A DNA stretch of 48,964 nucleotides from positions 1 to 48,964 of IMG/VR virus record IMGVR_UViG_3300035178_000013. The stretch is one strand, 5' to 3'. Below the pieces are notes generated by a model. That model saw nothing but the letters and a program-made list of their open reading frames with translations. It was not told the DNA's origin and did not search any database. Made by a program: the position numbers and the translations under genes. This DNA is from a virus. This document shows, piece by piece, positions 1 to 48,964 of the stretch; the stretch's first letter is position 1; the number at the start of each line of letters is the position of its first letter.

Positions 1-137
1 AGACCGGGCTCCACCTGACGCAGGGCCGGAGCCACCCGTGGGCCTGTCATGATTGCCCTGCGAAGCCGACGTGCCCGGCGTGGATCGGCACCGAGTTCGA
101 GGAAGGAACCGCCTCCGATGTCTCCCAAGACAGCTAA
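1..137 (+). CDS. C-terminal end of a Cas4/RecB-like PD-(D/E)XK nuclease (partial)
   Basis: The frame beginning at base 3 is open into the window and ends at TAA 135-137, giving about 44 residues of a protein tail. It contains an HPWxC-xx-C-x5-C-PxW pattern, the cysteine cluster that closes many Cas4-like and phage RecB-family exonucleases, where it holds an iron-sulfur or zinc site. The nuclease core is absent here but is found at the opposite end of the window (48344-48964), so the two pieces are probably one gene. The last 20 bases overlap the next gene. Assignment of the fragment rests on the cysteine pattern and gene order only. Confidence 0.6.
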   Translation, partial: TGLHLTQGRSHPWACHDCPAKPTCPAWIGTEFEEGTASDVSQDS

Positions 138-1059
138 CCCGTTCAAGCCTGCCGCGCAGGCCAAGCCGCTCGTGAAGGCCATGATCTTCGGTGCCGAGGG
201 CATCGGGAAGACCCATCTCGGCCTATCCGCCCCGGGCAAGATCGCGGTCGTCGACGCCGAGGGTGGCACCTCGTTCTTCGCCGGCCGACCGGGGATCAGT
301 GAGTTCGACGTCCTGCCCGCCAAGAGCTACCTCGAGATCAAGAGCGCGATTGAGTTCCTCGGTCGGAGCCCCGGCGAGTACGAGACGTTCATGATCGACC
401 CGGTCACCGTGGTGTACGAGGTGCTGCAGGAGGCCGCCCGCCAGCGGCGAGCCCAGAAGCGCAACGTGGCGGTCGAGGACGCCGACCTAGAGTGGATGGA
501 CTGGGGTCGCATCCGGGCCCTGTACAAGCAGCTCATGAACGCGATCACCGGCCTGCCGATGCACGTCATGCTGATCGCTCGCGAGAAGGACGACGTCATC
601 CGTCGCGGCGGGGAGACCGAGAAGGTCGGGGTCAAGGCTGACGCGGCCACCGGTTCGGGCTACTACGTCGACATGAAGATCCGACTGGCGACCGACAGCG
701 GCAGCCGGATCGCGATCGTCGAGAAGGACCGGCTGGGGATCCATGGCCTGAACGCCCGCATCCCGGACCCGACGTGGGCCAACGTCTTCGGGCCGGCCCT
801 CAAGCTGAAGGGCAAGGCCGAGCGGGTCGTCGTCGACGATGCCGAGGCCGCGGCCTCCGATGCCGCGGGGGCGATCACCGACCACACCACCCCGGCGTTG
901 GCCGAGGCGGCGTTCTCGGCCCTCAGCCTGCTGGGTCGGGACCCGCAGGAGTTCCTGAAGGGCAAGGGCCTTGCTTCGTTCATGGACGCCCCGCCGGAGA
1001 GTCTCCGTCGGCTGATCGACGCGGCCAATCAGGTCCCCGACACCGCGCCAACAGAGTAG
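118..1059 (+). CDS. Sak4-like single-strand annealing/recombination ATPase
   Basis: A 313-residue P-loop ATPase of the RecA-like type found in phage recombination modules (Sak4/AAA_24 families). Walker A is GAEGIGKTH near residues 25-33 and a Walker B-like FMID ends at Asp94. The start at ATG 118 follows GAGGAAGGA; an in-frame upstream ATG at 49 lies inside the preceding nuclease gene and has no clear ribosome site. The family works with SSB in single-strand annealing recombination, and here an SSB gene follows and a Cas4-like exonuclease precedes, the usual exonuclease-annealing-SSB set. Family assignment is good; biochemical activity is inferred. Confidence 0.78.
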   Translation: MSPKTANPFKPAAQAKPLVKAMIFGAEGIGKTHLGLSAPGKIAVVDAEGGTSFFAGRPGISEFDVLPAKSYLEIKSAIEFLGRSPGEYETFMIDPVTVVYEVLQEAARQRRAQKRNVAVEDADLEWMDWGRIRALYKQLMNAITGLPMHVMLIAREKDDVIRRGGETEKVGVKADAATGSGYYVDMKIRLATDSGSRIAIVEKDRLGIHGLNARIPDPTWANVFGPALKLKGKAERVVVDDAEAAASDAAGAITDHTTPALAEAAFSALSLLGRDPQEFLKGKGLASFMDAPPESLRRLIDAANQVPDTAPTE

Positions 1060-1072
1060 AATCCGGCTAGAG
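1054..1072. promoter_or_regulatory. Degenerate operator-like palindrome before ssb
   Basis: GAGTAGA-ATCCG-GCTAGAG matches the recurring NNNTAGC-N5-GCTANNN operator with one mismatch in the left half. The right half is identical to that of the site at 23563. It overlaps the stop codon of the Sak4-like gene and ends about 22 bases before the ssb start. A weak -10-like TAGAAT lies inside it. I see no good -35, so it may be a binding site without its own promoter, or chance. Confidence 0.3.
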
Positions 1073-1094
1073 CAGCCAGAAGGAGCCGAACCTC

Positions 1095-1610
1095 GTGCCA
1101 TCACTCAATCAACTCACCATCCTCGGCAACCTCGGGGGCGATCCCGAGCTCCGGTACACGCCCGATGGGAAGGCGGTCACGAACCTCAGCGTGGCCGTCA
1201 CCCGGGCATGGCCGGACCAGAGCAAGGACACCGGCTGGGCGGAGGAGACCGTCTGGTTCCGAGTCGACTGCTGGGACCAGCTCGCCGAGCGGGTTGCCGA
1301 GCGAGCCAAGAAGGGCGACGCGGTCCTCGTCACCGGCCGGGTCAAGCCGGTCCGCACCTACAGCCGACAGGACGGCACGACCGGTGCCAGCCTCGAAGTC
1401 CGAGCTCAGGGCGTGGTCATCCTCGGTCGTCGGGAGAAGACCGGCGACGAGGATCTCCAGTTCGACCGGCCGCAGTCCACCCTGACCGATGCCCAGCTCG
1501 AGCAGGCCACCGGTGGCGGGACCGTCGTCCGGGAGGGCGAGGTCCCCGTCGGGCTGGGCTCTCCGGCCCGGACCACCGAGGCCGTCGACATCGACGACAT
1601 TCCGTTCTAG
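1095..1610 (+). CDS. ssb: Single-stranded DNA-binding protein
   Basis: A 171-residue SSB with an N-terminal OB fold (residues about 1-110: LTILGNLGGDPELRYTPDG, then WFRVDCWDQLAE and KGDAVLVTGRVK) and a disordered acidic tail ending DIDDIPF. That tip is the standard docking peptide for partner proteins. It coats single-stranded DNA during replication and recombination. The start is GTG 1095, preceded by AGAAGGAG. It lies downstream of the Sak4-like gene, and a degenerate copy of the genome-wide operator (1054-1072) lies between them. Confidence 0.95.
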   Translation: MPSLNQLTILGNLGGDPELRYTPDGKAVTNLSVAVTRAWPDQSKDTGWAEETVWFRVDCWDQLAERVAERAKKGDAVLVTGRVKPVRTYSRQDGTTGASLEVRAQGVVILGRREKTGDEDLQFDRPQSTLTDAQLEQATGGGTVVREGEVPVGLGSPARTTEAVDIDDIPF

Positions 1611-1612
1611 CC

Positions 1613-1765
1613 ATGCCTCCACGCACCGAGAAGACGATCCAGTACCTCCGGCGAGCCCTCGTGGGCGACTCGAAGGACCGCGATCGGATGATGAAGAGCC
1701 TCCTGAAGCTGGTCCGTGAGGACGAGCGAGCGAAGGTGCTGAAGACCATGGATCCAGACCTGTGA
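1613..1765 (+). CDS. Small basic protein of unknown function
   Basis: A 50-residue, lysine- and arginine-rich protein (starts MPPRTEKTIQYLRRA) starting at ATG 1613, two bases after the ssb stop, and ending in a GTGA overlap with the next gene. It has no cysteines or membrane segment and is probably helical. Its place in the replication operon and tight coupling support a real gene; function is unknown. Confidence 0.6.
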   Translation: MPPRTEKTIQYLRRALVGDSKDRDRMMKSLLKLVREDERAKVLKTMDPDL

Positions 1766-2085
1766 TCCGGTTTGACGGACAGAAGTTCCCGGCGCGGCGT
1801 CGGGCGATCGAGCAGTCGCCGACACTGGACCGGATGGTCCTGCTGGGTGAGCTGGGCGATCGTGTCGGGACCGCCTCCGATCTCCGGATGTTCTACGAGT
1901 TCCGGAAGACGACGACCATCTACGCCACCCGGATCATGGAGGACTTCGAGGTCGAGACTCTCGAGGGTCTGCACACCGGCAAGGCCGGCGACTACCTCGC
2001 GGTGGGCGTCCACGGCGAGATGTACCCGATCGATGGCGACGTCTTCAAGGCCAGCTACGAAGAGGTCCCCCGTGCCTCGTCCTAG
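1762..2085 (+). CDS. Conserved phage protein with a GDYLAVG...MYPI motif
   Basis: A 107-residue protein starting at GTG 1762 inside the stop of the previous gene. The C-terminal half reads GKAGDYLAVGVHGEMYPID followed by a VFKASYEEV-type ending, a pattern I recall from hypothetical proteins of many actinobacteriophages, where it forms a small beta-rich domain. No catalytic motif is visible. It lies between ssb and the helicase-loader region, so a role in DNA metabolism is possible but not shown. Confidence 0.7.
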   Translation: MIRFDGQKFPARRRAIEQSPTLDRMVLLGELGDRVGTASDLRMFYEFRKTTTIYATRIMEDFEVETLEGLHTGKAGDYLAVGVHGEMYPIDGDVFKASYEEVPRASS

Positions 2086-2545
2086 CACCGCCCACCTCCG
2101 CCAGACCACCCTCCTCGGCGCGATCGAGGGGGACCTCAGCGGGGTGCCGATCGATCCCCACACCGGGATCGCCCGCGAACAGTCGGCACCCCCATCTCTT
2201 CGCCGCGCCCCGGAGCCTGTCACTGGTGCCGGGCTTCGGGATCGCGGCGTGTCTCAGGTCGCGGCTGCCAGCCCGCAGTTCCTCGCCCGGGCGACCGAGG
2301 CGATCCGCTCGCTGGCCCGTCTCGACCAACCGTTCACCGCCGAGGACGTCGCCTCCCTGACCGGGCGACCCGACCGACCGAACGCGATGGGGGCTGCCCT
2401 CATCTCGGCTCGGAAGGCCGGTATCATCGAGAAGGTCGGATACGTTCAGGCCACCCGGAAGGCCCGACACGCGTCGGCGCTGGCCGTGTGGCGAGGAGTA
2501 GGACATGGACCCCAGACCCAAGCCCGGACAGATTCAGCCGGGTGA
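2072..2545 (+). CDS. Winged-helix DNA-binding protein
   Basis: A 157-residue protein with GTG start at 2072, overlapping the previous gene by 14 bases. Residues about 80-135 (LDQPFTAEDVASLTG, GAALISARKAGIIEKVGYV) have the helix-turn-helix and wing arrangement of small winged-helix domains used in phage replication accessory proteins. The N-terminal 70 residues are variable and proline-rich. An ordinary role would be origin or replisome binding, inferred from its position before the helicase loader. Confidence 0.65.
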   Translation: MPRPSTAHLRQTTLLGAIEGDLSGVPIDPHTGIAREQSAPPSLRRAPEPVTGAGLRDRGVSQVAAASPQFLARATEAIRSLARLDQPFTAEDVASLTGRPDRPNAMGAALISARKAGIIEKVGYVQATRKARHASALAVWRGVGHGPQTQARTDSAG

Positions 2546-2684
2546 CCCCGGCCCCATCAAGACGACGTCCGTAGGCTGGATGCAGGCCATCGGCTACGCC
2601 GCGGTCTTCGTCGTCCTCGTCGTGCCGTGGTTGGTGGGCATCGGCCTGCTGTGCATCTGGCTGTTCCGGGGGGCGACGCTATGA
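2505..2684 (+). CDS. Small single-pass membrane protein
   Basis: A 59-residue protein starting at ATG 2505, read in another frame inside the end of the winged-helix gene, after GCGAGGAGTAGGAC. A short proline-rich N-terminus is followed by one hydrophobic segment (about residues 29-54, including AAVFVVLVVPWLVGIGLLCI). It ends in an ATGA overlap with the helicase loader. Function unknown; it could tether a replication protein to the membrane, but nothing shows that. Confidence 0.6.
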   Translation: MDPRPKPGQIQPGDPGPIKTTSVGWMQAIGYAAVFVVLVVPWLVGIGLLCIWLFRGATL

Positions 2685-3358
2685 CCCTCGACGCCAGCGA
2701 CATCAGTCCACAGCCTATCCACATTCCGACCCCACAGATCGCGGTCGGCGAGCAGCTCGAGAAGGCCGGCGTCCCGCCCCGCTTCCTCGGCCACCGGCTC
2801 CGGACCTACCGGGTCAACCGACCCGATCAGGCGTTGGCGGTGCAGGGCGTTGAGCGGGTGGTCACCGGCTACGCCAGCCTCGTCCTGACCGGTCCAACCG
2901 GCACCGGCAAGACCCACCTCGTGGTGTCGGCGCTGGCCCTGCTGGCGGAGGGCGACCGGCTTATCAGCCCGTACGTCCTGCCTCGTGGCCTGTTCGTGGT
3001 CGTGCCTGAGCTCCTCGACGCCGTGCGGGGGACCATCCGCTACGCCGAGGCCGACGATCCGATGGCCCGGCTGATGGACGTCCCGCTGTTGGTCCTCGAC
3101 GACCTCGGCGCGGAGAAGCCGACCGAGTGGGTCTTCGACCGGCTGTACGTCCTCGTCAACCACCGGTACAACGCCAAGCTGGTCACCGTGGTGACGACCA
3201 ACTACTCGGTCCGGGAGCTGGACGAGCGAGGCTATGGGCGGATCATCTCCCGGCTGATGGAGGACGCCAACGTCGTCGTGCTGGACGGTCCGGACGAGCG
3301 TCTGTCCACACACAATCCACCAAGCTATCCACAAGCTGAGGTCGAGGATGGCTCGTGA
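2681..3358 (+). CDS. DnaC/IstB-like helicase loader ATPase
   Basis: A 225-residue AAA+ protein. It has Walker A GPTGTGKTH (residues 71-79), Walker B LLVLDDLG (Asp140, Asp141), a VTTNY sensor-like motif and a GRIISRL arginine-finger-like segment. This is the pattern of DnaC/DnaI loaders, which load the replicative helicase at the origin. The start is ATG 2681, overlapping the previous stop. No helicase gene is present in the window, so it probably recruits the host DnaB. DnaA-box-like 9-mers lie at both ends of the gene. Confidence 0.88.
   Translation: MTLDASDISPQPIHIPTPQIAVGEQLEKAGVPPRFLGHRLRTYRVNRPDQALAVQGVERVVTGYASLVLTGPTGTGKTHLVVSALALLAEGDRLISPYVLPRGLFVVVPELLDAVRGTIRYAEADDPMARLMDVPLLVLDDLGAEKPTEWVFDRLYVLVNHRYNAKLVTVVTTNYSVRELDERGYGRIISRLMEDANVVVLDGPDERLSTHNPPSYPQAEVEDGS
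2704..2723. other. Pair of DnaA-box-like 9-mers
   Basis: CAGTCCACA (2704-2712) and CTATCCACA (2715-2723) lie one helical turn apart at the start of the helicase-loader gene. The second matches TTATCCACA at eight of nine bases. A second cluster lies at 3302-3333. They are inside coding sequence, so coincidence is possible. Confidence 0.3.
3302..3333. other. Cluster of DnaA-box-like 9-mers
   Basis: CTGTCCACA (3302-3310) and CTATCCACA (3325-3333) flank a weaker CAATCCACC, with starts about two helical turns apart. They lie just before the putative replication initiator gene. Together with the 2704-2723 pair and the repeats at 3717-3800 they suggest an origin region. Confidence 0.35.
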
Positions 3359-4079
3359 CGCCGGCTTCAGTCGAGCGGACATCGATGCCACGATGCTCGA
3401 CGACGTGAAGTTCCGTCGACTGTGGCGGGTGCTGAACGACGAGACGGTCATGGCACTGGCGGTCACGATCTACCTCGCTACGGTGCTCCGCTCGTGGCAC
3501 GATGGCGAGGCCGTGAGCGCCGACGATGCCGTTCCGATGTGGCTGGGCCCCAACGAGCAGGCACTCGAGGCCCTGACCGAGGTCGACCTCCTCGACGCTG
3601 ACCACCGGATCCCCGCCGAGAGCTTCGCGGCGTGGATCGGCCCTGCCTTTGACCGACGCGAACGAAAGCGAGCCGGGGGAAGAGAAGGTGGTCTCAGAAG
3701 TCATGGTGTGAAGAAAGACCTGACACGACCTGTACCTGTCCTGTCCCGTCCTGACGATGCTCGAGGTACAGTCGAGGATAGCTCAAGCATAGCTTCTGGG
3801 AAGGGAGAGCCACGCTCAGAATCGGCCGTTCTGTACTACTTCGACCTCACCAAGCGGGAACCGACGAACAATGTGCAGGCGTGGGTAGGTGAGCTCGAGG
3901 ATACCTACGGGACACCTGCCGTCCGAGCCGCCATGGACACCGAGTGGTCCCGATCGAAGCAGCTCAACAACCTGCTCTCCCGGGTCGAGGCCCGCCTCAA
4001 GGACCCCGGCCCCAAGACCGCGAAGACCACCAGCCGAGGGGCTGCCCTCGAAGCTGCCGGCCAGAGGCCCCTGCGATGA
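3348..4079 (+). CDS. Putative replication initiator/primosome protein
   Basis: A 243-residue protein starting at ATG 3348, overlapping the helicase loader by 11 bases. The N-terminal 95 residues (DVKFRRLWRVLNDETVMALA, IYLATVLRSW) look like the helical N-terminal domain of phage replisome organisers. A low-complexity linker (about residues 105-165) joins a helical C-terminal domain (NNVQAWVGELEDTYG, EWSRSKQLNNLLSRVEARLK). The bases encoding the linker hold origin-like repeats, as in lambda O. The function is inferred from domain layout and the loader neighbour. Confidence 0.6.
   Translation: MARDAGFSRADIDATMLDDVKFRRLWRVLNDETVMALAVTIYLATVLRSWHDGEAVSADDAVPMWLGPNEQALEALTEVDLLDADHRIPAESFAAWIGPAFDRRERKRAGGREGGLRSHGVKKDLTRPVPVLSRPDDARGTVEDSSSIASGKGEPRSESAVLYYFDLTKREPTNNVQAWVGELEDTYGTPAVRAAMDTEWSRSKQLNNLLSRVEARLKDPGPKTAKTTSRGAALEAAGQRPLR
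3717..3800. repeat. Short direct repeats inside the initiator gene, possible origin
   Basis: This stretch contains repeated GACCTG/ACCTGT/CCTGTCC units at about 3717-3755, then TCGAGGTACAG followed by TCGAGGATAG at about 3761-3780, in a locally less GC-rich segment. It codes for the low-complexity linker of the initiator-like protein. In lambdoid phages the initiator binds iterons within its own gene, so this is a candidate origin. Confidence 0.3.
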
Positions 4080-4192
4080 AACGCTGCGTGTACTGCCACC
4101 GCTGGATCTGGCTCTGGCAGCGACAGGGCTGGATCGTCGGCTTCGGTCGGTGGCACACTCGGTGCTACCGGATGCTCTGGAGGCTGGGATGA
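4076..4192 (+). CDS. Tiny Trp-rich zinc-binding protein
   Basis: A 38-residue protein (ATG 4076, overlapping the previous TGA). It begins MKRCVYCHRWIWLWQRQGW and ends with a HxRCYRML segment, so CxxC plus a later H-x2-C can form one zinc site. It is very rich in tryptophan and arginine. It is coupled at both ends by stop-start overlaps. Function unknown. Confidence 0.5.
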   Translation: MKRCVYCHRWIWLWQRQGWIVGFGRWHTRCYRMLWRLG

Positions 4193-4773
4193 CCCGTCGA
4201 CACGACGCCCTCGCCGCTGCCCGCCGGTTGGTGGTTGATCTACCACCGAATCCGCGAGCCGTGTACGACCCTAACTTCCCGAGTGACATCCCCATAACGC
4301 AGCCCTATGACGACGGGCTGGGGGATAATGAACGGACGGCAGAGGCCGCAGAGCGTGAGCCTGCGGGGAAAGCGGGAATCAGCCGCACCGGGTCCGGCCC
4401 CGCCATATTTGCTGACTCTGCCGACATCCTCACTCTGGACGAGGCAGGCGTGGAGCGGCTGGCGCGGGCGATCCACGATGTATGGGGCTGGTGCGAAGAT
4501 GAACCCAACGGGCCATCGGATGCTGAGGCCCACCAACGGCTTTGCGTCGGAGGGGCCGACGCCCTCCGCGCCGCGCTGTCGGCAGGGTCCGCAGAGCCTG
4601 ACGAACCGGAGGCGGGGACGCCGGTCCATAAGCGCGAGGACCCCGAGGGCATGGAGCCGACCCAGCTCATGCCCTGCACTGATTCGGCGGGGGCCGCGGC
4701 GAATGTCCGCACTGGCTCCAGCGATGGAGAAGGGCCCAGCCCCCGCCGTCTACCGGAGGAACCTGATGCCTGA
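4189..4773 (+). CDS. Hypothetical protein, low-complexity C-terminus
   Basis: A 194-residue protein starting at ATG 4189 in an ATGA overlap. The N-terminal third is disordered; a short helical motif (VERLARAIHDVWGWCED) at about residues 87-103 is the only folded-looking part. The C-terminal 60 residues are acidic and low complexity. Synonymous choices are less GC-biased than in neighbouring genes, which may mean recent acquisition or weak selection. No function can be assigned. Confidence 0.5.
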   Translation: MTRRHDALAAARRLVVDLPPNPRAVYDPNFPSDIPITQPYDDGLGDNERTAEAAEREPAGKAGISRTGSGPAIFADSADILTLDEAGVERLARAIHDVWGWCEDEPNGPSDAEAHQRLCVGGADALRAALSAGSAEPDEPEAGTPVHKREDPEGMEPTQLMPCTDSAGAAANVRTGSSDGEGPSPRRLPEEPDA

Positions 4774-4960
4774 CCCGTTCACCCCGTCACCATCTTTGCT
4801 CTCCAAGCTGGGCTCGATCGCGGTCCATGTCGAGGAGCTGCTGGGTCCTACCGGGCACACCTTCGACAAGTCGGCGCTCGACTCGGTGCTCGCTGACCCC
4901 GAGGTTCGGGAGTGGCTCGCGGCCATGGCCCGGATGGCGATGCTGCCGGTGCGACGGTGA
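4766..4960 (+). CDS. Small hypothetical protein
   Basis: A 64-residue, mostly helical protein starting at ATG 4766 after a clear GGAGG (CCGGAGGAACCTG). It overlaps both neighbours by a few bases. The C-terminal half (SALDSVLADPEVREWLAAM) is amphipathic. No recognisable domain. Confidence 0.6.
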   Translation: MPDPFTPSPSLLSKLGSIAVHVEELLGPTGHTFDKSALDSVLADPEVREWLAAMARMAMLPVRR

Positions 4961-5163
4961 GACGCCCTCGAGAGCTGACCCAACCCGTCTGGTTCGTCTG
5001 GTACGCCCCGTGGAATGGCGGTCGAGCGATCTACCACCTGTGGGGCGGAGCCTCGACGACCGTCTGTAGGCGTCCGCTCGGGGATGGGGAGCGCCTGTCC
5101 GACAACCTGCCTCGCTGGATCGCCGATACGTTCGCTCGGGTTTGTAAGCGGTGCGAGCCATGA
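4957..5163 (+). CDS. Small zinc-finger-like protein
   Basis: A 68-residue protein with GTG start at 4957 in a GTGA overlap. It reads IYHLWGG-x5-CRRPL and ends VCKRCEP, so His, Cys and a CxxC can form one zinc site. This is the same layout as the gene at 5761 (HLV...TYCGL...CLSC), and the two look like distant paralogues of a common actinophage family of unknown function. Confidence 0.55.
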   Translation: MRRPRELTQPVWFVWYAPWNGGRAIYHLWGGASTTVCRRPLGDGERLSDNLPRWIADTFARVCKRCEP

Positions 5164-5588
5164 GCCCAACACCCGAGGCGTGGTTCGGGGAGGCCGAGCG
5201 ACTGGCAGCTCTCCGGGAGAACCCCAAGCGGGCCGAGCTGATCCCCTGCGACTGGACGTGCCCTAGCTGTGGGCTAGTGTGTCATGCTGACAGCCGCGCT
5301 GACCATGGGCCGCACCGAACCTGCGGACAAGCCTTGGAGACTACAACGGATGGATTGGGCACAGCGACTGTGGGATCGAGTCTCACGACGGAGCCGGACG
5401 GGGACGACCTCGGACGACGAGCGGGTGAAGCTGGCGCTGGAGCGGTATCACGCCCAGCGGCGAGTGGCCGAGACGATGAACCGCCAGATTCAGCGGCAGA
5501 TCGACAACCTGAAGTGGGGCCGGCACCGAGCTCGTCGACGACTGAAGCAGCGGGCAGCTCGGGCCACCCGCCGGAAGCAGCGCAGTAG
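5160..5588 (+). CDS. Zinc-ribbon protein with overprinted tail
   Basis: The frame from ATG 5160 encodes a convincing N-terminal part of about 60 residues with a CPSCG...C-x-AD...HRTCG zinc-ribbon pattern and GC-rich third positions. From about 5290 onward codon choice becomes poor while the +1 frame (gene 5350-5595) becomes strongly coding. Either the protein carries a long overprinted tail to 5588, or a +1 frameshift or sequence indel joins the ribbon to the basic helical protein. The start in an ATGA-type overlap is good; the true C-terminus is uncertain. Confidence 0.45.
   Translation: MSPTPEAWFGEAERLAALRENPKRAELIPCDWTCPSCGLVCHADSRADHGPHRTCGQALETTTDGLGTATVGSSLTTEPDGDDLGRRAGEAGAGAVSRPAASGRDDEPPDSAADRQPEVGPAPSSSTTEAAGSSGHPPEAAQ
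5261..5280 (+). promoter_or_regulatory. Operator palindrome with possible promoter
   Basis: CCCTAGC-TGTGG-GCTAGTG (5261-5279) is an exact match to the NNNTAGC-N5-GCTANNN operator seen elsewhere in this phage. By alignment with the other sites a -10-like TAGTGT occupies 5275-5280, and TGGACG sits 16 bases upstream as a poor -35. It lies inside the zinc-ribbon gene and upstream of the gene starting at 5350, which it could serve. Confidence 0.5.
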
Positions 5589-5595
5589 GGCATGA
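5350..5595 (+). CDS. Highly basic helical protein
   Basis: An 81-residue protein starting at ATG 5350 (GGAG 10 bases upstream; an in-frame ATG at 5284 has no ribosome site). It is rich in Arg, Lys and Gln, with a long predicted helix (RVKLALERYHAQRRVAETMN...) and an arginine-dense tail, so nucleic-acid binding is likely. Codon use is strongly GC3-biased, supporting this frame over the overlapping one. It overlaps the next gene by four bases. Confidence 0.6.
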   Translation: MDWAQRLWDRVSRRSRTGTTSDDERVKLALERYHAQRRVAETMNRQIQRQIDNLKWGRHRARRRLKQRAARATRRKQRSRA

Positions 5596-5768
5596 CCAGC
5601 GGCGGACTTCCGTGGTTCGTCACCGGCGTCGTCACCGGCGTCGTCTGGTTGGACCTGAGCACCCGACTGTACCGACGTTGGCAGCGACGCCAGCTTCGCA
5701 AGTCCCTCTTCCGTCGGCTCGACGAGGAGTGGCGATCGACGATGACGGAGGACGCATACCATGGGTAA
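5592..5768 (+). CDS. Small membrane protein
   Basis: A 58-residue protein starting at ATG 5592 and ending at TAA 5766-5768, overlapping the next start. A short hydrophobic segment (LPWFVTGVVTGVVWLDL) is followed by a strongly basic cytoplasmic-type tail (RRWQRRQLRKSLFRR). Positive-inside reasoning puts the C-terminus in the cytoplasm. Function unknown. Confidence 0.5.
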   Translation: MTSGGLPWFVTGVVTGVVWLDLSTRLYRRWQRRQLRKSLFRRLDEEWRSTMTEDAYHG

Positions 5769-5952
5769 GGACTACGGGTACGCCAAGCGGGATCGGAGTC
5801 GCGCAACGTGGCACCTCGTTGAGTCGAAGGTCTCTGACCGGACGATCACCTACTGCGGCCTCGAGATGCACGAGGTGGACGCCACGGGACGCCGTCTGCT
5901 GAGGAGCGACGACCCGCCCGAGCTGTGCCTGAGCTGTCAGGCCAGCGCCTGA
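5761..5952 (+). CDS. Small zinc-binding protein
   Basis: A 63-residue protein starting at ATG 5761. The pattern ATWHLV...TITYCGL...ELCLSCQA gives His plus three Cys, a zinc-finger layout frequent in actinophage early regions. It resembles the gene at 4957-5163. It is coupled to both neighbours by overlaps. Molecular role unknown. Confidence 0.6.
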   Translation: MGKDYGYAKRDRSRATWHLVESKVSDRTITYCGLEMHEVDATGRRLLRSDDPPELCLSCQASA

Positions 5953-6344
5953 TGCCGATTCGTCGGTCGACCAGCCCGCGGCCACCGCCCAAGGACGTTG
6001 TGAGCCACGAGCTCTGGCTGGCCGTCGTGGCCCGGGACGGCCACCGCTGCATCGCGCCGACGCTCGATCCGGACTGTGGGCCCTGCACCGGGCTCTGGTC
6101 GGACACCCCGATCACGACCACCGGCTACTTCGAGCCCGGCGATCTGACGGTCCACCACGTCCAGACCGGGTACGGGCGGAGCGGGAAACGGGCTCCGTCG
6201 ACGATGGGCAACCTCGTGACCGTGTGCTGGGGCCACCACACGAAGTGTCGAGCGGGTCGGATCTGGGCCACCCAGTCGTGGGTCCTGAGCGCCATGCGGA
6301 TCTACCTGCTCGAGCTGCCCCGTGGTCTGGGTGCGACGCTGTGA
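5952..6344 (+). CDS. HNH endonuclease
   Basis: A 130-residue HNH protein. After an RDGHRCIAP segment with structural cysteines (C...C-GPC) comes LTVHHV (His68, His69), then GNLVTVCWGHH with Asn87 and His95/His96, the H-N-H metal and catalytic residues. The start is ATG 5952, overlapping the preceding stop. HNH proteins encoded near terminase genes often assist genome packaging or cohesive-end cleavage; this gene lies 1.8 kb before the terminase small subunit. A homing endonuclease is the alternative. Confidence 0.82.
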   Translation: MPIRRSTSPRPPPKDVVSHELWLAVVARDGHRCIAPTLDPDCGPCTGLWSDTPITTTGYFEPGDLTVHHVQTGYGRSGKRAPSTMGNLVTVCWGHHTKCRAGRIWATQSWVLSAMRIYLLELPRGLGATL

Positions 6345-6357
6345 CCGAGGACCGGCG

Positions 6358-7029
6358 ATGACCGTCGACGAGCTCACCGAGTGGTTCCTCGACCGGGTCG
6401 ACTCGCCTCCGCTCCACCTCCACGTTCGAGGCGTGTGGGCCGACGAGGAGGGCGGGTCGCATCTCGGGACGCCGGCATGGAACGCTGCCTTCAGCCGCTG
6501 GATCTACGGCACCCCGAGCGCCACGACCGTGGTCGAGACCGAGGTCCCCTGCTTCCACCTCGAGGGCCGGCCCTGCCGGAGCTGCGCGGTCATGCAGAGC
6601 GACGGCTCCCTATGGGAGACCGGGGTCATTCGCAAGGGTGAGCTCCGCTACCGCTGGCCGATGCGCCTGACCCTGCACCGTCTGAGCCGGTTCCCGGTTC
6701 GTCCCGGTCGACCCCCGCTGCACACCACCCTGCTGACCGTCCAGCTCATGGACGGCGACCTCGGTCGCTCCGCCTCGGCGCTGTCCCTGTACTGGCCGCT
6801 GATGGCGAACCCCACCTTCGCCGTGGGCTTCCTCCACTACGCCCTGCGCCGGGCGTACCGGATCTACGACGAGCACCCCGACCCGCTGGCCCGTCGACCG
6901 TGGGGCCTGCCCTCCATGCAGCGAGCTCGGAAGAGCGACGCACAGCTTGACGCCGAGGCCGCCGGGCGCGTAGATTCCGCAGAACAGCTCCCGCCCATTC
7001 AAGGGCTGGTCGCTGCGGCAGGAACCTGA
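6358..7029 (+). CDS. Hypothetical phage protein
   Basis: A 223-residue protein starting at ATG 6358. It has a CFHLEGRPCRSC cluster (about residues 64-75), a beta-rich centre (MRLTLHRLSRF, TTLLTVQLMDG) and a hydrophobic helix-like region (SLYWPLMANPTFAVGFLHYA). I do not recognise the family. Its location between the HNH nuclease and the terminase suggests a packaging or DNA-modification accessory role, but this is only context. Confidence 0.6.
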   Translation: MTVDELTEWFLDRVDSPPLHLHVRGVWADEEGGSHLGTPAWNAAFSRWIYGTPSATTVVETEVPCFHLEGRPCRSCAVMQSDGSLWETGVIRKGELRYRWPMRLTLHRLSRFPVRPGRPPLHTTLLTVQLMDGDLGRSASALSLYWPLMANPTFAVGFLHYALRRAYRIYDEHPDPLARRPWGLPSMQRARKSDAQLDAEAAGRVDSAEQLPPIQGLVAAAGT

Positions 7030-7050
7030 CTTGCAGGGCGGTCGCCGATA

Positions 7051-7542
7051 GTGTCCCTGCACCGAGAGCTGGCTTTGCCGTCCCCGATTCACACCGTGCG
7101 CCTCAACGGGTTCCAGCTCCGATGGGCCAAGGACGTGGCCGACCTCCGCAACACCAAGCCCAAGGGCCCGCCCCGGTTCGGCTATGCCGGCGACTACGAC
7201 AACCCGACCAACCGCCACTTTCAAGGCTGCTGCGGTGAGCAGGCCCTGTGCGAGATCCTCGGTGTGCCATGGCCGGCCCGGGTCGATACCTACCGCGAGC
7301 TCCCCGACGTCGACCCCGACTGGGAGGTTCGCTGGAGCAGCGGCCCACGGCTGAAGGTCACCAGCCGGGACAACCTCTTCTACCGAGCGGTGCTGGTCAT
7401 GGGCAATCCCCCGGTGATGAAGGTCGTCGGCTGGATGCGGGTCGCCACTGCCCTGAGCCACTACCCGGTGACCGACCCCGGCGATCGCAAGAGCCCGGCG
7501 ACCTTCGTGCCGGCGGCCGACCTGAACCCGTTCGATGCCTGA
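7051..7542 (+). CDS. Possible PD-(D/E)XK-fold phage protein
   Basis: A 163-residue protein with GTG start at 7051 and no clear ribosome site. The order NRHFQGCCGEQALCEILG, then LPDVDPDWEVRWSSGPRLKV, then VLVMGNPPVMKVVGWM, then PATFVPAADL resembles a widespread family of small phage proteins whose E, D-x-EVRW and LKV residues could form a PD-(D/E)XK-like active site. That fold assignment is my recollection and unverified. It overlaps the ParB-like gene by eight bases. Confidence 0.55.
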   Translation: MSLHRELALPSPIHTVRLNGFQLRWAKDVADLRNTKPKGPPRFGYAGDYDNPTNRHFQGCCGEQALCEILGVPWPARVDTYRELPDVDPDWEVRWSSGPRLKVTSRDNLFYRAVLVMGNPPVMKVVGWMRVATALSHYPVTDPGDRKSPATFVPAADLNPFDA

Positions 7543-8128
7543 CTGGCAGTCCCGGATCGTCGGCCACGGTGAGGAGGCACCCGATCAGCTCCTTGCCAAC
7601 CCGAAGAACTGGCGGATCCACCCCAAGTCGCAGCAGTCCGCGATGGAAGCGGTCCTCGACAAGGTCGGCTGGGTGCAGGACGTCATCGTCAACCGCCAGA
7701 CGGGCAACATGATCGACGGCCATATGCGCGTCTCACTGGCCGACCGGCGCAACGAGAAGACCGTCCCCGTCGTCTACGTCGACCTCAGCCCCGAGGAGGA
7801 AGACCTTGTCCTCGCCACCCTCGACCCGCTGGGAGACCTTGCTGCGACGGACCGGGCCCAGCTTTCTGAGCTCCTCGGCGAGCTCGACCGCACCACCATG
7901 GTCGACGAGCTGGCCTCGCTTCTGGTGGAGCTCGAACCGGACCCGGGGAGCGGTGGCAAGCCCCTCATGGATCTCTCGGTGGGTGGCGCTGCCGCCCAGC
8001 TCGAGCAGCTCGTCTACTACCCCACCGTCACCGACGCTGCCGTCATCCGCAAGGCGCTCGACTCGGTAGCCGGCGAGACCGACACCGAGAAGCTGGTGGC
8101 CCTCGCTCAGGCGCACCTCGATGGCTAG
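7535..8128 (+). CDS. ParB/sulfiredoxin-domain protein
   Basis: A 197-residue protein whose N-terminal 100 residues match the ParB N-terminal nuclease/CTPase-like fold: LLANPKNWRIHPKSQQSAM, then GWVQDVIVNRQTGNMIDGHMRVSLA, then VPVVYVDLSPEEEDLVLATLD. The DGHMR motif is the conserved family signature. In phages these domains often lie beside DNA methylases or terminases; here no methylase is present and the terminase small subunit follows with an eight-base overlap. A DNA-binding packaging accessory is plausible. Confidence 0.8.
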   Translation: MPDWQSRIVGHGEEAPDQLLANPKNWRIHPKSQQSAMEAVLDKVGWVQDVIVNRQTGNMIDGHMRVSLADRRNEKTVPVVYVDLSPEEEDLVLATLDPLGDLAATDRAQLSELLGELDRTTMVDELASLLVELEPDPGSGGKPLMDLSVGGAAAQLEQLVYYPTVTDAAVIRKALDSVAGETDTEKLVALAQAHLDG

Positions 8129-8717
8129 CTCCCTGCCGACTGCCCCGGCCAAGAAGCGGAAGCGGGCTCGTGGTCCTGCGGCCTCACCGACCTCGGCCTA
8201 TCGGCTCGCGATCCGGGAGAAGCAGGAGCGAGCGTTCCAGTTCCGGCTGTCGGGGATGCCCTTCGCTCAGATCGCGCAGCAGGTCGGCTACTCCGATGCG
8301 GCGGGTGCGCTCCGTGCGGTGCAGGCGATCCTCGCCACTCGGACGGTGCCCGAGATCGACGAGTACCGGAAGGTCACGATGGCCCGCCACGAGCGTGTCC
8401 TGCAGTCGATCTGGCCGGCGGTGCTTCGAGGCGACGAGAAGATCCTCGGTCGGTACATCCAGCTCCTCGACCAGATGAACAAGCTGATGGGGGCCTACCC
8501 CCTGAACCCGGCACTGGTGGCGCAGGTCACGGTCGAGACCGCCAACGACGAGACGATCGTCGGGGTCGGGATCTCGTGGACTCCTGACGACGAGTGGATG
8601 CGGAAGTTCGCCGCGGCGTGGAGCGAGGTTCATCCAGACTACGTTCCCGCACTGGAGACCACCGATGGCGCAACCGGCTCCGCCGCACCTGCTGGAGACC
8701 CCGGGCCTCCCGACTGA
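8121..8717 (+). CDS. terS: Terminase small subunit
   Basis: A 198-residue protein with a basic N-terminus (KKRKRARG) and a helix-turn-helix at about residues 34-66 (QFRLSGMPFAQIAQQVGYSD), followed by a helical region (EYRKVTMARHERVLQSIW) and a helical oligomerisation-like segment. This is the usual make-up of DNA-recognising terminase small subunits. The large subunit is encoded 160 bases downstream. The C-terminal 25 residues are low complexity. Confidence 0.8.
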   Translation: MASSLPTAPAKKRKRARGPAASPTSAYRLAIREKQERAFQFRLSGMPFAQIAQQVGYSDAAGALRAVQAILATRTVPEIDEYRKVTMARHERVLQSIWPAVLRGDEKILGRYIQLLDQMNKLMGAYPLNPALVAQVTVETANDETIVGVGISWTPDDEWMRKFAAAWSEVHPDYVPALETTDGATGSAAPAGDPGPPD

Positions 8718-8880
8718 GAACACCCATCTCGCCCTGAGTCACATCGTCCAGAACGTGCTCGCCTCGCACGGCTTCGTGCTGGCCGACTGGCAGGTGACCC
8801 GGATGCCGGACCGTGACGTCGTGGCCTTCGTGATCCCCCGCACCAGCCCGATCGTGCTCCCGTCCAAGCCATCGACGTGA
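8665..8880 (+). CDS. Small protein between terminase subunits
   Basis: A 71-residue protein starting at ATG 8665, in another frame within the end of the small terminase gene, and ending in a four-base overlap with the large subunit. It folds plausibly as helix-strand-strand (ALSHIVQNVLASHGFVLADW, DVVAFVIPR). No family recognised; overlap at both ends supports translation. Confidence 0.55.
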   Translation: MAQPAPPHLLETPGLPTENTHLALSHIVQNVLASHGFVLADWQVTRMPDRDVVAFVIPRTSPIVLPSKPST

Positions 8881-10256
8881 CCGCGGCTCCCACGCTTCCG
8901 TGGATGCGGGTTCCGTACCTCAGCCCGCACTTCCCCCATCCTCGACAGGCGGTGTTCCTGAGCCTCGACGAGGTGATCGAGGCGCTGTACGGCGGAGCTG
9001 CCGGCGGGGGGAAGTCGGACGCCATCCTGATGGGCTCGCTGCAGGACGTCGACAAGCCGCGCTACTCGGCGCTCATCCTGCGCCGCACGTTCGCCGACCT
9101 GTCCCTGCCGGACGCGATCATGGCCCGCGCCAAGGAATGGCTCTACGGCAAGCCGGGCGTGAAGTGGAACGAGGGCATGAAGAGCTTCTCGTTCTTCGAG
9201 GTCGCCGGCAAGAAGATCGATCCGCCCAGCCGGCTGACGTTCGGCTTCCTCGAGGGCGAGAACGACAAGTACCGCTATCAGGGCAGCGCCTACCAGTACA
9301 TCGGCTTCGACGAGCTCACCCAGTTCCGCGAGTCGGACTACCGCTACCTGTTCAGCCGGCTTCGACGGACCGAGGAGCAGGGGGCCGACGTGCCGCTCCG
9401 GATGCGGGGCGCGACCAACCCCGGTGGCGTGGGCCACGAGTGGGTCAAGGCTCGGTTCATCTCGAAGCAGCGCCCGGACCGCTTGTTCGTGGCCGCCCGG
9501 CTGGCCGACAACCCGAGCCTCGACCAAGAGGCGTACGAGGGGGCGCTCGCCCAGCTCGATGACATCAGCCGAGCCCAGCTCCTGTACGGCGACTGGGACG
9601 TCCGCCCTGATGGCAAGGTCTTCCGGCAGGGCACGTTCCACTACCTCGAGCCCGAGGAGTTCGACCCCGCCGGCTACATCTGGGTCCGGCGCTGGGATCT
9701 CGCAGCCACGAAGCCGGTCAAGGGCAAGGACCCCGACTACACGGTCGGGGTGCTCATGGGCCGGCACCGGGAGACGGGCCGATGCGTCGTCGCGGACGTG
9801 GTCCGTCTCCGCAACACTCCTGACGAGGTCGAGCGTGTGGTGAAGGCCACCGCCGAGCGTGACGGTCGCGAGCTCCGGGTCCGGATGGAGCAGGAGCCGG
9901 GGGCCAGCGGCGTCCACCTCATCGACCACTACGGCCGGAAGGTGCTGTGGGGCTACAACTTCAGCGGCGACAAGGTCACCGGCGACAAGGTGGCCCGGGC
10001 GATGCCCTACGCCACGATGGCGAACCGCGGTCAGGTCGACCTCATCCGGGCCGACTGGAACAGCGCCTACGTCGGTGAGTGCGAGGCGTTCCCCGACGGG
10101 GCCCACGACGATCAGGTCGACGCCAGCTCGGGGGCGCATCACGATCTGGTCAGCAACTACGAGCCCGGCGCTGGTACGATCGAGCCGCCCGACGGACGGC
10201 GCATCGATGACGCGTACCGGTCCCGGCGGCACAGCTACGGATCGGTGACTCGATGA
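8877..10256 (+). CDS. terL: Terminase large subunit (packaging motor and nuclease)
   Basis: A 459-residue TerL with GTG start at 8877. The ATPase half has Walker A GGAAGGGKS (residues 39-47) and Walker B YIGFDE (Asp145, Glu146). The nuclease half has the RNase H-like acidic residues Asp274 in RWDLAAT and Asp411/Asp412/Asp415 in HDDQVDA, plus an EQEPGASG segment. It pumps DNA into proheads and cuts the concatemer. All expected motifs are present and the length is normal. Confidence 0.95.
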   Translation: MTAAPTLPWMRVPYLSPHFPHPRQAVFLSLDEVIEALYGGAAGGGKSDAILMGSLQDVDKPRYSALILRRTFADLSLPDAIMARAKEWLYGKPGVKWNEGMKSFSFFEVAGKKIDPPSRLTFGFLEGENDKYRYQGSAYQYIGFDELTQFRESDYRYLFSRLRRTEEQGADVPLRMRGATNPGGVGHEWVKARFISKQRPDRLFVAARLADNPSLDQEAYEGALAQLDDISRAQLLYGDWDVRPDGKVFRQGTFHYLEPEEFDPAGYIWVRRWDLAATKPVKGKDPDYTVGVLMGRHRETGRCVVADVVRLRNTPDEVERVVKATAERDGRELRVRMEQEPGASGVHLIDHYGRKVLWGYNFSGDKVTGDKVARAMPYATMANRGQVDLIRADWNSAYVGECEAFPDGAHDDQVDASSGAHHDLVSNYEPGAGTIEPPDGRRIDDAYRSRRHSYGSVTR

Positions 10257-10525
10257 CTGATCGGCTCCGGCGAGGATCCTTCAGCGCCACGACCTCAGCC
10301 GGCAGCGGCTGGGCCGGCCAGTCGATCTACGTCTCGGTCCGAATCATCTCCGCTCCCGCCGGCCCGACGCCGGACGAGATCCGCCGCTTGAAGCGGCTCT
10401 ATCGGCGAGCTGCCAAGGCGTTCCATCCCGACCTTGGCGGCTCCGCCGAACGTATGGCCGAGGTCAACGACGCCTATGCTCGAGGAGACCTTGCGGCCCT
10501 CGAGCGGTTGGTCGATGGACACTGA
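10253..10525 (+). CDS. J-domain (DnaJ-like) protein
   Basis: A 90-residue protein starting at ATG 10253 in an overlap with the terminase stop. Residues about 42-85 form a compact J-domain-like unit: LKRLYRRAAKAFHPDLGG with the HPD motif, then AERMAEVNDAYARGDLAALERL. HPD is the residue triplet that stimulates DnaK ATPase. Placement right after terL suggests recruitment of host DnaK for packaging or head assembly. The first J-domain helix is short or absent. Confidence 0.75.
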   Translation: MTDRLRRGSFSATTSAGSGWAGQSIYVSVRIISAPAGPTPDEIRRLKRLYRRAAKAFHPDLGGSAERMAEVNDAYARGDLAALERLVDGH

Positions 10526-10787
10526 GCCGTGCTCGGTCTGTAGCCGGCCCCGGCGACCGAGGGAACTCCTCGAGCTGACCTGCATCCCGCATCAGGGCCG
10601 GCACCGGCACGTTGTGTGTCGCCCGACCCTGCCAGAGCAGGACCGGGCGTCCTCGTGCTTCCGTCGCCGATCAGGCTCGGCAGCCGCGTGGGCGATTGGG
10701 CTAGCGGATCCGACGCCAGCCGTAGAAGAACTGGCCGTCGAGCGGCGGGAGCACCTGATCGAACAGCCACGTCTCGGTGCCGCGTAG
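10515..10787 (+). CDS. Hypothetical cysteine-containing protein
   Basis: A 90-residue reading frame starting at ATG 10515 within the J-domain gene. It opens MDTEPCSVCSRPRRPRELLE and later has a HRHVVCRP segment, which could bind zinc. The last 30 codons overlap the reverse-strand gene at 10701-10811, and there codon choice favours the reverse strand. It is the final forward gene before the convergent junction; the true extent is doubtful. Confidence 0.4.
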   Translation: MDTEPCSVCSRPRRPRELLELTCIPHQGRHRHVVCRPTLPEQDRASSCFRRRSGSAAAWAIGLADPTPAVEELAVERREHLIEQPRLGAA

Positions 10788-10811
10788 CCGCCACCATCGG
10801 AGCCAGCGCAT
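10701..10811 (-). CDS. Tiny reverse-strand protein
   Basis: A 36-residue protein on the reverse strand (starts MRWLRWWRLRGTETWLFDQV), coupled to the preceding reverse gene by a TGATG overlap at 10809-10813. It is Trp- and Arg-rich with GC-biased third positions. It is the last gene of the reverse operon and converges on the forward gene at 10515. Function unknown. Confidence 0.45.
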   Translation of the reverse strand: MRWLRWWRLRGTETWLFDQVLPPLDGQFFYGWRRIR

Positions 10812-11041
10812 CAATGCACCGGCCTTGCGAGCGGCGTGATCGACAGGATCTGCCAGTCCTCGAGCTCGGCGTACACCGGCTCTTCGCCGGACGCTTCCAT
10901 CGCCTCCCCCAGCTCCATCATCGGGCGGTGGTCGCCGGCGAATCGGACCGCTCGGGTCTCCTCCTCGTCGACCGTCTCGCCCCAGCCGTAGCCGATCGTT
11001 GACATGGCGGGGATGTTCACCCGCAGAACCCAGACCTTCAT
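10811..11041 (-). CDS. Hypothetical accessory protein
   Basis: A 76-residue reverse-strand protein starting at 11041 (MKVWVLRVNIPAMSTIGYGW...). The beta-rich N-terminus and acidic middle (DEEETRAV, ELGEAMEASGEEPV) suggest a small alpha/beta domain. It overlaps both neighbours by a few bases, so the operon is translationally coupled. I do not recognise the family. Confidence 0.6.
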   Translation of the reverse strand: MKVWVLRVNIPAMSTIGYGWGETVDEEETRAVRFAGDHRPMMELGEAMEASGEEPVYAELEDWQILSITPLARPVH

Positions 11042-11304
11042 GACTCCTCCTCGGTTGGCTCGACGTCATCGTCGCACGGGTCGAGCCAGTCGGCCGTGGA
11101 CGCTTTCAGTAGCTTGTTCGCGATCGCCTTGTCGTTGAGCACCTTCAGGTTGGGTGTCCAGCCGGTGTCGATCGTGGCGTCGTGGCGCAGGCCATGCCGG
11201 CACACGAACGCCATCGGGGCGATGCCCGACAGCCGGACCTCACCCTCGCGTTCCCTGAACTCGAGGATGAGGGTCCCGAAGCGGACGACCCGGCCGACGG
11301 CCAT
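11038..11304 (-). CDS. Hypothetical accessory protein
   Basis: An 88-residue reverse-strand protein starting at 11304. The first half is beta-rich (RVVRFGTLILEFREREGEVR) with a CRHGLRHDA segment; the C-terminus is acidic (DPCDDDVEPTEEES). It starts within the stop of the upstream gene and overlaps the downstream start. Function unknown. Confidence 0.6.
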   Translation of the reverse strand: MAVGRVVRFGTLILEFREREGEVRLSGIAPMAFVCRHGLRHDATIDTGWTPNLKVLNDKAIANKLLKASTADWLDPCDDDVEPTEEES

Positions 11305-11720
11305 CAGGAGATCTGGTACTCGCCGAGTCCAGCTCGGGCTCGTGCGTCGAGGCGGGCGGCCTCGGGTCCCATGGTCGTCCGCTCGAAGACGCCCAGCACC
11401 GCTTGGAACTGGCCGGTCTCGACGATGGCGAAGCCAACCTGCTGGCCGGTCTCTTCGTACGGCTGGCGGATCTCGCTCAGTCGGGTCATGAGCTGGCCCG
11501 GGGTCAGGGCCGGTTCGGTCTCACCGCCCCAGCCGGTCATGTCGACGAACAGGGTGTCGACCATCTCCCAGCCGTCGGGGCGGAAGTCGCCGAGGTTGGG
11601 GAATGGGAAGGGTGCGGTCGGCGGGTCACCCCGCCAGTACACGAACGGCGTGTCTCCGGCAACCTGAGCTGCATCGCCGGCCTCGTGGGCCATGTCGCGG
11701 ATCGTCTCGGGTGAGAACAT
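11304..11720 (-). CDS. Hypothetical accessory protein
   Basis: A 138-residue reverse-strand protein with ATG at 11720 and a good AAGGAG ribosome site upstream. It contains FVYWRGDPPTAPFPFPNLGD and EMVDTLFVDMTGWGGETEPA and looks like a globular alpha/beta protein without an identified catalytic motif. It lies ten bases downstream of the 226/278-residue protein in the same operon. Confidence 0.65.
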   Translation of the reverse strand: MFSPETIRDMAHEAGDAAQVAGDTPFVYWRGDPPTAPFPFPNLGDFRPDGWEMVDTLFVDMTGWGGETEPALTPGQLMTRLSEIRQPYEETGQQVGFAIVETGQFQAVLGVFERTTMGPEAARLDARARAGLGEYQIS

Positions 11721-11730
11721 CTCCTACTCC

Positions 11731-12567
11731 TTAGCTGCGCCGGTCGAGGGTGACCACCGAGGTCGGTGGCACCGTCTCCCGGACCGTCTTCTGATACGAG
11801 GCCCATGCCCGACCACTCAGGCCGGTGCCCTCGCCGTCGATGAACGCCTCGGCCGGGAAGAGGGCGACGCCCTCGGTCAGGCCAAGCCCTGCGAGCTTCC
11901 GCTTTGACCCGAAGGTCACGGTCTCGCCGGTCTCGATGATCTTCCAGTAGCGGCCGAACCGACCGCGGTTGAAGTAGGCCGGGACGTACTCGCCCTTCTC
12001 GTTGAACAGGGCGTCGAACTTCGCGAGCCCGCCCTCCTCGAGGATCGTGGCCTGCAGTCGGTCGCGATCAGCACTGACGCCGTGGGCCCACTGGCTCACG
12101 AAGCCGTCGGTGTCGCTCTTCTCGATGCTCTCGTTCCGGAGTCGCTCGTTCTCGTCGGCTCGGAGTCGCGCCTGCCGTGCGGCCTCGGCGAGATCCTCGT
12201 CTCGCTCGCGGGCCAGCTCGGCTTCGGCGACGACTGTCTCCAGCGAGATCGGCTCGTGGCCGACGTGCCACGGGTGGGTCACGCCGAACGAGGATCCTGC
12301 CGGGCAGGCCGAGCAGAACACGCTGTTGCCGACGATCGGTCGGAAGGCGTGGGTCTCGTAGGCCGGCTCGCCGAGCTCCTCGAGCATCCGGCGGTTCCAT
12401 GGGCTGGTCATCGTGGTGTCTCCTATCGTGGAAGCGTCGAGCCCGCCAACCGGAGGGGTTTGGTCCGAAGCAGCTCCGTGTGGACTTGAAGGAGCGCGAC
12501 CCTTATTAGTGGCCCGGTCCTTACTGTCGGTGCCGAACCCCTTGGTTCCGGCGGCGGTCTCGATCAC
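11731..12567 (-). CDS. Coiled-coil accessory protein, two possible starts
   Basis: On the reverse strand, a GTG at 12567 lies exactly six bases after the -10 box of a strong promoter, so a leaderless start would give 278 residues. An ATG at 12411 with TAGGAG upstream gives 226 residues and better codon bias. The protein has a FCSACPAGSS cysteine pair, a long charged coiled coil (ETVVAEAELARERDEDLAEA...) and a C-terminal globular part (FGRYWKIIETGETVTFGSK). The 52 extra residues are low complexity, so the ATG is at least as likely. Function unknown. Confidence 0.6.
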   Translation of the reverse strand: MIETAAGTKGFGTDSKDRATNKGRAPSSPHGAASDQTPPVGGLDASTIGDTTMTSPWNRRMLEELGEPAYETHAFRPIVGNSVFCSACPAGSSFGVTHPWHVGHEPISLETVVAEAELARERDEDLAEAARQARLRADENERLRNESIEKSDTDGFVSQWAHGVSADRDRLQATILEEGGLAKFDALFNEKGEYVPAYFNRGRFGRYWKIIETGETVTFGSKRKLAGLGLTEGVALFPAEAFIDGEGTGLSGRAWASYQKTVRETVPPTSVVTLDRRS

Positions 12568-12573
12568 GTCCCT

Positions 12574-12602
12574 ACTATAGCACCGCGCTATAGCGGTGTC
12601 AA
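12574..12602 (-). promoter_or_regulatory. Reverse promoter with perfect operator palindrome
   Basis: Read on the reverse strand: TTGACA (12602-12597), 17-base spacer, TATAGT (12579-12574). It is a near-consensus vegetative promoter. CTATAGC-ACCGC-GCTATAG (12575-12593) is a perfect seven-base inverted repeat covering the spacer and -10, so a bound repressor would block polymerase. The next start codon, GTG 12567, is six bases past the -10, predicting a leaderless message. Confidence 0.85.
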
Positions 12603-12605
12603 GCC

Positions 12606-12959
12606 CTAGTTGGTCAGGACGTAGTACGAATCGGTCACCCCGTCGACCTCGACGTCGAGCTCGGTGTAGTCCATCTTCAGCTCGTCGGCAGCGGCAGGCC
12701 AGTCGATGTGGGTGGCCGGCCAGTGGGCGTCGTCATCGATGGCACCGGTGTCCTCGGCGAGCTGACGGGCGTAGTCCTCGAAGTACCGCTCGTGGACGAG
12801 GGTCAGGCCATCTCGGATCTGGACCGGGTCCCAGTAGTCGTCGATCTCCTTGTTCAGGGAGTCGAACCACGGGCGCTCGTCCGCCGGGACGTCCTCCTCG
12901 AGGTCGAGCTCCCGAAGCGTCCGGGAGTCGATCAGGTCGGCGCGGTACAGGTCAGTCAC
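12606..12959 (-). CDS. Acidic ArdA-like/DNA-mimic-type protein
   Basis: A 117-residue, strongly acidic reverse-strand protein. The core reads VHERYFEDYARQLAEDTGAI, then WPATHIDWPAAADELKMDYT and VDGVTDSYYVL. This resembles the IDW...A..L..DY...(G)..Y module of ArdA-type antirestriction proteins and a common actinophage family. ArdA proteins mimic DNA and block type I restriction enzymes; that role is inferred from the motif and charge. It overlaps the upstream gene by eight bases and ends the promoter-13.64-kb operon. Confidence 0.5.
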   Translation of the reverse strand: MTDLYRADLIDSRTLRELDLEEDVPADERPWFDSLNKEIDDYWDPVQIRDGLTLVHERYFEDYARQLAEDTGAIDDDAHWPATHIDWPAAADELKMDYTELDVEVDGVTDSYYVLTN

Positions 12960-13278
12960 GGGTCATCTCCTCGTACTGGGCCCACGTCTCGAACCGGTCA
13001 TGGACCGGGATCGCCCGGTAGCCGACCGCGCTGTTCCAGCGGCTGTCGCTGGTGGCGGCGAAGGTGCCCCCGTTCATCGGGCCGGCCTTCTCAGGCTGGT
13101 AGGTGTCGGGGACGAGGATCGGGTCGCCGTAGGGCGTGTGCCACAGGCGAGCGGCCGGGGCCTCGGGCGTGGGCTCGAATGGCCCGGGCAGGTTGACCAC
13201 GGTGACGCTCTTCGCTCCGTGGAAGACGTTGGCCTCGGAGTCGTGCTGGCTCCGGTAGATGCTGACGTGCAGTCCCAT
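12952..13278 (-). CDS. Hypothetical accessory protein
   Basis: A 108-residue reverse-strand protein starting at ATG 13278 (MGLHVSIYRSQHDSEANVFH...) after an AAAGGAA ribosome site. It overlaps the previous stop (TGATG). The sequence suggests a beta-rich domain (GAKSVTVVNLPGPF, ARLWHTPYGDPILVP). I recall similar small accessory proteins in actinophages but no function. Confidence 0.6.
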   Translation of the reverse strand: MGLHVSIYRSQHDSEANVFHGAKSVTVVNLPGPFEPTPEAPAARLWHTPYGDPILVPDTYQPEKAGPMNGGTFAATSDSRWNSAVGYRAIPVHDRFETWAQYEEMTRD

Positions 13279-13634
13279 CAGTTGGTTCCTTTCTTGGTGG
13301 CCCAGCTCGGCTCGCCCGTCTCCGGGTCGAGGACGATGCCCTTGAGCATCGGCTTCAGGCACGGGGCGACGGCCGTGTGGCCGAAGGTCCATGCGGTCTC
13401 TTCGGCGTCACGGTCGTAGGGCTCGAGGACGAACCAGCCGGCCATCGCCTTGTCCGCGGCCTTGATGGCCTCGACCATGTCGGCACCGCGGTAGGTGTTC
13501 GGCGGGTCCCATCGGTCCTGCTGAACATGACGCCCGTTGGTGAGGTCTTTGCAGCCGGCGCGATGGCTCACGAAGTCGCCGCGGGTATCCTTGGCAATCG
13601 TGAACGCCACGTCGGTCCTATCTGTCTCGCTCAT
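13278..13634 (-). CDS. Hypothetical protein, first gene of a leaderless operon
   Basis: A 118-residue reverse-strand protein whose ATG (13634) lies six bases after the -10 of the promoter at 13641-13668, so translation is expected without a leader or ribosome site. It contains FTIAKDTRGDFVSHRAGCKD and WFVLEPYDRDAEETAWTFGH, an alpha/beta layout without a known motif. It leads a three-gene operon ending with the ArdA-like protein. Confidence 0.65.
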   Translation of the reverse strand: MSETDRTDVAFTIAKDTRGDFVSHRAGCKDLTNGRHVQQDRWDPPNTYRGADMVEAIKAADKAMAGWFVLEPYDRDAEETAWTFGHTAVAPCLKPMLKGIVLDPETGEPSWATKKGTN

Positions 13635-13640
13635 GTGTCT

Positions 13641-13668
13641 ACTATAGCATGGCGCTAGTGGAAGTCAA
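13641..13668 (-). promoter_or_regulatory. Reverse leaderless promoter with operator
   Basis: On the reverse strand: TTGACT (13668-13663), 16-base spacer, TATAGT (13646-13641), then six bases and the ATG at 13634. The operator CTATAGC-ATGGC-GCTAGTG occupies 13642-13660 and also contains the forward ATG at 13649. Regulator binding could therefore affect both directions. Confidence 0.8.
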
Positions 13669-14080
13669 GCCCCCACGCACCCGCAAGCGAGGTCTCGGAC
13701 GGCCTCGGATGGTGCCGAACTGCATCGTCTGCGGCATCCACTACCTGAACGAGTCGGGGGTCCCGGTCTACGCGTTCAGCCTCATCGGATCGCTCGTCAG
13801 CCCAGCGGGGAAGCGAACGAGTAAGAGCGTTGGTGCGGTCAGCATCTGCCGGCCCTGTCTCAAAGACATCGGTCGCGGGGTGGTCGTGCCCGAGGACGAC
13901 GGGACCGGCGACATGGAGATCGCGACCGTCCAGTTCACGCATGGATCCGCGGGCTACCAGCGCGGCTGTCGATGCCCGAGCTGCCGGGCCGCCAACACCT
14001 ACTCGGTCCGGAGGCACCGGGCCCGCGTTCGCGAGCGGGAGCTCGTCTCAGCAGGAGCACTGAATGGCGACATGGACTGA
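13649..14080 (+). CDS. Zinc-binding protein divergent from the reverse operon
   Basis: A 143-residue forward protein. Its ATG at 13649 lies within the operator, 15 bases from the divergent ATG; an in-frame ATG at 13709 is an alternative start. It has two zinc-type clusters: CIVCGIHYL with CRPCL, and RGCRCPSCRAANTYS followed by a basic tail. The second cluster is widespread in actinophage proteins and may bind nucleic acid. It precedes the portal gene with a 17-base overlap. Confidence 0.65.
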   Translation: MALVEVKPPRTRKRGLGRPRMVPNCIVCGIHYLNESGVPVYAFSLIGSLVSPAGKRTSKSVGAVSICRPCLKDIGRGVVVPEDDGTGDMEIATVQFTHGSAGYQRGCRCPSCRAANTYSVRRHRARVRERELVSAGALNGDMD

Positions 14081-15533
14081 GCGGGCGGCCTCGTTTCTCT
14101 TCGGCCGAACCCTCAAGGAAGCCAGCTATGACGGCGGCGAGATTGACCCGGACGACTACCTGTACCGGCGCGTCACCGACGACAAGCGGGATCTGAACCC
14201 GATCACCCATCAGCGGGCGATCGAGATCAGCCGCGCCCTGTGGCAGCGGAACCCGATGGCGAAGCGGCTCATCGAGATCGTCCTCGACATGGTGCTCGGC
14301 GATGGCCTGACCCTGAACGCCGAGGACGAGGACGTGCAGGAGATCATCACCGAGTTCTGGGAGGACCCGGTGATGCGCCTCGACCTCCGCTTCCGAGACC
14401 TGATGCGCGACCTGTCGATCGAGGGCGAGCTCGTCCTCCGTGCCTACGAGGGCAACGCCGGCGGCCGGGTCCGGCTGGGCTACATCGATCCCGACCGGAT
14501 CAAGCAGGTGCTCAAGGACCCCGACAACATGTTCGTGGACGACAAGATCGTCCTGAACCCGAAGGAGATCGGTGGCCCGGACGAGGAGCTCCAGTGCGTC
14601 CGGCTCGAGGTGATCGGCGGGAGCCACGAGTACACCGGCGACACCTTCTTCTACGCCATCAACCGATCCGTCGCGGGCCACCGGGGCAACCCGGACCTGC
14701 TGGCCCTCGCCGACTGGATCGATGCACACGACCAGATCCTCTTCAACGCGCTGGACCGCACCGGTCTGCAGAACGCGTTCGTCTGGGACGTCCTGCTCAT
14801 GGGAGCCGACGAGACCCAGATCGGGGAGTGGATCACGAAACACGGCTCGGCTCCGCGGCCCGGCTCGGTGCGGGTCCACAACGACTCTGAGAAGTGGGAG
14901 GCCATCGCCCCTCAGCTCGGTGCCGCGGAACTCGAGACCGTGGCTCGGATGGTGAAGAACCTCGTCCTCGGTGGGCATGGCCTGCCCGAGGCATGGTTCG
15001 CCGAGGGGGACAGCGCCAACCGCGCCACGCTGGCCGAGCAGGGGACGCCGACGTTCCGGATGATCGTCGCCCGCCAGAAGGCGGTGAAGTACATCGTCGA
15101 GGACATCCTGCAGTACGTCATCGAGAAGGCGGTCGAGGCGAGCCGCCTGTCGAAGACCGTCAACCGGACCGTCTCGGTCGACCTGACCGAGCCCAGCTCC
15201 GACGACGTCACCGAGATGGTCACCGCTCTGCCTCAGCTCGTGAACGCGATGATGGGGGCCATCGGCGAGGAGCTCATCAGCCGCGAGTCGGCCCGCACCG
15301 TCTTCCTCCAGCTCGTCAACGGGCTGGGCATCGAGTTCGACCCGGAGTCCGAGGTCGACAAGATCGAGGACGAGAAGGAGGCCGAAGAGGCCAAGGCCGA
15401 AGAGGAGCGGAAGGCGGCCATGGCCCTCGGCCTGCGCCCCTCCCTGCCCGGTGCCGCGGCGATCCAGCCCAATCAGCCGGTTGCGCCGGCGGCCAACGGT
15501 AAGGAGCCCGCGCCCGTCGCTGCGGCGAAGTAG
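14064..15533 (+). CDS. Portal protein
   Basis: A 489-residue portal. It forms the dodecameric DNA gate at one capsid vertex. Recognisable parts are an N-terminal clip/stem region, ITHQRAIEISRALWQRNPMA (binding helix), GYIDPDRIKQVL, a long helix with KAVKYIVEDILQYVIEKAVE, and a charged C-terminal tail with EEAKAEEERKAAMA. Start ATG 14064 follows AGGAG. Size and order (terminase, portal, MuF, capsid) are typical of siphoviruses. Confidence 0.88.
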   Translation: MATWTERAASFLFGRTLKEASYDGGEIDPDDYLYRRVTDDKRDLNPITHQRAIEISRALWQRNPMAKRLIEIVLDMVLGDGLTLNAEDEDVQEIITEFWEDPVMRLDLRFRDLMRDLSIEGELVLRAYEGNAGGRVRLGYIDPDRIKQVLKDPDNMFVDDKIVLNPKEIGGPDEELQCVRLEVIGGSHEYTGDTFFYAINRSVAGHRGNPDLLALADWIDAHDQILFNALDRTGLQNAFVWDVLLMGADETQIGEWITKHGSAPRPGSVRVHNDSEKWEAIAPQLGAAELETVARMVKNLVLGGHGLPEAWFAEGDSANRATLAEQGTPTFRMIVARQKAVKYIVEDILQYVIEKAVEASRLSKTVNRTVSVDLTEPSSDDVTEMVTALPQLVNAMMGAIGEELISRESARTVFLQLVNGLGIEFDPESEVDKIEDEKEAEEAKAEEERKAAMALGLRPSLPGAAAIQPNQPVAPAANGKEPAPVAAAK

Positions 15534-17443
15534 TGGCGACCCAGCTCATCGAGGCCGAGGGCGACTCGACCGATCCGGTCGTTCGGGCGGTGCAGGTCGC
15601 GCTCCAGATGGACCGCAAGCTGCTGGGGATGCAGCGCACCGTGGCCGCCGACATCCAAGCCGACCTCGCACAGGCCCGGCTCGAGATCATCGGTAAGCTG
15701 GCGGTGGTCACCAAGGACTGGCAGCGGTGGCAGCTCGACGCGGTCCTCGACGAGACGACCCGTCAGCTCGAGACGTGGGAGTCTCGGACCCGGACCAACG
15801 TCCAGACCGGTCTGACCAATGCCGCGGTGGAAGGCGAGACCCTCGCCCTCGACACGCTCAATGCTGGCGGCCAGCCCCAGCCCTACCTCCGGCCGACCAC
15901 CGGCTTCGCTCATCTCACCGCCCAGTACGCCTACAGTGCGGACCTCATCAAGGGCGTCTCCCAGTCGACGATCGCGAAGGTCAACACCGAGCTCCGTCGA
16001 GCAGCGATGGCGCTGGATCCCCCGTTCGAGGTGATGCAGCGGCTCGGACCGGTGACCGGCAAGGGGGCGTTCGCCTCGGCGTTCCATCGAGCCGAGGCCA
16101 TCACCCGGACCGAGATGGGGCGTTCGTACAGCGCCAGCAACCACGCCACCCAGCTCGAGCTTGGCAAGCTGAACCCCGGCCTGCGGAAGAAGTGGCTGGC
16201 GGTGGTCGATGCGCGGACCCGCGGCTCGCATATCGCGGCCAACGATCAGGAGCGGGCCCAGACTGAGCCGTACCTCGTCGCTGGCGAGCGGCTGATGTAT
16301 CCCAAGGACCCGTCGGGCTCGGCCGAGAACACGATCATGTGCCGCTGCGTCTCGATGCCGTGGCACCCGAGCTGGAACGAGCCGCTGCCGGCGGACCAGC
16401 CCCCGCCCCCGACCACCGACCCGGCGGTCACCAAGATGCAGGCCAAGGGGGCCGAGTTCCAGCATCTCACGCGGGAGATCAGTGACTGGCTCCGGCGCTA
16501 CAACCTTCGCAACGAGGAGCTCCGCAACTCGGGGCAGTCGGCCACGGCCACCAACGTGGAGCGAGATCGCTGGGGCCGTGAGGCCGACGCGTTCCTGAAG
16601 CGGTTGGGGGCGGTCCGGAACGACCTCTACGCCCTGATGGCCCGGACACCGGAGATGCTGGCCCGGCTCACGTCGGACGATGTCGCCCTGCTGGCTCGGT
16701 TGCGGACGATGGTCAACTCCCAGACGGCGATGACGACGACGGCTCCGATCTTCGACTTTCTGACTGCGGGCAAGCCGCTCGAGCGGTCGATCTCGGCGAT
16801 CCGGACCCAGATCGGTGGGTTGCTGGGCTCGTATGTCCAGTGGTATCAAGTCGGGACCGTCCCGCTGGCCGACCGGGTCATGGATCGACCGCCTCGGAAG
16901 AGCATCAAGCAGGACTACTACGATCGGGCGCTCGCCATCGGGTCGTGGATGGAGACGCAGGGCTACCGGACGACGTGGACCGGCGAGATCGTGGTCGGCG
17001 GGGCGGGGAGTGGGGCGGCGGCGGCGTACTGGCCGAACAGCTCGATCCATCTCAGTCGCAACGTCAACCAGTACAGCGACGCCTCGAAGGACTCGGTCCT
17101 GATGCACGAGCTGCTGCATGGAACGAGCAAGTTCACTGGCGGCCAGCAGGCGATGATCGGGATGGCGGGCTGGGAAGAGGGCGTGGTCGAGATGAACCGG
17201 CAGCTCCTTCAGCCGCTGTACAACGCGGCGACGGGGAAGCCGGCCACCGGCTACGACACCTACCAGCAGTACACCCGGGCGCTCGAGGTGCTGCGAGCGG
17301 GGATCGACATGGCCCCTGAAGAGTTCTACCCTGCACTGATCCGGATCAAGGTCGACGATCGACCCGCGTGGGTCGCCAGTCAGCTCACCCTCAGCGGCGG
17401 GGAGATCAGCACCGCGTTTGCCACGCTGATGGAGGAGCGATGA
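15533..17443 (+). CDS. MuF head protein fused to HELLH zinc metallopeptidase
   Basis: A 636-residue protein, GTG start at 15533 sharing one base with the portal stop. Residues 1-280 are a MuF-type minor head protein: long helices, then RAEAITRTEMGRSYSASNHA (from Arg186), KWLAVVDARTRGSH and MCRCVSMPW (around Cys270). After a helical linker, residues about 455-636 carry MHELLHGTS with His525-Glu526-His529 and WEEG at 547-550, a likely third zinc ligand, as in gluzincin-type metallopeptidases. MuF proteins enter the capsid and some carry toxin domains; this one is probably delivered with DNA. Substrate unknown. Confidence 0.82.
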   Translation: MATQLIEAEGDSTDPVVRAVQVALQMDRKLLGMQRTVAADIQADLAQARLEIIGKLAVVTKDWQRWQLDAVLDETTRQLETWESRTRTNVQTGLTNAAVEGETLALDTLNAGGQPQPYLRPTTGFAHLTAQYAYSADLIKGVSQSTIAKVNTELRRAAMALDPPFEVMQRLGPVTGKGAFASAFHRAEAITRTEMGRSYSASNHATQLELGKLNPGLRKKWLAVVDARTRGSHIAANDQERAQTEPYLVAGERLMYPKDPSGSAENTIMCRCVSMPWHPSWNEPLPADQPPPPTTDPAVTKMQAKGAEFQHLTREISDWLRRYNLRNEELRNSGQSATATNVERDRWGREADAFLKRLGAVRNDLYALMARTPEMLARLTSDDVALLARLRTMVNSQTAMTTTAPIFDFLTAGKPLERSISAIRTQIGGLLGSYVQWYQVGTVPLADRVMDRPPRKSIKQDYYDRALAIGSWMETQGYRTTWTGEIVVGGAGSGAAAAYWPNSSIHLSRNVNQYSDASKDSVLMHELLHGTSKFTGGQQAMIGMAGWEEGVVEMNRQLLQPLYNAATGKPATGYDTYQQYTRALEVLRAGIDMAPEEFYPALIRIKVDDRPAWVASQLTLSGGEISTAFATLMEER

Positions 17444-17748
17444 ACCTGACTCCCGCCGAGGTCATCGACCTCGCCTACAAGGCGCACAGTCGCAGCGAGC
17501 TCATCATGGCGAACGAGCTCCTGCTCCAGCGACTGGCGACCGTGCCGGCGTCTCAGCACCCTGAGAAGATGGCCGAGGAGCTCGGCTGTCTCGAGCTGGT
17601 GACGCACCGGATGCTGGAGCTCCCGCCCGAGGACGCGGTCGAAGGGTTCGATCCGACCGCAGAGCTGGTGGTGGAGCCCGAAGAGGAGGAACCCCTCGAG
17701 CTGCCCGACTCGACCGAGGCCGGGCTGCGCGACCGACTAGGAGGCTGA
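17440..17748 (+). CDS. Acidic protein in the effector cassette
   Basis: A 102-residue protein starting at ATG 17440 in an ATGA overlap. The first 60 residues are helical (VIDLAYKAHSRSELIMANEL); the rest is strongly acidic (VVEPEEEEPLELPDSTEAG). It lies between the MuF-peptidase and the first ADP-ribosyltransferase. A chaperone, adaptor or inhibitor for a neighbouring effector is possible but unsupported by homology. Confidence 0.6.
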   Translation: MNLTPAEVIDLAYKAHSRSELIMANELLLQRLATVPASQHPEKMAEELGCLELVTHRMLELPPEDAVEGFDPTAELVVEPEEEEPLELPDSTEAGLRDRLGG

Positions 17749-17749
17749 C

Positions 17750-18763
17750 GTGCTGGTCCGACTCGAAGAGCACCAGTCCCTCGTCCTCGTCGAAGCTGCC
17801 CAGCCGCGGGTGCCACCGGGAAGCTCGAAGGGCGGACAGTTCGCCAGCACTGGCGGCGGTGGTCACGCCAGCATCACGGGATCGTCCAAGCCGGAACGGG
17901 CGGCCCTCAACAAGTCCACGCGGGGCGAGATCGTGGCCCGCACCAGCGCCCAGCTCGGGATGTCTGAGCGGCCATGGCAGGATGGTGGAGCCGTTGGTGT
18001 CGCCGCCAAGCACACCGGGACTCACGAGGTCGGGAAGCGGCTCGACGCCAACCCTGCCTACCAGAAGGGCCTCCAGACCGAGGGCGGGATGTTCGTGCAG
18101 GGCGAGATGGAGGGGAACGCCCACGGGATCAACGGCTATTCGGGCGGCACCGCGGCGCATCCCCACAGTCAGGGGATGCAGTTCACCGACGGGGCACAGG
18201 ACATGTGGGCCCAGACCGCCTCGGGGTCGCAGACGGCGGCGGACTTCCAGTACGCGGCCAAGGCTGAGTTCGGAGTCGGGTCGACCAAGCACCTGCCGCT
18301 GCAGGCGCGGGGCTCGGCGCTCGAGGTGAGCCGGAACAGGCTGTCCGCCACCGAACTTGCTGATCGACAGGGCGTCATCCGCGCCTATCACCGCTCCCGG
18401 TACGACGACACGCAGGCCCACCTCGCCAGTCTCGGGATGCAGCCGACCGACCGGGTCACGCTCTTCCGGGGTACGGGCTCGATGCACGACGCGTCCGACC
18501 CGTTCTCGGCGGATGCTCCCCGTGAGCTCGAGCGGTCGGGCGCGGGTCGGAGCCGGACCACCACCGTGGAGCTGGCTCCGCTGTCGAGCTGGTCGAACAA
18601 CTTCGTGACCGCCTCCTCGTTCGGGGGGTCGGTCATGGCGGCCAGCTTCCCGGTGAGCCGGATCTATGGCATCAGCACCCGCGGTTCCGGGGCGCACAAC
18701 GAGGGCGAGGTCATCGTGCTCGGCTCGCCGGCGCACGGCTTCGATACGGTGGCCTTCACATGA
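17750..18763 (+). CDS. Tagged ADP-ribosyltransferase 1
   Basis: A 337-residue protein, GTG start at 17750. Residues 16-33 carry the tag AAQPRVPPGSSKGGQFAS, then a Gly-rich linker. The C-terminal domain has the R-S-E ADP-ribosyltransferase signature: Arg240 in VTLFRGTG, LSSWS (278-282) as the STS strand, and Glu318-Gly-Glu320 as the ExE loop. Such enzymes transfer ADP-ribose from NAD+ to host proteins, often on arginine for ExE types. It is paralogous to the next gene and lies among head genes, so injection is inferred, as for T4 Alt. Confidence 0.82.
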   Translation: MLVRLEEHQSLVLVEAAQPRVPPGSSKGGQFASTGGGGHASITGSSKPERAALNKSTRGEIVARTSAQLGMSERPWQDGGAVGVAAKHTGTHEVGKRLDANPAYQKGLQTEGGMFVQGEMEGNAHGINGYSGGTAAHPHSQGMQFTDGAQDMWAQTASGSQTAADFQYAAKAEFGVGSTKHLPLQARGSALEVSRNRLSATELADRQGVIRAYHRSRYDDTQAHLASLGMQPTDRVTLFRGTGSMHDASDPFSADAPRELERSGAGRSRTTTVELAPLSSWSNNFVTASSFGGSVMAASFPVSRIYGISTRGSGAHNEGEVIVLGSPAHGFDTVAFT

Positions 18764-19734
18764 CCCTTGCGATCGATGAGCTGGAGGCCGACTGGATCAA
18801 GCAGGCGCACGTCGATCCGCTCCACGAGGCTGCCCAGCCCCGCGTCCCGGCTGGCTCGACCAAGGGCGGCCAGTTCGCTTCGGCGGGCGGCGGGGCGGGC
18901 ACGTCAACGGCGGGTGCGACTGAGGCCGGCACCGCCAACCGGCAGAGGCTGGACAAGGCCATGTCGCAGACTCGCGGTGGAGTCGGTCCCAGTGAGGTCA
19001 AGGCGCGAGGGGCGACCGAGGTCGGTGCGATGCTCGACAAGCGCGGGTTCGAGCACACCGAGTCGATGGATGGCTACGTCGCGGACAAGGGCCACGACTT
19101 CGGCGATGCGCCGAAGGTGTACACCGACAACCCCGGCTACTGGACGTCGGGGAAGCAGTACGCCAACGCGATGCAGTCGACGTGGGCCCAGTCGGCGGCC
19201 GACAGTCATCCGGTGGCGATCCAGATGCAACATGCCGCCAGCAAAGAGTTCGGCCTGCAGGCTCGGACCGACCACCTGAAGCCTCTCGACTCGAAGGTAG
19301 GTTGGGTGCAGGGCAGGGACCCGGCCACCGACCCGCCGCCGATGTCCACCCTGCGAACGTATGCTCGAGCCCGGTATGACCATACGCAGGCGTCGCTCGC
19401 CGCGATGGGGGTGACCGGCGAAGTCACCCTCTACCGAGGGACGTACACCGGCCGACGTGACCCGGGGACCGGCGGCCCCGAGGTGTCGCCCGCGGCCAGC
19501 ACCTTCCCGACGCGGCAGACCACCAACGCCCATCTGGCCCCGCTCTCGTCGTGGTCGACGTCCATCGATGTCGCGGAGAGCTTCGGCGACTCGGTGATGA
19601 CCGCGACCTTCCCGGTCAAGCGGATCTTCGGCACGGCTCTGACCGGGTCGGGCGCTCTGACTGAGCACGAGGTCATCGTTATCGGTGGTAGCCCCGATCC
19701 GGTCAGCGTCACGACGACCCCGAGGTCGTACTGA
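18760..19734 (+). CDS. Tagged ADP-ribosyltransferase 2
   Basis: A 324-residue protein starting at ATG 18760, overlapping the first transferase. It has an N-terminal DELEADWIKQ segment, the tag QPRVPAGSTKGGQFAS (26-41), and a catalytic domain with Arg226 (VTLYRGTYTG), SSWS (263-266) and Glu302-His-Glu304 (EHEVIVIGG). All three ART signature regions are intact. Similarity to gene 1 across LAPLSSWS and the surrounding region shows duplication followed by divergence. The target is unknown. Confidence 0.82.
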   Translation: MTLAIDELEADWIKQAHVDPLHEAAQPRVPAGSTKGGQFASAGGGAGTSTAGATEAGTANRQRLDKAMSQTRGGVGPSEVKARGATEVGAMLDKRGFEHTESMDGYVADKGHDFGDAPKVYTDNPGYWTSGKQYANAMQSTWAQSAADSHPVAIQMQHAASKEFGLQARTDHLKPLDSKVGWVQGRDPATDPPPMSTLRTYARARYDHTQASLAAMGVTGEVTLYRGTYTGRRDPGTGGPEVSPAASTFPTRQTTNAHLAPLSSWSTSIDVAESFGDSVMTATFPVKRIFGTALTGSGALTEHEVIVIGGSPDPVSVTTTPRSY

Positions 19735-20405
19735 TGACCTTCTACCCCGACGACCTCGAAGAGGATTGGATCAAGCAGGTCCCGCCGTGGGCCATCCGCG
19801 AGGCGTACAACCCGGGCCAGCCGCGCAACCCTCGAGGCTCCCCGCATGGCGGTGAGTTCGCCAGCTCCCGAGGTGGTGCCGGCTCGACGGGTGGCGCGAC
19901 CGGCCAACGCGGCAGGATGGCACCGGCCGAGGGCGAGGCGAAGATCCAAGCCATGGAGGCCCTGATCGCGCACAACAACTACGAGACCGGGGTCGTGTTC
20001 CGCAACGGTGAGCTGGTCGGTGAGGCACGGGGCGACTCCCACTCGGTCGAGGTCGGTTCGCAGCCGGGTGACGTCGTGCTCCACAACCACCCGTCGGATT
20101 CGACGCTGTCTCTGCAGGACGGCGACTCGGCGTTCGGCGGTGAGCTCGGCGAGGTGCGGTCGGTCGGTCCGTCGACGTACTCCCGGCTGGCCCCGGCTCC
20201 GGGCCAGAAGACCTTCAACGCCGCCGATCAGGACCGATACCGGCAGGCCGTCGAGACGACGATCGTCGAGCTTGGGATCGGGCAGAGGGTCCCCGGCGGG
20301 GTCCGGTTTACGACGACCGACCTGCCCTCCCTGAGCCAGCAGACTGCGATGTGGAACCGGATCGCGACTAAGATGCGTGTCCGGTTTGAGGCAGGCTCTC
20401 GATGA
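19734..20405 (+). CDS. Tagged JAB/JAMM-type peptidase
   Basis: A 223-residue protein starting at ATG 19734. The N-terminus (DDLEEDWIKQ, then YNPGQPRNPRGSPHGGEFAS at 25-44) matches the ART2 leader. The C-terminal domain has TGVVFRNGELVGEARGDSH, then LHNHPSD with His117/His119 and Ser126-xx-Asp129: the HxHP...SxxD zinc motif of JAB/MPN+ isopeptidases. Such domains cleave ubiquitin-like or other isopeptide bonds; in phages some process tail or cell-wall substrates. An injected protease effector is the context-based reading. Confidence 0.72.
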   Translation: MTFYPDDLEEDWIKQVPPWAIREAYNPGQPRNPRGSPHGGEFASSRGGAGSTGGATGQRGRMAPAEGEAKIQAMEALIAHNNYETGVVFRNGELVGEARGDSHSVEVGSQPGDVVLHNHPSDSTLSLQDGDSAFGGELGEVRSVGPSTYSRLAPAPGQKTFNAADQDRYRQAVETTIVELGIGQRVPGGVRFTTTDLPSLSQQTAMWNRIATKMRVRFEAGSR

Positions 20406-21385
20406 CCTCGATCATCCTCGACGGCACGGACATCTGGCGTGAGGTTCGCTGGGGTACGCCGCTTCGCGAGCACCTGTCCGGCAAGCATGACCAGCGGGCC
20501 CACGGCCGAAAGGGCAGCCTGTCGGCTCCCGATCACATGGACGGCCTGCATCCGAACGCGGTCGCCGCGATCCATGCCCGGGCGGCCTCGATGGGGATCG
20601 ACTCGGCCGCGATGACCCAGCGGATGACCGATCTCTACCTGAAGGCCACGCCGGCGCAGCTCGAAGCGGGGATGGGCTGGTATCAGAAGGTCGGCGACCA
20701 CGGTGAGGCCATCGGTAGGCCCTACGGCATCAGCCGTGAACGCACGTCGGCGGTGTACGCCGCCCTCAGCCCGGCTCGAAGCTGGGAGAACAACATGCGG
20801 GTCGGCGACTCGATCCTCCACGTCGTGGGCAAGGACGAACCGTTCCACGCAGACCCGACGTTGGCTGCCTCGGCCCGCCCGCCGTTCGGTGGTGGTCGGG
20901 TCCGGCCATCCCAGCTCACACCGGCCCAGCTCGCATGGACGCATCCCGAGTTCCGTGGTGCAGCGGCCTCGTCAATCAATCACTACCGGCAGGTCTCGAC
21001 GGGGATCGAACTGGCTCGGGGCGACATCACGCCAGACATGGCCCTCACCGGCCCGAAGACCCGGTCGTTCCACAACAACATCTTCGACCCCCGAGACGCG
21101 TCCAGCGTCACGATCGACGACTGGATGTACCGAACGGCCCTCGGGCCGGACACGACGCTGACGATCAGCGGAGCCCAGCATCGGACTGGCGACTTCGACT
21201 ACGGCCAGATGGGCGCGGTCATGACCCGCTCGCCGGCCGTCGCGTCGGCTGGCTACCCGTCGGGTTCGGGGCTGTACCCGCTCTTCGGTGATGCGATCAC
21301 CGTCGGCGCTCACAGCGTCGGGGTCCTGCCGCACCAGTTCCAAGCGGTCGTCTGGGTGGTTGCCCGGGACGGCGGGATACAGTAG
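20402..21385 (+). CDS. DUF7178-like protein with KHDQRxHG tag
   Basis: A 327-residue protein starting at ATG 20402. Residues 23-35 (EHLSGKHDQRAHG) are a second class of phage head-associated tag. The main domain has GWYQKVGDHGEAIGRPYGIS, YAALSPARSWENN, GPKTRSFHNNIFDP and SVTIDDWMYRTALG, the order of a phage family I recall as DUF7178 (usually VTIDRHA). The biochemical role of that family is unknown to me. The stop codon lies inside an operator palindrome (21380-21398). Confidence 0.6.
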   Translation: MTSIILDGTDIWREVRWGTPLREHLSGKHDQRAHGRKGSLSAPDHMDGLHPNAVAAIHARAASMGIDSAAMTQRMTDLYLKATPAQLEAGMGWYQKVGDHGEAIGRPYGISRERTSAVYAALSPARSWENNMRVGDSILHVVGKDEPFHADPTLAASARPPFGGGRVRPSQLTPAQLAWTHPEFRGAAASSINHYRQVSTGIELARGDITPDMALTGPKTRSFHNNIFDPRDASSVTIDDWMYRTALGPDTTLTISGAQHRTGDFDYGQMGAVMTRSPAVASAGYPSGSGLYPLFGDAITVGAHSVGVLPHQFQAVVWVVARDGGIQ

Positions 21386-21398
21386 CATGATGCTATGG
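21360..21398 (+). promoter_or_regulatory. Operator and putative promoter within the effector cassette
   Basis: CAGTAGC-ATGAT-GCTATGG (21380-21398) is an exact match to the NNNTAGC-N5-GCTANNN operator. TTGCCC (21360-21365), a 17-base spacer and TAGCAT (21383-21388) could form a promoter, with the ATG at 21395 six bases after the -10 as at the leaderless sites. An alternative -10, TATGGT, would place the start of transcription inside the gene. The promoter is weaker than the reverse ones. Confidence 0.5.
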
Positions 21399-22846
21399 TG
21401 CTGAACCCCTACTCGTACAACGACAGCGAGCTGGAGGCGCTGCCTCCGCCTGACCTGACGGTGGTCGCGACCGACCCACCGGCTCCGCTCCCTGAGCATC
21501 TCCTCGAGGCGGACCCGGTGGTCCCTGAGATCTCGATCCGTGATGACCTGATTGCCGGCGACGTGGTCATCGAGTACCCCGACGTCGGACCAGATGCGGG
21601 CGAGACCCCCGAGCTGGAAGAGGCGTACAACCCTCACCAGCCTCGGAACCCGGCGGGCTCGTCCAAGGGTGGACAGTTCGCCAGCGGTGGTGGGGCTGGA
21701 GCGGCTCAGGGCGACGTCCGCTCCGGCTCCCCGTCGTGGGGCTGGTCGCAAGAGGCGATCGGTCAGCACCCACCGGCGGTGCAGGCCCAGATCCGGAAGG
21801 TCGAGCAGGAGCTGCACGACATCCACACCGAGGCCGAGCGGTTGGTTGGCATCCACCCGACGACCGGCGAGATCCTGTTCGATTCCGGCGTCGTGCAGGG
21901 GGCCGGGATGGACGTCACGCCCGCGATGGACGCCAAGCTGGCCGGCTCGATCATGATCCACAACCACCCGTTGGGCTATCTCGAGCACACCTTCGGTGAC
22001 CCGAAGACCGACCCGCTGACCAATGGCAACTCGTTCAGCTCCGAGGACGTCCTGACCGGTGCTCGGCTGGGCGCGGCCGAGATGCGAGCGGTCGGCCCGC
22101 GGGCAACGTACGTCCTGCGCGGCAAGGCGGATCCGGCGTGGGGCTTCGAGTACAAGGACCGAGCGTCGGCGAACATCGCCCAGCTCGACGTCGCCAACGC
22201 CCTGAGCAACGCCCACACGTCGACCTACCTCCGTGGCTATCAGGCCATTGAGAGCGGCTCGTTGACTCGCCAGCAGGCGTCGGCTCGGCACTGGGATACG
22301 CTGTGGTCCGAGCTCGCTCCCCAGCGGGGCTGGGAGTATCAGGCGTTCAAGGCTCCCGACTTCATCGAGGCATACAACGCCAATCAGCCGAGGGACCGGA
22401 CTGGCAAGTGGGCTTCGGGCGGTTCTGCGGGAACGCAGGTCGCCGTCCGGAGTCTGGAGCGGTCCGGTGGCTACTCGGTCCGGACCTACGGCACGGCCAC
22501 CAAGCGCCCGCCGTCGACCGGGGTGATGATGGGCTACGGTGCCGACCGCGGTCATAACCAGCGGCTGACCCACGCCGAGCACATGTCCCACGCCGATCGG
22601 GTCTCCGCCATCCGCGAGCACTACAAGGCCAACCGGACGTTCATTCAGGCGCACCCCGACCGATTCGCCGGTGGTTGGATGCAGACCCATCCCGATGGCA
22701 GCGCCACGCTCCACCTCGACGTCAGCCGCTACTTCCCGCCCTCCCAGCGGGCATCGGCCATCCGGTTCGGGAAGTCCGAGAACCAGATTGCCGGCTATGA
22801 TCTCGGCTCTGGCGAAGACATCGCAGTAGGTGGAACCGGATCATGA
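21395..22846 (+). CDS. Double-tagged protein: JAB/JAMM domain plus second domain
   Basis: A 483-residue protein from ATG 21395. The tag YNPHQPRNPAGSSKGGQFAS starts at Tyr78 and is followed by a JAB-like domain: ERLVGIHPTTGEILFDSG, IMIHNHP with His189/His191, and Ser215-S-E-Asp218. A second tag, YNANQPRDRTGKWASG, starts at Tyr327 and precedes a smaller domain with GGWMQTHPDGSATLHLDVSR and NQIAGYDLGSGEDI, a beta-rich type common in phage head-associated proteins. The internal second tag implies fusion of two once separate cargo genes. Confidence 0.7.
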   Translation: MVLNPYSYNDSELEALPPPDLTVVATDPPAPLPEHLLEADPVVPEISIRDDLIAGDVVIEYPDVGPDAGETPELEEAYNPHQPRNPAGSSKGGQFASGGGAGAAQGDVRSGSPSWGWSQEAIGQHPPAVQAQIRKVEQELHDIHTEAERLVGIHPTTGEILFDSGVVQGAGMDVTPAMDAKLAGSIMIHNHPLGYLEHTFGDPKTDPLTNGNSFSSEDVLTGARLGAAEMRAVGPRATYVLRGKADPAWGFEYKDRASANIAQLDVANALSNAHTSTYLRGYQAIESGSLTRQQASARHWDTLWSELAPQRGWEYQAFKAPDFIEAYNANQPRDRTGKWASGGSAGTQVAVRSLERSGGYSVRTYGTATKRPPSTGVMMGYGADRGHNQRLTHAEHMSHADRVSAIREHYKANRTFIQAHPDRFAGGWMQTHPDGSATLHLDVSRYFPPSQRASAIRFGKSENQIAGYDLGSGEDIAVGGTGS

Positions 22847-23565
22847 CCTTCCTGCTCGGTCGGGATCTCACCGACGAGGAGCTCGACGAGGCCGCCGAAG
22901 AGGCGGCCCTCTTCATGGACGAGCTGGTCCCGCCGCGCCCTGAGCTCGAGGAGAAGTACAACCCCTCACAGGCTCGGGACAAGGGCGGGAAGTGGACGTC
23001 CGGTGGTGGTGGCGGTGGCGCGATCGCCTCGGCCGCCCGCTCCGCCGAGCCGGCCATCTCCGACTCGATGCAGACCGCGGCTCACGCGGCGGGGGGTGAG
23101 CTCGTCGGCTTCGAGCACCGGCTGAAGAGCGGCGAGTCGCTCGACCGCAAGATCGGCAAGTACGAGTCCGAGGGTCACATGACCCACGAGCAGGCCGTGG
23201 GCAGCATCAACGACGCGGTCCGCTACACGGTCCAGACGTCACCCGAGGGCTACAGCGCGGGGTATGTGCAGGCCCAGCAGTCCCTGTCGGCGGCCGGCCA
23301 CACCCGGCTGCGGACCCGGCAATACTGGGCCAACCCGGACCAGACCGGCTACGTTGGGATCAACGAGGTCTGGCAGACGAGCTCGGGCCAGCGGTTCGAG
23401 GTCCAGTTCCATACGGCCCAGACATGGGCCCTCAAGCAGCAGTCCCACGTCTTCTACGAGCATTACCGCACGGCTCGGACGCCATCCGCTCGGAGGATCG
23501 CGGACCAGCAGATGCATGCGCTCTGGTCGCACGTCGAGGTCCCGCCCGGGGCGTTGACGCTATGA
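22843..23565 (+). CDS. Tagged RelA/SpoT-like nucleotidyltransferase
   Basis: A 240-residue protein starting at ATG 22843. An acidic N-terminus precedes the tag YNPSQARDKGGKWTSG (39-54). The C-terminal domain has RLKSGESLDRK (Lys95-Lys103), Asp124-Ala-Val-Arg127-Tyr, YVGIN (170-174) and Glu186-V-Q-F-H-T. This matches the RelA/SpoT synthetase order (basic loop, D-x2-R, tyrosine loop, ExQ-x-H/R-T). Relatives make (p)ppGpp or (p)ppApp, or modify tRNA with pyrophosphate, and act as toxins. There is no hydrolase domain. Product unknown. Confidence 0.7.
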   Translation: MTFLLGRDLTDEELDEAAEEAALFMDELVPPRPELEEKYNPSQARDKGGKWTSGGGGGGAIASAARSAEPAISDSMQTAAHAAGGELVGFEHRLKSGESLDRKIGKYESEGHMTHEQAVGSINDAVRYTVQTSPEGYSAGYVQAQQSLSAAGHTRLRTRQYWANPDQTGYVGINEVWQTSSGQRFEVQFHTAQTWALKQQSHVFYEHYRTARTPSARRIADQQMHALWSHVEVPPGALTL

Positions 23566-23582
23566 TAGCGTCGTGCTAGAGT
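23554..23582 (+). promoter_or_regulatory. Promoter and operator of the 60-residue gene
   Basis: TTGACG (23554-23559), 17-base spacer, TAGAGT (23577-23582), then seven bases to GTG 23590, so a leaderless message is likely. The operator TGATAGC-GTCGT-GCTAGAG lies at 23563-23581, and an extra palindrome CGCTATGATAGCG (23559-23571 region) overlaps it. It lies against the end of the effector cassette. Confidence 0.78.
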
Positions 23583-23589
23583 CAGGATC

Positions 23590-23772
23590 GTGAAGACGTA
23601 CAAGTGGGAGCCGCTCTCAGGGACGCCGGTCGAGTTCCGGATCTCGGAGGATGCCGGCACTGTGGAAGTCAAGCGCCCCGACGAGACCGGCGGGGACGAG
23701 TGGGTCGCTCCCGAGGACCAGACGTTCTGGTACGAGCTCACGACTGATCCGTTCGTCACGGAGATCACCTAG
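23590..23772 (+). CDS. Moron-like 60-residue protein
   Basis: A 60-residue protein with GTG start at 23590 (MKTYKWEPLSGTPVEFRISE...), rich in acidic and aromatic residues and probably all-beta. It has its own promoter and operator and is followed by a strongly structured element, the make-up of a moron expressed independently of the late operon. An antitoxin or superinfection protein is conceivable; nothing in the sequence decides. Confidence 0.65.
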   Translation: MKTYKWEPLSGTPVEFRISEDAGTVEVKRPDETGGDEWVAPEDQTFWYELTTDPFVTEIT

Positions 23773-23854
23773 GGCCCGGCGGACAAGGCTTGGACGTCTC
23801 CTATCCGTCCTAGCCCGGTGAGAGTCCGGGGTTGGCAGCGCGTGGCCGGGCCCT
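23771..23854. ncRNA. Structured intergenic element, candidate RNA or terminator
   Basis: AGGGCCCGGC (23771-23780) and GCCGGGCCCT (23845-23854) are perfect ten-base complements enclosing 64 bases. Inside, GGCT-T-GGACG (23787-23796) pairs with CGTCC-T-AGCC (23806-23815) around a nine-base loop, and a shorter CCGG/CCGG hairpin follows. The fold is a branched, closed structure. It is not a tRNA (no T-arm or anticodon arm) and I match it to no known ribozyme or riboswitch. It separates two convergent genes. Confidence 0.45.
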
Positions 23855-23855
23855 T

Positions 23856-24104
23856 CTAGACCAGCTCAGGACCGAGCTGGTCTTTCACCATCCGGTTCAG
23901 AATCCGCCCGGCGTCCATGACGTTGTCGGCGATGACGGTCGGCAGATCGATGTCCTGATCGCCGAGCTCCTCGGGAGCCGGCACCAGTCGCGGGCTGATC
24001 CAGTACCGCTGGGCGCTGATGGCGTCCACGATCCAGAACCCAGTCCATCGCGGTTCGTTCTGTTCGGACCGCTCCCAGCGTCCGATGACGCGCCACGCCT
24101 GCAC
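23856..24104 (-). CDS. Solitary reverse-strand protein
   Basis: An 82-residue reverse-strand protein starting at GTG 24104 (starts MQAWRVIGRWERSEQNEPRW). Third positions are strongly GC-rich in this frame and poor on the forward strand. It is the only reverse gene inside the head operon. The last codons form a ten-base hairpin (AGACCAGCTC/GAGCTGGTCT, 23857-23882) that could end transcription. No ribosome site is clear, so it may be leaderless or weakly expressed. Function unknown. Confidence 0.6.
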   Translation of the reverse strand: MQAWRVIGRWERSEQNEPRWTGFWIVDAISAQRYWISPRLVPAPEELGDQDIDLPTVIADNVMDAGRILNRMVKDQLGPELV

Positions 24105-24119
24105 GAGGAGAGTCTACCG

Positions 24120-24470
24120 ATGTCCCCACGCAAGAAGACCGAGAAGGCCGACGCTGACCCGATGAGCCTCATCCTGCTTGAGGACGACGAGGAGGTCGTC
24201 GCCACCGCCGAGCACGACGACGCGTTCTGGGTGGTCACCAGCGCAGGTCGGAAGTGGCGGGTCGCCGACGGCGTAGCCGAGATCACCACCGGCCCGTCGC
24301 TGCCCGTCGACGACGAGGACGCCGAGGATGACGCTGCGGCCGAGGACGACGGAGCCCCTGAGCCGGCCGCTCCGGACGCTGATGACTCCACCGAGGGCGC
24401 AGACGCCCCGATGGACACCAGCGGGGACGACGCGGCAGCTCCTGACGCGGAGCCGGCCTCCGACGAGTAG
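24120..24470 (+). CDS. Acidic head-region protein
   Basis: A 116-residue protein starting at ATG 24120 after GAGGAGAG. The N-terminal half has a small beta-rich unit (EEVVATAEHDDAFWVVTSAG, RKWRVADGVAEI); the C-terminal 55 residues are almost entirely Asp, Glu, Ala and Pro. It immediately precedes the capsid gene. A role in prohead assembly is possible from position. Confidence 0.6.
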   Translation: MSPRKKTEKADADPMSLILLEDDEEVVATAEHDDAFWVVTSAGRKWRVADGVAEITTGPSLPVDDEDAEDDAAAEDDGAPEPAAPDADDSTEGADAPMDTSGDDAAAPDAEPASDE

Positions 24471-24473
24471 TCC

Positions 24474-26699
24474 ATGCGACTCGAGGAGCGCGACTTCAAC
24501 ACCGCCCGGCGCGAGGAACTGGCCGACTCGGGCAAAGCGATGGCCGACGGGAGCTTCCCGATCGTCAACCGAGAAGACCTCGGCAACGCGATCAAGCTGG
24601 TCGGTCGGTCCAAGAACCCCGCCGCGGCGAAGCGGCACATCATCAAGCGGGCTCGTGCCCTAGGAGCGACCGACATGCTTCCAGACGACTGGGGAGTGAG
24701 CGAGGCCCTCGATGGGGCTGTACTGCTCTCCGAGTCCATGACCGGTTCGGTCGTCGACGTCCTGCTCATCAAGGCAGGGGTCAGCGCGAACCGTCGCCAG
24801 TACCGACCCGAGGTGCTGCGCGAGGCCCTGCCCCTCTTCGAGGGAGCTCGGGCGTTCGCGGCCAACGGGCCGGATCACAACAGCGCCGAGCGTGGCGTGA
24901 AGTCTCTGGTCGGTTGGTACACCGATCCCCGCTATGTCACCGACGTCTCTCTCCCGGGAGGGAAGAAGACGGTCGAGGGCATCGCGGCCAACTTCCACAT
25001 CTCCGAGGCCGCGCCGTGGCTCCGGAGCCTGATCGCCGATGCCATCAGGCGCGGCAAGCCCGACCTCGTCGGGTTCTCTATCGTCGGTGACGGCCAAGTG
25101 CAAGTGATGCGCGAAGCTCGATCCAACCGTCCGATCCACGACGTGTCCCGAATCGATTCGATCGACTCGGTCGACGTGGTGGTCAGTCCCGCTGCCGGTG
25201 GCGTTCCGCTCCGGCTGGTGGCAAGCAAGGAGGTCCCATCTGTGGGCACCCCATCCGTGGCTGAGGCCGTCAAGGGCCTCGCGTCCGGCACGATTCTGCC
25301 GGACGAACTGAAGGAAGAGCAGCCCGAGCTCCACGAGTCTCTCGTGGACGGGACCGCCCTGACTTCAGAAGATGAGCCGCCCGAGAAGCCCGAGGAGCCC
25401 GCGGAGCCGGGGCCCGAGGATCTCGACGCTCGAGTCGCCGAGGCAATCGGCGTCCGCATGACGCCGGTTCTCGTCGAGGCCAAGCTGGCCGGAACGAAGC
25501 TGCCCGAGAAGTCGAAGGACCGCGTCCGCTCGACGGCTCAGGGCAAGGCCCTGTCCGAGTCGGAGATCGAGAAGCTGGTCAAGGATGAGGCCGACTACGT
25601 CGCCTCGTTCAACCCGGCGCTCGTGACTGACGCCGGTCCCGCTACGTCCGACATGAAGGGCGAGCAGGACCAGATCACCGAGGCGATCGACAAGATCCTG
25701 CAGGGCGAGTCCAACGACTCGTTCCGTGAGATCTACGTCAGTCTGACCGGCGATGCCGGGATGACTGGTCGCTACCAGCCGGGAGGCCGACTCACCGAGT
25801 CTGTCATCTCGTCGACGTTCGACCAGATCATGGCCGACTCGATCACCCGGCAGATGGTTCGCCAGTACACGATGGCGGCGCTCGACCAGCAGTGGCGGCC
25901 GCTCGTCGACATCGTGCCCAAGCGCGACTTCCGGACTGAGCGCCGGACCCGCATGGGTGGGTACGGCAACCTGCCGACCGTGGCGGAAGGTGGCCCTTAC
26001 ACGGCCCTGACCACCCCGGGCGACGAAGAGGCGACCTACGCGATCTCGAAGAAGGGCGGCACCGAGGATCTGACCCTCGAGGCCGTCGCGAACGACGATC
26101 TGGGCGCACTCCGGGCGATCCCGACCAAGCTCGGTCGGGCTGCAGCGCGGACCCTGCACAAGTTCGTCTTCGACTTCCTCGCGACCAACGGGAACATCTA
26201 CGACGCGGTGGCCCTGTTCCACGCGTCGCACGGTGGCAACCTTGGGTCGACCGCGCTGGGAGCCGCATCCCTGTCGGCAGCTCGTCTGGTCATGAAGAAC
26301 CAGACCGAGGCAGGCTCGGCCGAGAAGATCGGGCTCGTGCCCCGCTACCTGATCGTCCCGAACGATCTGGAGCAGACGGCATACGAGCTGACCCAGACCG
26401 ACCGTGAGGTGGGTTCGGCGAACAACACGCTGAACTTCGCTCGCACCTTCGGCCTGTCGGTCATCCCGGTGGCCTACTTCACCGACAACAACAACTGGTT
26501 CCTCGTCGCTGACAAGGGCGACGTGCCGACCATCGAGATCGCGTTCTTCAACGGGCGGGAGGAGCCGGAGCTCTTCCTGCAGGACAGCCCCACCGTGGGG
26601 TCGGTCTTCAGCAACGACAAGCTGACGTGGAAGATCCGCCACATCTATGGCGGAGCGGTCATCGACTACCGCGGGTTCTTCGGCGCAGTCGTCGCCTAG
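24474..26699 (+). CDS. Prohead protease-scaffold-major capsid fusion
   Basis: A 741-residue polyprotein from ATG 24474. Residues 1-70 are a small domain (GKAMADGSFPIVNREDLGNA, KRHIIKRARALG). Residues about 75-253 are a prohead protease with His135 (GPDHNSAERG) and Ser202 (GFSIVG) as likely catalytic residues. Residues about 254-410 are an acidic helical, scaffold-like linker. From about 415 an HK97-type capsid follows (YTMAALDQQWRPLVDIVPKR, LHKFVFDFLATNG, LVPRYLIVPNDLEQTA, YGGAVIDYRGF). Self-cleavage should release the roughly 320-residue shell protein. Confidence 0.85.
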   Translation: MRLEERDFNTARREELADSGKAMADGSFPIVNREDLGNAIKLVGRSKNPAAAKRHIIKRARALGATDMLPDDWGVSEALDGAVLLSESMTGSVVDVLLIKAGVSANRRQYRPEVLREALPLFEGARAFAANGPDHNSAERGVKSLVGWYTDPRYVTDVSLPGGKKTVEGIAANFHISEAAPWLRSLIADAIRRGKPDLVGFSIVGDGQVQVMREARSNRPIHDVSRIDSIDSVDVVVSPAAGGVPLRLVASKEVPSVGTPSVAEAVKGLASGTILPDELKEEQPELHESLVDGTALTSEDEPPEKPEEPAEPGPEDLDARVAEAIGVRMTPVLVEAKLAGTKLPEKSKDRVRSTAQGKALSESEIEKLVKDEADYVASFNPALVTDAGPATSDMKGEQDQITEAIDKILQGESNDSFREIYVSLTGDAGMTGRYQPGGRLTESVISSTFDQIMADSITRQMVRQYTMAALDQQWRPLVDIVPKRDFRTERRTRMGGYGNLPTVAEGGPYTALTTPGDEEATYAISKKGGTEDLTLEAVANDDLGALRAIPTKLGRAAARTLHKFVFDFLATNGNIYDAVALFHASHGGNLGSTALGAASLSAARLVMKNQTEAGSAEKIGLVPRYLIVPNDLEQTAYELTQTDREVGSANNTLNFARTFGLSVIPVAYFTDNNNWFLVADKGDVPTIEIAFFNGREEPELFLQDSPTVGSVFSNDKLTWKIRHIYGGAVIDYRGFFGAVVA

Positions 26700-26718
26700 G
26701 CCCTGAGCTGAGTCGGAT

Positions 26719-26742
26719 GTGGGGGGCCTTCGGGCCCCTCAC
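26719..26742 (+). terminator. UUCG hairpin after the capsid gene
   Basis: A ten-base stem (GTGGGGGGCC with GGCCCCTCAC, one G-U pair) closes on a UUCG loop. It lacks a following T run, so it may be a partial terminator or an mRNA-stabilising 3' hairpin for the highly expressed capsid message. Confidence 0.65.
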
Positions 26743-26771
26743 CGTCCTGCTCGAGAGGTACGAGGAGACCT

Positions 26772-26996
26772 ATGCCAAAGACCAACTTCCCCGGCGGGAT
26801 CACCGCTGGTCTTCCCGCCGGGACGCCCCCGACCACGGTCGCGGATCTGACGGTCAGCGTGGGGACCAGTGATGGGACCATCGCGGACGTCACCGGATCG
26901 TTCAGCCAGACCGTGCTGAACAACAACTTCCGGGACCTCGCGGATAAGCAGAACGCGCTGCTGGCTGCCTTGCGGGCGGCGGGGGTCATCGCCTGA
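26772..26996 (+). CDS. Small head-associated protein
   Basis: A 74-residue protein starting at ATG 26772 after GAGGAGACC. The N-terminus is Gly/Pro/Thr-rich (FPGGITAGLPAGTPPTT); the C-terminal half is helical (NNNFRDLADKQNALLAALRA). It directly follows the capsid gene, where head fibre or decoration proteins are often encoded. Family not recognised. Confidence 0.6.
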   Translation: MPKTNFPGGITAGLPAGTPPTTVADLTVSVGTSDGTIADVTGSFSQTVLNNNFRDLADKQNALLAALRAAGVIA

Positions 26997-27379
26997 TGCC
27001 TGCTGTCCATACCGATCAAGGCGTCAACGACGTCGGGTTCACGATCAGCGCCGAGGGCGTCCCCGGAGCCAACCAGATCACCGTGGCGGTCCAGCTCCGC
27101 GAGAGCGGGGTCGACGCGGCGAGCCGGACCGTGGTCACCATGTGGCTGTCTTCGGACGCCACCGGTGACACCGTGGCAGCCGATCCGGGCACTCTCGCAG
27201 TCGGCACCGACGGAACGCTGATGGCCGAGCCCATCGACGACCTCGTTGGGATCTTCCTGAGCGAGGCGGATGGCGACATCGACGTCGTCATCACTCACTC
27301 CGGCACCAGCGGGTTCTACCTGAACGTCCAGCTCCCGAGTGGACGGACGGTCACCAGCACGATCATCCAGTTCGCCTAG
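26996..27379 (+). CDS. Putative capsid decoration protein
   Basis: A 127-residue, all-beta-looking protein starting at ATG 26996, one base overlapping the previous stop. It has alternating hydrophobic strands (QITVAVQLRES, RTVVTMWLSSDATGDTV, FYLNVQLPSGRTVTSTIIQF) typical of Ig-like decoration or fibre proteins. Position after the capsid supports a surface structural role. Confidence 0.55.
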   Translation: MPAVHTDQGVNDVGFTISAEGVPGANQITVAVQLRESGVDAASRTVVTMWLSSDATGDTVAADPGTLAVGTDGTLMAEPIDDLVGIFLSEADGDIDVVITHSGTSGFYLNVQLPSGRTVTSTIIQFA

Positions 27380-27385
27380 GCGAGC

Positions 27386-27405
27386 TTCCCGTCTGAGGAC
27401 GGGAG
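27386..27405 (+). terminator. Hairpin after the decoration-like gene
   Basis: TTCCCGTC-TGAG-GACGGGAG forms an eight-base stem with a four-base loop seven bases after the stop codon. No T run follows. It is probably a partial terminator or processing hairpin within the head operon. Confidence 0.55.
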
Positions 27406-27489
27406 CAGTGGGTCACGAGTCCGGTTCCCTCGGGGCCCCCTGCTCTCGTCCCCCGACAACCGTCCACCCCCTAGAAGGAGACAGGCCGC

Positions 27490-27894
27490 ATGGCTGGCAA
27501 GAGCGACACCTTGGAGAACGCCCTGCTCGACGAGGTGTTGGGCGCGACCAACTACACGGCAGCGGGCACCGTCTACATCGCCCTCTACACCGCTGCCCCG
27601 TCGGACTCCGGGGGTGGCACTGAGGTGGCCGGCAACGGGTACGCCCGGGTCGCGCTGACCAACAACTCGACGAACTGGCCGAACGCCAGCGGCGGGGCAA
27701 AGGCGAACGGAGTGGCGATCACCTTCCCGGCAGCGTCCGGTGGGAACTGGGGCACGGTCACCCACTTCGGGATTCATAGCCACATCACGAACGACGCGCT
27801 GCTGTACTGGGGCGCGGTCAGCCCGAACAAGGCTGTCAACGACGGGGATACCGCCTCGTTCGCCATCGGAGATCTCGACGTCACCGAGGACTAA
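27490..27894 (+). CDS. Phage fibre-like structural protein
   Basis: A 134-residue protein starting at ATG 27490 after AGAAGGAGAC. It matches a common phage structural family: YIALYTAAPSDSGGGTEVAG, YARVALTNNSTNWPNASGG, then AITFPAASGGNWGTVTHFGI. The family appears in head fibre or tail fibre genes. Here it follows capsid genes, so a head fibre or decoration role is likely. Confidence 0.7.
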   Translation: MAGKSDTLENALLDEVLGATNYTAAGTVYIALYTAAPSDSGGGTEVAGNGYARVALTNNSTNWPNASGGAKANGVAITFPAASGGNWGTVTHFGIHSHITNDALLYWGAVSPNKAVNDGDTASFAIGDLDVTED

Positions 27895-27897
27895 GGG

Positions 27898-29085
27898 GTG
27901 CCGCGACGCGCCGGCGTTCTCGTCGACACGACCGTTGCGGCCCAGTTCAACGGGGCCGGGACGAGCTACACGATCCGGACGCCGGGTGGGGTCTGGTATC
28001 TCGTCTATGTGAACGTGGCGAGCGACGTCGTGTTCTGCAAGTCGGACGACAACGGGATCTCGTGGTCCGACCCGGTGACCGTGTTCACCGGCACGGTGAC
28101 CGCGCTGGCGATCTGGTACGACCGTTGGACCGGGATCGCCGCGGGTCTGATTCACTGTGCGTATCAGGAGTCCGCCACCGACGACACCCTGTACCGCACG
28201 ATCAACACCGAGTCGTCCGACGCGCTCTCGACCCAGACCACGATCTTCCTCGGGGCGAGCACGGCTGGCGGTGGGCACCTGTCGATCACGCGAGCGGTCG
28301 GCGGGAACGTCTACTGCAAGACGGTGATCGACGCCGGCACCGAGGGCGGGTTCTTCCGGCTGCCGAACGCGAACGTCCCGAACGGGGCGTGGGACGCCGC
28401 ACGGACGGTGGACGAGGCGATCGCCACGACCGACCAGATGATCCTGCTGCCGGACCTGACCGCGGCCGACACGCAGGACTGCATGGCGATCTTCTGGGAC
28501 GCGAGCGCCAACGAGATCAGCCGCAAGCTGTACGACGACAGCGGCAACTCGTGGGCCGAGACGAGCATCGCGACGAGCATGACCGACTCGGTGGCGACGA
28601 CCGCGTTCCCGCACTTCGACGCGGCCACCGACCTGACGAACAGTCAGATCGTGCTGGTGGCGTGGAGCAACGTCGACACGGCGTCCTCCCGGCTCCGGGC
28701 ATGGACCGTGACGGCCTCGGCGATCACCGCGCTCACCGACGTCGTGTCCAGTTCGACCGACGATCAGGGCATGGCCGCGATCGCGATCAACGAGGACAAC
28801 GCGAACAACTGGTGGGTGTTCTACGGCGGGAAGACCGACGGCTCGGAGACGTTCCAGTCGGCGCTGAACATCTGGTGCAAGGGCACGATGGACGCCGGCT
28901 CGACGTGGGGCCCGGAGACCCAGATCACCGGCTCGGTGAAGAACCTGCGCCAGATCCTCGCCTCGCCCCGAGCGCCTGATGGACGGTGGGGCGTGATGTA
29001 CTACAGCGACATCACGGTCGACCAGATCATCTTCATCGCTACGCTGTCCCAGCCCGAAACGATCTACGTCGCAGGAGTCGTCTGA
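27898..29085 (+). CDS. Sialidase-like beta-propeller structural protein
   Basis: A 395-residue protein with GTG start at 27898. Repeating beta segments include an Asp-box-like SDDNGISWSDP and related WYLVYVNVASDVVF, MAIFWDASANEISR and NWWVFYGGKTDGSE units, consistent with a sialidase/BNR-type propeller. Such domains bind or cleave glycans on cells. The usual arginine triad of true sialidases is not obvious, so carbohydrate binding is the safer reading. It may be a head or tail fibre adhesin. Confidence 0.6.
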   Translation: MPRRAGVLVDTTVAAQFNGAGTSYTIRTPGGVWYLVYVNVASDVVFCKSDDNGISWSDPVTVFTGTVTALAIWYDRWTGIAAGLIHCAYQESATDDTLYRTINTESSDALSTQTTIFLGASTAGGGHLSITRAVGGNVYCKTVIDAGTEGGFFRLPNANVPNGAWDAARTVDEAIATTDQMILLPDLTAADTQDCMAIFWDASANEISRKLYDDSGNSWAETSIATSMTDSVATTAFPHFDAATDLTNSQIVLVAWSNVDTASSRLRAWTVTASAITALTDVVSSSTDDQGMAAIAINEDNANNWWVFYGGKTDGSETFQSALNIWCKGTMDAGSTWGPETQITGSVKNLRQILASPRAPDGRWGVMYYSDITVDQIIFIATLSQPETIYVAGVV

Positions 29086-29396
29086 TGGCTGCCCCGTACA
29101 ACCCGCCGAAGAAGAACGAGGAGTTCAAGCTCCGAGTCGCGCTCGGTGACTTCGCGAACCCGGGGAACTTCAAGTCGAACCCGACCATCGCGTCCGGTGA
29201 CTGGAAGGTCGACAAGGATGGCGGTGGGCTGACCAACCTCGCGACCCAGCCGACGGTGAGCCCGGCGAGCTCTGTGCTGGTCCTGCTCGAGCTGTCTGCG
29301 TCCGAGATGAACGCCGACGTGGTGACGATCGTAGGCGTCGACCAGACCAGCCCGAAGGAGTGGTCGGACTTCGTGATGTCGATCCCGACCACCTAG
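29085..29396 (+). CDS. Small structural protein
   Basis: A 103-residue protein starting at ATG 29085. It has FKLRVALGDFANPGNFKSNP, then SSVLVLLELSASEMNADVVT and SPKEWSDFVMSIPTT, a small alpha/beta domain. It lies between the propeller protein and the repeat protein in the same operon. No family recognised. Confidence 0.6.
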   Translation: MAAPYNPPKKNEEFKLRVALGDFANPGNFKSNPTIASGDWKVDKDGGGLTNLATQPTVSPASSVLVLLELSASEMNADVVTIVGVDQTSPKEWSDFVMSIPTT

Positions 29397-29400
29397 GGTC

Positions 29401-30483
29401 ATGCGCTACCGGGCGTTCTTTGGGTCAGGCTCGGGCGGTCCGGTTGCGCTGGTCGGTTCTTCTGCTGGCGTCGCGACGGCGACGGCGGGGCTGACCCGGA
29501 CCATCGGGCTCAAGGGAACGACGGCTGGCGTCGCCACCGCGAGTGCCAGCCTGAGTCGGGCGCTCAAGCTCACGAGCACCACCGCCGGGGTTGCCACTGC
29601 AGCAGCCGGCCCACTCGCTATCAGCCGACCGTTGGTCGGATCCACCGCCGGCAGCTCGACGGCTGCCGCCGGGCCCCTCGCCATCTTCAAGGCCCTGATT
29701 GCTACGACCGCTGGGGTGGGGACGGCGAGCGGATCGATCCGGATCGCCGTCGCCCTGCGTTCCACGGTGGCGGGAGTCGGGGTGGCGCTGGCTCGTCTCT
29801 CTGGCTCCGTGCCCCTGAGCGGCTCGTCAGCCGGCTCTGGGGCGGCGACTGCCTTCGGACGTATCGCGGTAGCCCTGCGGGGCACCTCGGCCGGCACCGG
29901 GGCTGCGGTGGCCGATCTGTCTGGGAGCGTCCCGCTGGTCGGGAGCAGTGCGGGCGTGGCGTCGGCGGTCGGGTTCGTCCGTCGCGCTGTCCCCCTGTCG
30001 GCATCCAGTGCTGGCGTCACGGTCGCCACCGGCATCCTCGCCGCCGCGGGTCAGGTCGCCCTCTCGGGCAGCTCGTCGGGCACGAGCACGAGCACGGGCC
30101 TCTTGCGTCGGGCGGTCCCGCTGGCAGCGACCAGCTCGGGGACCTCGACCGCCGTGGCCGATCTCTCGGGGGCGGTGCCGCTGCACGGAGCAGTCGCCGG
30201 CGTCGGGAGCAGTGCCGGGTTCATCCGCAGCCAGCTTCCGCTGCATGGCACGAGCGATGGGCAGACACAGGCCCTCGCCGCCATGCGATTGTTCCTTCAT
30301 CTGCATGGGGCCAGCGATGGCATCAGTCTGGCGACGGGCCGACTGAGCGACCAAGGTCGAGGCCGGGGTGACGCGGTTGTCCGGCTGGCCGGGTCGTCGG
30401 GAGCCCGCGTCCGAGTCGGCAACACCACGAGGGGCATCGGATCTTCCGGAGCCCGTGATCGCGGATCAACAGGAGCGAGATGA
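29401..30483 (+). CDS. Protein with about 15 tandem 20-residue repeats
   Basis: A 360-residue protein, ATG 29401. Residues about 14-310 are some fifteen tandem repeats of about 20 residues with consensus LxGSSAGVATAxAxLxRxVP. The regular spacing of small residues and alternating hydrophobics suggests a beta-solenoid or fibrous rod. The last 45 residues are Gly/Arg/Ser-rich. The repeats diverge progressively toward the C-terminus. Similar repeats occur in phage structural proteins; a fibre or head spike is likely. Confidence 0.65.
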   Translation: MRYRAFFGSGSGGPVALVGSSAGVATATAGLTRTIGLKGTTAGVATASASLSRALKLTSTTAGVATAAAGPLAISRPLVGSTAGSSTAAAGPLAIFKALIATTAGVGTASGSIRIAVALRSTVAGVGVALARLSGSVPLSGSSAGSGAATAFGRIAVALRGTSAGTGAAVADLSGSVPLVGSSAGVASAVGFVRRAVPLSASSAGVTVATGILAAAGQVALSGSSSGTSTSTGLLRRAVPLAATSSGTSTAVADLSGAVPLHGAVAGVGSSAGFIRSQLPLHGTSDGQTQALAAMRLFLHLHGASDGISLATGRLSDQGRGRGDAVVRLAGSSGARVRVGNTTRGIGSSGARDRGSTGAR

Positions 30484-31233
30484 GTGGCAACCTTCACCGA
30501 AGCTGACGCCGTCACCTATGTCTGGCGAGTCCTGCGCGATCTGGGAGACACCGCCACCGAGCAGCTCCTGACCGACACCGAGGTCACCGCGTTCCTCCGG
30601 GTGGCCGAGCGTCGCTACAGCATCGACGTTCCCCGGTCAGTGGTGAAGGACGTCACGGCCGATGGAACGATGCTGTCCCCGATGCCGACCGGCTGGGAGG
30701 TTGGGTTCAGCTCGATGCGCTCGATCGAGTACCCGATCAGCGAGCAGCCGCCATCCCTCATCGATGACCGCCGGGTGCGGGTCTATCTCCAGACCGATGG
30801 GACCGAGAAGATCCTCTGGCTGTACGACCAGCCGGCCAACCTCCAGCTCTTCCGGGTCTCGTTCACCGCGAGCTCGGTGGTCGCCGCCGCGGCCATCAAC
30901 ACGACCGTCCCTGACCGGCACTTCTATGCCGTCGGGGATCTCACCGCCTCGATCAGCGCGGATGCCATCGCCGGCAAGTACGCGCAGGCCACTGACCCGA
31001 TCCTGAACAGCGAGGTCACCTCCTACCGGTCCAAGCCGCAGGAGTGGCGCGACATCGCCAAGCGATACGAGGACCGCTACCGAGAAGCCGTCGGCCTCGG
31101 AGTCGCGGGCGAAGGTCCGCGAGGCGGAGTCTCCGGGGCCGCCGGCCCACGACCGGCCAGCCAGATTGCGAACTGGGACTTCGTGCCCTCGGGCCGGAGC
31201 GACTGGCTGTTCCATCGCCGGGCTACCCGGTGA
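30484..31233 (+). CDS. Head-tail connector protein
   Basis: A 249-residue protein with GTG start at 30484. The N-terminal helices (EADAVTYVWRVLRDLGDTAT, DTEVTAFLRVAERRYSIDV) resemble HK97 gp6-type head completion proteins, followed by a beta-rich extension and a C-terminal segment ending FVPSGRSDWLF. It would bind beneath the portal. The assignment rests on helical pattern and gene order. Confidence 0.6.
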   Translation: MATFTEADAVTYVWRVLRDLGDTATEQLLTDTEVTAFLRVAERRYSIDVPRSVVKDVTADGTMLSPMPTGWEVGFSSMRSIEYPISEQPPSLIDDRRVRVYLQTDGTEKILWLYDQPANLQLFRVSFTASSVVAAAAINTTVPDRHFYAVGDLTASISADAIAGKYAQATDPILNSEVTSYRSKPQEWRDIAKRYEDRYREAVGLGVAGEGPRGGVSGAAGPRPASQIANWDFVPSGRSDWLFHRRATR

Positions 31234-31742
31234 GCCGAGCGGTCCTCGAGGTCACCATCCACATGGGGGCGCTGCCGCTGGCGATCCGCAACGAGCTGAA
31301 GAAGCCGGCCATGGTGGCGACCATGCAGCGCCACGCGATCGCGCAGGCTGCGCCGTACGTCCAGTACGAGCTCGTCAACGCGACCCCGGTGGGGGCCACC
31401 GCCCTGCTTCGTCAGTCGACCCAGCTCATCCTGTCTCCGTTGGGCACGACGGGGTTCGTCGGGCCGGTCGGCTCGCCGTCCCTGTACGCCGGGTTCGTGG
31501 TGAGCGGCACGGCTCCGCACTTCCCGCCGATCGACGCCATCGCCTACTGGGCGTCGCGAGTCCTCGGCTACGTCATGGGCTCGCCGGAGAACCGTCGGGC
31601 GGCGTTCGCCATCGCCCATGCCATCGCGATCCGGGGCACCCGGCCGAACGAGTACGTCCGCCGGGCGGCTGACAAGGCCCAGCCGAGAGTCACCGTGCTG
31701 ATGCAGCGGGGCATCTCCCAAGTCATCGAGGCCATCCAGTGA
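31230..31742 (+). CDS. Neck/head-closure protein (HK97 gp10-like)
   Basis: A 170-residue protein starting at GTG 31230 in a GTGA overlap. Features such as YVQYELVNATPVGATALLRQ, then APHFPPIDAIAYWASRVLGY and FAIAHAIAIRGTRPNEYVRR match the gp10/neck family, in which the TPVGTG-type and HP-proximal segments are conserved. It links the head connector to the tail. Confidence 0.72.
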   Translation: MSRAVLEVTIHMGALPLAIRNELKKPAMVATMQRHAIAQAAPYVQYELVNATPVGATALLRQSTQLILSPLGTTGFVGPVGSPSLYAGFVVSGTAPHFPPIDAIAYWASRVLGYVMGSPENRRAAFAIAHAIAIRGTRPNEYVRRAADKAQPRVTVLMQRGISQVIEAIQ

Positions 31743-32230
31743 GCATCATCTCGAACCAAGCTGCTGCGCTCGCGGCCATCGTCGGAGCGGTCACCAACGT
31801 GGGGGTCGTCCTCGACCATCAGCCGTACCCGATGAAGGACTGGGCGGGGTTCGTGAAGACCCTGACCGCAGACATCGCGCCGATTGGCCCGCACGTTCGG
31901 GCATGGACGGTCCAGTTCATCGCCGAGGAGCGGAAGCCGCGGAACATCGCCGCGATGTCGACCAAGGTCATGCGCGAGTCGACGTGGCTGGTCCGCGGCC
32001 ACCTCACGATCAACGAGGGCACGACCGACGTGATCTTCCGCGACTTGATCGAGGCGGTCATGGACGCGATCGACGCCAAGCGGTCCCTCAGCGGGACCAT
32101 GCAGGATCATGATCCATGCGACGTCACCCTCCCGGCTGACGGGGCTCCGGTGGCCCTCGGAGACATGGTCGTCCACTACTGCGAGATCCGGTTCACCGGC
32201 TGGATCGAAGTCACCATTCAGGCGACCTAG
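31739..32230 (+). CDS. Tail terminator/completion protein
   Basis: A 163-residue protein starting at GTG 31739 (GTGA overlap). It has a helical N-terminus, a beta-rich middle (VRAWTVQFIAEERKPRNIAA, STWLVRGHLTINEG) and a final strand (EIRFTGWIEVTIQAT). This order matches tail terminator proteins that cap the tail tube, and it lies just before the major tail gene. Confidence 0.6.
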   Translation: MSIISNQAAALAAIVGAVTNVGVVLDHQPYPMKDWAGFVKTLTADIAPIGPHVRAWTVQFIAEERKPRNIAAMSTKVMRESTWLVRGHLTINEGTTDVIFRDLIEAVMDAIDAKRSLSGTMQDHDPCDVTLPADGAPVALGDMVVHYCEIRFTGWIEVTIQAT

Positions 32231-32239
32231 GAGGAATCC

Positions 32240-32539
32240 ATGGCGAAGCCCAAGGCTCCCACCAAGCCCGGCTGTCTCGAGTACATCGGCGACGGGGAGC
32301 ACTACATCATCGGCGTCCCGACCTCGGATCTCCACGACGTGGAGCCGGGCGAGGCGGAGCGACTGATCGACTCGGGGCTGTACGCTCCGAAGAAGTCCTG
32401 CGACCACGAGGCAGTGGCGGCCGAGCTGGCTGCCCTCAAGCCCCCGGTCGAGGAGTCTGCACCGGCGGATGACGCCGAGCCATCGGAACCGGACCAGCTC
32501 GAGGACGACTCGGGCGACAACACAGGAGACGATGACTGA
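32240..32539 (+). CDS. Small protein with acidic tail before the major tail gene
   Basis: A 99-residue protein starting at ATG 32240 after TAGGAGG. A short beta unit (LEYIGDGEHYIIGVPTSDLH) with an SGLY motif is followed by a strongly acidic tail. Similar proteins between completion and tail-tube genes are common in actinophages. Possibly a tail accessory; not proven. Confidence 0.6.
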   Translation: MAKPKAPTKPGCLEYIGDGEHYIIGVPTSDLHDVEPGEAERLIDSGLYAPKKSCDHEAVAAELAALKPPVEESAPADDAEPSEPDQLEDDSGDNTGDDD

Positions 32540-33492
32540 TGTCCATCGGCGTCAAGGTCGGCCGCGAGTCGGTCACCCACGGGACTCTTGCCGGCTCGCT
32601 GGCCTCGATGGCCGCCGGGTTCAAGTCGGTCCACAAGCAGAAGAACATGTCGCCCGAGGAGGGACGGAACGGGCAGGACGTCAACTTCTCGACGATGACC
32701 GGCATCCGCTGGGAGGAGTGGTCGGTCGACGAGTCGTACATCTACCACGATACGTTCGGTCTCTGGCTGGACAGCGCGTTCGCGCTGGCGACGTCGTCGA
32801 TCGTGGACACGATCCGGGACAACACCTTCAAGCTCGGCGTGGACCCAGCGTCCCTGTCGCTCCAGTTCGATCAGCCGCGGCGTTCGGTGCAGGGCTTCCA
32901 AGTCCTCAATGCGAACGTCGACCGGATGACGATCAACTTCGACATTCAGGGCCAGCTCTCCTACACCCTCGCTGGTGTCGGGAAGGCCCGGACCACGATT
33001 GGGGCCCCGAGCTTCAGCTTCAGCACGACCCGACCGATCCCGGTCTGGTCGGGGCAGGTCAGCTTCGAGGGCGTGGCCCTCACCTACGCCGACCTGCTGA
33101 AGGGGTCGATCACGATCACCCGCAACCGGAAGCCGTTCCACACCATCAGCAACTCGCAGGACATCACCAAGGTGTCGATCGGGACGCGGATGGTCGAGTG
33201 GGACCTGACCCTCGACTTCGACTCGCTCGACGAGTACAACGACTTCAAGAACAACACCACGGACGCGCTCACGATCCTGTGGAAGGATCTGTCGACGACC
33301 ATCGGTGGATCGTCCAACCCCGAGTTTGAGATCAAGCTCGGCACGGTCATGTTCGAGGAAGCGGTCGAGGACACCGACAGTGACCTGCCCTCGATCAACG
33401 TCAAGGGCAAGGCCCTGTACAACTCGAGCGATGCCAGCCTCGCCGTGGCGCGGTTGAAGAGCACCGTCGACTACGCGACCTTCGTCGGCTAG
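32539..33492 (+). CDS. Major tail tube protein
   Basis: A 317-residue protein starting at ATG 32539. It is followed by a very strong terminator and the frameshifted chaperone genes, the usual place of the tail tube gene. The sequence is beta-rich, with alternating strands (KLGVDPASLSLQFDQPRRSV, RMTINFDIQGQLSYTLAG, PVWSGQVSFEGVALTYADLL, EWDLTLDFDSLDEYNDFKNN). It would assemble as stacked hexamers or trimers around the tape measure. Confidence 0.82.
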   Translation: MSIGVKVGRESVTHGTLAGSLASMAAGFKSVHKQKNMSPEEGRNGQDVNFSTMTGIRWEEWSVDESYIYHDTFGLWLDSAFALATSSIVDTIRDNTFKLGVDPASLSLQFDQPRRSVQGFQVLNANVDRMTINFDIQGQLSYTLAGVGKARTTIGAPSFSFSTTRPIPVWSGQVSFEGVALTYADLLKGSITITRNRKPFHTISNSQDITKVSIGTRMVEWDLTLDFDSLDEYNDFKNNTTDALTILWKDLSTTIGGSSNPEFEIKLGTVMFEEAVEDTDSDLPSINVKGKALYNSSDASLAVARLKSTVDYATFVG

Positions 33493-33515
33493 CTGCTGAC
33501 CGGTCCCGTTCTATA

Positions 33516-33558
33516 CCCCCCTCTCTCGGGCCGTCCCCCCGCCCGAGAGAGGGGGTTT
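33516..33558 (+). terminator. Strong intrinsic terminator after the major tail gene
   Basis: A 15-base perfect stem (CCCCCTCTCTCGGGC with GCCCGAGAGAGGGGG) with a short C-rich loop ends in TTT. It would limit read-through from the highly expressed tail-tube gene into the chaperones. Confidence 0.88.
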
Positions 33559-33595
33559 CTCCATGCCTCGGGGGCCACCACAAGGAGCCGGATCA

Positions 33596-34045
33596 ATGGG
33601 ATCAGGAACATTCCGCTCGGCAGAGGTCCGTCGTCGAGACGACATCGGGATCTTCACCGAGGGTCTCGCCGAGGGCGAGCAGATCATCTTCTGGAAGCGG
33701 CTGCCGCACTCGGCGGTCACGCGCATGACGTCCGAGGCGACCTCGGTGAAGATGGACCGCCGGGGTCGGGTCGAGGACTTCAAGTTTGACGTCGGCCGGT
33801 CGGCCCGGATCAGGGTCATCGAGGGCATCGTCGACTGGACCCTGTTCGACGAGAACGGCAAGCCGGTGATCTGGGACCGCCAGAACGCCGACGCCCTGCT
33901 CGATGGCCTCCGTCCCGAGCTGCTCAACGAGCTGTCGAAGCTGGTTGGGGCCGACGACGAGAACCTGTCGGATGCTGCTGACCCGGCGGAGGCGAACGGT
34001 GAGACCAAGGGGGAAGACTTCGCCGCGAGCTCACTGCTGCCCTAG
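33596..34045 (+). CDS. Tail assembly chaperone G
   Basis: A 149-residue protein starting at ATG 33596 after AAGGAG. It includes EQIIFWKRLPHSAVTRMTSE and KFDVGRSARIRVIEGIVDWT, the pattern of lambda gpG-like chaperones, and an acidic C-terminus. It coats the tape measure during tail assembly. A -1 slip near its end extends it into the next frame. Confidence 0.82.
   Translation: MGSGTFRSAEVRRRDDIGIFTEGLAEGEQIIFWKRLPHSAVTRMTSEATSVKMDRRGRVEDFKFDVGRSARIRVIEGIVDWTLFDENGKPVIWDRQNADALLDGLRPELLNELSKLVGADDENLSDAADPAEANGETKGEDFAASSLLP
34009..34015 (+). other. Putative -1 slippery site for G/GT
   Basis: G-GGG-GAA is in the zero frame of the chaperone gene 34 bases before its stop. From here the -1 frame is open to 34203 and encodes the conserved T-type domain. 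The sequence allows P-site re-pairing on GGG; the A-site fit is poorer than in lambda's GGGAAAG. Confidence 0.6.
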
Positions 34046-34203
34046 AGGGCGAGTTCGCGGCGGTCCCTGACTGGGTCAGGGACGTGATCCTGTGCGAGAC
34101 CATGGGCTGGACGTATGACGAGCTGCAGGCTACGCCCCACTGGTTTGTGGAGCGGGCCCAGCTCTTCTTCGACGTCCGGGCCAAGTGGCGATCGAAGGAG
34201 TGA
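34012..34203 (+). CDS. T domain of tail assembly chaperone GT (-1 frameshift)
   Basis: The -1 frame lacks its own start and encodes about 63 residues including VPDWVRDVILCETMGWTYDE and ATPHWFVERAQLFFDVRAKW, the conserved C-terminal motif of phage GT chaperones. Fused to residues 1-139 of G it gives about 202 residues. The T part recruits tail tube subunits to the G-coated tape measure. The stop at 34201-34203 is just before the tape measure start. Confidence 0.8.
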   Translation, partial: GRLRRELTAALEGEFAAVPDWVRDVILCETMGWTYDELQATPHWFVERAQLFFDVRAKWRSKE

Positions 34204-34206
34204 GCG

Positions 34207-36849
34207 TTGGCCCGTCGAGAAGAAGTCGGCATCGATATGGTCGCGAAGGATCTCGCCACGCGTGAGATCCAGTCGGTTGGTCGTTCCCTCGAAGGGATGA
34301 CCCGCAACGCCGAGAGCGCGAACAAGTCGATGGGCTTCCTCGGCAACGCAATCACCGGTGTCTTCCAAGGACTCGGCCAGCAGATCTTCCAGAAGATGCA
34401 GCAGGGCCTCGCCATGCTCGGGGATATGGCGATCGGGTTCAACGCGAAGATGGAGCAGGCCCGCATCGGGTTCACGACGATGTTGGGCTCGGCCCAGAAG
34501 GCCGAGAAGTTCATCGACGAGCTGCTCGACTTCAGCAAGGCCACGCCGTTCCAGTTCGAGGGTCTCCAGAAGAGCGCGAACCTCATCATGGCGATGGGCT
34601 TCGAGGCGAAGGAGGTCATCCCGCTGCTGACCGCCGCCGGCGATGCGGTCGCGGCCCTCGGTGCCGGCGAAGACGCCGTCTTCCGAGTGGTCTACGCCCT
34701 CGGCCAGATGCGGGCCGCGGGCCGGGTGACTGGGCAGGACATGATGCAGCTCGCCTCGATCGGTATCCCGGCGTGGAAGATGCTCGCCGACTCGATGGGG
34801 CTGACCGTGCAGCAGGCGAAGCTCATGGCCGAGCAGGGCAAGATCGATGCCGAGACCGCGATCAAGGCGATCACCACCGCGATCGAGGAAGGGAACATGG
34901 GCGGAATGATGGCCGCCCAGTCCCAGACCTTCGAGGGCGCGATGTCGACGGTCAAGGACAGCGTCACGATTCTCATCAGCTCGGCGTTCAAGCCGTTCTT
35001 CGATGTCATCTCGGCTGGGACGCTGGCGATGGCGAACTTCCTGTCGACCGAGAAGGTCACGCGGTTCACGGCCCAGACGGCCCGAGCCATGACCGAGCTC
35101 GCGGAGTCGATTGGCGACGTCCTGAGCATGATGATGCCGCTGGTCGAGATCTGGCTTGAGAACATCGAGTACATCCTGCCCGCCCTGATTCTGCTGATCT
35201 CGGTCCAGCTCACCAAGGCGATGATCGCGTTCGCGTCCTCGGCGAAGGGCGCGGCGCTGGCGATGATGGGGATCAAGGTCGCTGCGGTGGCTGCGATCCC
35301 ATTCATCGGCGAGATCGTCGACGGCTTCAACCAGATGGCGCTCGAGGCGCACCGGGGCGGGCAGTTCACTCGCGCCGAGATGCTGGCGGTGGCCGAGGTG
35401 GCTCGCCGGGCGAACTCGCCGGTCGTGAGCTGGACGATGACCTTCGATACCCTTAGCGGGGTCGCGGAGGAGCTCGGCATGACCCTCGAGCAGCTCTCGG
35501 AACAGATCGTTGAGGTGGCCGATCGGACGGGGATGTCCTCGGACGAGGCGTTGTACTACATCCGGAACCTCGAAAGCGGGATGGGCAGCCTGTCGCTCGC
35601 CAGCGAAGAGGCTCTCGAGGCGTGGCGGGAGAGCTTCGCGCACGAGACCGAAGAGGTCACCTTCCTGCTGAAGACCTTCACCGAGACCCTGCCTGAGTAC
35701 ATGGTGCAGCCGATCACCGAGATCATGGAGCAGGTTCGCACCCTCCCCAACGGCATGGCCCTGACCCTCGCCGACGGGACCACGATGTTCGGGGCCAGCG
35801 CCGAGGCCCTCGCCCGTCAGCTCCCGAAGAAGATGGAAGAGGCCCGACTGGCTGCGATCATGGAAGCCCGGCGTGTGCCGATGGAGCTGGGCGGGGCGAT
35901 CCTCGCCACCATCGACGACTGGGACGAGGCGATCACCGCCATCGGGGAGGCGTGGCAGATCGGTCTCACCCGGCAGGCCATGGAGGCCAACGCCATGGGC
36001 TATCTGCTCAGTCAGGGCCTGATCGATGGCCTGAACTCCAACGCCCCGGCAGTCGAAGCGGCGGTCCTCGAGACGATGACCGACTCGTTGGCGACGCTCC
36101 AGTCGCTTCACCCCGACTGGTTCACTGAAGGCGGGGCCATCCCGGACAACATCATTCAGGGCATGTTGCCGGGGCTCCGTGAGGCGGCCGAGCTGGGCGA
36201 TCAGAACGCGATCGACATCATCGCCAAGTACGACGCTCACCACGCCGCGATGGCGGCGGCTGGAGCTCGGGTGGGCCACGGCCTGTACGAGGGTCTGGAC
36301 CCGGCGCTGGTCAGTGATGCGCCGAAGATCGAGACCTCGGTCACCAACGCTCTGCACATCCCGCTGCCGTTGGCCTCGTCATGGGGCAAGGCCATCACCG
36401 ACGCGTGGATGACCGGCATGATCGGGGGGATCAGCGGCAAGATGTACGCCCTCCAGATGATGATGGGCTCCCTGAAGAAGGTCATGGAGGGCAGCTCGCC
36501 ACCGCCCGAGGGCCCCCTGAAGAACGTCGACGAGGGCGGGTTCAACATCGGCGTGGCGTGGATGGAGGGCATCATCAAGGGCATCGGCCAGACGGCCGGC
36601 GGAATGGACCGGGCGATGGGTCACCTGATGCCGTCCGAGATCCCGTCGCCGTCCATGGCCGGGGGCGGGATCGGCGCGGGTGGAACCTTTGGTGGCGGCG
36701 GCTCCCCGATGGTCACGATCAACAACTACTACGGGGCCGACTCGGTGCGGACCGAGCAGGACATCTCCGAGATCAGCCGGCAGACCGCGGAGCGGGTCCG
36801 GCTGCTTGGGGTCGGGCTGGCGCAGGGGCAAGTGGGGGCCATCAGCTAG
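34207..36849 (+). CDS. Tape measure protein
   Basis: An 880-residue protein, TTG start at 34207 three bases after the chaperone stop. It begins with REIQSVGRSLEGMTRNAESA and a conserved TMP core (KMEQARIGFTTMLGSAQKAE, ATPFQFEGLQKSANLIMAMG, GQDMMQLASIGIPAWKML). Hydrophobic stretches lie around residues 315-375 and a Gly-rich tail near the end. At about 0.15 nm per residue (general rule) it predicts a tail near 130 nm, so a siphovirus. No peptidase motif is evident. Confidence 0.9.
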   Translation: MARREEVGIDMVAKDLATREIQSVGRSLEGMTRNAESANKSMGFLGNAITGVFQGLGQQIFQKMQQGLAMLGDMAIGFNAKMEQARIGFTTMLGSAQKAEKFIDELLDFSKATPFQFEGLQKSANLIMAMGFEAKEVIPLLTAAGDAVAALGAGEDAVFRVVYALGQMRAAGRVTGQDMMQLASIGIPAWKMLADSMGLTVQQAKLMAEQGKIDAETAIKAITTAIEEGNMGGMMAAQSQTFEGAMSTVKDSVTILISSAFKPFFDVISAGTLAMANFLSTEKVTRFTAQTARAMTELAESIGDVLSMMMPLVEIWLENIEYILPALILLISVQLTKAMIAFASSAKGAALAMMGIKVAAVAAIPFIGEIVDGFNQMALEAHRGGQFTRAEMLAVAEVARRANSPVVSWTMTFDTLSGVAEELGMTLEQLSEQIVEVADRTGMSSDEALYYIRNLESGMGSLSLASEEALEAWRESFAHETEEVTFLLKTFTETLPEYMVQPITEIMEQVRTLPNGMALTLADGTTMFGASAEALARQLPKKMEEARLAAIMEARRVPMELGGAILATIDDWDEAITAIGEAWQIGLTRQAMEANAMGYLLSQGLIDGLNSNAPAVEAAVLETMTDSLATLQSLHPDWFTEGGAIPDNIIQGMLPGLREAAELGDQNAIDIIAKYDAHHAAMAAAGARVGHGLYEGLDPALVSDAPKIETSVTNALHIPLPLASSWGKAITDAWMTGMIGGISGKMYALQMMMGSLKKVMEGSSPPPEGPLKNVDEGGFNIGVAWMEGIIKGIGQTAGGMDRAMGHLMPSEIPSPSMAGGGIGAGGTFGGGGSPMVTINNYYGADSVRTEQDISEISRQTAERVRLLGVGLAQGQVGAIS

Positions 36850-39800
36850 GTGGCCGTCGTCGTCACCATCAATGCCGTCGATCGGACGGCGTATGTCCAG
36901 CTTCAGAACGGGAAGATCGAGAAGCAGGCCAACCGGCTGAACGGGATCTTCACCTTCCACTTCCTCGACGAATCGCGGCTGACCGGGGCGACGCCGATCG
37001 CCCTCCGCGAGCGGCAGGAGGTCATCGTCACCGACGGTGGCGTGAAGGTCTTCGGCGGCCAGATCGCGACCCTCAAGCCGAAGATCAACGGGCTGTCGAT
37101 CGACTATCTGGTGAAGTGCCAGTCGTTCGACTCGCTCCTCGATCACCGGGTCATCGAGACCCTCGTTCGGTCCGGGTCGCGGTCCGACGCGAGCGACGTG
37201 CAGGCCATCGCCGCCTACCACTCCGCCCTCGAGTCGGCGACGTTCGTGTCGACCACCGAGACGGTGACGTGGGACATCGACTATTCCGGCCTGAGCCTCC
37301 GACAGGCGCTCGACAAGCTGTCTCGCGAGGTCGGCGGCACGACCTACTGGGTCGACGACGACAAGAAGATCCACTGGGGCGACCCGCTCGCCACCCAGAA
37401 GATTCTGAACACCGGCTGGGACATCGACGCGGCGAGCTGGGCGCTTGATGGATCCGCGGTCCGGACGGCGGACGTGGGCCCGGGCGGCACGGGCGACTAT
37501 GCGCTCATCACCACCGGCAACGGGTCTGGCCGGCACGAGTCGACCCAGACGGTCTCCGGCATCATCGCTGCCAAGCGGTACTTCTTCTTCGTCGACATGT
37601 GGCAGTCGGTCGCCGACAAGGCCGCGGTTCGGCTCGACTGGCAGAACAGCGGCTCGGTCTCTCAGCGGATCGATACCATCGATGGGACGGGGATGGGGAC
37701 CAGCGCGTGGTTCCGGAAGAAGGCGGTCCTGATCGCACCGGCGACGGCGACCAAGGTCGTCGTCATGCTCGGCGGCGCGAACAACTTCACCGGCACCGTG
37801 CGCCATGACAACATGGCCCTCGCGCAGGAGACCGCCGGCTGGGGTGTCCACACCACCCCGGATGGCACGACGACCCACTCGGTCATCGGCTTTCAGCGGG
37901 CCACCGACGCGACCAAGCCCATCAACCGGCTGCTGTGTCGGGGGGACGGGATCACCGAGTGGCGGGAGTTTGCGAGCTCGATCGCCTACTACGGGGCCAA
38001 GTTCGAGGGCATCCTCAACGACGGGGACATGGCGACGGCGGCCGACATCGACCAGAAGGCGCTGACGGTCTTCCGGAAGTACGCCTTCCCTCGGCTGGGT
38101 GCGACCTACGAGACGACGTATGCCGGGCTCGATGCCGGGACGTGGCAGATCGTCGAGCACGAGGTGCTCGGGCTCCAGTCGATCGAGTGGATCGCCAAGC
38201 TGGACACGACCTTCCTCGGCAACAACAACGCCGTGTACGAGGTCACTCTCGGCGAGCCGGAGGACGACCTCGGGGCCATGATTGCCGCCCTGTCGGGGTC
38301 CTTCCAGCCCGGCTCTGACGTCGACCTGCCGCCACCTCCGGGGACCGACACCGTCGCTCCAGCGGTGCCGACTGGGCTGGACCTGACGACGGGCCAGACG
38401 ATGGCCCCCGACGGCACCTTCCGCCCGTACCTGCTTGGGACGTGGAACGCCGTCGCCGACATCGACCTCGATGCCTACGAGTTCCAGTTCGACCGCGCCA
38501 TCGATGGGGACGTGACCTTCTCGGTCAGCGCCTCGGGGACGGGTGGCTCACTGGCGGCAGGCGACTACCGGGTTCGGATCACTGGGCAGGGACTGGTCGG
38601 TGGCGAGACCCACACCGACGACGTCATCTTGCAGACGGTCAACGCCGGCCAGCGGCTGTTCGTGAACATCACCGCCAAGCCGGGGATCACGACCTACAAG
38701 GTCTATGCCAGCCGGCACGACGATCCGAAGTCCAACGCCCAGACGACCACCACCACCGGCTCGAACGTCGAGATCACGTCCGAGGGGGCCGGTGCGGTCG
38801 CGCCCACCTCGAGCACGGCAGTCAGCTTCCTGACCCCCACGACGTTCCGCAGCCGCCCGACGAGCTCCTACACCGAGGACGTCCTCGCCAACTGGTACTA
38901 CGCCGGGCGGGTGCGGGCCATCGATGACAGCGGCAACGCGTCAGCGTTCACCGCGATCGACAGTGTGGTCGTCGCCAAGGACACCACGGCCCCGGCCATC
39001 CCGACGGGCCTGACCGCGATCTCCGGCTATCGGCTGGTGGGCCTGCGCTGGGCCCGCAACACCGAGTCGGACCTGTTCGCGTACGAGGTTCGCTACGCCC
39101 CCGAGTCGACTCCCGGCTCCGGGGTGCCGGACACCGCGCAGTGGACGACCGTTCGACCTGACAGCACGGCCTGCATCATCGACGGTCTCGACCCGGGGAC
39201 TGCTGGCGGGGTCCTCATCAAGTACTTCTTCCAAGTCCGCGCCATCGATCGCTCAGGCAACGTCCGGACCAGCGCCGGTGATCCGACCGCCGTGGTGGCC
39301 TCCGACTCTCCCGAGGCAGGGTGGTCGAACATCACGCCCGACTGGGTCATCGCCTCGCCGCAGTACATCGGTGCGGCGGACGTCGCGTTCAACTCGGTCA
39401 TCACCAACATCCTGAGCACCAACCACCTCGACGCGGCCACGATCACGACGGGGACCTTCAGCGTCGGTGGTCCCGGCAGCCCGCCGGTCATCGTGGTCTA
39501 CAACGTGACCGGGCAGGAGATCGGCCGCTGGGATCTCAATGGGCTGGTCATCAAGGACCCGAACAACACCGGTCGCCAGATGCGGTTCGTGAACGGCGTC
39601 CTCCAGTTCACCAGCGACAACGGGGCGAACTGGACGACCGCGATCAGCGCCGATGGGATCATCGCCGACGAGATCAACCTCGGCACCTCGCCGGGCGGGC
39701 ACAACAACATTCCGAACAGCGGCTTCGAGCTGGCGGCCTACGGCCAGCTCGCGCCGGTGACATGGACGACGTCGGCTGGGGCCCCAGTCGGCTGGGATGA

Positions 39801-39867
39801 CGCCGAGATGAACATCAACGCCAACATCGGTGGCACCGAGCTCGTCCTGAACAGCGCGGCCTACTGA
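36850..39867 (+). CDS. Tail hub/tip protein with FN3-like domains
   Basis: A 1005-residue protein, GTG start at 36850, one base after the tape measure stop. Residues 1-185 resemble a baseplate hub (QEVIVTDGGVKVFGGQIATL, KCQSFDSLLDHRVIETLVR). A carbohydrate-binding-like beta sandwich (about 185-330) interrupts it, and the hub continues to about 475. After a PPPPGTD linker come FN3-like domains (TAPAIPTGLTAISGYRLVGL) and a C-terminal domain ending around 1005. It probably combines distal-tail, hub and receptor-binding roles. Confidence 0.75.
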   Translation: MAVVVTINAVDRTAYVQLQNGKIEKQANRLNGIFTFHFLDESRLTGATPIALRERQEVIVTDGGVKVFGGQIATLKPKINGLSIDYLVKCQSFDSLLDHRVIETLVRSGSRSDASDVQAIAAYHSALESATFVSTTETVTWDIDYSGLSLRQALDKLSREVGGTTYWVDDDKKIHWGDPLATQKILNTGWDIDAASWALDGSAVRTADVGPGGTGDYALITTGNGSGRHESTQTVSGIIAAKRYFFFVDMWQSVADKAAVRLDWQNSGSVSQRIDTIDGTGMGTSAWFRKKAVLIAPATATKVVVMLGGANNFTGTVRHDNMALAQETAGWGVHTTPDGTTTHSVIGFQRATDATKPINRLLCRGDGITEWREFASSIAYYGAKFEGILNDGDMATAADIDQKALTVFRKYAFPRLGATYETTYAGLDAGTWQIVEHEVLGLQSIEWIAKLDTTFLGNNNAVYEVTLGEPEDDLGAMIAALSGSFQPGSDVDLPPPPGTDTVAPAVPTGLDLTTGQTMAPDGTFRPYLLGTWNAVADIDLDAYEFQFDRAIDGDVTFSVSASGTGGSLAAGDYRVRITGQGLVGGETHTDDVILQTVNAGQRLFVNITAKPGITTYKVYASRHDDPKSNAQTTTTTGSNVEITSEGAGAVAPTSSTAVSFLTPTTFRSRPTSSYTEDVLANWYYAGRVRAIDDSGNASAFTAIDSVVVAKDTTAPAIPTGLTAISGYRLVGLRWARNTESDLFAYEVRYAPESTPGSGVPDTAQWTTVRPDSTACIIDGLDPGTAGGVLIKYFFQVRAIDRSGNVRTSAGDPTAVVASDSPEAGWSNITPDWVIASPQYIGAADVAFNSVITNILSTNHLDAATITTGTFSVGGPGSPPVIVVYNVTGQEIGRWDLNGLVIKDPNNTGRQMRFVNGVLQFTSDNGANWTTAISADGIIADEINLGTSPGGHNNIPNSGFELAAYGQLAPVTWTTSAGAPVGWDDAEMNINANIGGTELVLNSAAY

Positions 39868-40691
39868 TGGCGACCCTCGGCGACACCAGCGAACCGACTA
39901 ACTCGGCTGAGGCGTTCGACGACTCGTACGTCTCGTTCGGGCATGTGCTGGGCTACCCGGGCGGCGGACCGTGGCTCGTCACGGCGGTCGGGGTCTGGTT
40001 GGCCGGGTACGGCGAGAGCTCGACGTGCCGCAACGTCCTGTGGTCGGGCAGCACGGGGGCGACGCTGGACGAGTCGGCGACGTACACCGCGACGCAGCGG
40101 ACCTTCTCGCCGAGCGGCTCTGATCTGTACAACAAGGCTGTCTCGTATGTGTGGAGTTCGGGCTCGCTCATCGTCGGCGTCCGGCGCAACGCGGGGGCGG
40201 CGATCTTCTTCGGCAAGCGGTCGACCGGCAGCTACCGCAAGAACGATCTGACCACGATGGTCGGCAACACCACGGTCGTGACCGGGGCGATGGGTGCCTA
40301 CCTCACCTACCAGCTCGCCAACAGCCTCCCGACCGCCCCGACGTGGGTGAGCCCGGCCGACAACACGGTCCTGACTGACCTGACGCCGAACCTCGTCTTC
40401 AACCACGTCGACGCGGACGGCGATCCGTGCGCCAGCTACGACATCGACATCGACACGACCTCGGGCTACGGGGTGGTTCCGGACTGGGCGAGCCTGTTCC
40501 AGCAGGTCGTCAACGGGACCGGCGGGATCTCGGGCAACCAGATCACGTTCACGACGAACGCGATGAGCCGCGGCCAGTGGTACGCGATCCGGTGCCGAAC
40601 GGCTGATGCGGTCGGCGACGGGGCGTGGAGCTCGATCCGCTACGTCAAGGGCAACAGCCTGCCGACGATCGGCACCCGGGTGCCTGCCTGA
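39867..40691 (+). CDS. Minor tail protein
   Basis: A 274-residue beta-rich protein starting at ATG 39867, overlapping the hub stop. The first 150 residues form a sandwich-like domain; the rest is an Ig/FN3-like unit (APTWVSPADNTVLTDLTPNL, YDIDIDTT, WYAIRCRTAD). This arrangement is typical of tail-tip adhesins. Receptor unknown. Confidence 0.65.
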   Translation: MATLGDTSEPTNSAEAFDDSYVSFGHVLGYPGGGPWLVTAVGVWLAGYGESSTCRNVLWSGSTGATLDESATYTATQRTFSPSGSDLYNKAVSYVWSSGSLIVGVRRNAGAAIFFGKRSTGSYRKNDLTTMVGNTTVVTGAMGAYLTYQLANSLPTAPTWVSPADNTVLTDLTPNLVFNHVDADGDPCASYDIDIDTTSGYGVVPDWASLFQQVVNGTGGISGNQITFTTNAMSRGQWYAIRCRTADAVGDGAWSSIRYVKGNSLPTIGTRVPA

Positions 40692-42658
40692 TGGCCGACT
40701 TCGCGTTCGTCCACAACCTTGCCGAGGTTGCTGTCTGGGCGGCCAACGTGGCTCACGCCAAGCCCCGGTTCCAGTTCGTCTACAACGACGCCGAGTCTCA
40801 GTCGAGCTCGAAGTACCGGATCAGGACGTACAAGGCGTCCAGTGGCGGCTCGGTCGACTACGACTCGGGCGATGTCGTCCTCGTCGTGGGATCGGGCACG
40901 ACCGTCACCCACGACGCAACGGCCGGCCTGTGCAACAGCCTCGGCCCCAAGGCGGCGGCGAACATCATCCAGAACGGCAGCTCGAGCGACGCGAACAACT
41001 ACGTCACCGCCTCAGTCACGATGAAGGCGGGCCGGCTGTACCTGTTGTCGGTCGAGAACAGCAAGGGCAGCGCGACCGCGGACGTCATCTCCTCGGTGAC
41101 TGGCGGGGCGGGCGTCCCGACCTTCGTCAGCCGCTCGAGCGTGGCGTACAACACCAACCTCAACCGCCAGAGCATCTGGACCGCGGTCCCGCTGGTCGAC
41201 TACACCGGCACCCTGACCATCAACTTCGGTGGCGTGACCCAGACCGGCGCGATCTGGTCGCTGGACGAGATCATCGGCGTCGACGTGGTGACCAACCACG
41301 GGATCGTGCAGCAGGCCACTGGCACCGGCAACAGCGGCACGGCGCTCGCGACACTGGCCGCCTTCACGTCGGCCGACAACTGGGCGTTCGGGGCGTTCGG
41401 CCACGCGGCAGCGACCGCATCGGCTCCGGGTTCCGGCTTCTCCGAGCTCGCGGACCAGACGCAGGCGACCCCAGCTCAGGCGATGGAGACGGTGTACCGG
41501 ATCACGTCGGACACCACGGTCGACGGCACCTTCACCTCGGCCCAGTGGGGCGCGTGTGCGGTCGAGATCCAGTCCGCCGAGCGGTGGTGGACGGTCGAGG
41601 TCTGGGACAGCCTCGGCGAGAGCTCAGGCGAGAGCTCCCGGACCGCGTTCAAGGTCCGCTGGGGACAGGCCAAGTTCGAGCACAACGCCGGGGCAGGCAG
41701 CTCGGGATGGCAGTTCAGCGCGGCGGCGGTGCCGGCCAACACGACCGCGGCCTTCATCTTCGGCTCGAGCTCGGGGTCTGCGGTCGACCCGGCCGTCTGG
41801 AAGTCGACCATCGGCGCGGTCACGATCGATGCCTACGCCCACATCCTCGTCCGCCTGTCGACCAACCTCGCCGGGACCGCGCCGTCCTTGCCGGATATGA
41901 CCTTCAGCGCCTTCGGGTCGGCGGTGCTCCCCGACAAGTGGAAGTCGAACCAGACCCCGGAGATGCTCCTCGACGAGGACGAGCGGCGGTTCGGCCAGAA
42001 GTCGCTCCGGATGGCGATCGCCTCGGGCACCGCTGGCAACCGGTACATCTACGCCTACCGCTATGACGGCGACGATGACGATGACGACGAGATGCAGGTG
42101 CTGCCCAGCACCCAGTACGTCTTCAGCGCGTTCGTGAAGACCGACGTGGTCCTGACCGGTGGCAACCTTCGGCTCCGGGTGTCGCGGGCGTTCTCGAGCA
42201 CCGACATCCTCGCTGATGGGGCGAGCTTCACCGACACCAGCGCGTCGCCGAACGGCTGGTATCGGCCCCAGATCGTGTACACCACCGAGCCCGGCATGTT
42301 CTTGGTCCGACTGCTGCTGGTCTACACCCGCACCAGCGGCGTGACCGAGTCATTCCACACCGATGCATGGATGAACGAGCCGGGCACGGTGGCGACGCCA
42401 TGGCACCCGACTCTCGTCGGTCGGTCCGCTCGGATCGATGTCTCGGGCGTGATGATCGACGCCTTCTTCGGCGGCATCCTCCGGGTTCGTGGGTCGCTGG
42501 GCGGCCAGACGGATACGGTCGAGATCGGCCAACGGGGCCTGCTCTTCGGCGGAACCCAGCACCTGTTCGCCAAGCCGGTCGCTGCCGGTCAGCCGGCGAC
42601 GGGGATCCATGTCCCGAGCTTCGCCGAGCGGGTCGGCATGATGCGTAGCGTGAGGTGA
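40691..42658 (+). CDS. Large minor tail protein/adhesin
   Basis: A 655-residue protein starting at ATG 40691 in an ATGA-type overlap. It consists of several beta domains, including a laminin-G/CBM-like part (RRFGQKSLRMAIASGTAGNR, TQYVFSAFVKTDVVLTGGNL) with a loop of six consecutive Asp (about residues 459-465) that could bind metal. The C-terminus ends VPSFAERVGMMRSVR. A receptor-binding or tail-spike role is likely. Confidence 0.65.
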   Translation: MADFAFVHNLAEVAVWAANVAHAKPRFQFVYNDAESQSSSKYRIRTYKASSGGSVDYDSGDVVLVVGSGTTVTHDATAGLCNSLGPKAAANIIQNGSSSDANNYVTASVTMKAGRLYLLSVENSKGSATADVISSVTGGAGVPTFVSRSSVAYNTNLNRQSIWTAVPLVDYTGTLTINFGGVTQTGAIWSLDEIIGVDVVTNHGIVQQATGTGNSGTALATLAAFTSADNWAFGAFGHAAATASAPGSGFSELADQTQATPAQAMETVYRITSDTTVDGTFTSAQWGACAVEIQSAERWWTVEVWDSLGESSGESSRTAFKVRWGQAKFEHNAGAGSSGWQFSAAAVPANTTAAFIFGSSSGSAVDPAVWKSTIGAVTIDAYAHILVRLSTNLAGTAPSLPDMTFSAFGSAVLPDKWKSNQTPEMLLDEDERRFGQKSLRMAIASGTAGNRYIYAYRYDGDDDDDDEMQVLPSTQYVFSAFVKTDVVLTGGNLRLRVSRAFSSTDILADGASFTDTSASPNGWYRPQIVYTTEPGMFLVRLLLVYTRTSGVTESFHTDAWMNEPGTVATPWHPTLVGRSARIDVSGVMIDAFFGGILRVRGSLGGQTDTVEIGQRGLLFGGTQHLFAKPVAAGQPATGIHVPSFAERVGMMRSVR

Positions 42659-42661
42659 CCT

Positions 42662-43060
42662 GTGGCCGCTGATCCCATCTTCTACAGCACCCCGGTCGTT
42701 GGTGCGGGCACGGTCCATGCCACGCTGGACACGAGCCTGACCGCGCCCTCCAACGTCACGACCATCCTGACCGGTGCAGCGACGCCGGGGACGAAGGTCG
42801 AGGTCATCTCCGTCAGTGGGCTGGGCACGACGGTGCTGGGTCTCGTCCACATCTTCATCCACGACGGGTCGACCTACCATCTGTTCGACTCGTTCCTGAT
42901 CGCGGCGGTCACGGTGTCGGCTACCGTGGCCCCGCATCGTGACTGGCATGCTTACGACATGCTCGTCCTGCCCACCGCGTCGTACACGCTCCGGGTGACC
43001 AACACCATCGCCGGCAACCAGTCGCTGGTGAAGGTCATCGCCCACGGCGGAAACGCCTGA
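42662..43060 (+). CDS. Minor tail protein
   Basis: A 132-residue all-beta protein with GTG start at 42662. It contains NVTTILTGAATPGTKVEVIS, VHIFIHDGSTYHLFDSFLIA and YTLRVTNTIAGNQSLVKVIA, a small sandwich domain common in actinophage tail-tip regions. Coupled to the next gene by one base. Confidence 0.6.
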   Translation: MAADPIFYSTPVVGAGTVHATLDTSLTAPSNVTTILTGAATPGTKVEVISVSGLGTTVLGLVHIFIHDGSTYHLFDSFLIAAVTVSATVAPHRDWHAYDMLVLPTASYTLRVTNTIAGNQSLVKVIAHGGNA

Positions 43061-43641
43061 TGGCGAACCGGGGGCTCATGTCGGGGTTCGGCTCTCGCGA
43101 TCGGCGGGCCCGATTCCCGTGGGGCGTCGACACCGGTGGCTCGATGCGCTGGTACGGCGGCGATCCGGCCAAGCAGCGCCCGCTGATCGACACGAAGATC
43201 ATCCTGCCCGGCGAGGCCGGCTACCGGGCTGGCGGTCAGCTCAAGGGCGGCTTCGCCCGGTACATCGAGATCGACAACACGATCCTGTCGTCGCCGGTGT
43301 CGCATGGCGCGTCCGTGGCCCGGACCACGACCGGCGCGATCCCCGGGCTCCCGACCGACGGATCGGTCGTCCTCGTCCAAGCAGGGTGCCTGCTCCGTGT
43401 CGACGTCGGCACGATCTCGACCTCGAGCTGGTCCAACGCTCGGTTCGGGAACTATGCCGACACCGAGGCGGGATACAACGTCCGCGCCTACCAGACCGCG
43501 CTCGACCAGTGGAACGTGGCTGGTGGGCTGTTCATCCCGGGCGGAGCCAACGGCAACGAGATCGACTACGAGTTCACGCTGGGCGGCGCGACGACGGTGG
43601 TCGTGTACTACTACATCGCCGGCTACTTCACCGTCGCATGA
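43060..43641 (+). CDS. Minor tail protein
   Basis: A 193-residue protein starting at ATG 43060. A charged, Arg-rich N-terminus precedes a beta-rich C-terminal domain (GSVVLVQAGCLLRVDVGTIS, TTVVVYYYIAGYFTV). It lies in the adhesin cluster and overlaps the next gene by four bases. No family assigned. Confidence 0.55.
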   Translation: MANRGLMSGFGSRDRRARFPWGVDTGGSMRWYGGDPAKQRPLIDTKIILPGEAGYRAGGQLKGGFARYIEIDNTILSSPVSHGASVARTTTGAIPGLPTDGSVVLVQAGCLLRVDVGTISTSSWSNARFGNYADTEAGYNVRAYQTALDQWNVAGGLFIPGGANGNEIDYEFTLGGATTVVVYYYIAGYFTVA

Positions 43642-43997
43642 GCGAGATCGTCCGCCCCCTGCTCACGACGGTCGACCCGACCGAGGCGTTCCACGCTCTC
43701 CGGGCTGGCGCGATCACCGTGGAGTGGGTCGGTGTCGACGCGCCGACGCAGGGCATCCGGGCGAAGGTGCCGGACGGGACGGAGGCCGCGGCCACGACCC
43801 TGCTCGACGGGTATGCGTGGACGGCCACCCGGGGTGAGTGGCACACGCCACGACCCCAGATCGTGCAGGACGCGATCACGACCCTCAAGGCGTTCTATAC
43901 GGCGAACCCGGCGACGGTGACCGCGGCCCAGTCGGCCACGCTCCACCGGGCCGAGGTGGTGATCCTCCGGTTCCTGTTCAGTGATCTGGAGGACTGA
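43638..43997 (+). CDS. Hypothetical protein at the tail-lysis boundary
   Basis: A 119-residue protein starting at ATG 43638 (ATGA overlap). It contains AFHALRAGAITVEWVGVDAP and a helical C-terminal half (QDAITTLKAFYTAN, LHRAEVVILRFLFSDLED). It could be a small tail-associated or assembly protein. Not recognised. Confidence 0.55.
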   Translation: MSEIVRPLLTTVDPTEAFHALRAGAITVEWVGVDAPTQGIRAKVPDGTEAAATTLLDGYAWTATRGEWHTPRPQIVQDAITTLKAFYTANPATVTAAQSATLHRAEVVILRFLFSDLED

Positions 43998-44293
43998 TGG
44001 ACCCGATCCACGTCATCATCATCGCCGCCGTGGTCTCGGTCGTCGGGGCGCTCGCCACCCGATTGATCGAGCGCCGGACGCTGTCCACGCTCGGCATCCC
44101 GAACGACACCGAGAAGCGGATCATTGACCTGCGGGAGGAGCTCATCCATGATCTCGAGGCGGCCAACGCGTCCTGTGAGAAGGCACTGGCCGAGGAGAAG
44201 GCATTGAGAGAGCGCCTAGCAATCCGCGTCGACGACCTCGAGGCGCAGAACCTGCGGCTCCTGAACCGACACCTGATGGCCCCGGGCGACTGA
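43997..44293 (+). CDS. Membrane-anchored coiled-coil protein
   Basis: A 98-residue protein starting at ATG 43997. One N-terminal hydrophobic segment (VIIIAAVVSVVGALATRLI) is followed by a long charged coiled coil (EKRIIDLREELIHDLEAANA, EEKALRERLAIRVDDLEAQN). It starts the lysis cassette. The layout resembles holin-associated or spanin-like proteins, although spanins are not needed in Gram-positive hosts. Confidence 0.6.
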   Translation: MDPIHVIIIAAVVSVVGALATRLIERRTLSTLGIPNDTEKRIIDLREELIHDLEAANASCEKALAEEKALRERLAIRVDDLEAQNLRLLNRHLMAPGD

Positions 44294-44631
44294 TGCACTG
44301 GGCGTTGATCGTGTCTGGGCTCACGCTATCCGGGGTTGCCGGCACTGCGGTGTTCGGGACCATGCTGGGGGGCCTGTACCGCTGGCGAATCGGGGAGGAC
44401 GGGGCGGCCAAACTATGGGTCGCGGGCCTCGGCTTCATCATCGTCATGGTGGTGGCGGCCACCGGGCTCTTCAGTCGGGAGCCGTTCGCGATCGAGTATG
44501 CGGCCGTCCGGGCCCTGTACTGGACGTGGCTGTGCGTGATGATGGGGGTCGGGCGTCGGCTCCGGATTCGGATCGAAGAGATCCGCCTGACCCGAAAGCG
44601 GCAGCGATTCAACGAAGCAGGAGAGAGCTGA
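44293..44631 (+). CDS. Three-pass membrane protein, holin-like
   Basis: A 112-residue protein starting at ATG 44293, overlapping the previous stop. It has about three hydrophobic segments (IVSGLTLSGVAGTAVFGTML, WVAGLGFIIVMVVAATGLF, AVRALYWTWLCVMMGVG) and a basic C-terminal tail. This topology suits a holin or holin regulator. It directly precedes the candidate endolysin. Confidence 0.55.
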   Translation: MHWALIVSGLTLSGVAGTAVFGTMLGGLYRWRIGEDGAAKLWVAGLGFIIVMVVAATGLFSREPFAIEYAAVRALYWTWLCVMMGVGRRLRIRIEEIRLTRKRQRFNEAGES

Positions 44632-45575
44632 TGTCTGTCCCCACGGTCTGGACCGAGCGCAACACTGGGTCTGTCGGGTGGACCGATTGCACATGGTGCT
44701 CGATCCTGATGGTCGTCGTCGGCTCGGGCTTCACCGCGTTCCCGCTCAAGGCGTACACCGAGCCCGAGCGGAAGGCGTTCCGAGGGAGTGATCCTCGCCT
44801 GAACTTCGCGGGAGGCATCGAGAAGGCCAAGGCCCGGTACGGGGTCACGATCACCAGTCCGCCGGCGTTCATGACCCCGACCGCGTTCAAGACTCTGCTC
44901 AACCGACCCGGGCTGGTGGTGGCGGTGGCTGGCAAGCTGGCGAACTTCCCGACCGGCCATCCCCTCCGGCGCTGGCAGCCGGCGTTCCTCGACTTCCATG
45001 CCGTGGCGGTCGTGACTCTCGGCAACGGCAAGGTCGTTTGGCTCGACCCGTTGGCCCCGAACCTGTACGCCGGTGACGCCGCGACCGTGGCCGATGTGGC
45101 TGACACCTTCGCCCGAGGCAACTACCCCAACGACGCCCGCTACATGAAGATCGGAGGATCCATGCCCAACATCGAGAACATCCCGCAGGGCTATCCGGCG
45201 GGCACCAAGCTCGTCCTCGAGGTCGGTTCGTATCAGGGCTGGAACTACAGCGCCGGCGGGGTCAAGCAGCCGTTCACGGTGACCCTGACCAAGCGGTCGT
45301 CGGTCGACACCACCGCGCTCGTGAAGTTCGTCGGCGAGTCCGCCGCGTTCTACGTCCCGCGGATCTACGTCGCACCGACCGGCTATCGGGATGACGCCTA
45401 CCTCGTGCCCAAGTCGGCCGCCGACCCGCAGGTTGTGCTGCCGCCGGCTCCCCCAGCTCCTGATGGGATCTCGCCCGAGGAGCTCGCCGAGGAGAAGGCC
45501 AAGTCCAAGGCCGAGGGCGTGGCCGAGGGTGCTGCCGCTCGGGACGCCGAGTGGGAGAAGCACCTCCACCCGTGA
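44631..45575 (+). CDS. C39-like cysteine peptidase, candidate endolysin
   Basis: A 314-residue protein from ATG 44631. The first 170 residues resemble papain-like C39 peptidases of actinophages: CTWCS (Cys20, Cys23), His123 in FHAVAVV and Asp139 in WLDPLAP as candidate catalytic residues. A beta-rich middle (YPAGTKLVLEVGSYQGWNYS, VKFVGESAAFYVPRIYV) may bind cell wall. The C-terminus is a charged helix (SPEELAEEKAKSKAEGVAEG). Position between holin-like genes suggests peptide-bond cleavage in peptidoglycan; a tail-associated peptidase is the alternative. Confidence 0.65.
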   Translation: MSVPTVWTERNTGSVGWTDCTWCSILMVVVGSGFTAFPLKAYTEPERKAFRGSDPRLNFAGGIEKAKARYGVTITSPPAFMTPTAFKTLLNRPGLVVAVAGKLANFPTGHPLRRWQPAFLDFHAVAVVTLGNGKVVWLDPLAPNLYAGDAATVADVADTFARGNYPNDARYMKIGGSMPNIENIPQGYPAGTKLVLEVGSYQGWNYSAGGVKQPFTVTLTKRSSVDTTALVKFVGESAAFYVPRIYVAPTGYRDDAYLVPKSAADPQVVLPPAPPAPDGISPEELAEEKAKSKAEGVAEGAAARDAEWEKHLHP

Positions 45576-45892
45576 GCGACCGGGCCGTCATCCTCGTCAT
45601 TGTGCTGGGGATGGCCTTCGCCGCGATGGTCTGGTTGCTCGGCTACCAGTTCTACTACTGGGCCTACTTCGACCCCCAATATAACTACCTGCCGGAGGGC
45701 TCCGAGCAGGTGGTCAACTCGGTCAGCGCCGCCATGAACGGGGCACAGACCCTGATCGCGGCCATCGTCACGGCAATCGTGACGTGGAAGGTCGCGTCCA
45801 AGTCCCACGAGGCCGGAAAGATAGCTGGTCTCGCCCAGCCCGGCTCACTCGAAGGAACCGGGAAGGAGACCACCCCTGATGGAACTCACTGA
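45572..45892 (+). CDS. Holin-like membrane protein
   Basis: A 106-residue protein starting at GTG 45572 (GTGA overlap with the peptidase). Two hydrophobic segments (VILVIVLGMAFAAMVWLLGY and AAMNGAQTLIAAIVTAIVTW) flank a polar loop; the tail is hydrophilic. The topology fits a class II-type holin. It overlaps the next membrane gene by 14 bases, as holin pairs often do. Confidence 0.65.
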   Translation: MSDRAVILVIVLGMAFAAMVWLLGYQFYYWAYFDPQYNYLPEGSEQVVNSVSAAMNGAQTLIAAIVTAIVTWKVASKSHEAGKIAGLAQPGSLEGTGKETTPDGTH

Positions 45893-46169
45893 GCTGACGA
45901 CCTTCGCCGGCCTCGCCGTCGCGGTCATGCTCATCTTCGAGGCCGCGAAGCGCGTCCTGAAGTGGAGCCCTGAGCTCCTCGACCGGTTCGGCGTACTGGT
46001 GTCTGTCGGCATCGGTGTGGCCCTCGCGGTCCCTGCGGCCCTGCTCACGACCTCGGGGATCGTCGACGCGCCCACCGTCGGGCAGGCGATCATGAACGGG
46101 GTGATGGCCGGGTTGGCCGCGGTCGGCATCTTCAAGGGCGCTCAGGCGTCCCCGCTGCCGATCGGATAA
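45879..46169 (+). CDS. Holin
   Basis: A 96-residue protein starting at ATG 45879 after GGGAAGGAGA. It has three short hydrophobic regions (TFAGLAVAVMLIFEAA, GVLVSVGIGVALAVPAALL, AIMNGVMAGLAAVGIFKGAQ), a pattern of phage holins that make lethal membrane lesions and release the endolysin. It is the last gene before a strong terminator. Confidence 0.68.
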   Translation: MELTELTTFAGLAVAVMLIFEAAKRVLKWSPELLDRFGVLVSVGIGVALAVPAALLTTSGIVDAPTVGQAIMNGVMAGLAAVGIFKGAQASPLPIG

Positions 46170-46173
46170 CGCT

Positions 46174-46197
46174 GCCGGCTTTCTCCCTGAAGCCGGC
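46174..46197 (+). terminator. Hairpin after the holin gene
   Basis: GCCGGCTT-N8-AAGCCGGC forms an eight-base stem just after the holin stop. There is no T run, so it probably works with the stronger terminator 40 bases downstream. Confidence 0.6.
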
Positions 46198-46234
46198 GGG
46201 TACAACGGGTGGCTCACACCCTACATAGACGATC

Positions 46235-46281
46235 AGACCCCCGGCTCGAATGTGGCACGATCCACGAGCTGGGGGTCTTTT
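46235..46281 (+). terminator. Strong intrinsic terminator of the late operon
   Basis: A 14-base stem (AGACCCCCGGCTCG with CGAGCTGGGGGTCT, one G-U pair) encloses a 16-base loop and runs into TTTT. It ends late transcription and insulates the regulator promoter that starts three bases later. Confidence 0.88.
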
Positions 46282-46283
46282 CG

Positions 46284-46313
46284 TTGCGTCCGGGGCTGGC
46301 GGCATGCTATAGT
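46284..46313 (+). promoter_or_regulatory. Promoter of the HTH regulator with half-operator
   Basis: TTGCGT (46284-46289), 18-base spacer, TATAGT (46308-46313), with TGC before the -10. GGCTGGC-GGCAT-GCTATAG (46294-46312) keeps a perfect right half-site and a degenerate left one. The first ATG (46320) is six bases after the -10, so the message is expected to be leaderless for a 12-codon leader peptide. Confidence 0.75.
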
Positions 46314-46319
46314 CCCGGG

Positions 46320-46358
46320 ATGGGCCCAGCCCCCATCCTGAGAGGGAGGACAGATTGA
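46320..46358 (+). CDS. 12-residue leader peptide of the regulator gene
   Basis: ATG 46320 opens MGPAPILRGRTD and stops at TGA 46356-46358. The stop overlaps the TTG start of the regulator (46355) and the leader codes through the GAGGGAGGA ribosome site. The first base of the ATG is the predicted transcription start. Translation of the leader would couple to, and may limit, regulator synthesis. Confidence 0.5.
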   Translation: MGPAPILRGRTD

Positions 46359-46549
46359 CCAAGACCACGTCCGGCATCGAGCTCCGGGTCGAGCGGACTC
46401 GAGCCCGTGCGCGACAGATCGACGTTGCCAAGGCCGCCGGCCTGAGTCGTCAGCGGATCAGCCAGCTCGAATCGCTCGAGAAGGTCCCGCAGCGTCAGGT
46501 CGAGCGGTATCTGGCCGCGGTCCGCGAGCTGTCTGCGTCGGCCGCCTAG
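46355..46549 (+). CDS. Small XRE-type HTH regulator, candidate repressor
   Basis: A 64-residue helix-turn-helix protein with TTG start at 46355 after GAGGGAGGA. RARARQIDVAKAAGLSRQRI gives helices 2 and 3 of an XRE fold, with ISQLESLEK and VERYLAAVREL completing the domain. It has no separate dimerisation or cleavage domain, so it is Cro-like in size. Its own promoter carries a half-operator and the next promoter a full one, making it the best candidate to bind the recurring palindrome. The rare TTG start suggests low expression. Confidence 0.72.
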   Translation: MTKTTSGIELRVERTRARARQIDVAKAAGLSRQRISQLESLEKVPQRQVERYLAAVRELSASAA

Positions 46550-46718
46550 GCACTATGGAATCTGTAGCGAGGGTGCGTACTTTAGAACAGCGGTTCGAGT
46601 CGGGCCCGTGCTCAGGTTGCCCGGACCAGCTCTAGCACTGTGCTATACTTGATGTAAGCGAAAGCCCCGGCCCACTGGGGGCCGAGGCATCTCGCAGACG
46701 AAGGAGTAGGAACCTTCA
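46550..46718 (+). other. Untranslated early leader region
   Basis: This 169-base gap holds a CGGGC/GCCCG hairpin upstream of the -10 (about 46595-46616), the early operator, and a leader with GCCCCGGCCC/GGGGGCCGAGGC complementarity (about 46664-46688) before the AAGGAGTAGG ribosome site of the next gene. The leader hairpin could influence translation or RNA stability. A GTTCGAGTC at 46587 recalls a tRNA T-loop, but its flanks do not pair. Confidence 0.45.
46630..46649 (+). promoter_or_regulatory. Operator and -10 of the early operon
   Basis: CTCTAGC-ACTGT-GCTATAC (46630-46648) is an exact operator match. TGC-TATACT (46641-46649) is an extended -10. A TTGCCC lies 21 bases upstream, too far for a normal -35, so the extended -10 may suffice or an activator may help. 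It drives the genes from 46719 through the nuclease and probably across the genome junction. Confidence 0.72.
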
Positions 46719-46958
46719 ATGGCAAAGCGTACACCATCTCTCGGGCAGCCGACCTGCCCCACTGACGGCCTCCGCCTCACCCCCCTGCCTTCGGGCTGGT
46801 GGTGCATGAGCGGGCAGCACGACCGTGATGCCCTCGCCGAGGCCCCCACCCTCACCAACGACCGCGGCGCGGTCTACCAGTCGGTCCCCTCGCTCCGAGC
46901 CGACGGCCCGGGCAAGAACCTGTGGCGGACCTACGAGCTGGAGGCCACCCGTGCCTGA
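46719..46958 (+). CDS. First early-operon protein, small
   Basis: A 79-residue protein starting at ATG 46719 after GAAGGAGTAGG. It has CPTDGLRLTPLPSGWWCMSG, a CxxD...C...H pattern that may form a small zinc knuckle, and a polar C-terminal half. As the first gene of the early operon it may be a host-takeover protein. No homology recognised. Confidence 0.6.
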   Translation: MAKRTPSLGQPTCPTDGLRLTPLPSGWWCMSGQHDRDALAEAPTLTNDRGAVYQSVPSLRADGPGKNLWRTYELEATRA

Positions 46959-47397
46959 CGTTCGTTATCCCCGAGTCGGCGGAGCCGTCGGTCTGGAGTG
47001 GACCGACACCGGCCACGTCGACTACCTCGTCCAGCCCGCCTGTGAGAGCCAGCTCGGCTACCACCTATGCGTCATGCACCCGAAGGCGGACACCCACAAC
47101 AACATCTCGGCGCAGGGCCACTTCGAGGACGGCGGGACCCACGCCAAGGTGTGGATGTGCGCGGAGCATGGCCCCGAAGAGGCCGTGCTCCCCAAGGCCC
47201 TCCCCGACTCGCTGTCGGGTGGCCTGTGGCAGCACATGGTCCCTCAGCAGGAGCCGTGCGAGGTCATCGAGCCGGCCCTCCGGGACCGGCGAGCCGATCC
47301 GTATCGCGGCGTCCACTGCATCACCTGCGGTAAGCGGATCCTCCGAGTGGGTCCAAACGAGGGCCCCGAGGCGCTCAAAGCGATGTTCCCGCTGTGA
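46951..47397 (+). CDS. Early zinc-binding protein
   Basis: A 148-residue protein with GTG start at 46951, eight bases before the preceding stop. It contains QPACESQLGYHLCVMHPKAD, KVWMCAEHGPE and a final HCITCGKRILRV, so several Cys/His clusters. It may be a zinc-dependent DNA- or protein-binding factor. Not recognised. Confidence 0.6.
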   Translation: MPDVRYPRVGGAVGLEWTDTGHVDYLVQPACESQLGYHLCVMHPKADTHNNISAQGHFEDGGTHAKVWMCAEHGPEEAVLPKALPDSLSGGLWQHMVPQQEPCEVIEPALRDRRADPYRGVHCITCGKRILRVGPNEGPEALKAMFPL

Positions 47398-48125
47398 GCT
47401 CGCCGGATCGCGTCGTCGCCATGGTGACCACCGTCCGCCAGTGGCTCGACCCCTACACCAACGCCGACGGCTACACCCGGAAGAGCGCGGTCCAAGTCGC
47501 GACCGGTACTGGGCTGCCGCTCGAGGACGTGACCCTCGCCCTCAATGCGATGCGGACCGCGGGCGAGATCACCCACCGTCACGGCTACCGGGGCATCCGG
47601 ATCCTGTTCGAGGACCAGCGGCCGAAGCTCAACGGGATGAGCGGAGCCGGCCACATCATCAGCCGGGTTCGGCCCCGAACCCGGGGCCCGGCGGGACCGG
47701 TCCGGGTCCGTCGATTGCCACCGCCGCAGGGCATCGGGCGGCCGTCGAAGTTCTACGCATGGCTCCGGGTCCAGCCGCCCGGCGAGGACGGGTGGATCCC
47801 GATCACCATGGACGACCTCTCCCGGTTCGACAAGAAGCCCCAGCGCGGCAGCGTGGGGGCCACCGTGGCGAGCTGGATGAACCGGCACCCCGAGGTAGAC
47901 CGGCGCTATACTGGTCCTTCAGGGAACCGGACCCTTTGGCTGCGGTTCGCACAAGACCGACCGGAGCCGATCGTGACCCCCGAACCGACCCGTGAGGACG
48001 TCGAGGCCGTGACAGCCGAGCTGTCGCAACCATCGGTCAGCGTCCATCTGCATGTCACTCTACCCAGCCACTGGACACCCAGCGAGATGGCCGAGTTCGT
48101 CCGGAAGGTCCGCGATGAAGCCTGA
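47394..48125 (+). CDS. Winged-helix early protein
   Basis: A 243-residue protein starting at GTG 47394 (GTGA overlap). Residues 1-80 contain a winged-helix-like unit (TRKSAVQVATGTGLPLEDVT, LNAMRTAGEITHRHGYRGIR). A second possible unit (WIPITMDDLSRFDKKPQRGS, VASWMNRHPE) follows a basic linker. It may regulate early genes or bind replication DNA. A degenerate operator (47894-47912) lies within it. Confidence 0.6.
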   Translation: MSSPDRVVAMVTTVRQWLDPYTNADGYTRKSAVQVATGTGLPLEDVTLALNAMRTAGEITHRHGYRGIRILFEDQRPKLNGMSGAGHIISRVRPRTRGPAGPVRVRRLPPPQGIGRPSKFYAWLRVQPPGEDGWIPITMDDLSRFDKKPQRGSVGATVASWMNRHPEVDRRYTGPSGNRTLWLRFAQDRPEPIVTPEPTREDVEAVTAELSQPSVSVHLHVTLPSHWTPSEMAEFVRKVRDEA

Positions 48126-48351
48126 GCCTCGACGCAACGCCATGCTCCGAGCCGTCCGGCCTCGGCCCATCTTCTCGATGTTGTCGTCGGACGGGCAGAG
48201 CCACTACATCCTCGTCGTCAACGGGGACGGGGAGATCGCCTGCAACTGCCCCGCCGGCGAGTTCCGGGTCTCGTGCAAGCATGTTCGCCGGACCCGGGCC
48301 TCGATCCGGCGTCGGCTGCAGGAGCTGGAGCGGATGGCCCGGCGTGGGTGA
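48115..48351 (+). CDS. SWIM zinc-finger protein
   Basis: A 78-residue protein starting at ATG 48115. ACNCPAGEFRVSCKHVRR is a SWIM motif (CxC-x-n-CxH) that binds zinc and DNA or protein. A helical basic tail follows (RASIRRRLQELERMARR). SWIM proteins of the Shu2/SWS1 type assist recombinases, so association with the adjacent nuclease and the Sak4-like protein is a reasonable inference. Confidence 0.75.
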   Translation: MKPEPRRNAMLRAVRPRPIFSMLSSDGQSHYILVVNGDGEIACNCPAGEFRVSCKHVRRTRASIRRRLQELERMARRG

Positions 48352-48964
48352 GGTTCGCTGCACCGACCTGACCCACGGCTCGTACTCCGCCGACAGCCGG
48401 TACGACACCTGCACCTACCTCGGCTCCCGGGTCGAGGCCGGCGCGGTCGAGATCCGGATGGGCCCTGACGGGATCGTGGGTCGGATCGTCGACGGCTACC
48501 TGTCGTCGCTGGTGGTGGGGGAGATCCCCCGTCCGCTGGAGCTGACCATCGAGGACGAGGTCCGCCCGCTGGGGGAGCTGGTCGACCACCTCTATCCCCG
48601 GGACGAGATGTTGACCAAGGCCCACGCGCTGGTCGCGCTGGCGATCGACGAAGTGCTGCCGTCCTACGGGCAGGTGTTCAAGAGCCAGCTCGAGATCCAC
48701 TGGGAGCACCCCGCTGGATCGATCCGCCATGCCCACCTCGACCTGCTGCTGATGGACGGCGACGTCATCGACTGGAAGACCGCCAAGCAGCGGCTGGGCA
48801 ACCGAGCCGCCGACCTGTCGGTCCAGCTCACCGAGTACGCCTGTGCCTACCGGTCGGTCGCCGGGGAGCTGCCGCGGCGGGTCATCCTCGACGGCCTGAT
48901 CTATGCCAACCCGCCGTCCGACGTGAAGCTGTGGCGGCCCAACGCGAAGAAGCCGTGGTGGGAC
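48344..48964 (+). CDS. Cas4/RecB-like PD-(D/E)XK exonuclease (N-terminal part, partial)
   Basis: A 207-residue open frame from GTG 48344 running off the window. The nuclease core has HAHLDLLLMDGDVIDWKTAK, matching the D...(D/E)xK metal-binding signature, then a QLTEYACAYR helix typical of the family. The C-terminal Cys cluster is missing here but present at 1-137. Joining the ends directly puts the two pieces in different frames, so some bases are lacking. It would resect double-stranded ends for Sak4-type annealing. Confidence 0.78.
   Translation, partial: MGEVRCTDLTHGSYSADSRYDTCTYLGSRVEAGAVEIRMGPDGIVGRIVDGYLSSLVVGEIPRPLELTIEDEVRPLGELVDHLYPRDEMLTKAHALVALAIDEVLPSYGQVFKSQLEIHWEHPAGSIRHAHLDLLLMDGDVIDWKTAKQRLGNRAADLSVQLTEYACAYRSVAGELPRRVILDGLIYANPPSDVKLWRPNAKKPWWD

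What the first reader, a model, noticed from the sequence alone, without database searches (positions are those of the whole stretch)
10701..13634. Two regulated reverse-strand accessory operons in a late forward genome
Eight reverse genes of unknown function sit between terminase and portal under near-consensus host-type promoters with strong operators. The pattern fits genes expressed from a prophage or very early in infection; one resembles an acidic antirestriction protein.
Basis: partly seen in the sequence, partly recalled or inferred. Interest (0 to 1): 0.68.

Follow-up and report, generated by a model that had tools for sequence, protein, structure and literature searches.

The report
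Phage early regulon with dispersed operators
In a nearly complete 49-kb phage genome, two backward-facing gene clusters, one carrying an anti-restriction-like gene, share one repeated DNA switch with the phage's replication genes and a small DNA-binding protein gene, so they are probably switched on together at the start of infection and then shut off.

Summary
Eight minus-strand genes lie between terminase and portal, behind two near-consensus promoters whose extended -10 overlaps an inverted repeat.

The repeat, TAGC-N5-GCTA, occurs six times in the window (chance 0.05) and is the most enriched of 1,536 inverted repeats tested. The window has only five extended -10 elements, on both strands. 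Four carry the full repeat and the fifth a one-mismatch copy (TGGC). They drive the two reverse operons, a 60-aa acidic gene at 23590, the 64-aa XRE helix-turn-helix gene at 46355, and the region leading into the early DNA-metabolism genes.

The genome is circular or permuted and nearly complete (about 49,052 bp). No integrase, resolvase or ParA was found, and a GTDB genome search gave no prophage kin. Gene 12606-12959 belongs to a short, very acidic ArdA-like phage family.

Best reading: a dispersed early/establishment regulon. Host RNA polymerase fires naked promoters on DNA entry, and a phage HTH protein then represses them. Close precedents are mycobacteriophage BPs gp33, Aca repressors and the p576 establishment regulon. 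That XRE protein 46355 is the regulator is inferred, not shown. The prophage-expressed reading is disfavoured. P2 also has an unusual 156-nt structured, non-coding leader.

The parts
13641..13668 (-). P1 promoter TTGACT-16-TATAGT, TG-extended; operator TAGCGCCATGCTA at 13645-13657 overlaps the -10
   Evidence: ATG 13634 lies 7 nt after the -10 (probably a leaderless start)
13278..13634 (-). P1 operon gene 1, 118 aa, no detectable relatives
12952..13278 (-). P1 operon gene 2, 108 aa, phrog_6045 family (unknown function) shared with Sinorhizobium, Brevundimonas, Methylophilales and Mycobacterium phages
   Evidence: 1.4e-5; 3e-11
12606..12959 (-). P1 operon gene 3, 117 aa, short ArdA-like protein, pI 4.1, net charge -24
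   Evidence: (phrog_25535 9.5e-17; phrog_2059 3e-4)
12574..12602 (-). P2 promoter TTGACA-17-TATAGT, TG-extended; operator CTATAGCGCGGTGCTATAG at 12575-12593 (perfect 7-bp inverted repeat)
12412..12567 (-). 156-nt 5' leader of the P2 transcript: non-coding-like and strongly structured
   Evidence: z -3.55, 0 of 200 shuffles; coding score in lowest 0.6% of 52-codon gene windows; GC3 0.63 against 0.89; no Rfam match
11731..12411 (-). P2 operon gene 1, 226 aa with AGGAG upstream; phrog_5855 domain (unknown function) also in Streptomyces and Rhodococcus phages
   Evidence: (3e-19)
11304..11720 (-). P2 operon gene 2, 138 aa, acidic (net -12), no relatives found
11038..11304 (-). P2 operon gene 3, 88 aa, no family match
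10811..11041 (-). P2 operon gene 4, 76 aa, acidic (net -8), no family match
10701..10811 (-). P2 operon gene 5, possible 36-aa ORF starting at the stop codon of the previous gene
   Evidence: read directly and the 10701-11069 frame; weakest of the eight
23554..23582 (+). Third operator-promoter: TTGACG-17-TAGAGT with TAGCGTCGTGCTA (23566-23578)
23590..23772 (+). 60-aa very acidic protein (net -9), GTG 8 nt after the -10, no family match
46236..46281 (+). Strong intrinsic-terminator hairpin with T run that separates the late region from the regulator
   Evidence: sequence; fold, -34 kcal/mol
46284..46313 (+). Promoter of the HTH gene, TTGCGT-18-TATAGT, with one-mismatch operator TGGCGGCATGCTA (46297-46309)
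46320..46358 (+). Possible 12-residue leader peptide whose ATG lies 7 nt after the -10 and whose stop overlaps the HTH start codon
   Evidence: read directly
46355..46549 (+). 64-aa XRE-type helix-turn-helix protein, candidate repressor of the regulon (TTG start, net +6)
   Evidence: (HTH_31 1.6e-5)
46633..46649 (+). Full operator TAGCACTGTGCTA plus extended -10 TGC-TATACT, heading the rightward early genes (46.8 kb to the window end, then across the junction into 118-4079: PD-(D/E)XK nuclease, Sak4-like ATPase, SSB, DnaC-like loader)
   Evidence: junction shown by L020
5264..5276 (.). TAGC-N5-GCTA site without a promoter-like context; role uncertain
21383..21395 (.). TAGC-N5-GCTA site spanning a stop codon and the next start codon, without a -35; role uncertain

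Best explanation
The two reverse operons are outposts of a genome-wide early ('establishment') regulon. On DNA entry no phage repressor is present, so host RNA polymerase fires five strong extended -10 promoters at once. They drive the two reverse accessory operons (one with an ArdA-like antirestriction protein), a small acidic gene at 23590, the 64-aa XRE HTH gene at 46355, and the rightward region leading into the recombination and replication genes. As the HTH protein accumulates it binds TAGC-N5-GCTA, whose right arm is the extended -10 and whose left arm lies in the spacer, and occludes polymerase. Its own promoter has only a one-mismatch operator, so it would be shut off last. The result is a short early pulse of accessory, probably anti-defence, proteins from a block lying backwards in the late region. 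Shown from sequence: promoters, operator, its multiplicity and placement, and the genes downstream. Inferred: that the HTH protein is the ligand, that binding represses, that the timing is early, and the anti-defence function.
For: TAGC-N5-GCTA occurs six times against 0.05 expected and ranks first of 1,536 inverted repeats. All five extended -10 elements in the window carry it or a one-mismatch copy; the combined motif occurred in 0 of 200 shuffles. Near-consensus hits without a TG extension number two (at 6947, at 44124), which is chance level. Operators lie on core promoters of both reverse operons and of the region preceding the nuclease, Sak4-like ATPase, SSB and helicase-loader genes. 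An XRE HTH gene sits between two of the sites. P1's third gene is ArdA-like and very acidic. Unrelated IMG/VR contigs with three to five copies of the same core place them at promoters beside small HTH/Cro-like and CI-like genes. Published precedents have the same layout: BPs gp33 binds five dispersed loci, with O_R between -10 and -35 (PMC4557955); Aca repressors bind inverted repeats inside core promoters (PMC9410906); p576 uses transient derepression of establishment operons (PMC8708921).
Against: No binding or expression data. The HTH protein has no detectable homology to regulators in the other operator-bearing contigs. Its best annotated phage match, a Serratia phage CI-named protein (49% over 41 aa, E 7e-3), comes from a phage without this operator. 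The other operator-bearing contigs were selected with a pattern containing the core, so only their multiplicity is independent. The operator is absent from distant terminase or portal relatives (one chance-level match in 11 records), so conservation cannot be tested beyond near-identical contigs. Two of the six sites (5264, 21383) have no promoter context. No reverse gene has a demonstrated anti-defence relative except the ArdA-like one.
Confidence: 0.6

Rival explanations
1. Temperate immunity regulon: the HTH protein is the lysogeny repressor of a temperate phage (BPs-like), and the reverse operons are lytic genes kept silent in the lysogen.
For: The layout matches BPs gp33, which controls four promoters through dispersed operators. 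Contigs with the same core operator show CI/Cro-like divergent arrangements.
Against: No tyrosine or serine integrase and no ParA in a nearly complete genome. The HTH protein is only 64 aa, without a C-terminal oligomerisation or cleavage domain. GTDB genomes gave only two short MAG contigs at 49% identity in terminase.
Confidence: 0.22
2. The operator is bound by a host-encoded regulator, so the phage couples these operons to host physiology.
For: The regulator is not proven to be phage-encoded; some phages use host repressors such as LexA (general knowledge).
Against: An HTH gene lies between two of the operators, with a weaker operator on its own promoter. Host unknown, so not directly tested.
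Confidence: 0.1
3. The repeat is an activator or promoter-architecture element, not a repressor operator.
For: Its right arm coincides with the extended -10, and all such promoters carry it.
Against: The dyad overlaps the -10 itself and extends to a perfect 7-bp palindrome at P2, a geometry typical of steric repression; P1 and P2 are already near-consensus and need no activator.
Confidence: 0.06
4. Lysogenic-conversion cargo (morons) expressed from a silent prophage, as the first reader offered as one option.
For: Reverse orientation and own promoters inside a late forward region.
Against: The same operator heads the early lytic region, so a repressor that silences lytic growth would also silence these operons; no lysogeny genes found; GC of the block equals the genome (0.669 against 0.672).
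Confidence: 0.02

Closest known systems
Mycobacteriophage BPs gp33 operator system (PMC4557955)
   Same: One phage HTH-type repressor with about five operator loci spread over the genome; operator O_R lies between -35 and -10 of the early promoter.
   Different: Operator sequence differs (paired 12-bp CGACATATGTCG half sites against TAGC-N5-GCTA); BPs integrates through an attP inside the repressor gene, whereas no integrase was found here; gp33 is 103/136 aa against 64 aa.
Anti-CRISPR-associated (Aca) repressors (PMC9410906)
   Same: Small HTH protein, near-consensus early promoter, inverted repeat inside the core promoter, transient early expression of anti-defence genes.
   Different: Aca genes follow acr genes in the same operon; here the HTH gene is about 33 kb away and would control several operons; no anti-CRISPR family was identified.
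p576/pLS20-clade II establishment regulon (PMC8708921)
   Same: Several operons of variable small anti-defence-type genes, including antirestriction genes, share one strong promoter-operator module and an autoregulated repressor, giving a pulse on entry.
   Different: Conjugative plasmid, ribbon-helix-helix repressor; here a phage and an XRE HTH protein.
CI/Cro-type immunity regions in IMG/VR contigs such as L060, L117, L126 and L166
   Same: Same TAGC-N5-GCTA core in the same position over the promoter.
   Different: Sites there are clustered around divergent cI/cro-like genes; in the window they are dispersed singly; no detectable homology of the HTH protein.
ArdA antirestriction proteins (PF07275)
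   Same: C-terminal half of 12606-12959 matches ArdA-annotated phage proteins at 55-61%; very acidic.
   Different: Only 117 aa, below the Pfam cut-off (16.2 against 27 bits), lacks the rest of the ArdA profile.

Membership tests
Dispersed-operator phage repressor regulon (BPs-like) | Several operator copies spread over the genome, each on a promoter | tested here: met
   five promoter-associated copies (one with a mismatch)
Dispersed-operator phage repressor regulon (BPs-like) | Phage-encoded HTH repressor that binds them | tested here: inconclusive
   A 64-aa XRE HTH gene is present between two sites; binding not testable here
Temperate phage | Integrase or partition system | tested here: not met
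   PF00589, PF00239 and PF13614 absent; genome lacks only about 88 bp
Aca repressor operon | HTH gene in the same operon as the anti-defence gene | tested here: not met
   HTH gene is at 46355, operons at 10.7-13.6 kb
Aca repressor operon | Inverted repeat inside the core promoter | tested here: met
ArdA (PF07275) | Match above the Pfam gathering score | tested here: not met
   16.2 against 27 bits, E 0.017
ArdA (PF07275) | Homology of the C-terminal half with annotated ArdA-like phage proteins | tested here: met
   55-61% identity; 17 invariant columns in 7 sequences; 5 of 7 members match PF07275, best 2.2e-5
ArdA (PF07275) | Strongly acidic DNA-mimic composition | tested here: met
   net -24 in 117 aa, pI 4.1
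ArdA (PF07275) | ArdA fold | tested here: inconclusive
   Model pLDDT 66, no significant PDB match
ArdA (PF07275) | Inhibits type I restriction | not testable with these tools
   needs an assay

The most novel reading that the evidence does not exclude
The operator marks a dispersed anti-defence regulon in a virulent phage. Most genes in the two reverse operons, plus the 23590 gene, are new anti-defence proteins fired as a pulse on entry. The structured 156-nt P2 leader is a new regulatory RNA that sets the level of the second operon.
Probability: 0.25. Interest if true: 0.65.

Novelty: new member of a known kind. Interest (0 to 1): 0.45.

Why it matters
It turns a local oddity (reverse genes in a late region) into a testable genome-wide circuit and shows that genes of unknown function scattered in a late phage region can be recognised as early genes by a shared operator. 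Operator-guided grouping of this kind could nominate anti-defence genes in phages whose accessory genes have no homologues.

Tried and rejected
Megablast of the region against phage records: no match. Portal and terminase relatives: only near-identical contigs carry the block; the others (28-51% in one protein) lack it and the operator. Homology of the HTH protein with regulators of other operator-bearing contigs: none. Link through Serratia phage CI-named proteins: operator absent there. AlphaFold models of the ArdA-like and HTH proteins were too poor to use; the HTH model is a single implausible long helix. Leaderless GTG start for 12567: rejected, since the extension does not look coding. 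Rfam, tRNA and PADLOC searches: nothing. A literature search for a published TAGC/GCTA Cro operator gave no relevant paper.

Full report
What was checked. The reported region holds eight minus-strand ORFs between terminase (8877-10256) and portal (14064-15533). Codon usage of the seven larger ones is as good as that of neighbouring genes; the eighth (36 aa) is weak. Two promoters, TTGACT-16-TATAGT and TTGACA-17-TATAGT, both TG-extended, precede three and five genes respectively.

The operator is genome-wide. Both promoters contain TAGC-N5-GCTA, extended to a perfect 7-bp repeat at P2. The core occurs six times in the window, with 0.05 expected and 0 of 100 shuffles reaching six. Among 1,536 possible four-base inverted repeats with spacers of 3-8 it ranks first, with P about 5e-11 before correction. 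A separate scan for extended -10 elements (TGNTA[TG]ANT) finds exactly five on both strands: P1, P2, 23574, 46305 and 46641. Four have TAGC at the exact left-arm position and the fifth TGGC; the combined motif never appeared in 200 shuffles. The remaining near-consensus hits (6947, 44124) lack the TG extension and are at chance level. Two core copies (5264, 21383) have no promoter context.

What the promoters drive. P1: 118-aa orphan, phrog_6045 protein, ArdA-like protein. P2: a 156-nt leader, then a phrog_5855-domain protein and four further small ORFs without family matches. 23574: a 60-aa acidic protein. 46305: the 64-aa XRE HTH protein, probably through a 12-residue leader peptide, just after a strong terminator. 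46641: the rightward region that holds a PD-(D/E)XK nuclease at the window's end and, across the junction, a Sak4-like ATPase, SSB and a DnaC-like loader. Contig L020 joins the window's end to its start with 88 bases missing, so the genome is circular or circularly permuted and nearly complete at about 49,052 bp. ATG or GTG lies 7-8 nt after the -10 at P1, 23574 and 46305, consistent with leaderless transcripts. At P2 such a GTG exists but the extension is not coding-like, and the leader folds better than all 200 shuffles (z -3.55) without any Rfam match.

ArdA-like protein. Residues 51-114 of 12606-12959 match ArdA-annotated phage proteins at 55-61%. Seven homologues share 17 invariant columns and five of seven match PF07275, best 2.2e-5. 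The window protein itself scores 16.2 bits against a cut-off of 27 and is 117 aa, so it is ArdA-like rather than a certified ArdA. It is the second most acidic protein by net charge per length of the 71 predicted.

Mechanism. The overlap of the dyad with the -10 argues for steric repression. The shared operator on early DNA-metabolism genes argues that the reverse operons are early genes. Weak self-repression at 46297 and full sites elsewhere fit a pulse that ends once the HTH protein accumulates. Lack of integrase, resolvase and ParA and of GTDB prophage kin argues against a lysogen-expressed cargo, though a temperate life style by other means is not excluded. The HTH protein as regulator rests on position and family only.

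Comparison. The architecture is that of mycobacteriophage BPs (gp33 at five dispersed loci, operator between -35 and -10; PMC4557955). The logic is that of Aca-controlled anti-CRISPR operons (inverted repeat in the core promoter; PMC9410906) and the p576 establishment regulon (PMC8708921). The same core operator, in the same place on the promoter, recurs in 36 IMG/VR loci with at least three copies, none of them a relative found through terminase or portal; in those of the 11 loci inspected that show a recognisable regulator, the sites lie beside small HTH, Cro-like or CI-like genes. The scan pattern included the core, so only the multiplicity is independent there. Filing: a new member of a known kind of regulon, with a mostly unknown gene content.

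Limits. Only near-identical contigs share the block, so neither operator nor leader conservation could be tested. The host is unknown. No expression or binding data exist.

Noticed in passing
17750-21385 and 22843-23565: Consecutive genes between the MuF-like gene and the capsid gene. Three share an N-terminal 'PRxPxGSxxGGxFAS' motif; two of these match dinitrogenase reductase ADP-ribosyltransferase (PF07357, 9e-7 above cut-off and 2.5e-4 below), another is DUF7178 (3e-25). Possibly virion-associated effectors.
   Followed up: partly
12412-12567 (-): Structured non-coding leader downstream of P2 (z -3.55) with no Rfam match; could be a regulatory RNA.
   Followed up: partly
23856-24104 (-): A ninth reverse-strand gene (82 aa, coding-like, no family match), convergent with the operator-controlled 23590 gene; no promoter recognised for it.
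   Followed up: no
46320-46358 (+): Possible leaderless 12-codon leader peptide (MGPAPILRGRTD) whose stop overlaps the TTG start of the HTH gene, suggesting translational coupling.
   Followed up: partly
window ends: Contig L020 bridges the window's end and start with 88 bases missing; the window is an almost complete circular or permuted genome.
   Followed up: yes
L056-L171 (IMG/VR loci): TAGC-N5-GCTA recurs in clusters of three to five, often at divergent promoters, in many other viral contigs, apparently a widespread CI/Cro operator type.
   Followed up: partly

Follow-up and report, generated by a model that had tools for sequence, protein, structure and literature searches.

The window analysed here, a whole stretch of 48,964 nucleotides from an uncultured virus that infects bacteria, carries a block of diverse enzymes amid its head-building genes. 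Six of the encoded proteins share short peptide tags that also occur on head proteins and enzymes elsewhere, which suggests, at the level of sequence, a common label for head cargo released into the cell. Head-borne effectors are an already published idea; for this locus we think it fairly probable that the block forms a cassette within the late operon that encodes head cargo, the tagged effectors of which would be freed into the host with the DNA.

Genes between the portal and the capsid

The interval is bounded by a portal protein gene (14064..15533, + strand; PHROG portal family 10963, 2.4e-39) and a gene for a prohead protease/major capsid fusion (24474..26699, +; PF25209 6.3e-50; NF045541 4.2e-61, which falls well short of the curated cut-off; head maturation protease families in PHROG), in which the capsid domain spans residues 445-735, with LTE|S shortly ahead at 440-443. 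An earlier note, made from the letters of this DNA, had described seven large genes running from portal to capsid; reading the ORFs, we find these seven where it had placed them, all on the + strand, together with a small gene, G2, that it had missed. Neighbours in the run from the portal gene to G8 overlap by 1-4 nt or are separated by 1-9 nt, and two smaller ORFs (23590-23772 and 23832-24470, from ORF reading) lie in the gap between G8 and the protease-capsid gene. Since the portal and capsid genes are adjacent in 12/12 distant relatives spanning the junction, with gaps of 52-77 bp and the block missing, the block is an extra.

The first gene of the block, the untagged G1 (15533..17443, +), encodes a MuF head protein (residues 184-274; Phage_Mu_F PF04233 7.6e-7; PHROG head morphogenesis 3.7e-24) with a C-terminal extension, so the fusion to MuF that had been noticed before holds. 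The accompanying call of a metallopeptidase stands as far as its motif goes: the translation of the extension reads HELLH, a zincin-like metallopeptidase motif, with WEE further downstream, whereas neither a family match nor an informative PDB match backs it. G1 is directly followed by G2 (17440..17748, +), a protein of 102 aa without a significant family match. The mark of MuF polymorphic toxins (PMC5576092; PMC12226406), a MuF domain encoded directly 3′ of the portal gene, is thus found in G1; G3-G8 gave no MuF match in Pfam or PHROG and therefore fall outside this class.

The characterised MuF-Apk2 toxins come from Streptococcus, Mannheimia and Pasteurella groups, whose phage head proteins share the G8 domain, and a use in lysogens or against competitors, with immunity genes, has been proposed for MuF toxins. 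We consider it quite improbable that the window carries such a polymorphic-toxin or superinfection-exclusion set of a temperate phage. The position of G1 would fit, as would G2, because small immunity genes often follow such toxins (PMC5576092), and the Apk2 domains of MuF toxins are described as toxic in E. coli (PMC12226406). However, a scan of 45 further window proteins (the products of 44 of the 50 genes predicted beyond the cluster and of one additional ORF, in a record that may be incomplete) matched no integrase or repressor family and, unlike MuF toxins, the six effectors G3-G8 are separate, tagged and devoid of MuF.

Domain assignments are strong for G3, G4, G6 and G8. By family profile, G3 (17750..18763, +) and G4 (18760..19734, +) are DRAT-like ADP-ribosyltransferases, G3 partly through its homology to G4 (38% identity across 316 columns): both match PF07357, G4 at 9e-7, above the curated cut-off, and G3 at 2.5e-4, below it, in agreement with the two ADP-ribosyltransferases called earlier. 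A PDB search with G4 returned no informative match, and when G4 and G7 were compared with cultured phages by tblastn, the sole matches were weak and partial, to Bacillus phage SP-15 (28% identity, one record twice) and to one unannotated faecal record.

G6 (20402..21385, +), called DUF7178-like before, does match DUF7178 (PF23802, 3e-25), and its model (pLDDT 77.2) sharpens the call, in that the domain looks like an HhH-GPD DNA glycosylase in overall predicted fold. DNA glycosylases, endonuclease III included, fill all 50 rows listed when the model is compared with structures by VIA, which re-ranks Foldseek's own candidates; the best match (Z 10.9, rmsd 3.4 A, 177 aligned) comes with the tool's caution that helical models can reach such Z without kinship. 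Foldseek alone found no match at E <= 0.001 with the DUF7178 model, and PDB searches with G6 and with the DUF7178 profile gave nothing informative. Of 112 DUF7178 relatives, the best 80 were kept. In HhH-GPD DNA glycosylases the catalytic Lys lies some 20 residues from the catalytic Asp; candidates for this pair are K167 and D187, which do not vary in 33/33 DUF7178 sequences. DUF7178, which is present in large phage proteins, thereby gains a probable function as a predicted DNA glycosylase.

The two JAB peptidases of the earlier note survive as motifs. G5 (tag plus JAB-like domain, HNHPSDSTLSLQD; 19734..20405, +) and G7 (21395..22846, +; motif HNHP...SSED), in which the JAB-like domain is followed by a second tag and a module of ~140 aa without a significant family match, both carry HNHP...SxxD and are 28% identical in the JAB region. 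Neither has a significant family match, PDB searches with G7 and with a JAB profile gave no JAB and no informative match, and a structure model built from the two sequences was unusable (pLDDT 42). In a JAB-profile scan of viral contigs 1/144 stretches was confirmed, namely the window's own near-identical contig. One candidate homologue of G7, L052, was rejected as it does not have the JAB motif.

The RelA/SpoT-like domain reported for G8 (22843..23565, +) is likewise present and can be specified: in the PDB it matches the alarmone synthetase SaSAS (8vx3, 4.1e-23) and, by its matches, the domain belongs with the SAS/Apk2-type alarmone synthetases of phage head proteins. PHROG matches of G8 are to the C termini of head morphogenesis and minor head families (phrog_7625 4e-19, phrog_2841 2.3e-6), and its homologues in 42 phage records all cover the synthetase domain (residues 72-237) and, where a function is given, are annotated as head, minor head, head morphogenesis or capsid-and-scaffold proteins. 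NCBIfam matches to XopAD-like proteins reflect a shared C-terminal domain and nothing more.

These annotations, and the position of the genes in a head operon, would also be expected if the proteins were ordinary head assembly or maturation factors, with the JAB and zincin proteins processing the head and the others serving as structural accessories; prohead proteases elsewhere bear tags too, ahead of the protease domain in locus L004 and behind it in L026. Yet the junction is empty of genes in all 12 relatives and the phage already has its protease-capsid fusion, and we know of no assembly role for ADP-ribosyltransferase, alarmone synthetase or DNA glycosylase folds, which together make this explanation very improbable.

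Tags of G3-G8 and the triplets ahead of them

The six proteins G3-G8 bear seven tags. The earlier count of six tagged genes among the seven large ones is therefore correct, but the tags are of three types. The long tag, QPRxPxGSxxGGxFAS, is found in G3 (QPRVPPGSSKGGQFAS, after LVE-AA; 17801..17848, +; 34.2 bits), G4 (QPRVPAGSTKGGQFAS, after LHE-AA; 18835..18882, +; 39.6 bits), G5 (QPRNPRGSPHGGEFAS, after IRE-AYNPG; 19818..19865, +; 38.2 bits) and G7 (QPRNPAGSSKGGQFAS, after LEE-AYNPH; 21638..21685, +; 42.3 bits). The short tag, QxRDxxGKWxSGG, is the second, internal tag of G7 (QPRDRTGKWASGG, after FIE-AYNAN; 22385..22423, +) and the tag of G8 (QARDKGGKWTSGG, after LEE-KYNPS; 22969..23007, +). 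G6 has a KHDQ-type tag (HLSGKHDQRAHG, after LRE; 20471..20506, +), similar to tags on other phage proteins. A long-tag profile made from 40 long tags outside the window, with the window's own left out, gave four matches among 314 window ORFs, all within the cluster and at 34-42 bits; the best score among 62,800 shuffled ORFs was 12.6 bits. Recent DNA duplication as the source of the likeness was rejected, since 39/76 codon pairs encoding the same residue differ.

Directly ahead of 7/7 window tags stands [LIF]xE, resembling T4 cleavage sites; the strict form [LI]xE precedes 6/7 (background 0.0094 per position). A T4-like leader, in which an N-terminal stretch runs up to [LI]xE ahead of the cargo, is accordingly seen in 6/7 cases strictly and in 7/7 with F, one of the seven being internal to G7. 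The window tags are related by descent. As a general feature of the tags the LxE triplet was rejected: beyond the window, [LIVMF]xE lies near only 5/69 long tags, and cleavage at this site would at best be particular to this lineage.

From these sequences we infer how G3-G8 would be packaged, cleaved and ejected and what they would act on. G1 would carry its own enzyme into the head through the MuF fusion, and G3-G8 would be free-standing effectors, each made up of an N-terminal leader of 15-76 residues, a tag and an enzyme. Leader and tag most likely let the protein associate with the assembling head; the capsid-fused protease would then probably cut, in this phage, after the [LI]xE ahead of each tag, stripping off the leader in the way that T4 processes its internal proteins. 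Once matured, the enzymes would exit together with the DNA and work in the newly infected host through ADP-ribosylation, alarmone synthesis, base excision and JAB or zincin cleavage.

Tags in other viral contigs

The tag pattern was found in 40 stretches of viral contigs, including two near-identical contigs of the window (L062, L069) and some near-duplicate loci, versus 8 in 257 Gb of prokaryote genomes. In the KHDQ search H[LMN][PSAQ]G was required before KHDQ, which dropped terminase-type strings (KHDQHSHG, KHDQYSHG) that look like chance lookalikes. Domains were surveyed in 72 of 77 distinct tagged proteins, five window proteins being left out; the eight MAG loci (L075-L082) belong to the tagged set and not to the neighbour and control sets. 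Tallies cover the first 25 of 27 families in tagged proteins, of 143 in neighbours and of 39 in controls, and another the first 25 of 82. As the set was gathered by the tag, its counts are no unbiased survey.

Among the families listed for the 72 tagged proteins are both head proteins (portal families 5 and 4, MuF 2, prohead protease 1) and enzymes (ADPrib_exo_Tox 12, Acb1 3, Nudix 3, zeta toxin 2), along with three PI3/4-kinases, all on one contig. Genes within two positions of a tagged gene often encode portal, head protease, head morphogenesis or terminase proteins (25 of 143 families listed). Our control comprised 99 of 162 eligible untagged ORFs at least five genes away, 63 having been dropped by hand; it was scanned with Pfam and the neighbours with PHROGs, so the two cannot be compared directly. 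The ART exotoxin family is missing from the 25 listed of 39 control families and can thus have at most one member there, which puts ADPrib_exo_Tox at 12/72 tagged proteins versus 1/99 controls as an upper bound (Fisher p = 1.5e-4), with tagged proteins being longer than control ORFs and hence favoured for domain matches. At least one control ORF has effector-type domains (MPTase-PolyVal, ArdcN).

The earlier note had suggested surveying related phages for swapping of domains behind the same tags; in other phages different domains do stand behind them, DUF7178, ARTs and others. DUF7178 itself lies behind all three tag types, in G6, in L064 (a tagged ART-PolyVal plus DUF7178 protein) and in a neighbour in L094 (match below the curated cut-off), and many DUF7178 proteins have no tag that we could find. 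In L071, one protein contains three ART regions, each with one tag before it, and such tags are also borne by a portal protein that includes an anti-CBASS domain, Acb1. Of seven annotated stretches of cultured phages that have related portals or DUF7178, none carried a tag, and tblastn of a 26-residue tag, a very short query, against cultured phages gave nothing.

In portal, MuF and protease fusions the tags sit between the head domain and a C-terminal module. Because the tag there adjoins a domain already resident in the head, it may release or link cargo instead of targeting it. The tags could even be mere linkers, or shuffling seams marking where effectors are joined to head proteins or leaders, with delivery set by something else, for instance the MuF or portal fusion or the leader; this would suit their position in the fusions and between repeated modules and the Gly-rich stretches into which they run. 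We nevertheless regard it as unlikely: the amino acids are conserved although their synonymous codons vary, and distinct phage contigs have a 16-residue core in common, which is more constraint than a plain linker needs, and the six window proteins are tagged without any head fusion. A broader reading, which we hold tentatively and do not quite lean towards, is that all three tags are interchangeable versions of a single, general code for virion cargo, a short element that would mark proteins or polyprotein segments for loading into tailed-phage heads and for release, used by many environmental phages with freely swapped enzymes, as a virion equivalent of a secretion signal.

In the papers cited here, such effectors are recognised by MuF or portal fusion or by gene position. 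If the cargo-label reading is true, a searchable peptide mark would find virion-delivered effectors across phages by sequence alone, and one could then test which enzymes accompany phage DNA into the cell, which defences of the host these answer (compare Acb1 against CBASS) and whether a laboratory phage can be made to load other cargo. Judged by titles and abstract openings of the top matches, the tags are not announced in the open-access literature, and core tag strings retrieved no phage paper by title from open-access full text.

Comparison with known head-delivered proteins

In T4, according to PMC9026906 and PMC12373910, Alt is an injected ART, and the mature cargo of internal proteins and Alt is likewise preceded by a short N-terminal leader that ends in L/I-x-E. 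In contrast to T4, the shared tags of the window come behind the putative cut site and are spread over several groups of phages. P1 Dar also comprises several proteins packaged in the head, among them one whose N-terminal targeting sequence has >9 and <30 residues, and PMC9024508 describes no BLAST consensus among their N-termini, whereas the window proteins share tags.

Polyvalent proteins of phages and conjugative elements (PMC5512222) use the same kinds of domains, namely ART, RelA/SpoT, zincin and RadC/JAB, and tagged relatives such as L064 resemble them. The window proteins differ in having mostly one domain per gene and a common tag: the two or more disparate effector domains per polypeptide that define the polyvalent class are not found in G3-G8, which have one assigned domain each, G7 with its extra module. 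None of the terms linker, low-complexity, glycine-rich and N-terminal signal appears in the available text of PMC5512222. Among head-packaged ARTs and head-protein fusions (PMC9503650), ART, Nudix and 2H domains adjoin portal and MuF proteins or are joined to them, and unlike here no common tag is mentioned in the accessible part of the paper. In cultured phages, some portal proteins seemingly have an Acb1-like region (25 of 1333 records listed).

Position of the gene block

The window, an entire IMG/VR record (48,964 bases, G+C 67%), carries, after the portal gene (14064-15533) and co-directional with it, a block composed of the MuF gene G1, the small gene G2 and the large genes G3-G8, which extends to 23565. 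Since adjacent genes either overlap (by 1-4 nt) or leave gaps of only 1-9 nt, the block and the portal probably constitute one late transcription and translation unit. Two smaller ORFs lie between G8 and a protease-capsid fusion (24474-26699); the terminase gene occupies 8877-10256 and the tape measure gene 34207-36849. All 12 distant relatives that span the junction (portals 28-31% identical, some of the loci nearly duplicates of each other; another two loci stop short of it) have 52-77 bp between portal and protease-capsid, an interval of 8.9 kb in the window. The block is shared, in whole or in part, by two near-identical contigs. A scan of 45 other window proteins returned no lysogeny gene, in a record that may be incomplete.

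The product of one ORF preceding the capsid fusion (23832-24470) is strongly acidic over its second half and is possibly a protein of scaffold or decoration type; where this ORF starts is uncertain, and antisense ORFs run across it. At the N-terminus of the protease-capsid fusion, a stretch of 73 residues (24480-24692) that ends close to LPDDW has counterparts of 54-69% identity in proteins from four other contigs (among L003-L007), with 38% identity to the L004 protein over a longer stretch, and appears to be a mobile N-terminal head segment.

Predicted enzymes of the block

Family profiles identify a MuF domain in G1, and its C-terminal part reads in translation as HELLH followed by WEE, a zincin-like pattern for which no database match was found in this extension. 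By family profiles and mutual alignment, G3 and G4 are paralogous DRAT-like ADP-ribosyltransferases; both keep the arginine in YRG/FRG, SSWS and the ExE element, which we take to be the R-S-E signature. G5 and G7 have HNHP in common with SxxD downstream in each, a JAB/RadC-type pattern; their putative JAB-like identity is assigned by motif only, and JAB was absent from PDB profile search results for this region. After its second tag, G7 ends in a module of about 140 aa (22424-22846) that had no family match. The G8 domain matches PDB 8vx3 'SaSAS' (4.1e-23) and occurs in 42 phage records, including Streptococcus, Pasteurella and Mannheimia phages, in proteins annotated, where a function is given, as head, minor head, head morphogenesis or capsid-and-scaffold. 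These are the same phage groups in which, according to PMC12226406, Apk2 MuF toxins have been characterised.

G6 matches the DUF7178 profile. With a model built from 33 sequences (pLDDT 77.2), Foldseek alone gave no significant match; VIA-align returned DNA glycosylases in all 50 rows listed, the best being MjOgg (Z 10.9 over 177 residues). K167 and D187, unchanged across all 33 sequences, lie about as far apart as the catalytic Lys/Asp pair of glycosylases and by this spacing are candidates for that pair. Two relatives in cultured phages were annotated as glycosylase by their depositors. We predict that DUF7178 is an HhH-GPD DNA glycosylase. Many phage proteins of 1,000-3,300 aa also embed DUF7178 (L140, L143, L147 and other loci), and in most of them our searches found no tag.

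Tags in the window and the proposed route of the cargo

The tags preceding the cargo domains take three forms: long (QPRxPxGSxxGGxFAS), short (QxRDxxGKWxSGG) and KHDQ (HLxGKHDQxxHG). A profile derived from 40 long tags outside the window picks exactly the window's four among 314 ORFs, and shuffled ORFs never exceed 12.6 bits. Across the window's four, 39 of 76 codon pairs for shared residues differ, so the peptide has been kept beyond synonymous drift. Because G4 and G5 share an N-terminus (52% identity, E 2.7e-7 over the first 44 columns) and carry different enzymes, the leader-tag part moves independently of the cargo.

On the simplest account, the products of the block would be head cargo, synthesised late with the head genes, entering the head via fusion to a head protein or via a leader-tag, and released together with the DNA. 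The triplet [LI]xE stands directly before 6 of the 7 window tags (7/7 counting FIE; background 0.0094 per position). The protease-capsid fusion, which contains further such triplets, carries LTE|S immediately ahead of the capsid domain, at a place where the alignment shows TE or SE in relatives. The T4 protease cleaves after L/I-x-E and thereby removes targeting leaders (PMC9026906), and the P1 capsid is cleaved between E120 and S121 (PMC9024508). From these sites and precedents taken together, a cut just before each tag is predicted for the window phage. The triplet is not general: only 5 of 69 other long tags have one.

The proposal that effectors are fused to MuF or packaged in the head is an established one (PMC3482391, PMC5576092, PMC5512222, PMC9503650), and capsid targeting sequences have been tested in T4 and P1 (PMC9026906, PMC9024508). 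The top matches in the open-access literature made no mention of these tags. Since such effectors are known and the tags lack a report within that scope, the block reads as a variant of the known scheme, in which the new element would be a large number of separate effectors joined by interchangeable tags, which head proteins of other phages carry as well.

Tagged proteins in other contigs

As raw counts, the long-tag DNA pattern matched 40 stretches in viral contigs, two of which are contigs near-identical to the window, and 8 stretches in prokaryote genomes (257 Gb). Among 72 distinct tagged proteins outside the window, a set collected by the tags themselves, Pfam identified ADPrib_exo_Tox in 12, portal families in 5 and 4, Acb1, PI3/4-kinase, Nudix, HipA-like and ART in three each, zeta toxin, MuF, DUF7178, AAA_33 and AbiEii in two each, and prohead protease, DRAT, GNAT and others in one each; the PI3/4-kinase and HipA-like matches fall on an identical set of three proteins from a single contig. 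At the top of the PHROGs list for the tagged proteins stand head maturation, portal, minor head and Alt-like ART families. The families listed for 99 control ORFs of these loci are mostly tail, terminase, capsid and DNA-metabolism, with at most one ART exotoxin member (none in the 25 listed of 39 families). The ART exotoxin excess in tagged proteins gives a Fisher p of 1.5e-4, in a comparison where the tagged proteins are the longer ones, which favours more domain hits. MPTase-PolyVal and ArdcN, which are domains of the kind seen in injected proteins, also occur among the controls. Within two genes of a tagged gene lie portals, head proteases, head morphogenesis proteins and terminases, as well as DNA methyltransferases and four ART-family members. 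None of 7 annotated cultured-phage stretches had a tag.

Tags also follow head-protein domains. A portal-Acb1 (anti-CBASS) fusion precedes two tagged modules in contig L055 (4807-8076, minus strand), in the order portal, Acb1, weak tag, module, tag, module; portal, tag and module follow one another in L027, L067 and L094. In L074 a MuF domain (just under the cut-off) is followed by tags and a Tis1_ImmP-like region, and in L038 MuF is followed by a short tag. Given this placement behind portal and MuF domains, the tags may serve in release or linking just as well as in targeting. Among the 25 records listed of 1333, portals of cultured phages (Rhizobium, Pseudomonas syringae, Pseudanabaena Pam3) align with the L055 protein through its Acb1 region, and the one or two such cultured-phage portals inspected had no tag.

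In L026 (950-12047), three kinase proteins of PI3K/HipA-like type, all tagged, and a protein with four tags but no Pfam match form a run that ends in a prohead protease, whose tag directly follows the protease domain; the run is apparently another phage's cargo cluster. The L004 prohead protease protein has a short tag near its N-terminus. A single 1,015-aa protein of L071 has three tags, each preceding an ART region, of which Pfam sees one of three and the others match G3/G4.

The survey suggested in the earlier note, for swapping of domains behind the same tags, bore out that expectation: different domains stand behind tags elsewhere, and DUF7178 stands behind the KHDQ tag in the window, a long tag in L064 and a short tag in a neighbour of L094 (match 9.2e-5, below cut-off). 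Since, in addition, long and short tags co-occur in single polypeptides (L064, L052, L071, L049) and in neighbouring genes (L042), the three forms look to be equivalents.

Actinomycetes and Acidimicrobiaceae MAG contigs (L075-L081) encode a related, QPRRPxGTPxGGQFAP-like peptide, in most cases right at the N-terminus. On a Trueperaceae MAG contig of 3.3 kb (L082, 192-2040, minus strand), three small tagged ORFs stand in a row, with one long and two short tags; they may be a piece of a phage's cargo cluster.
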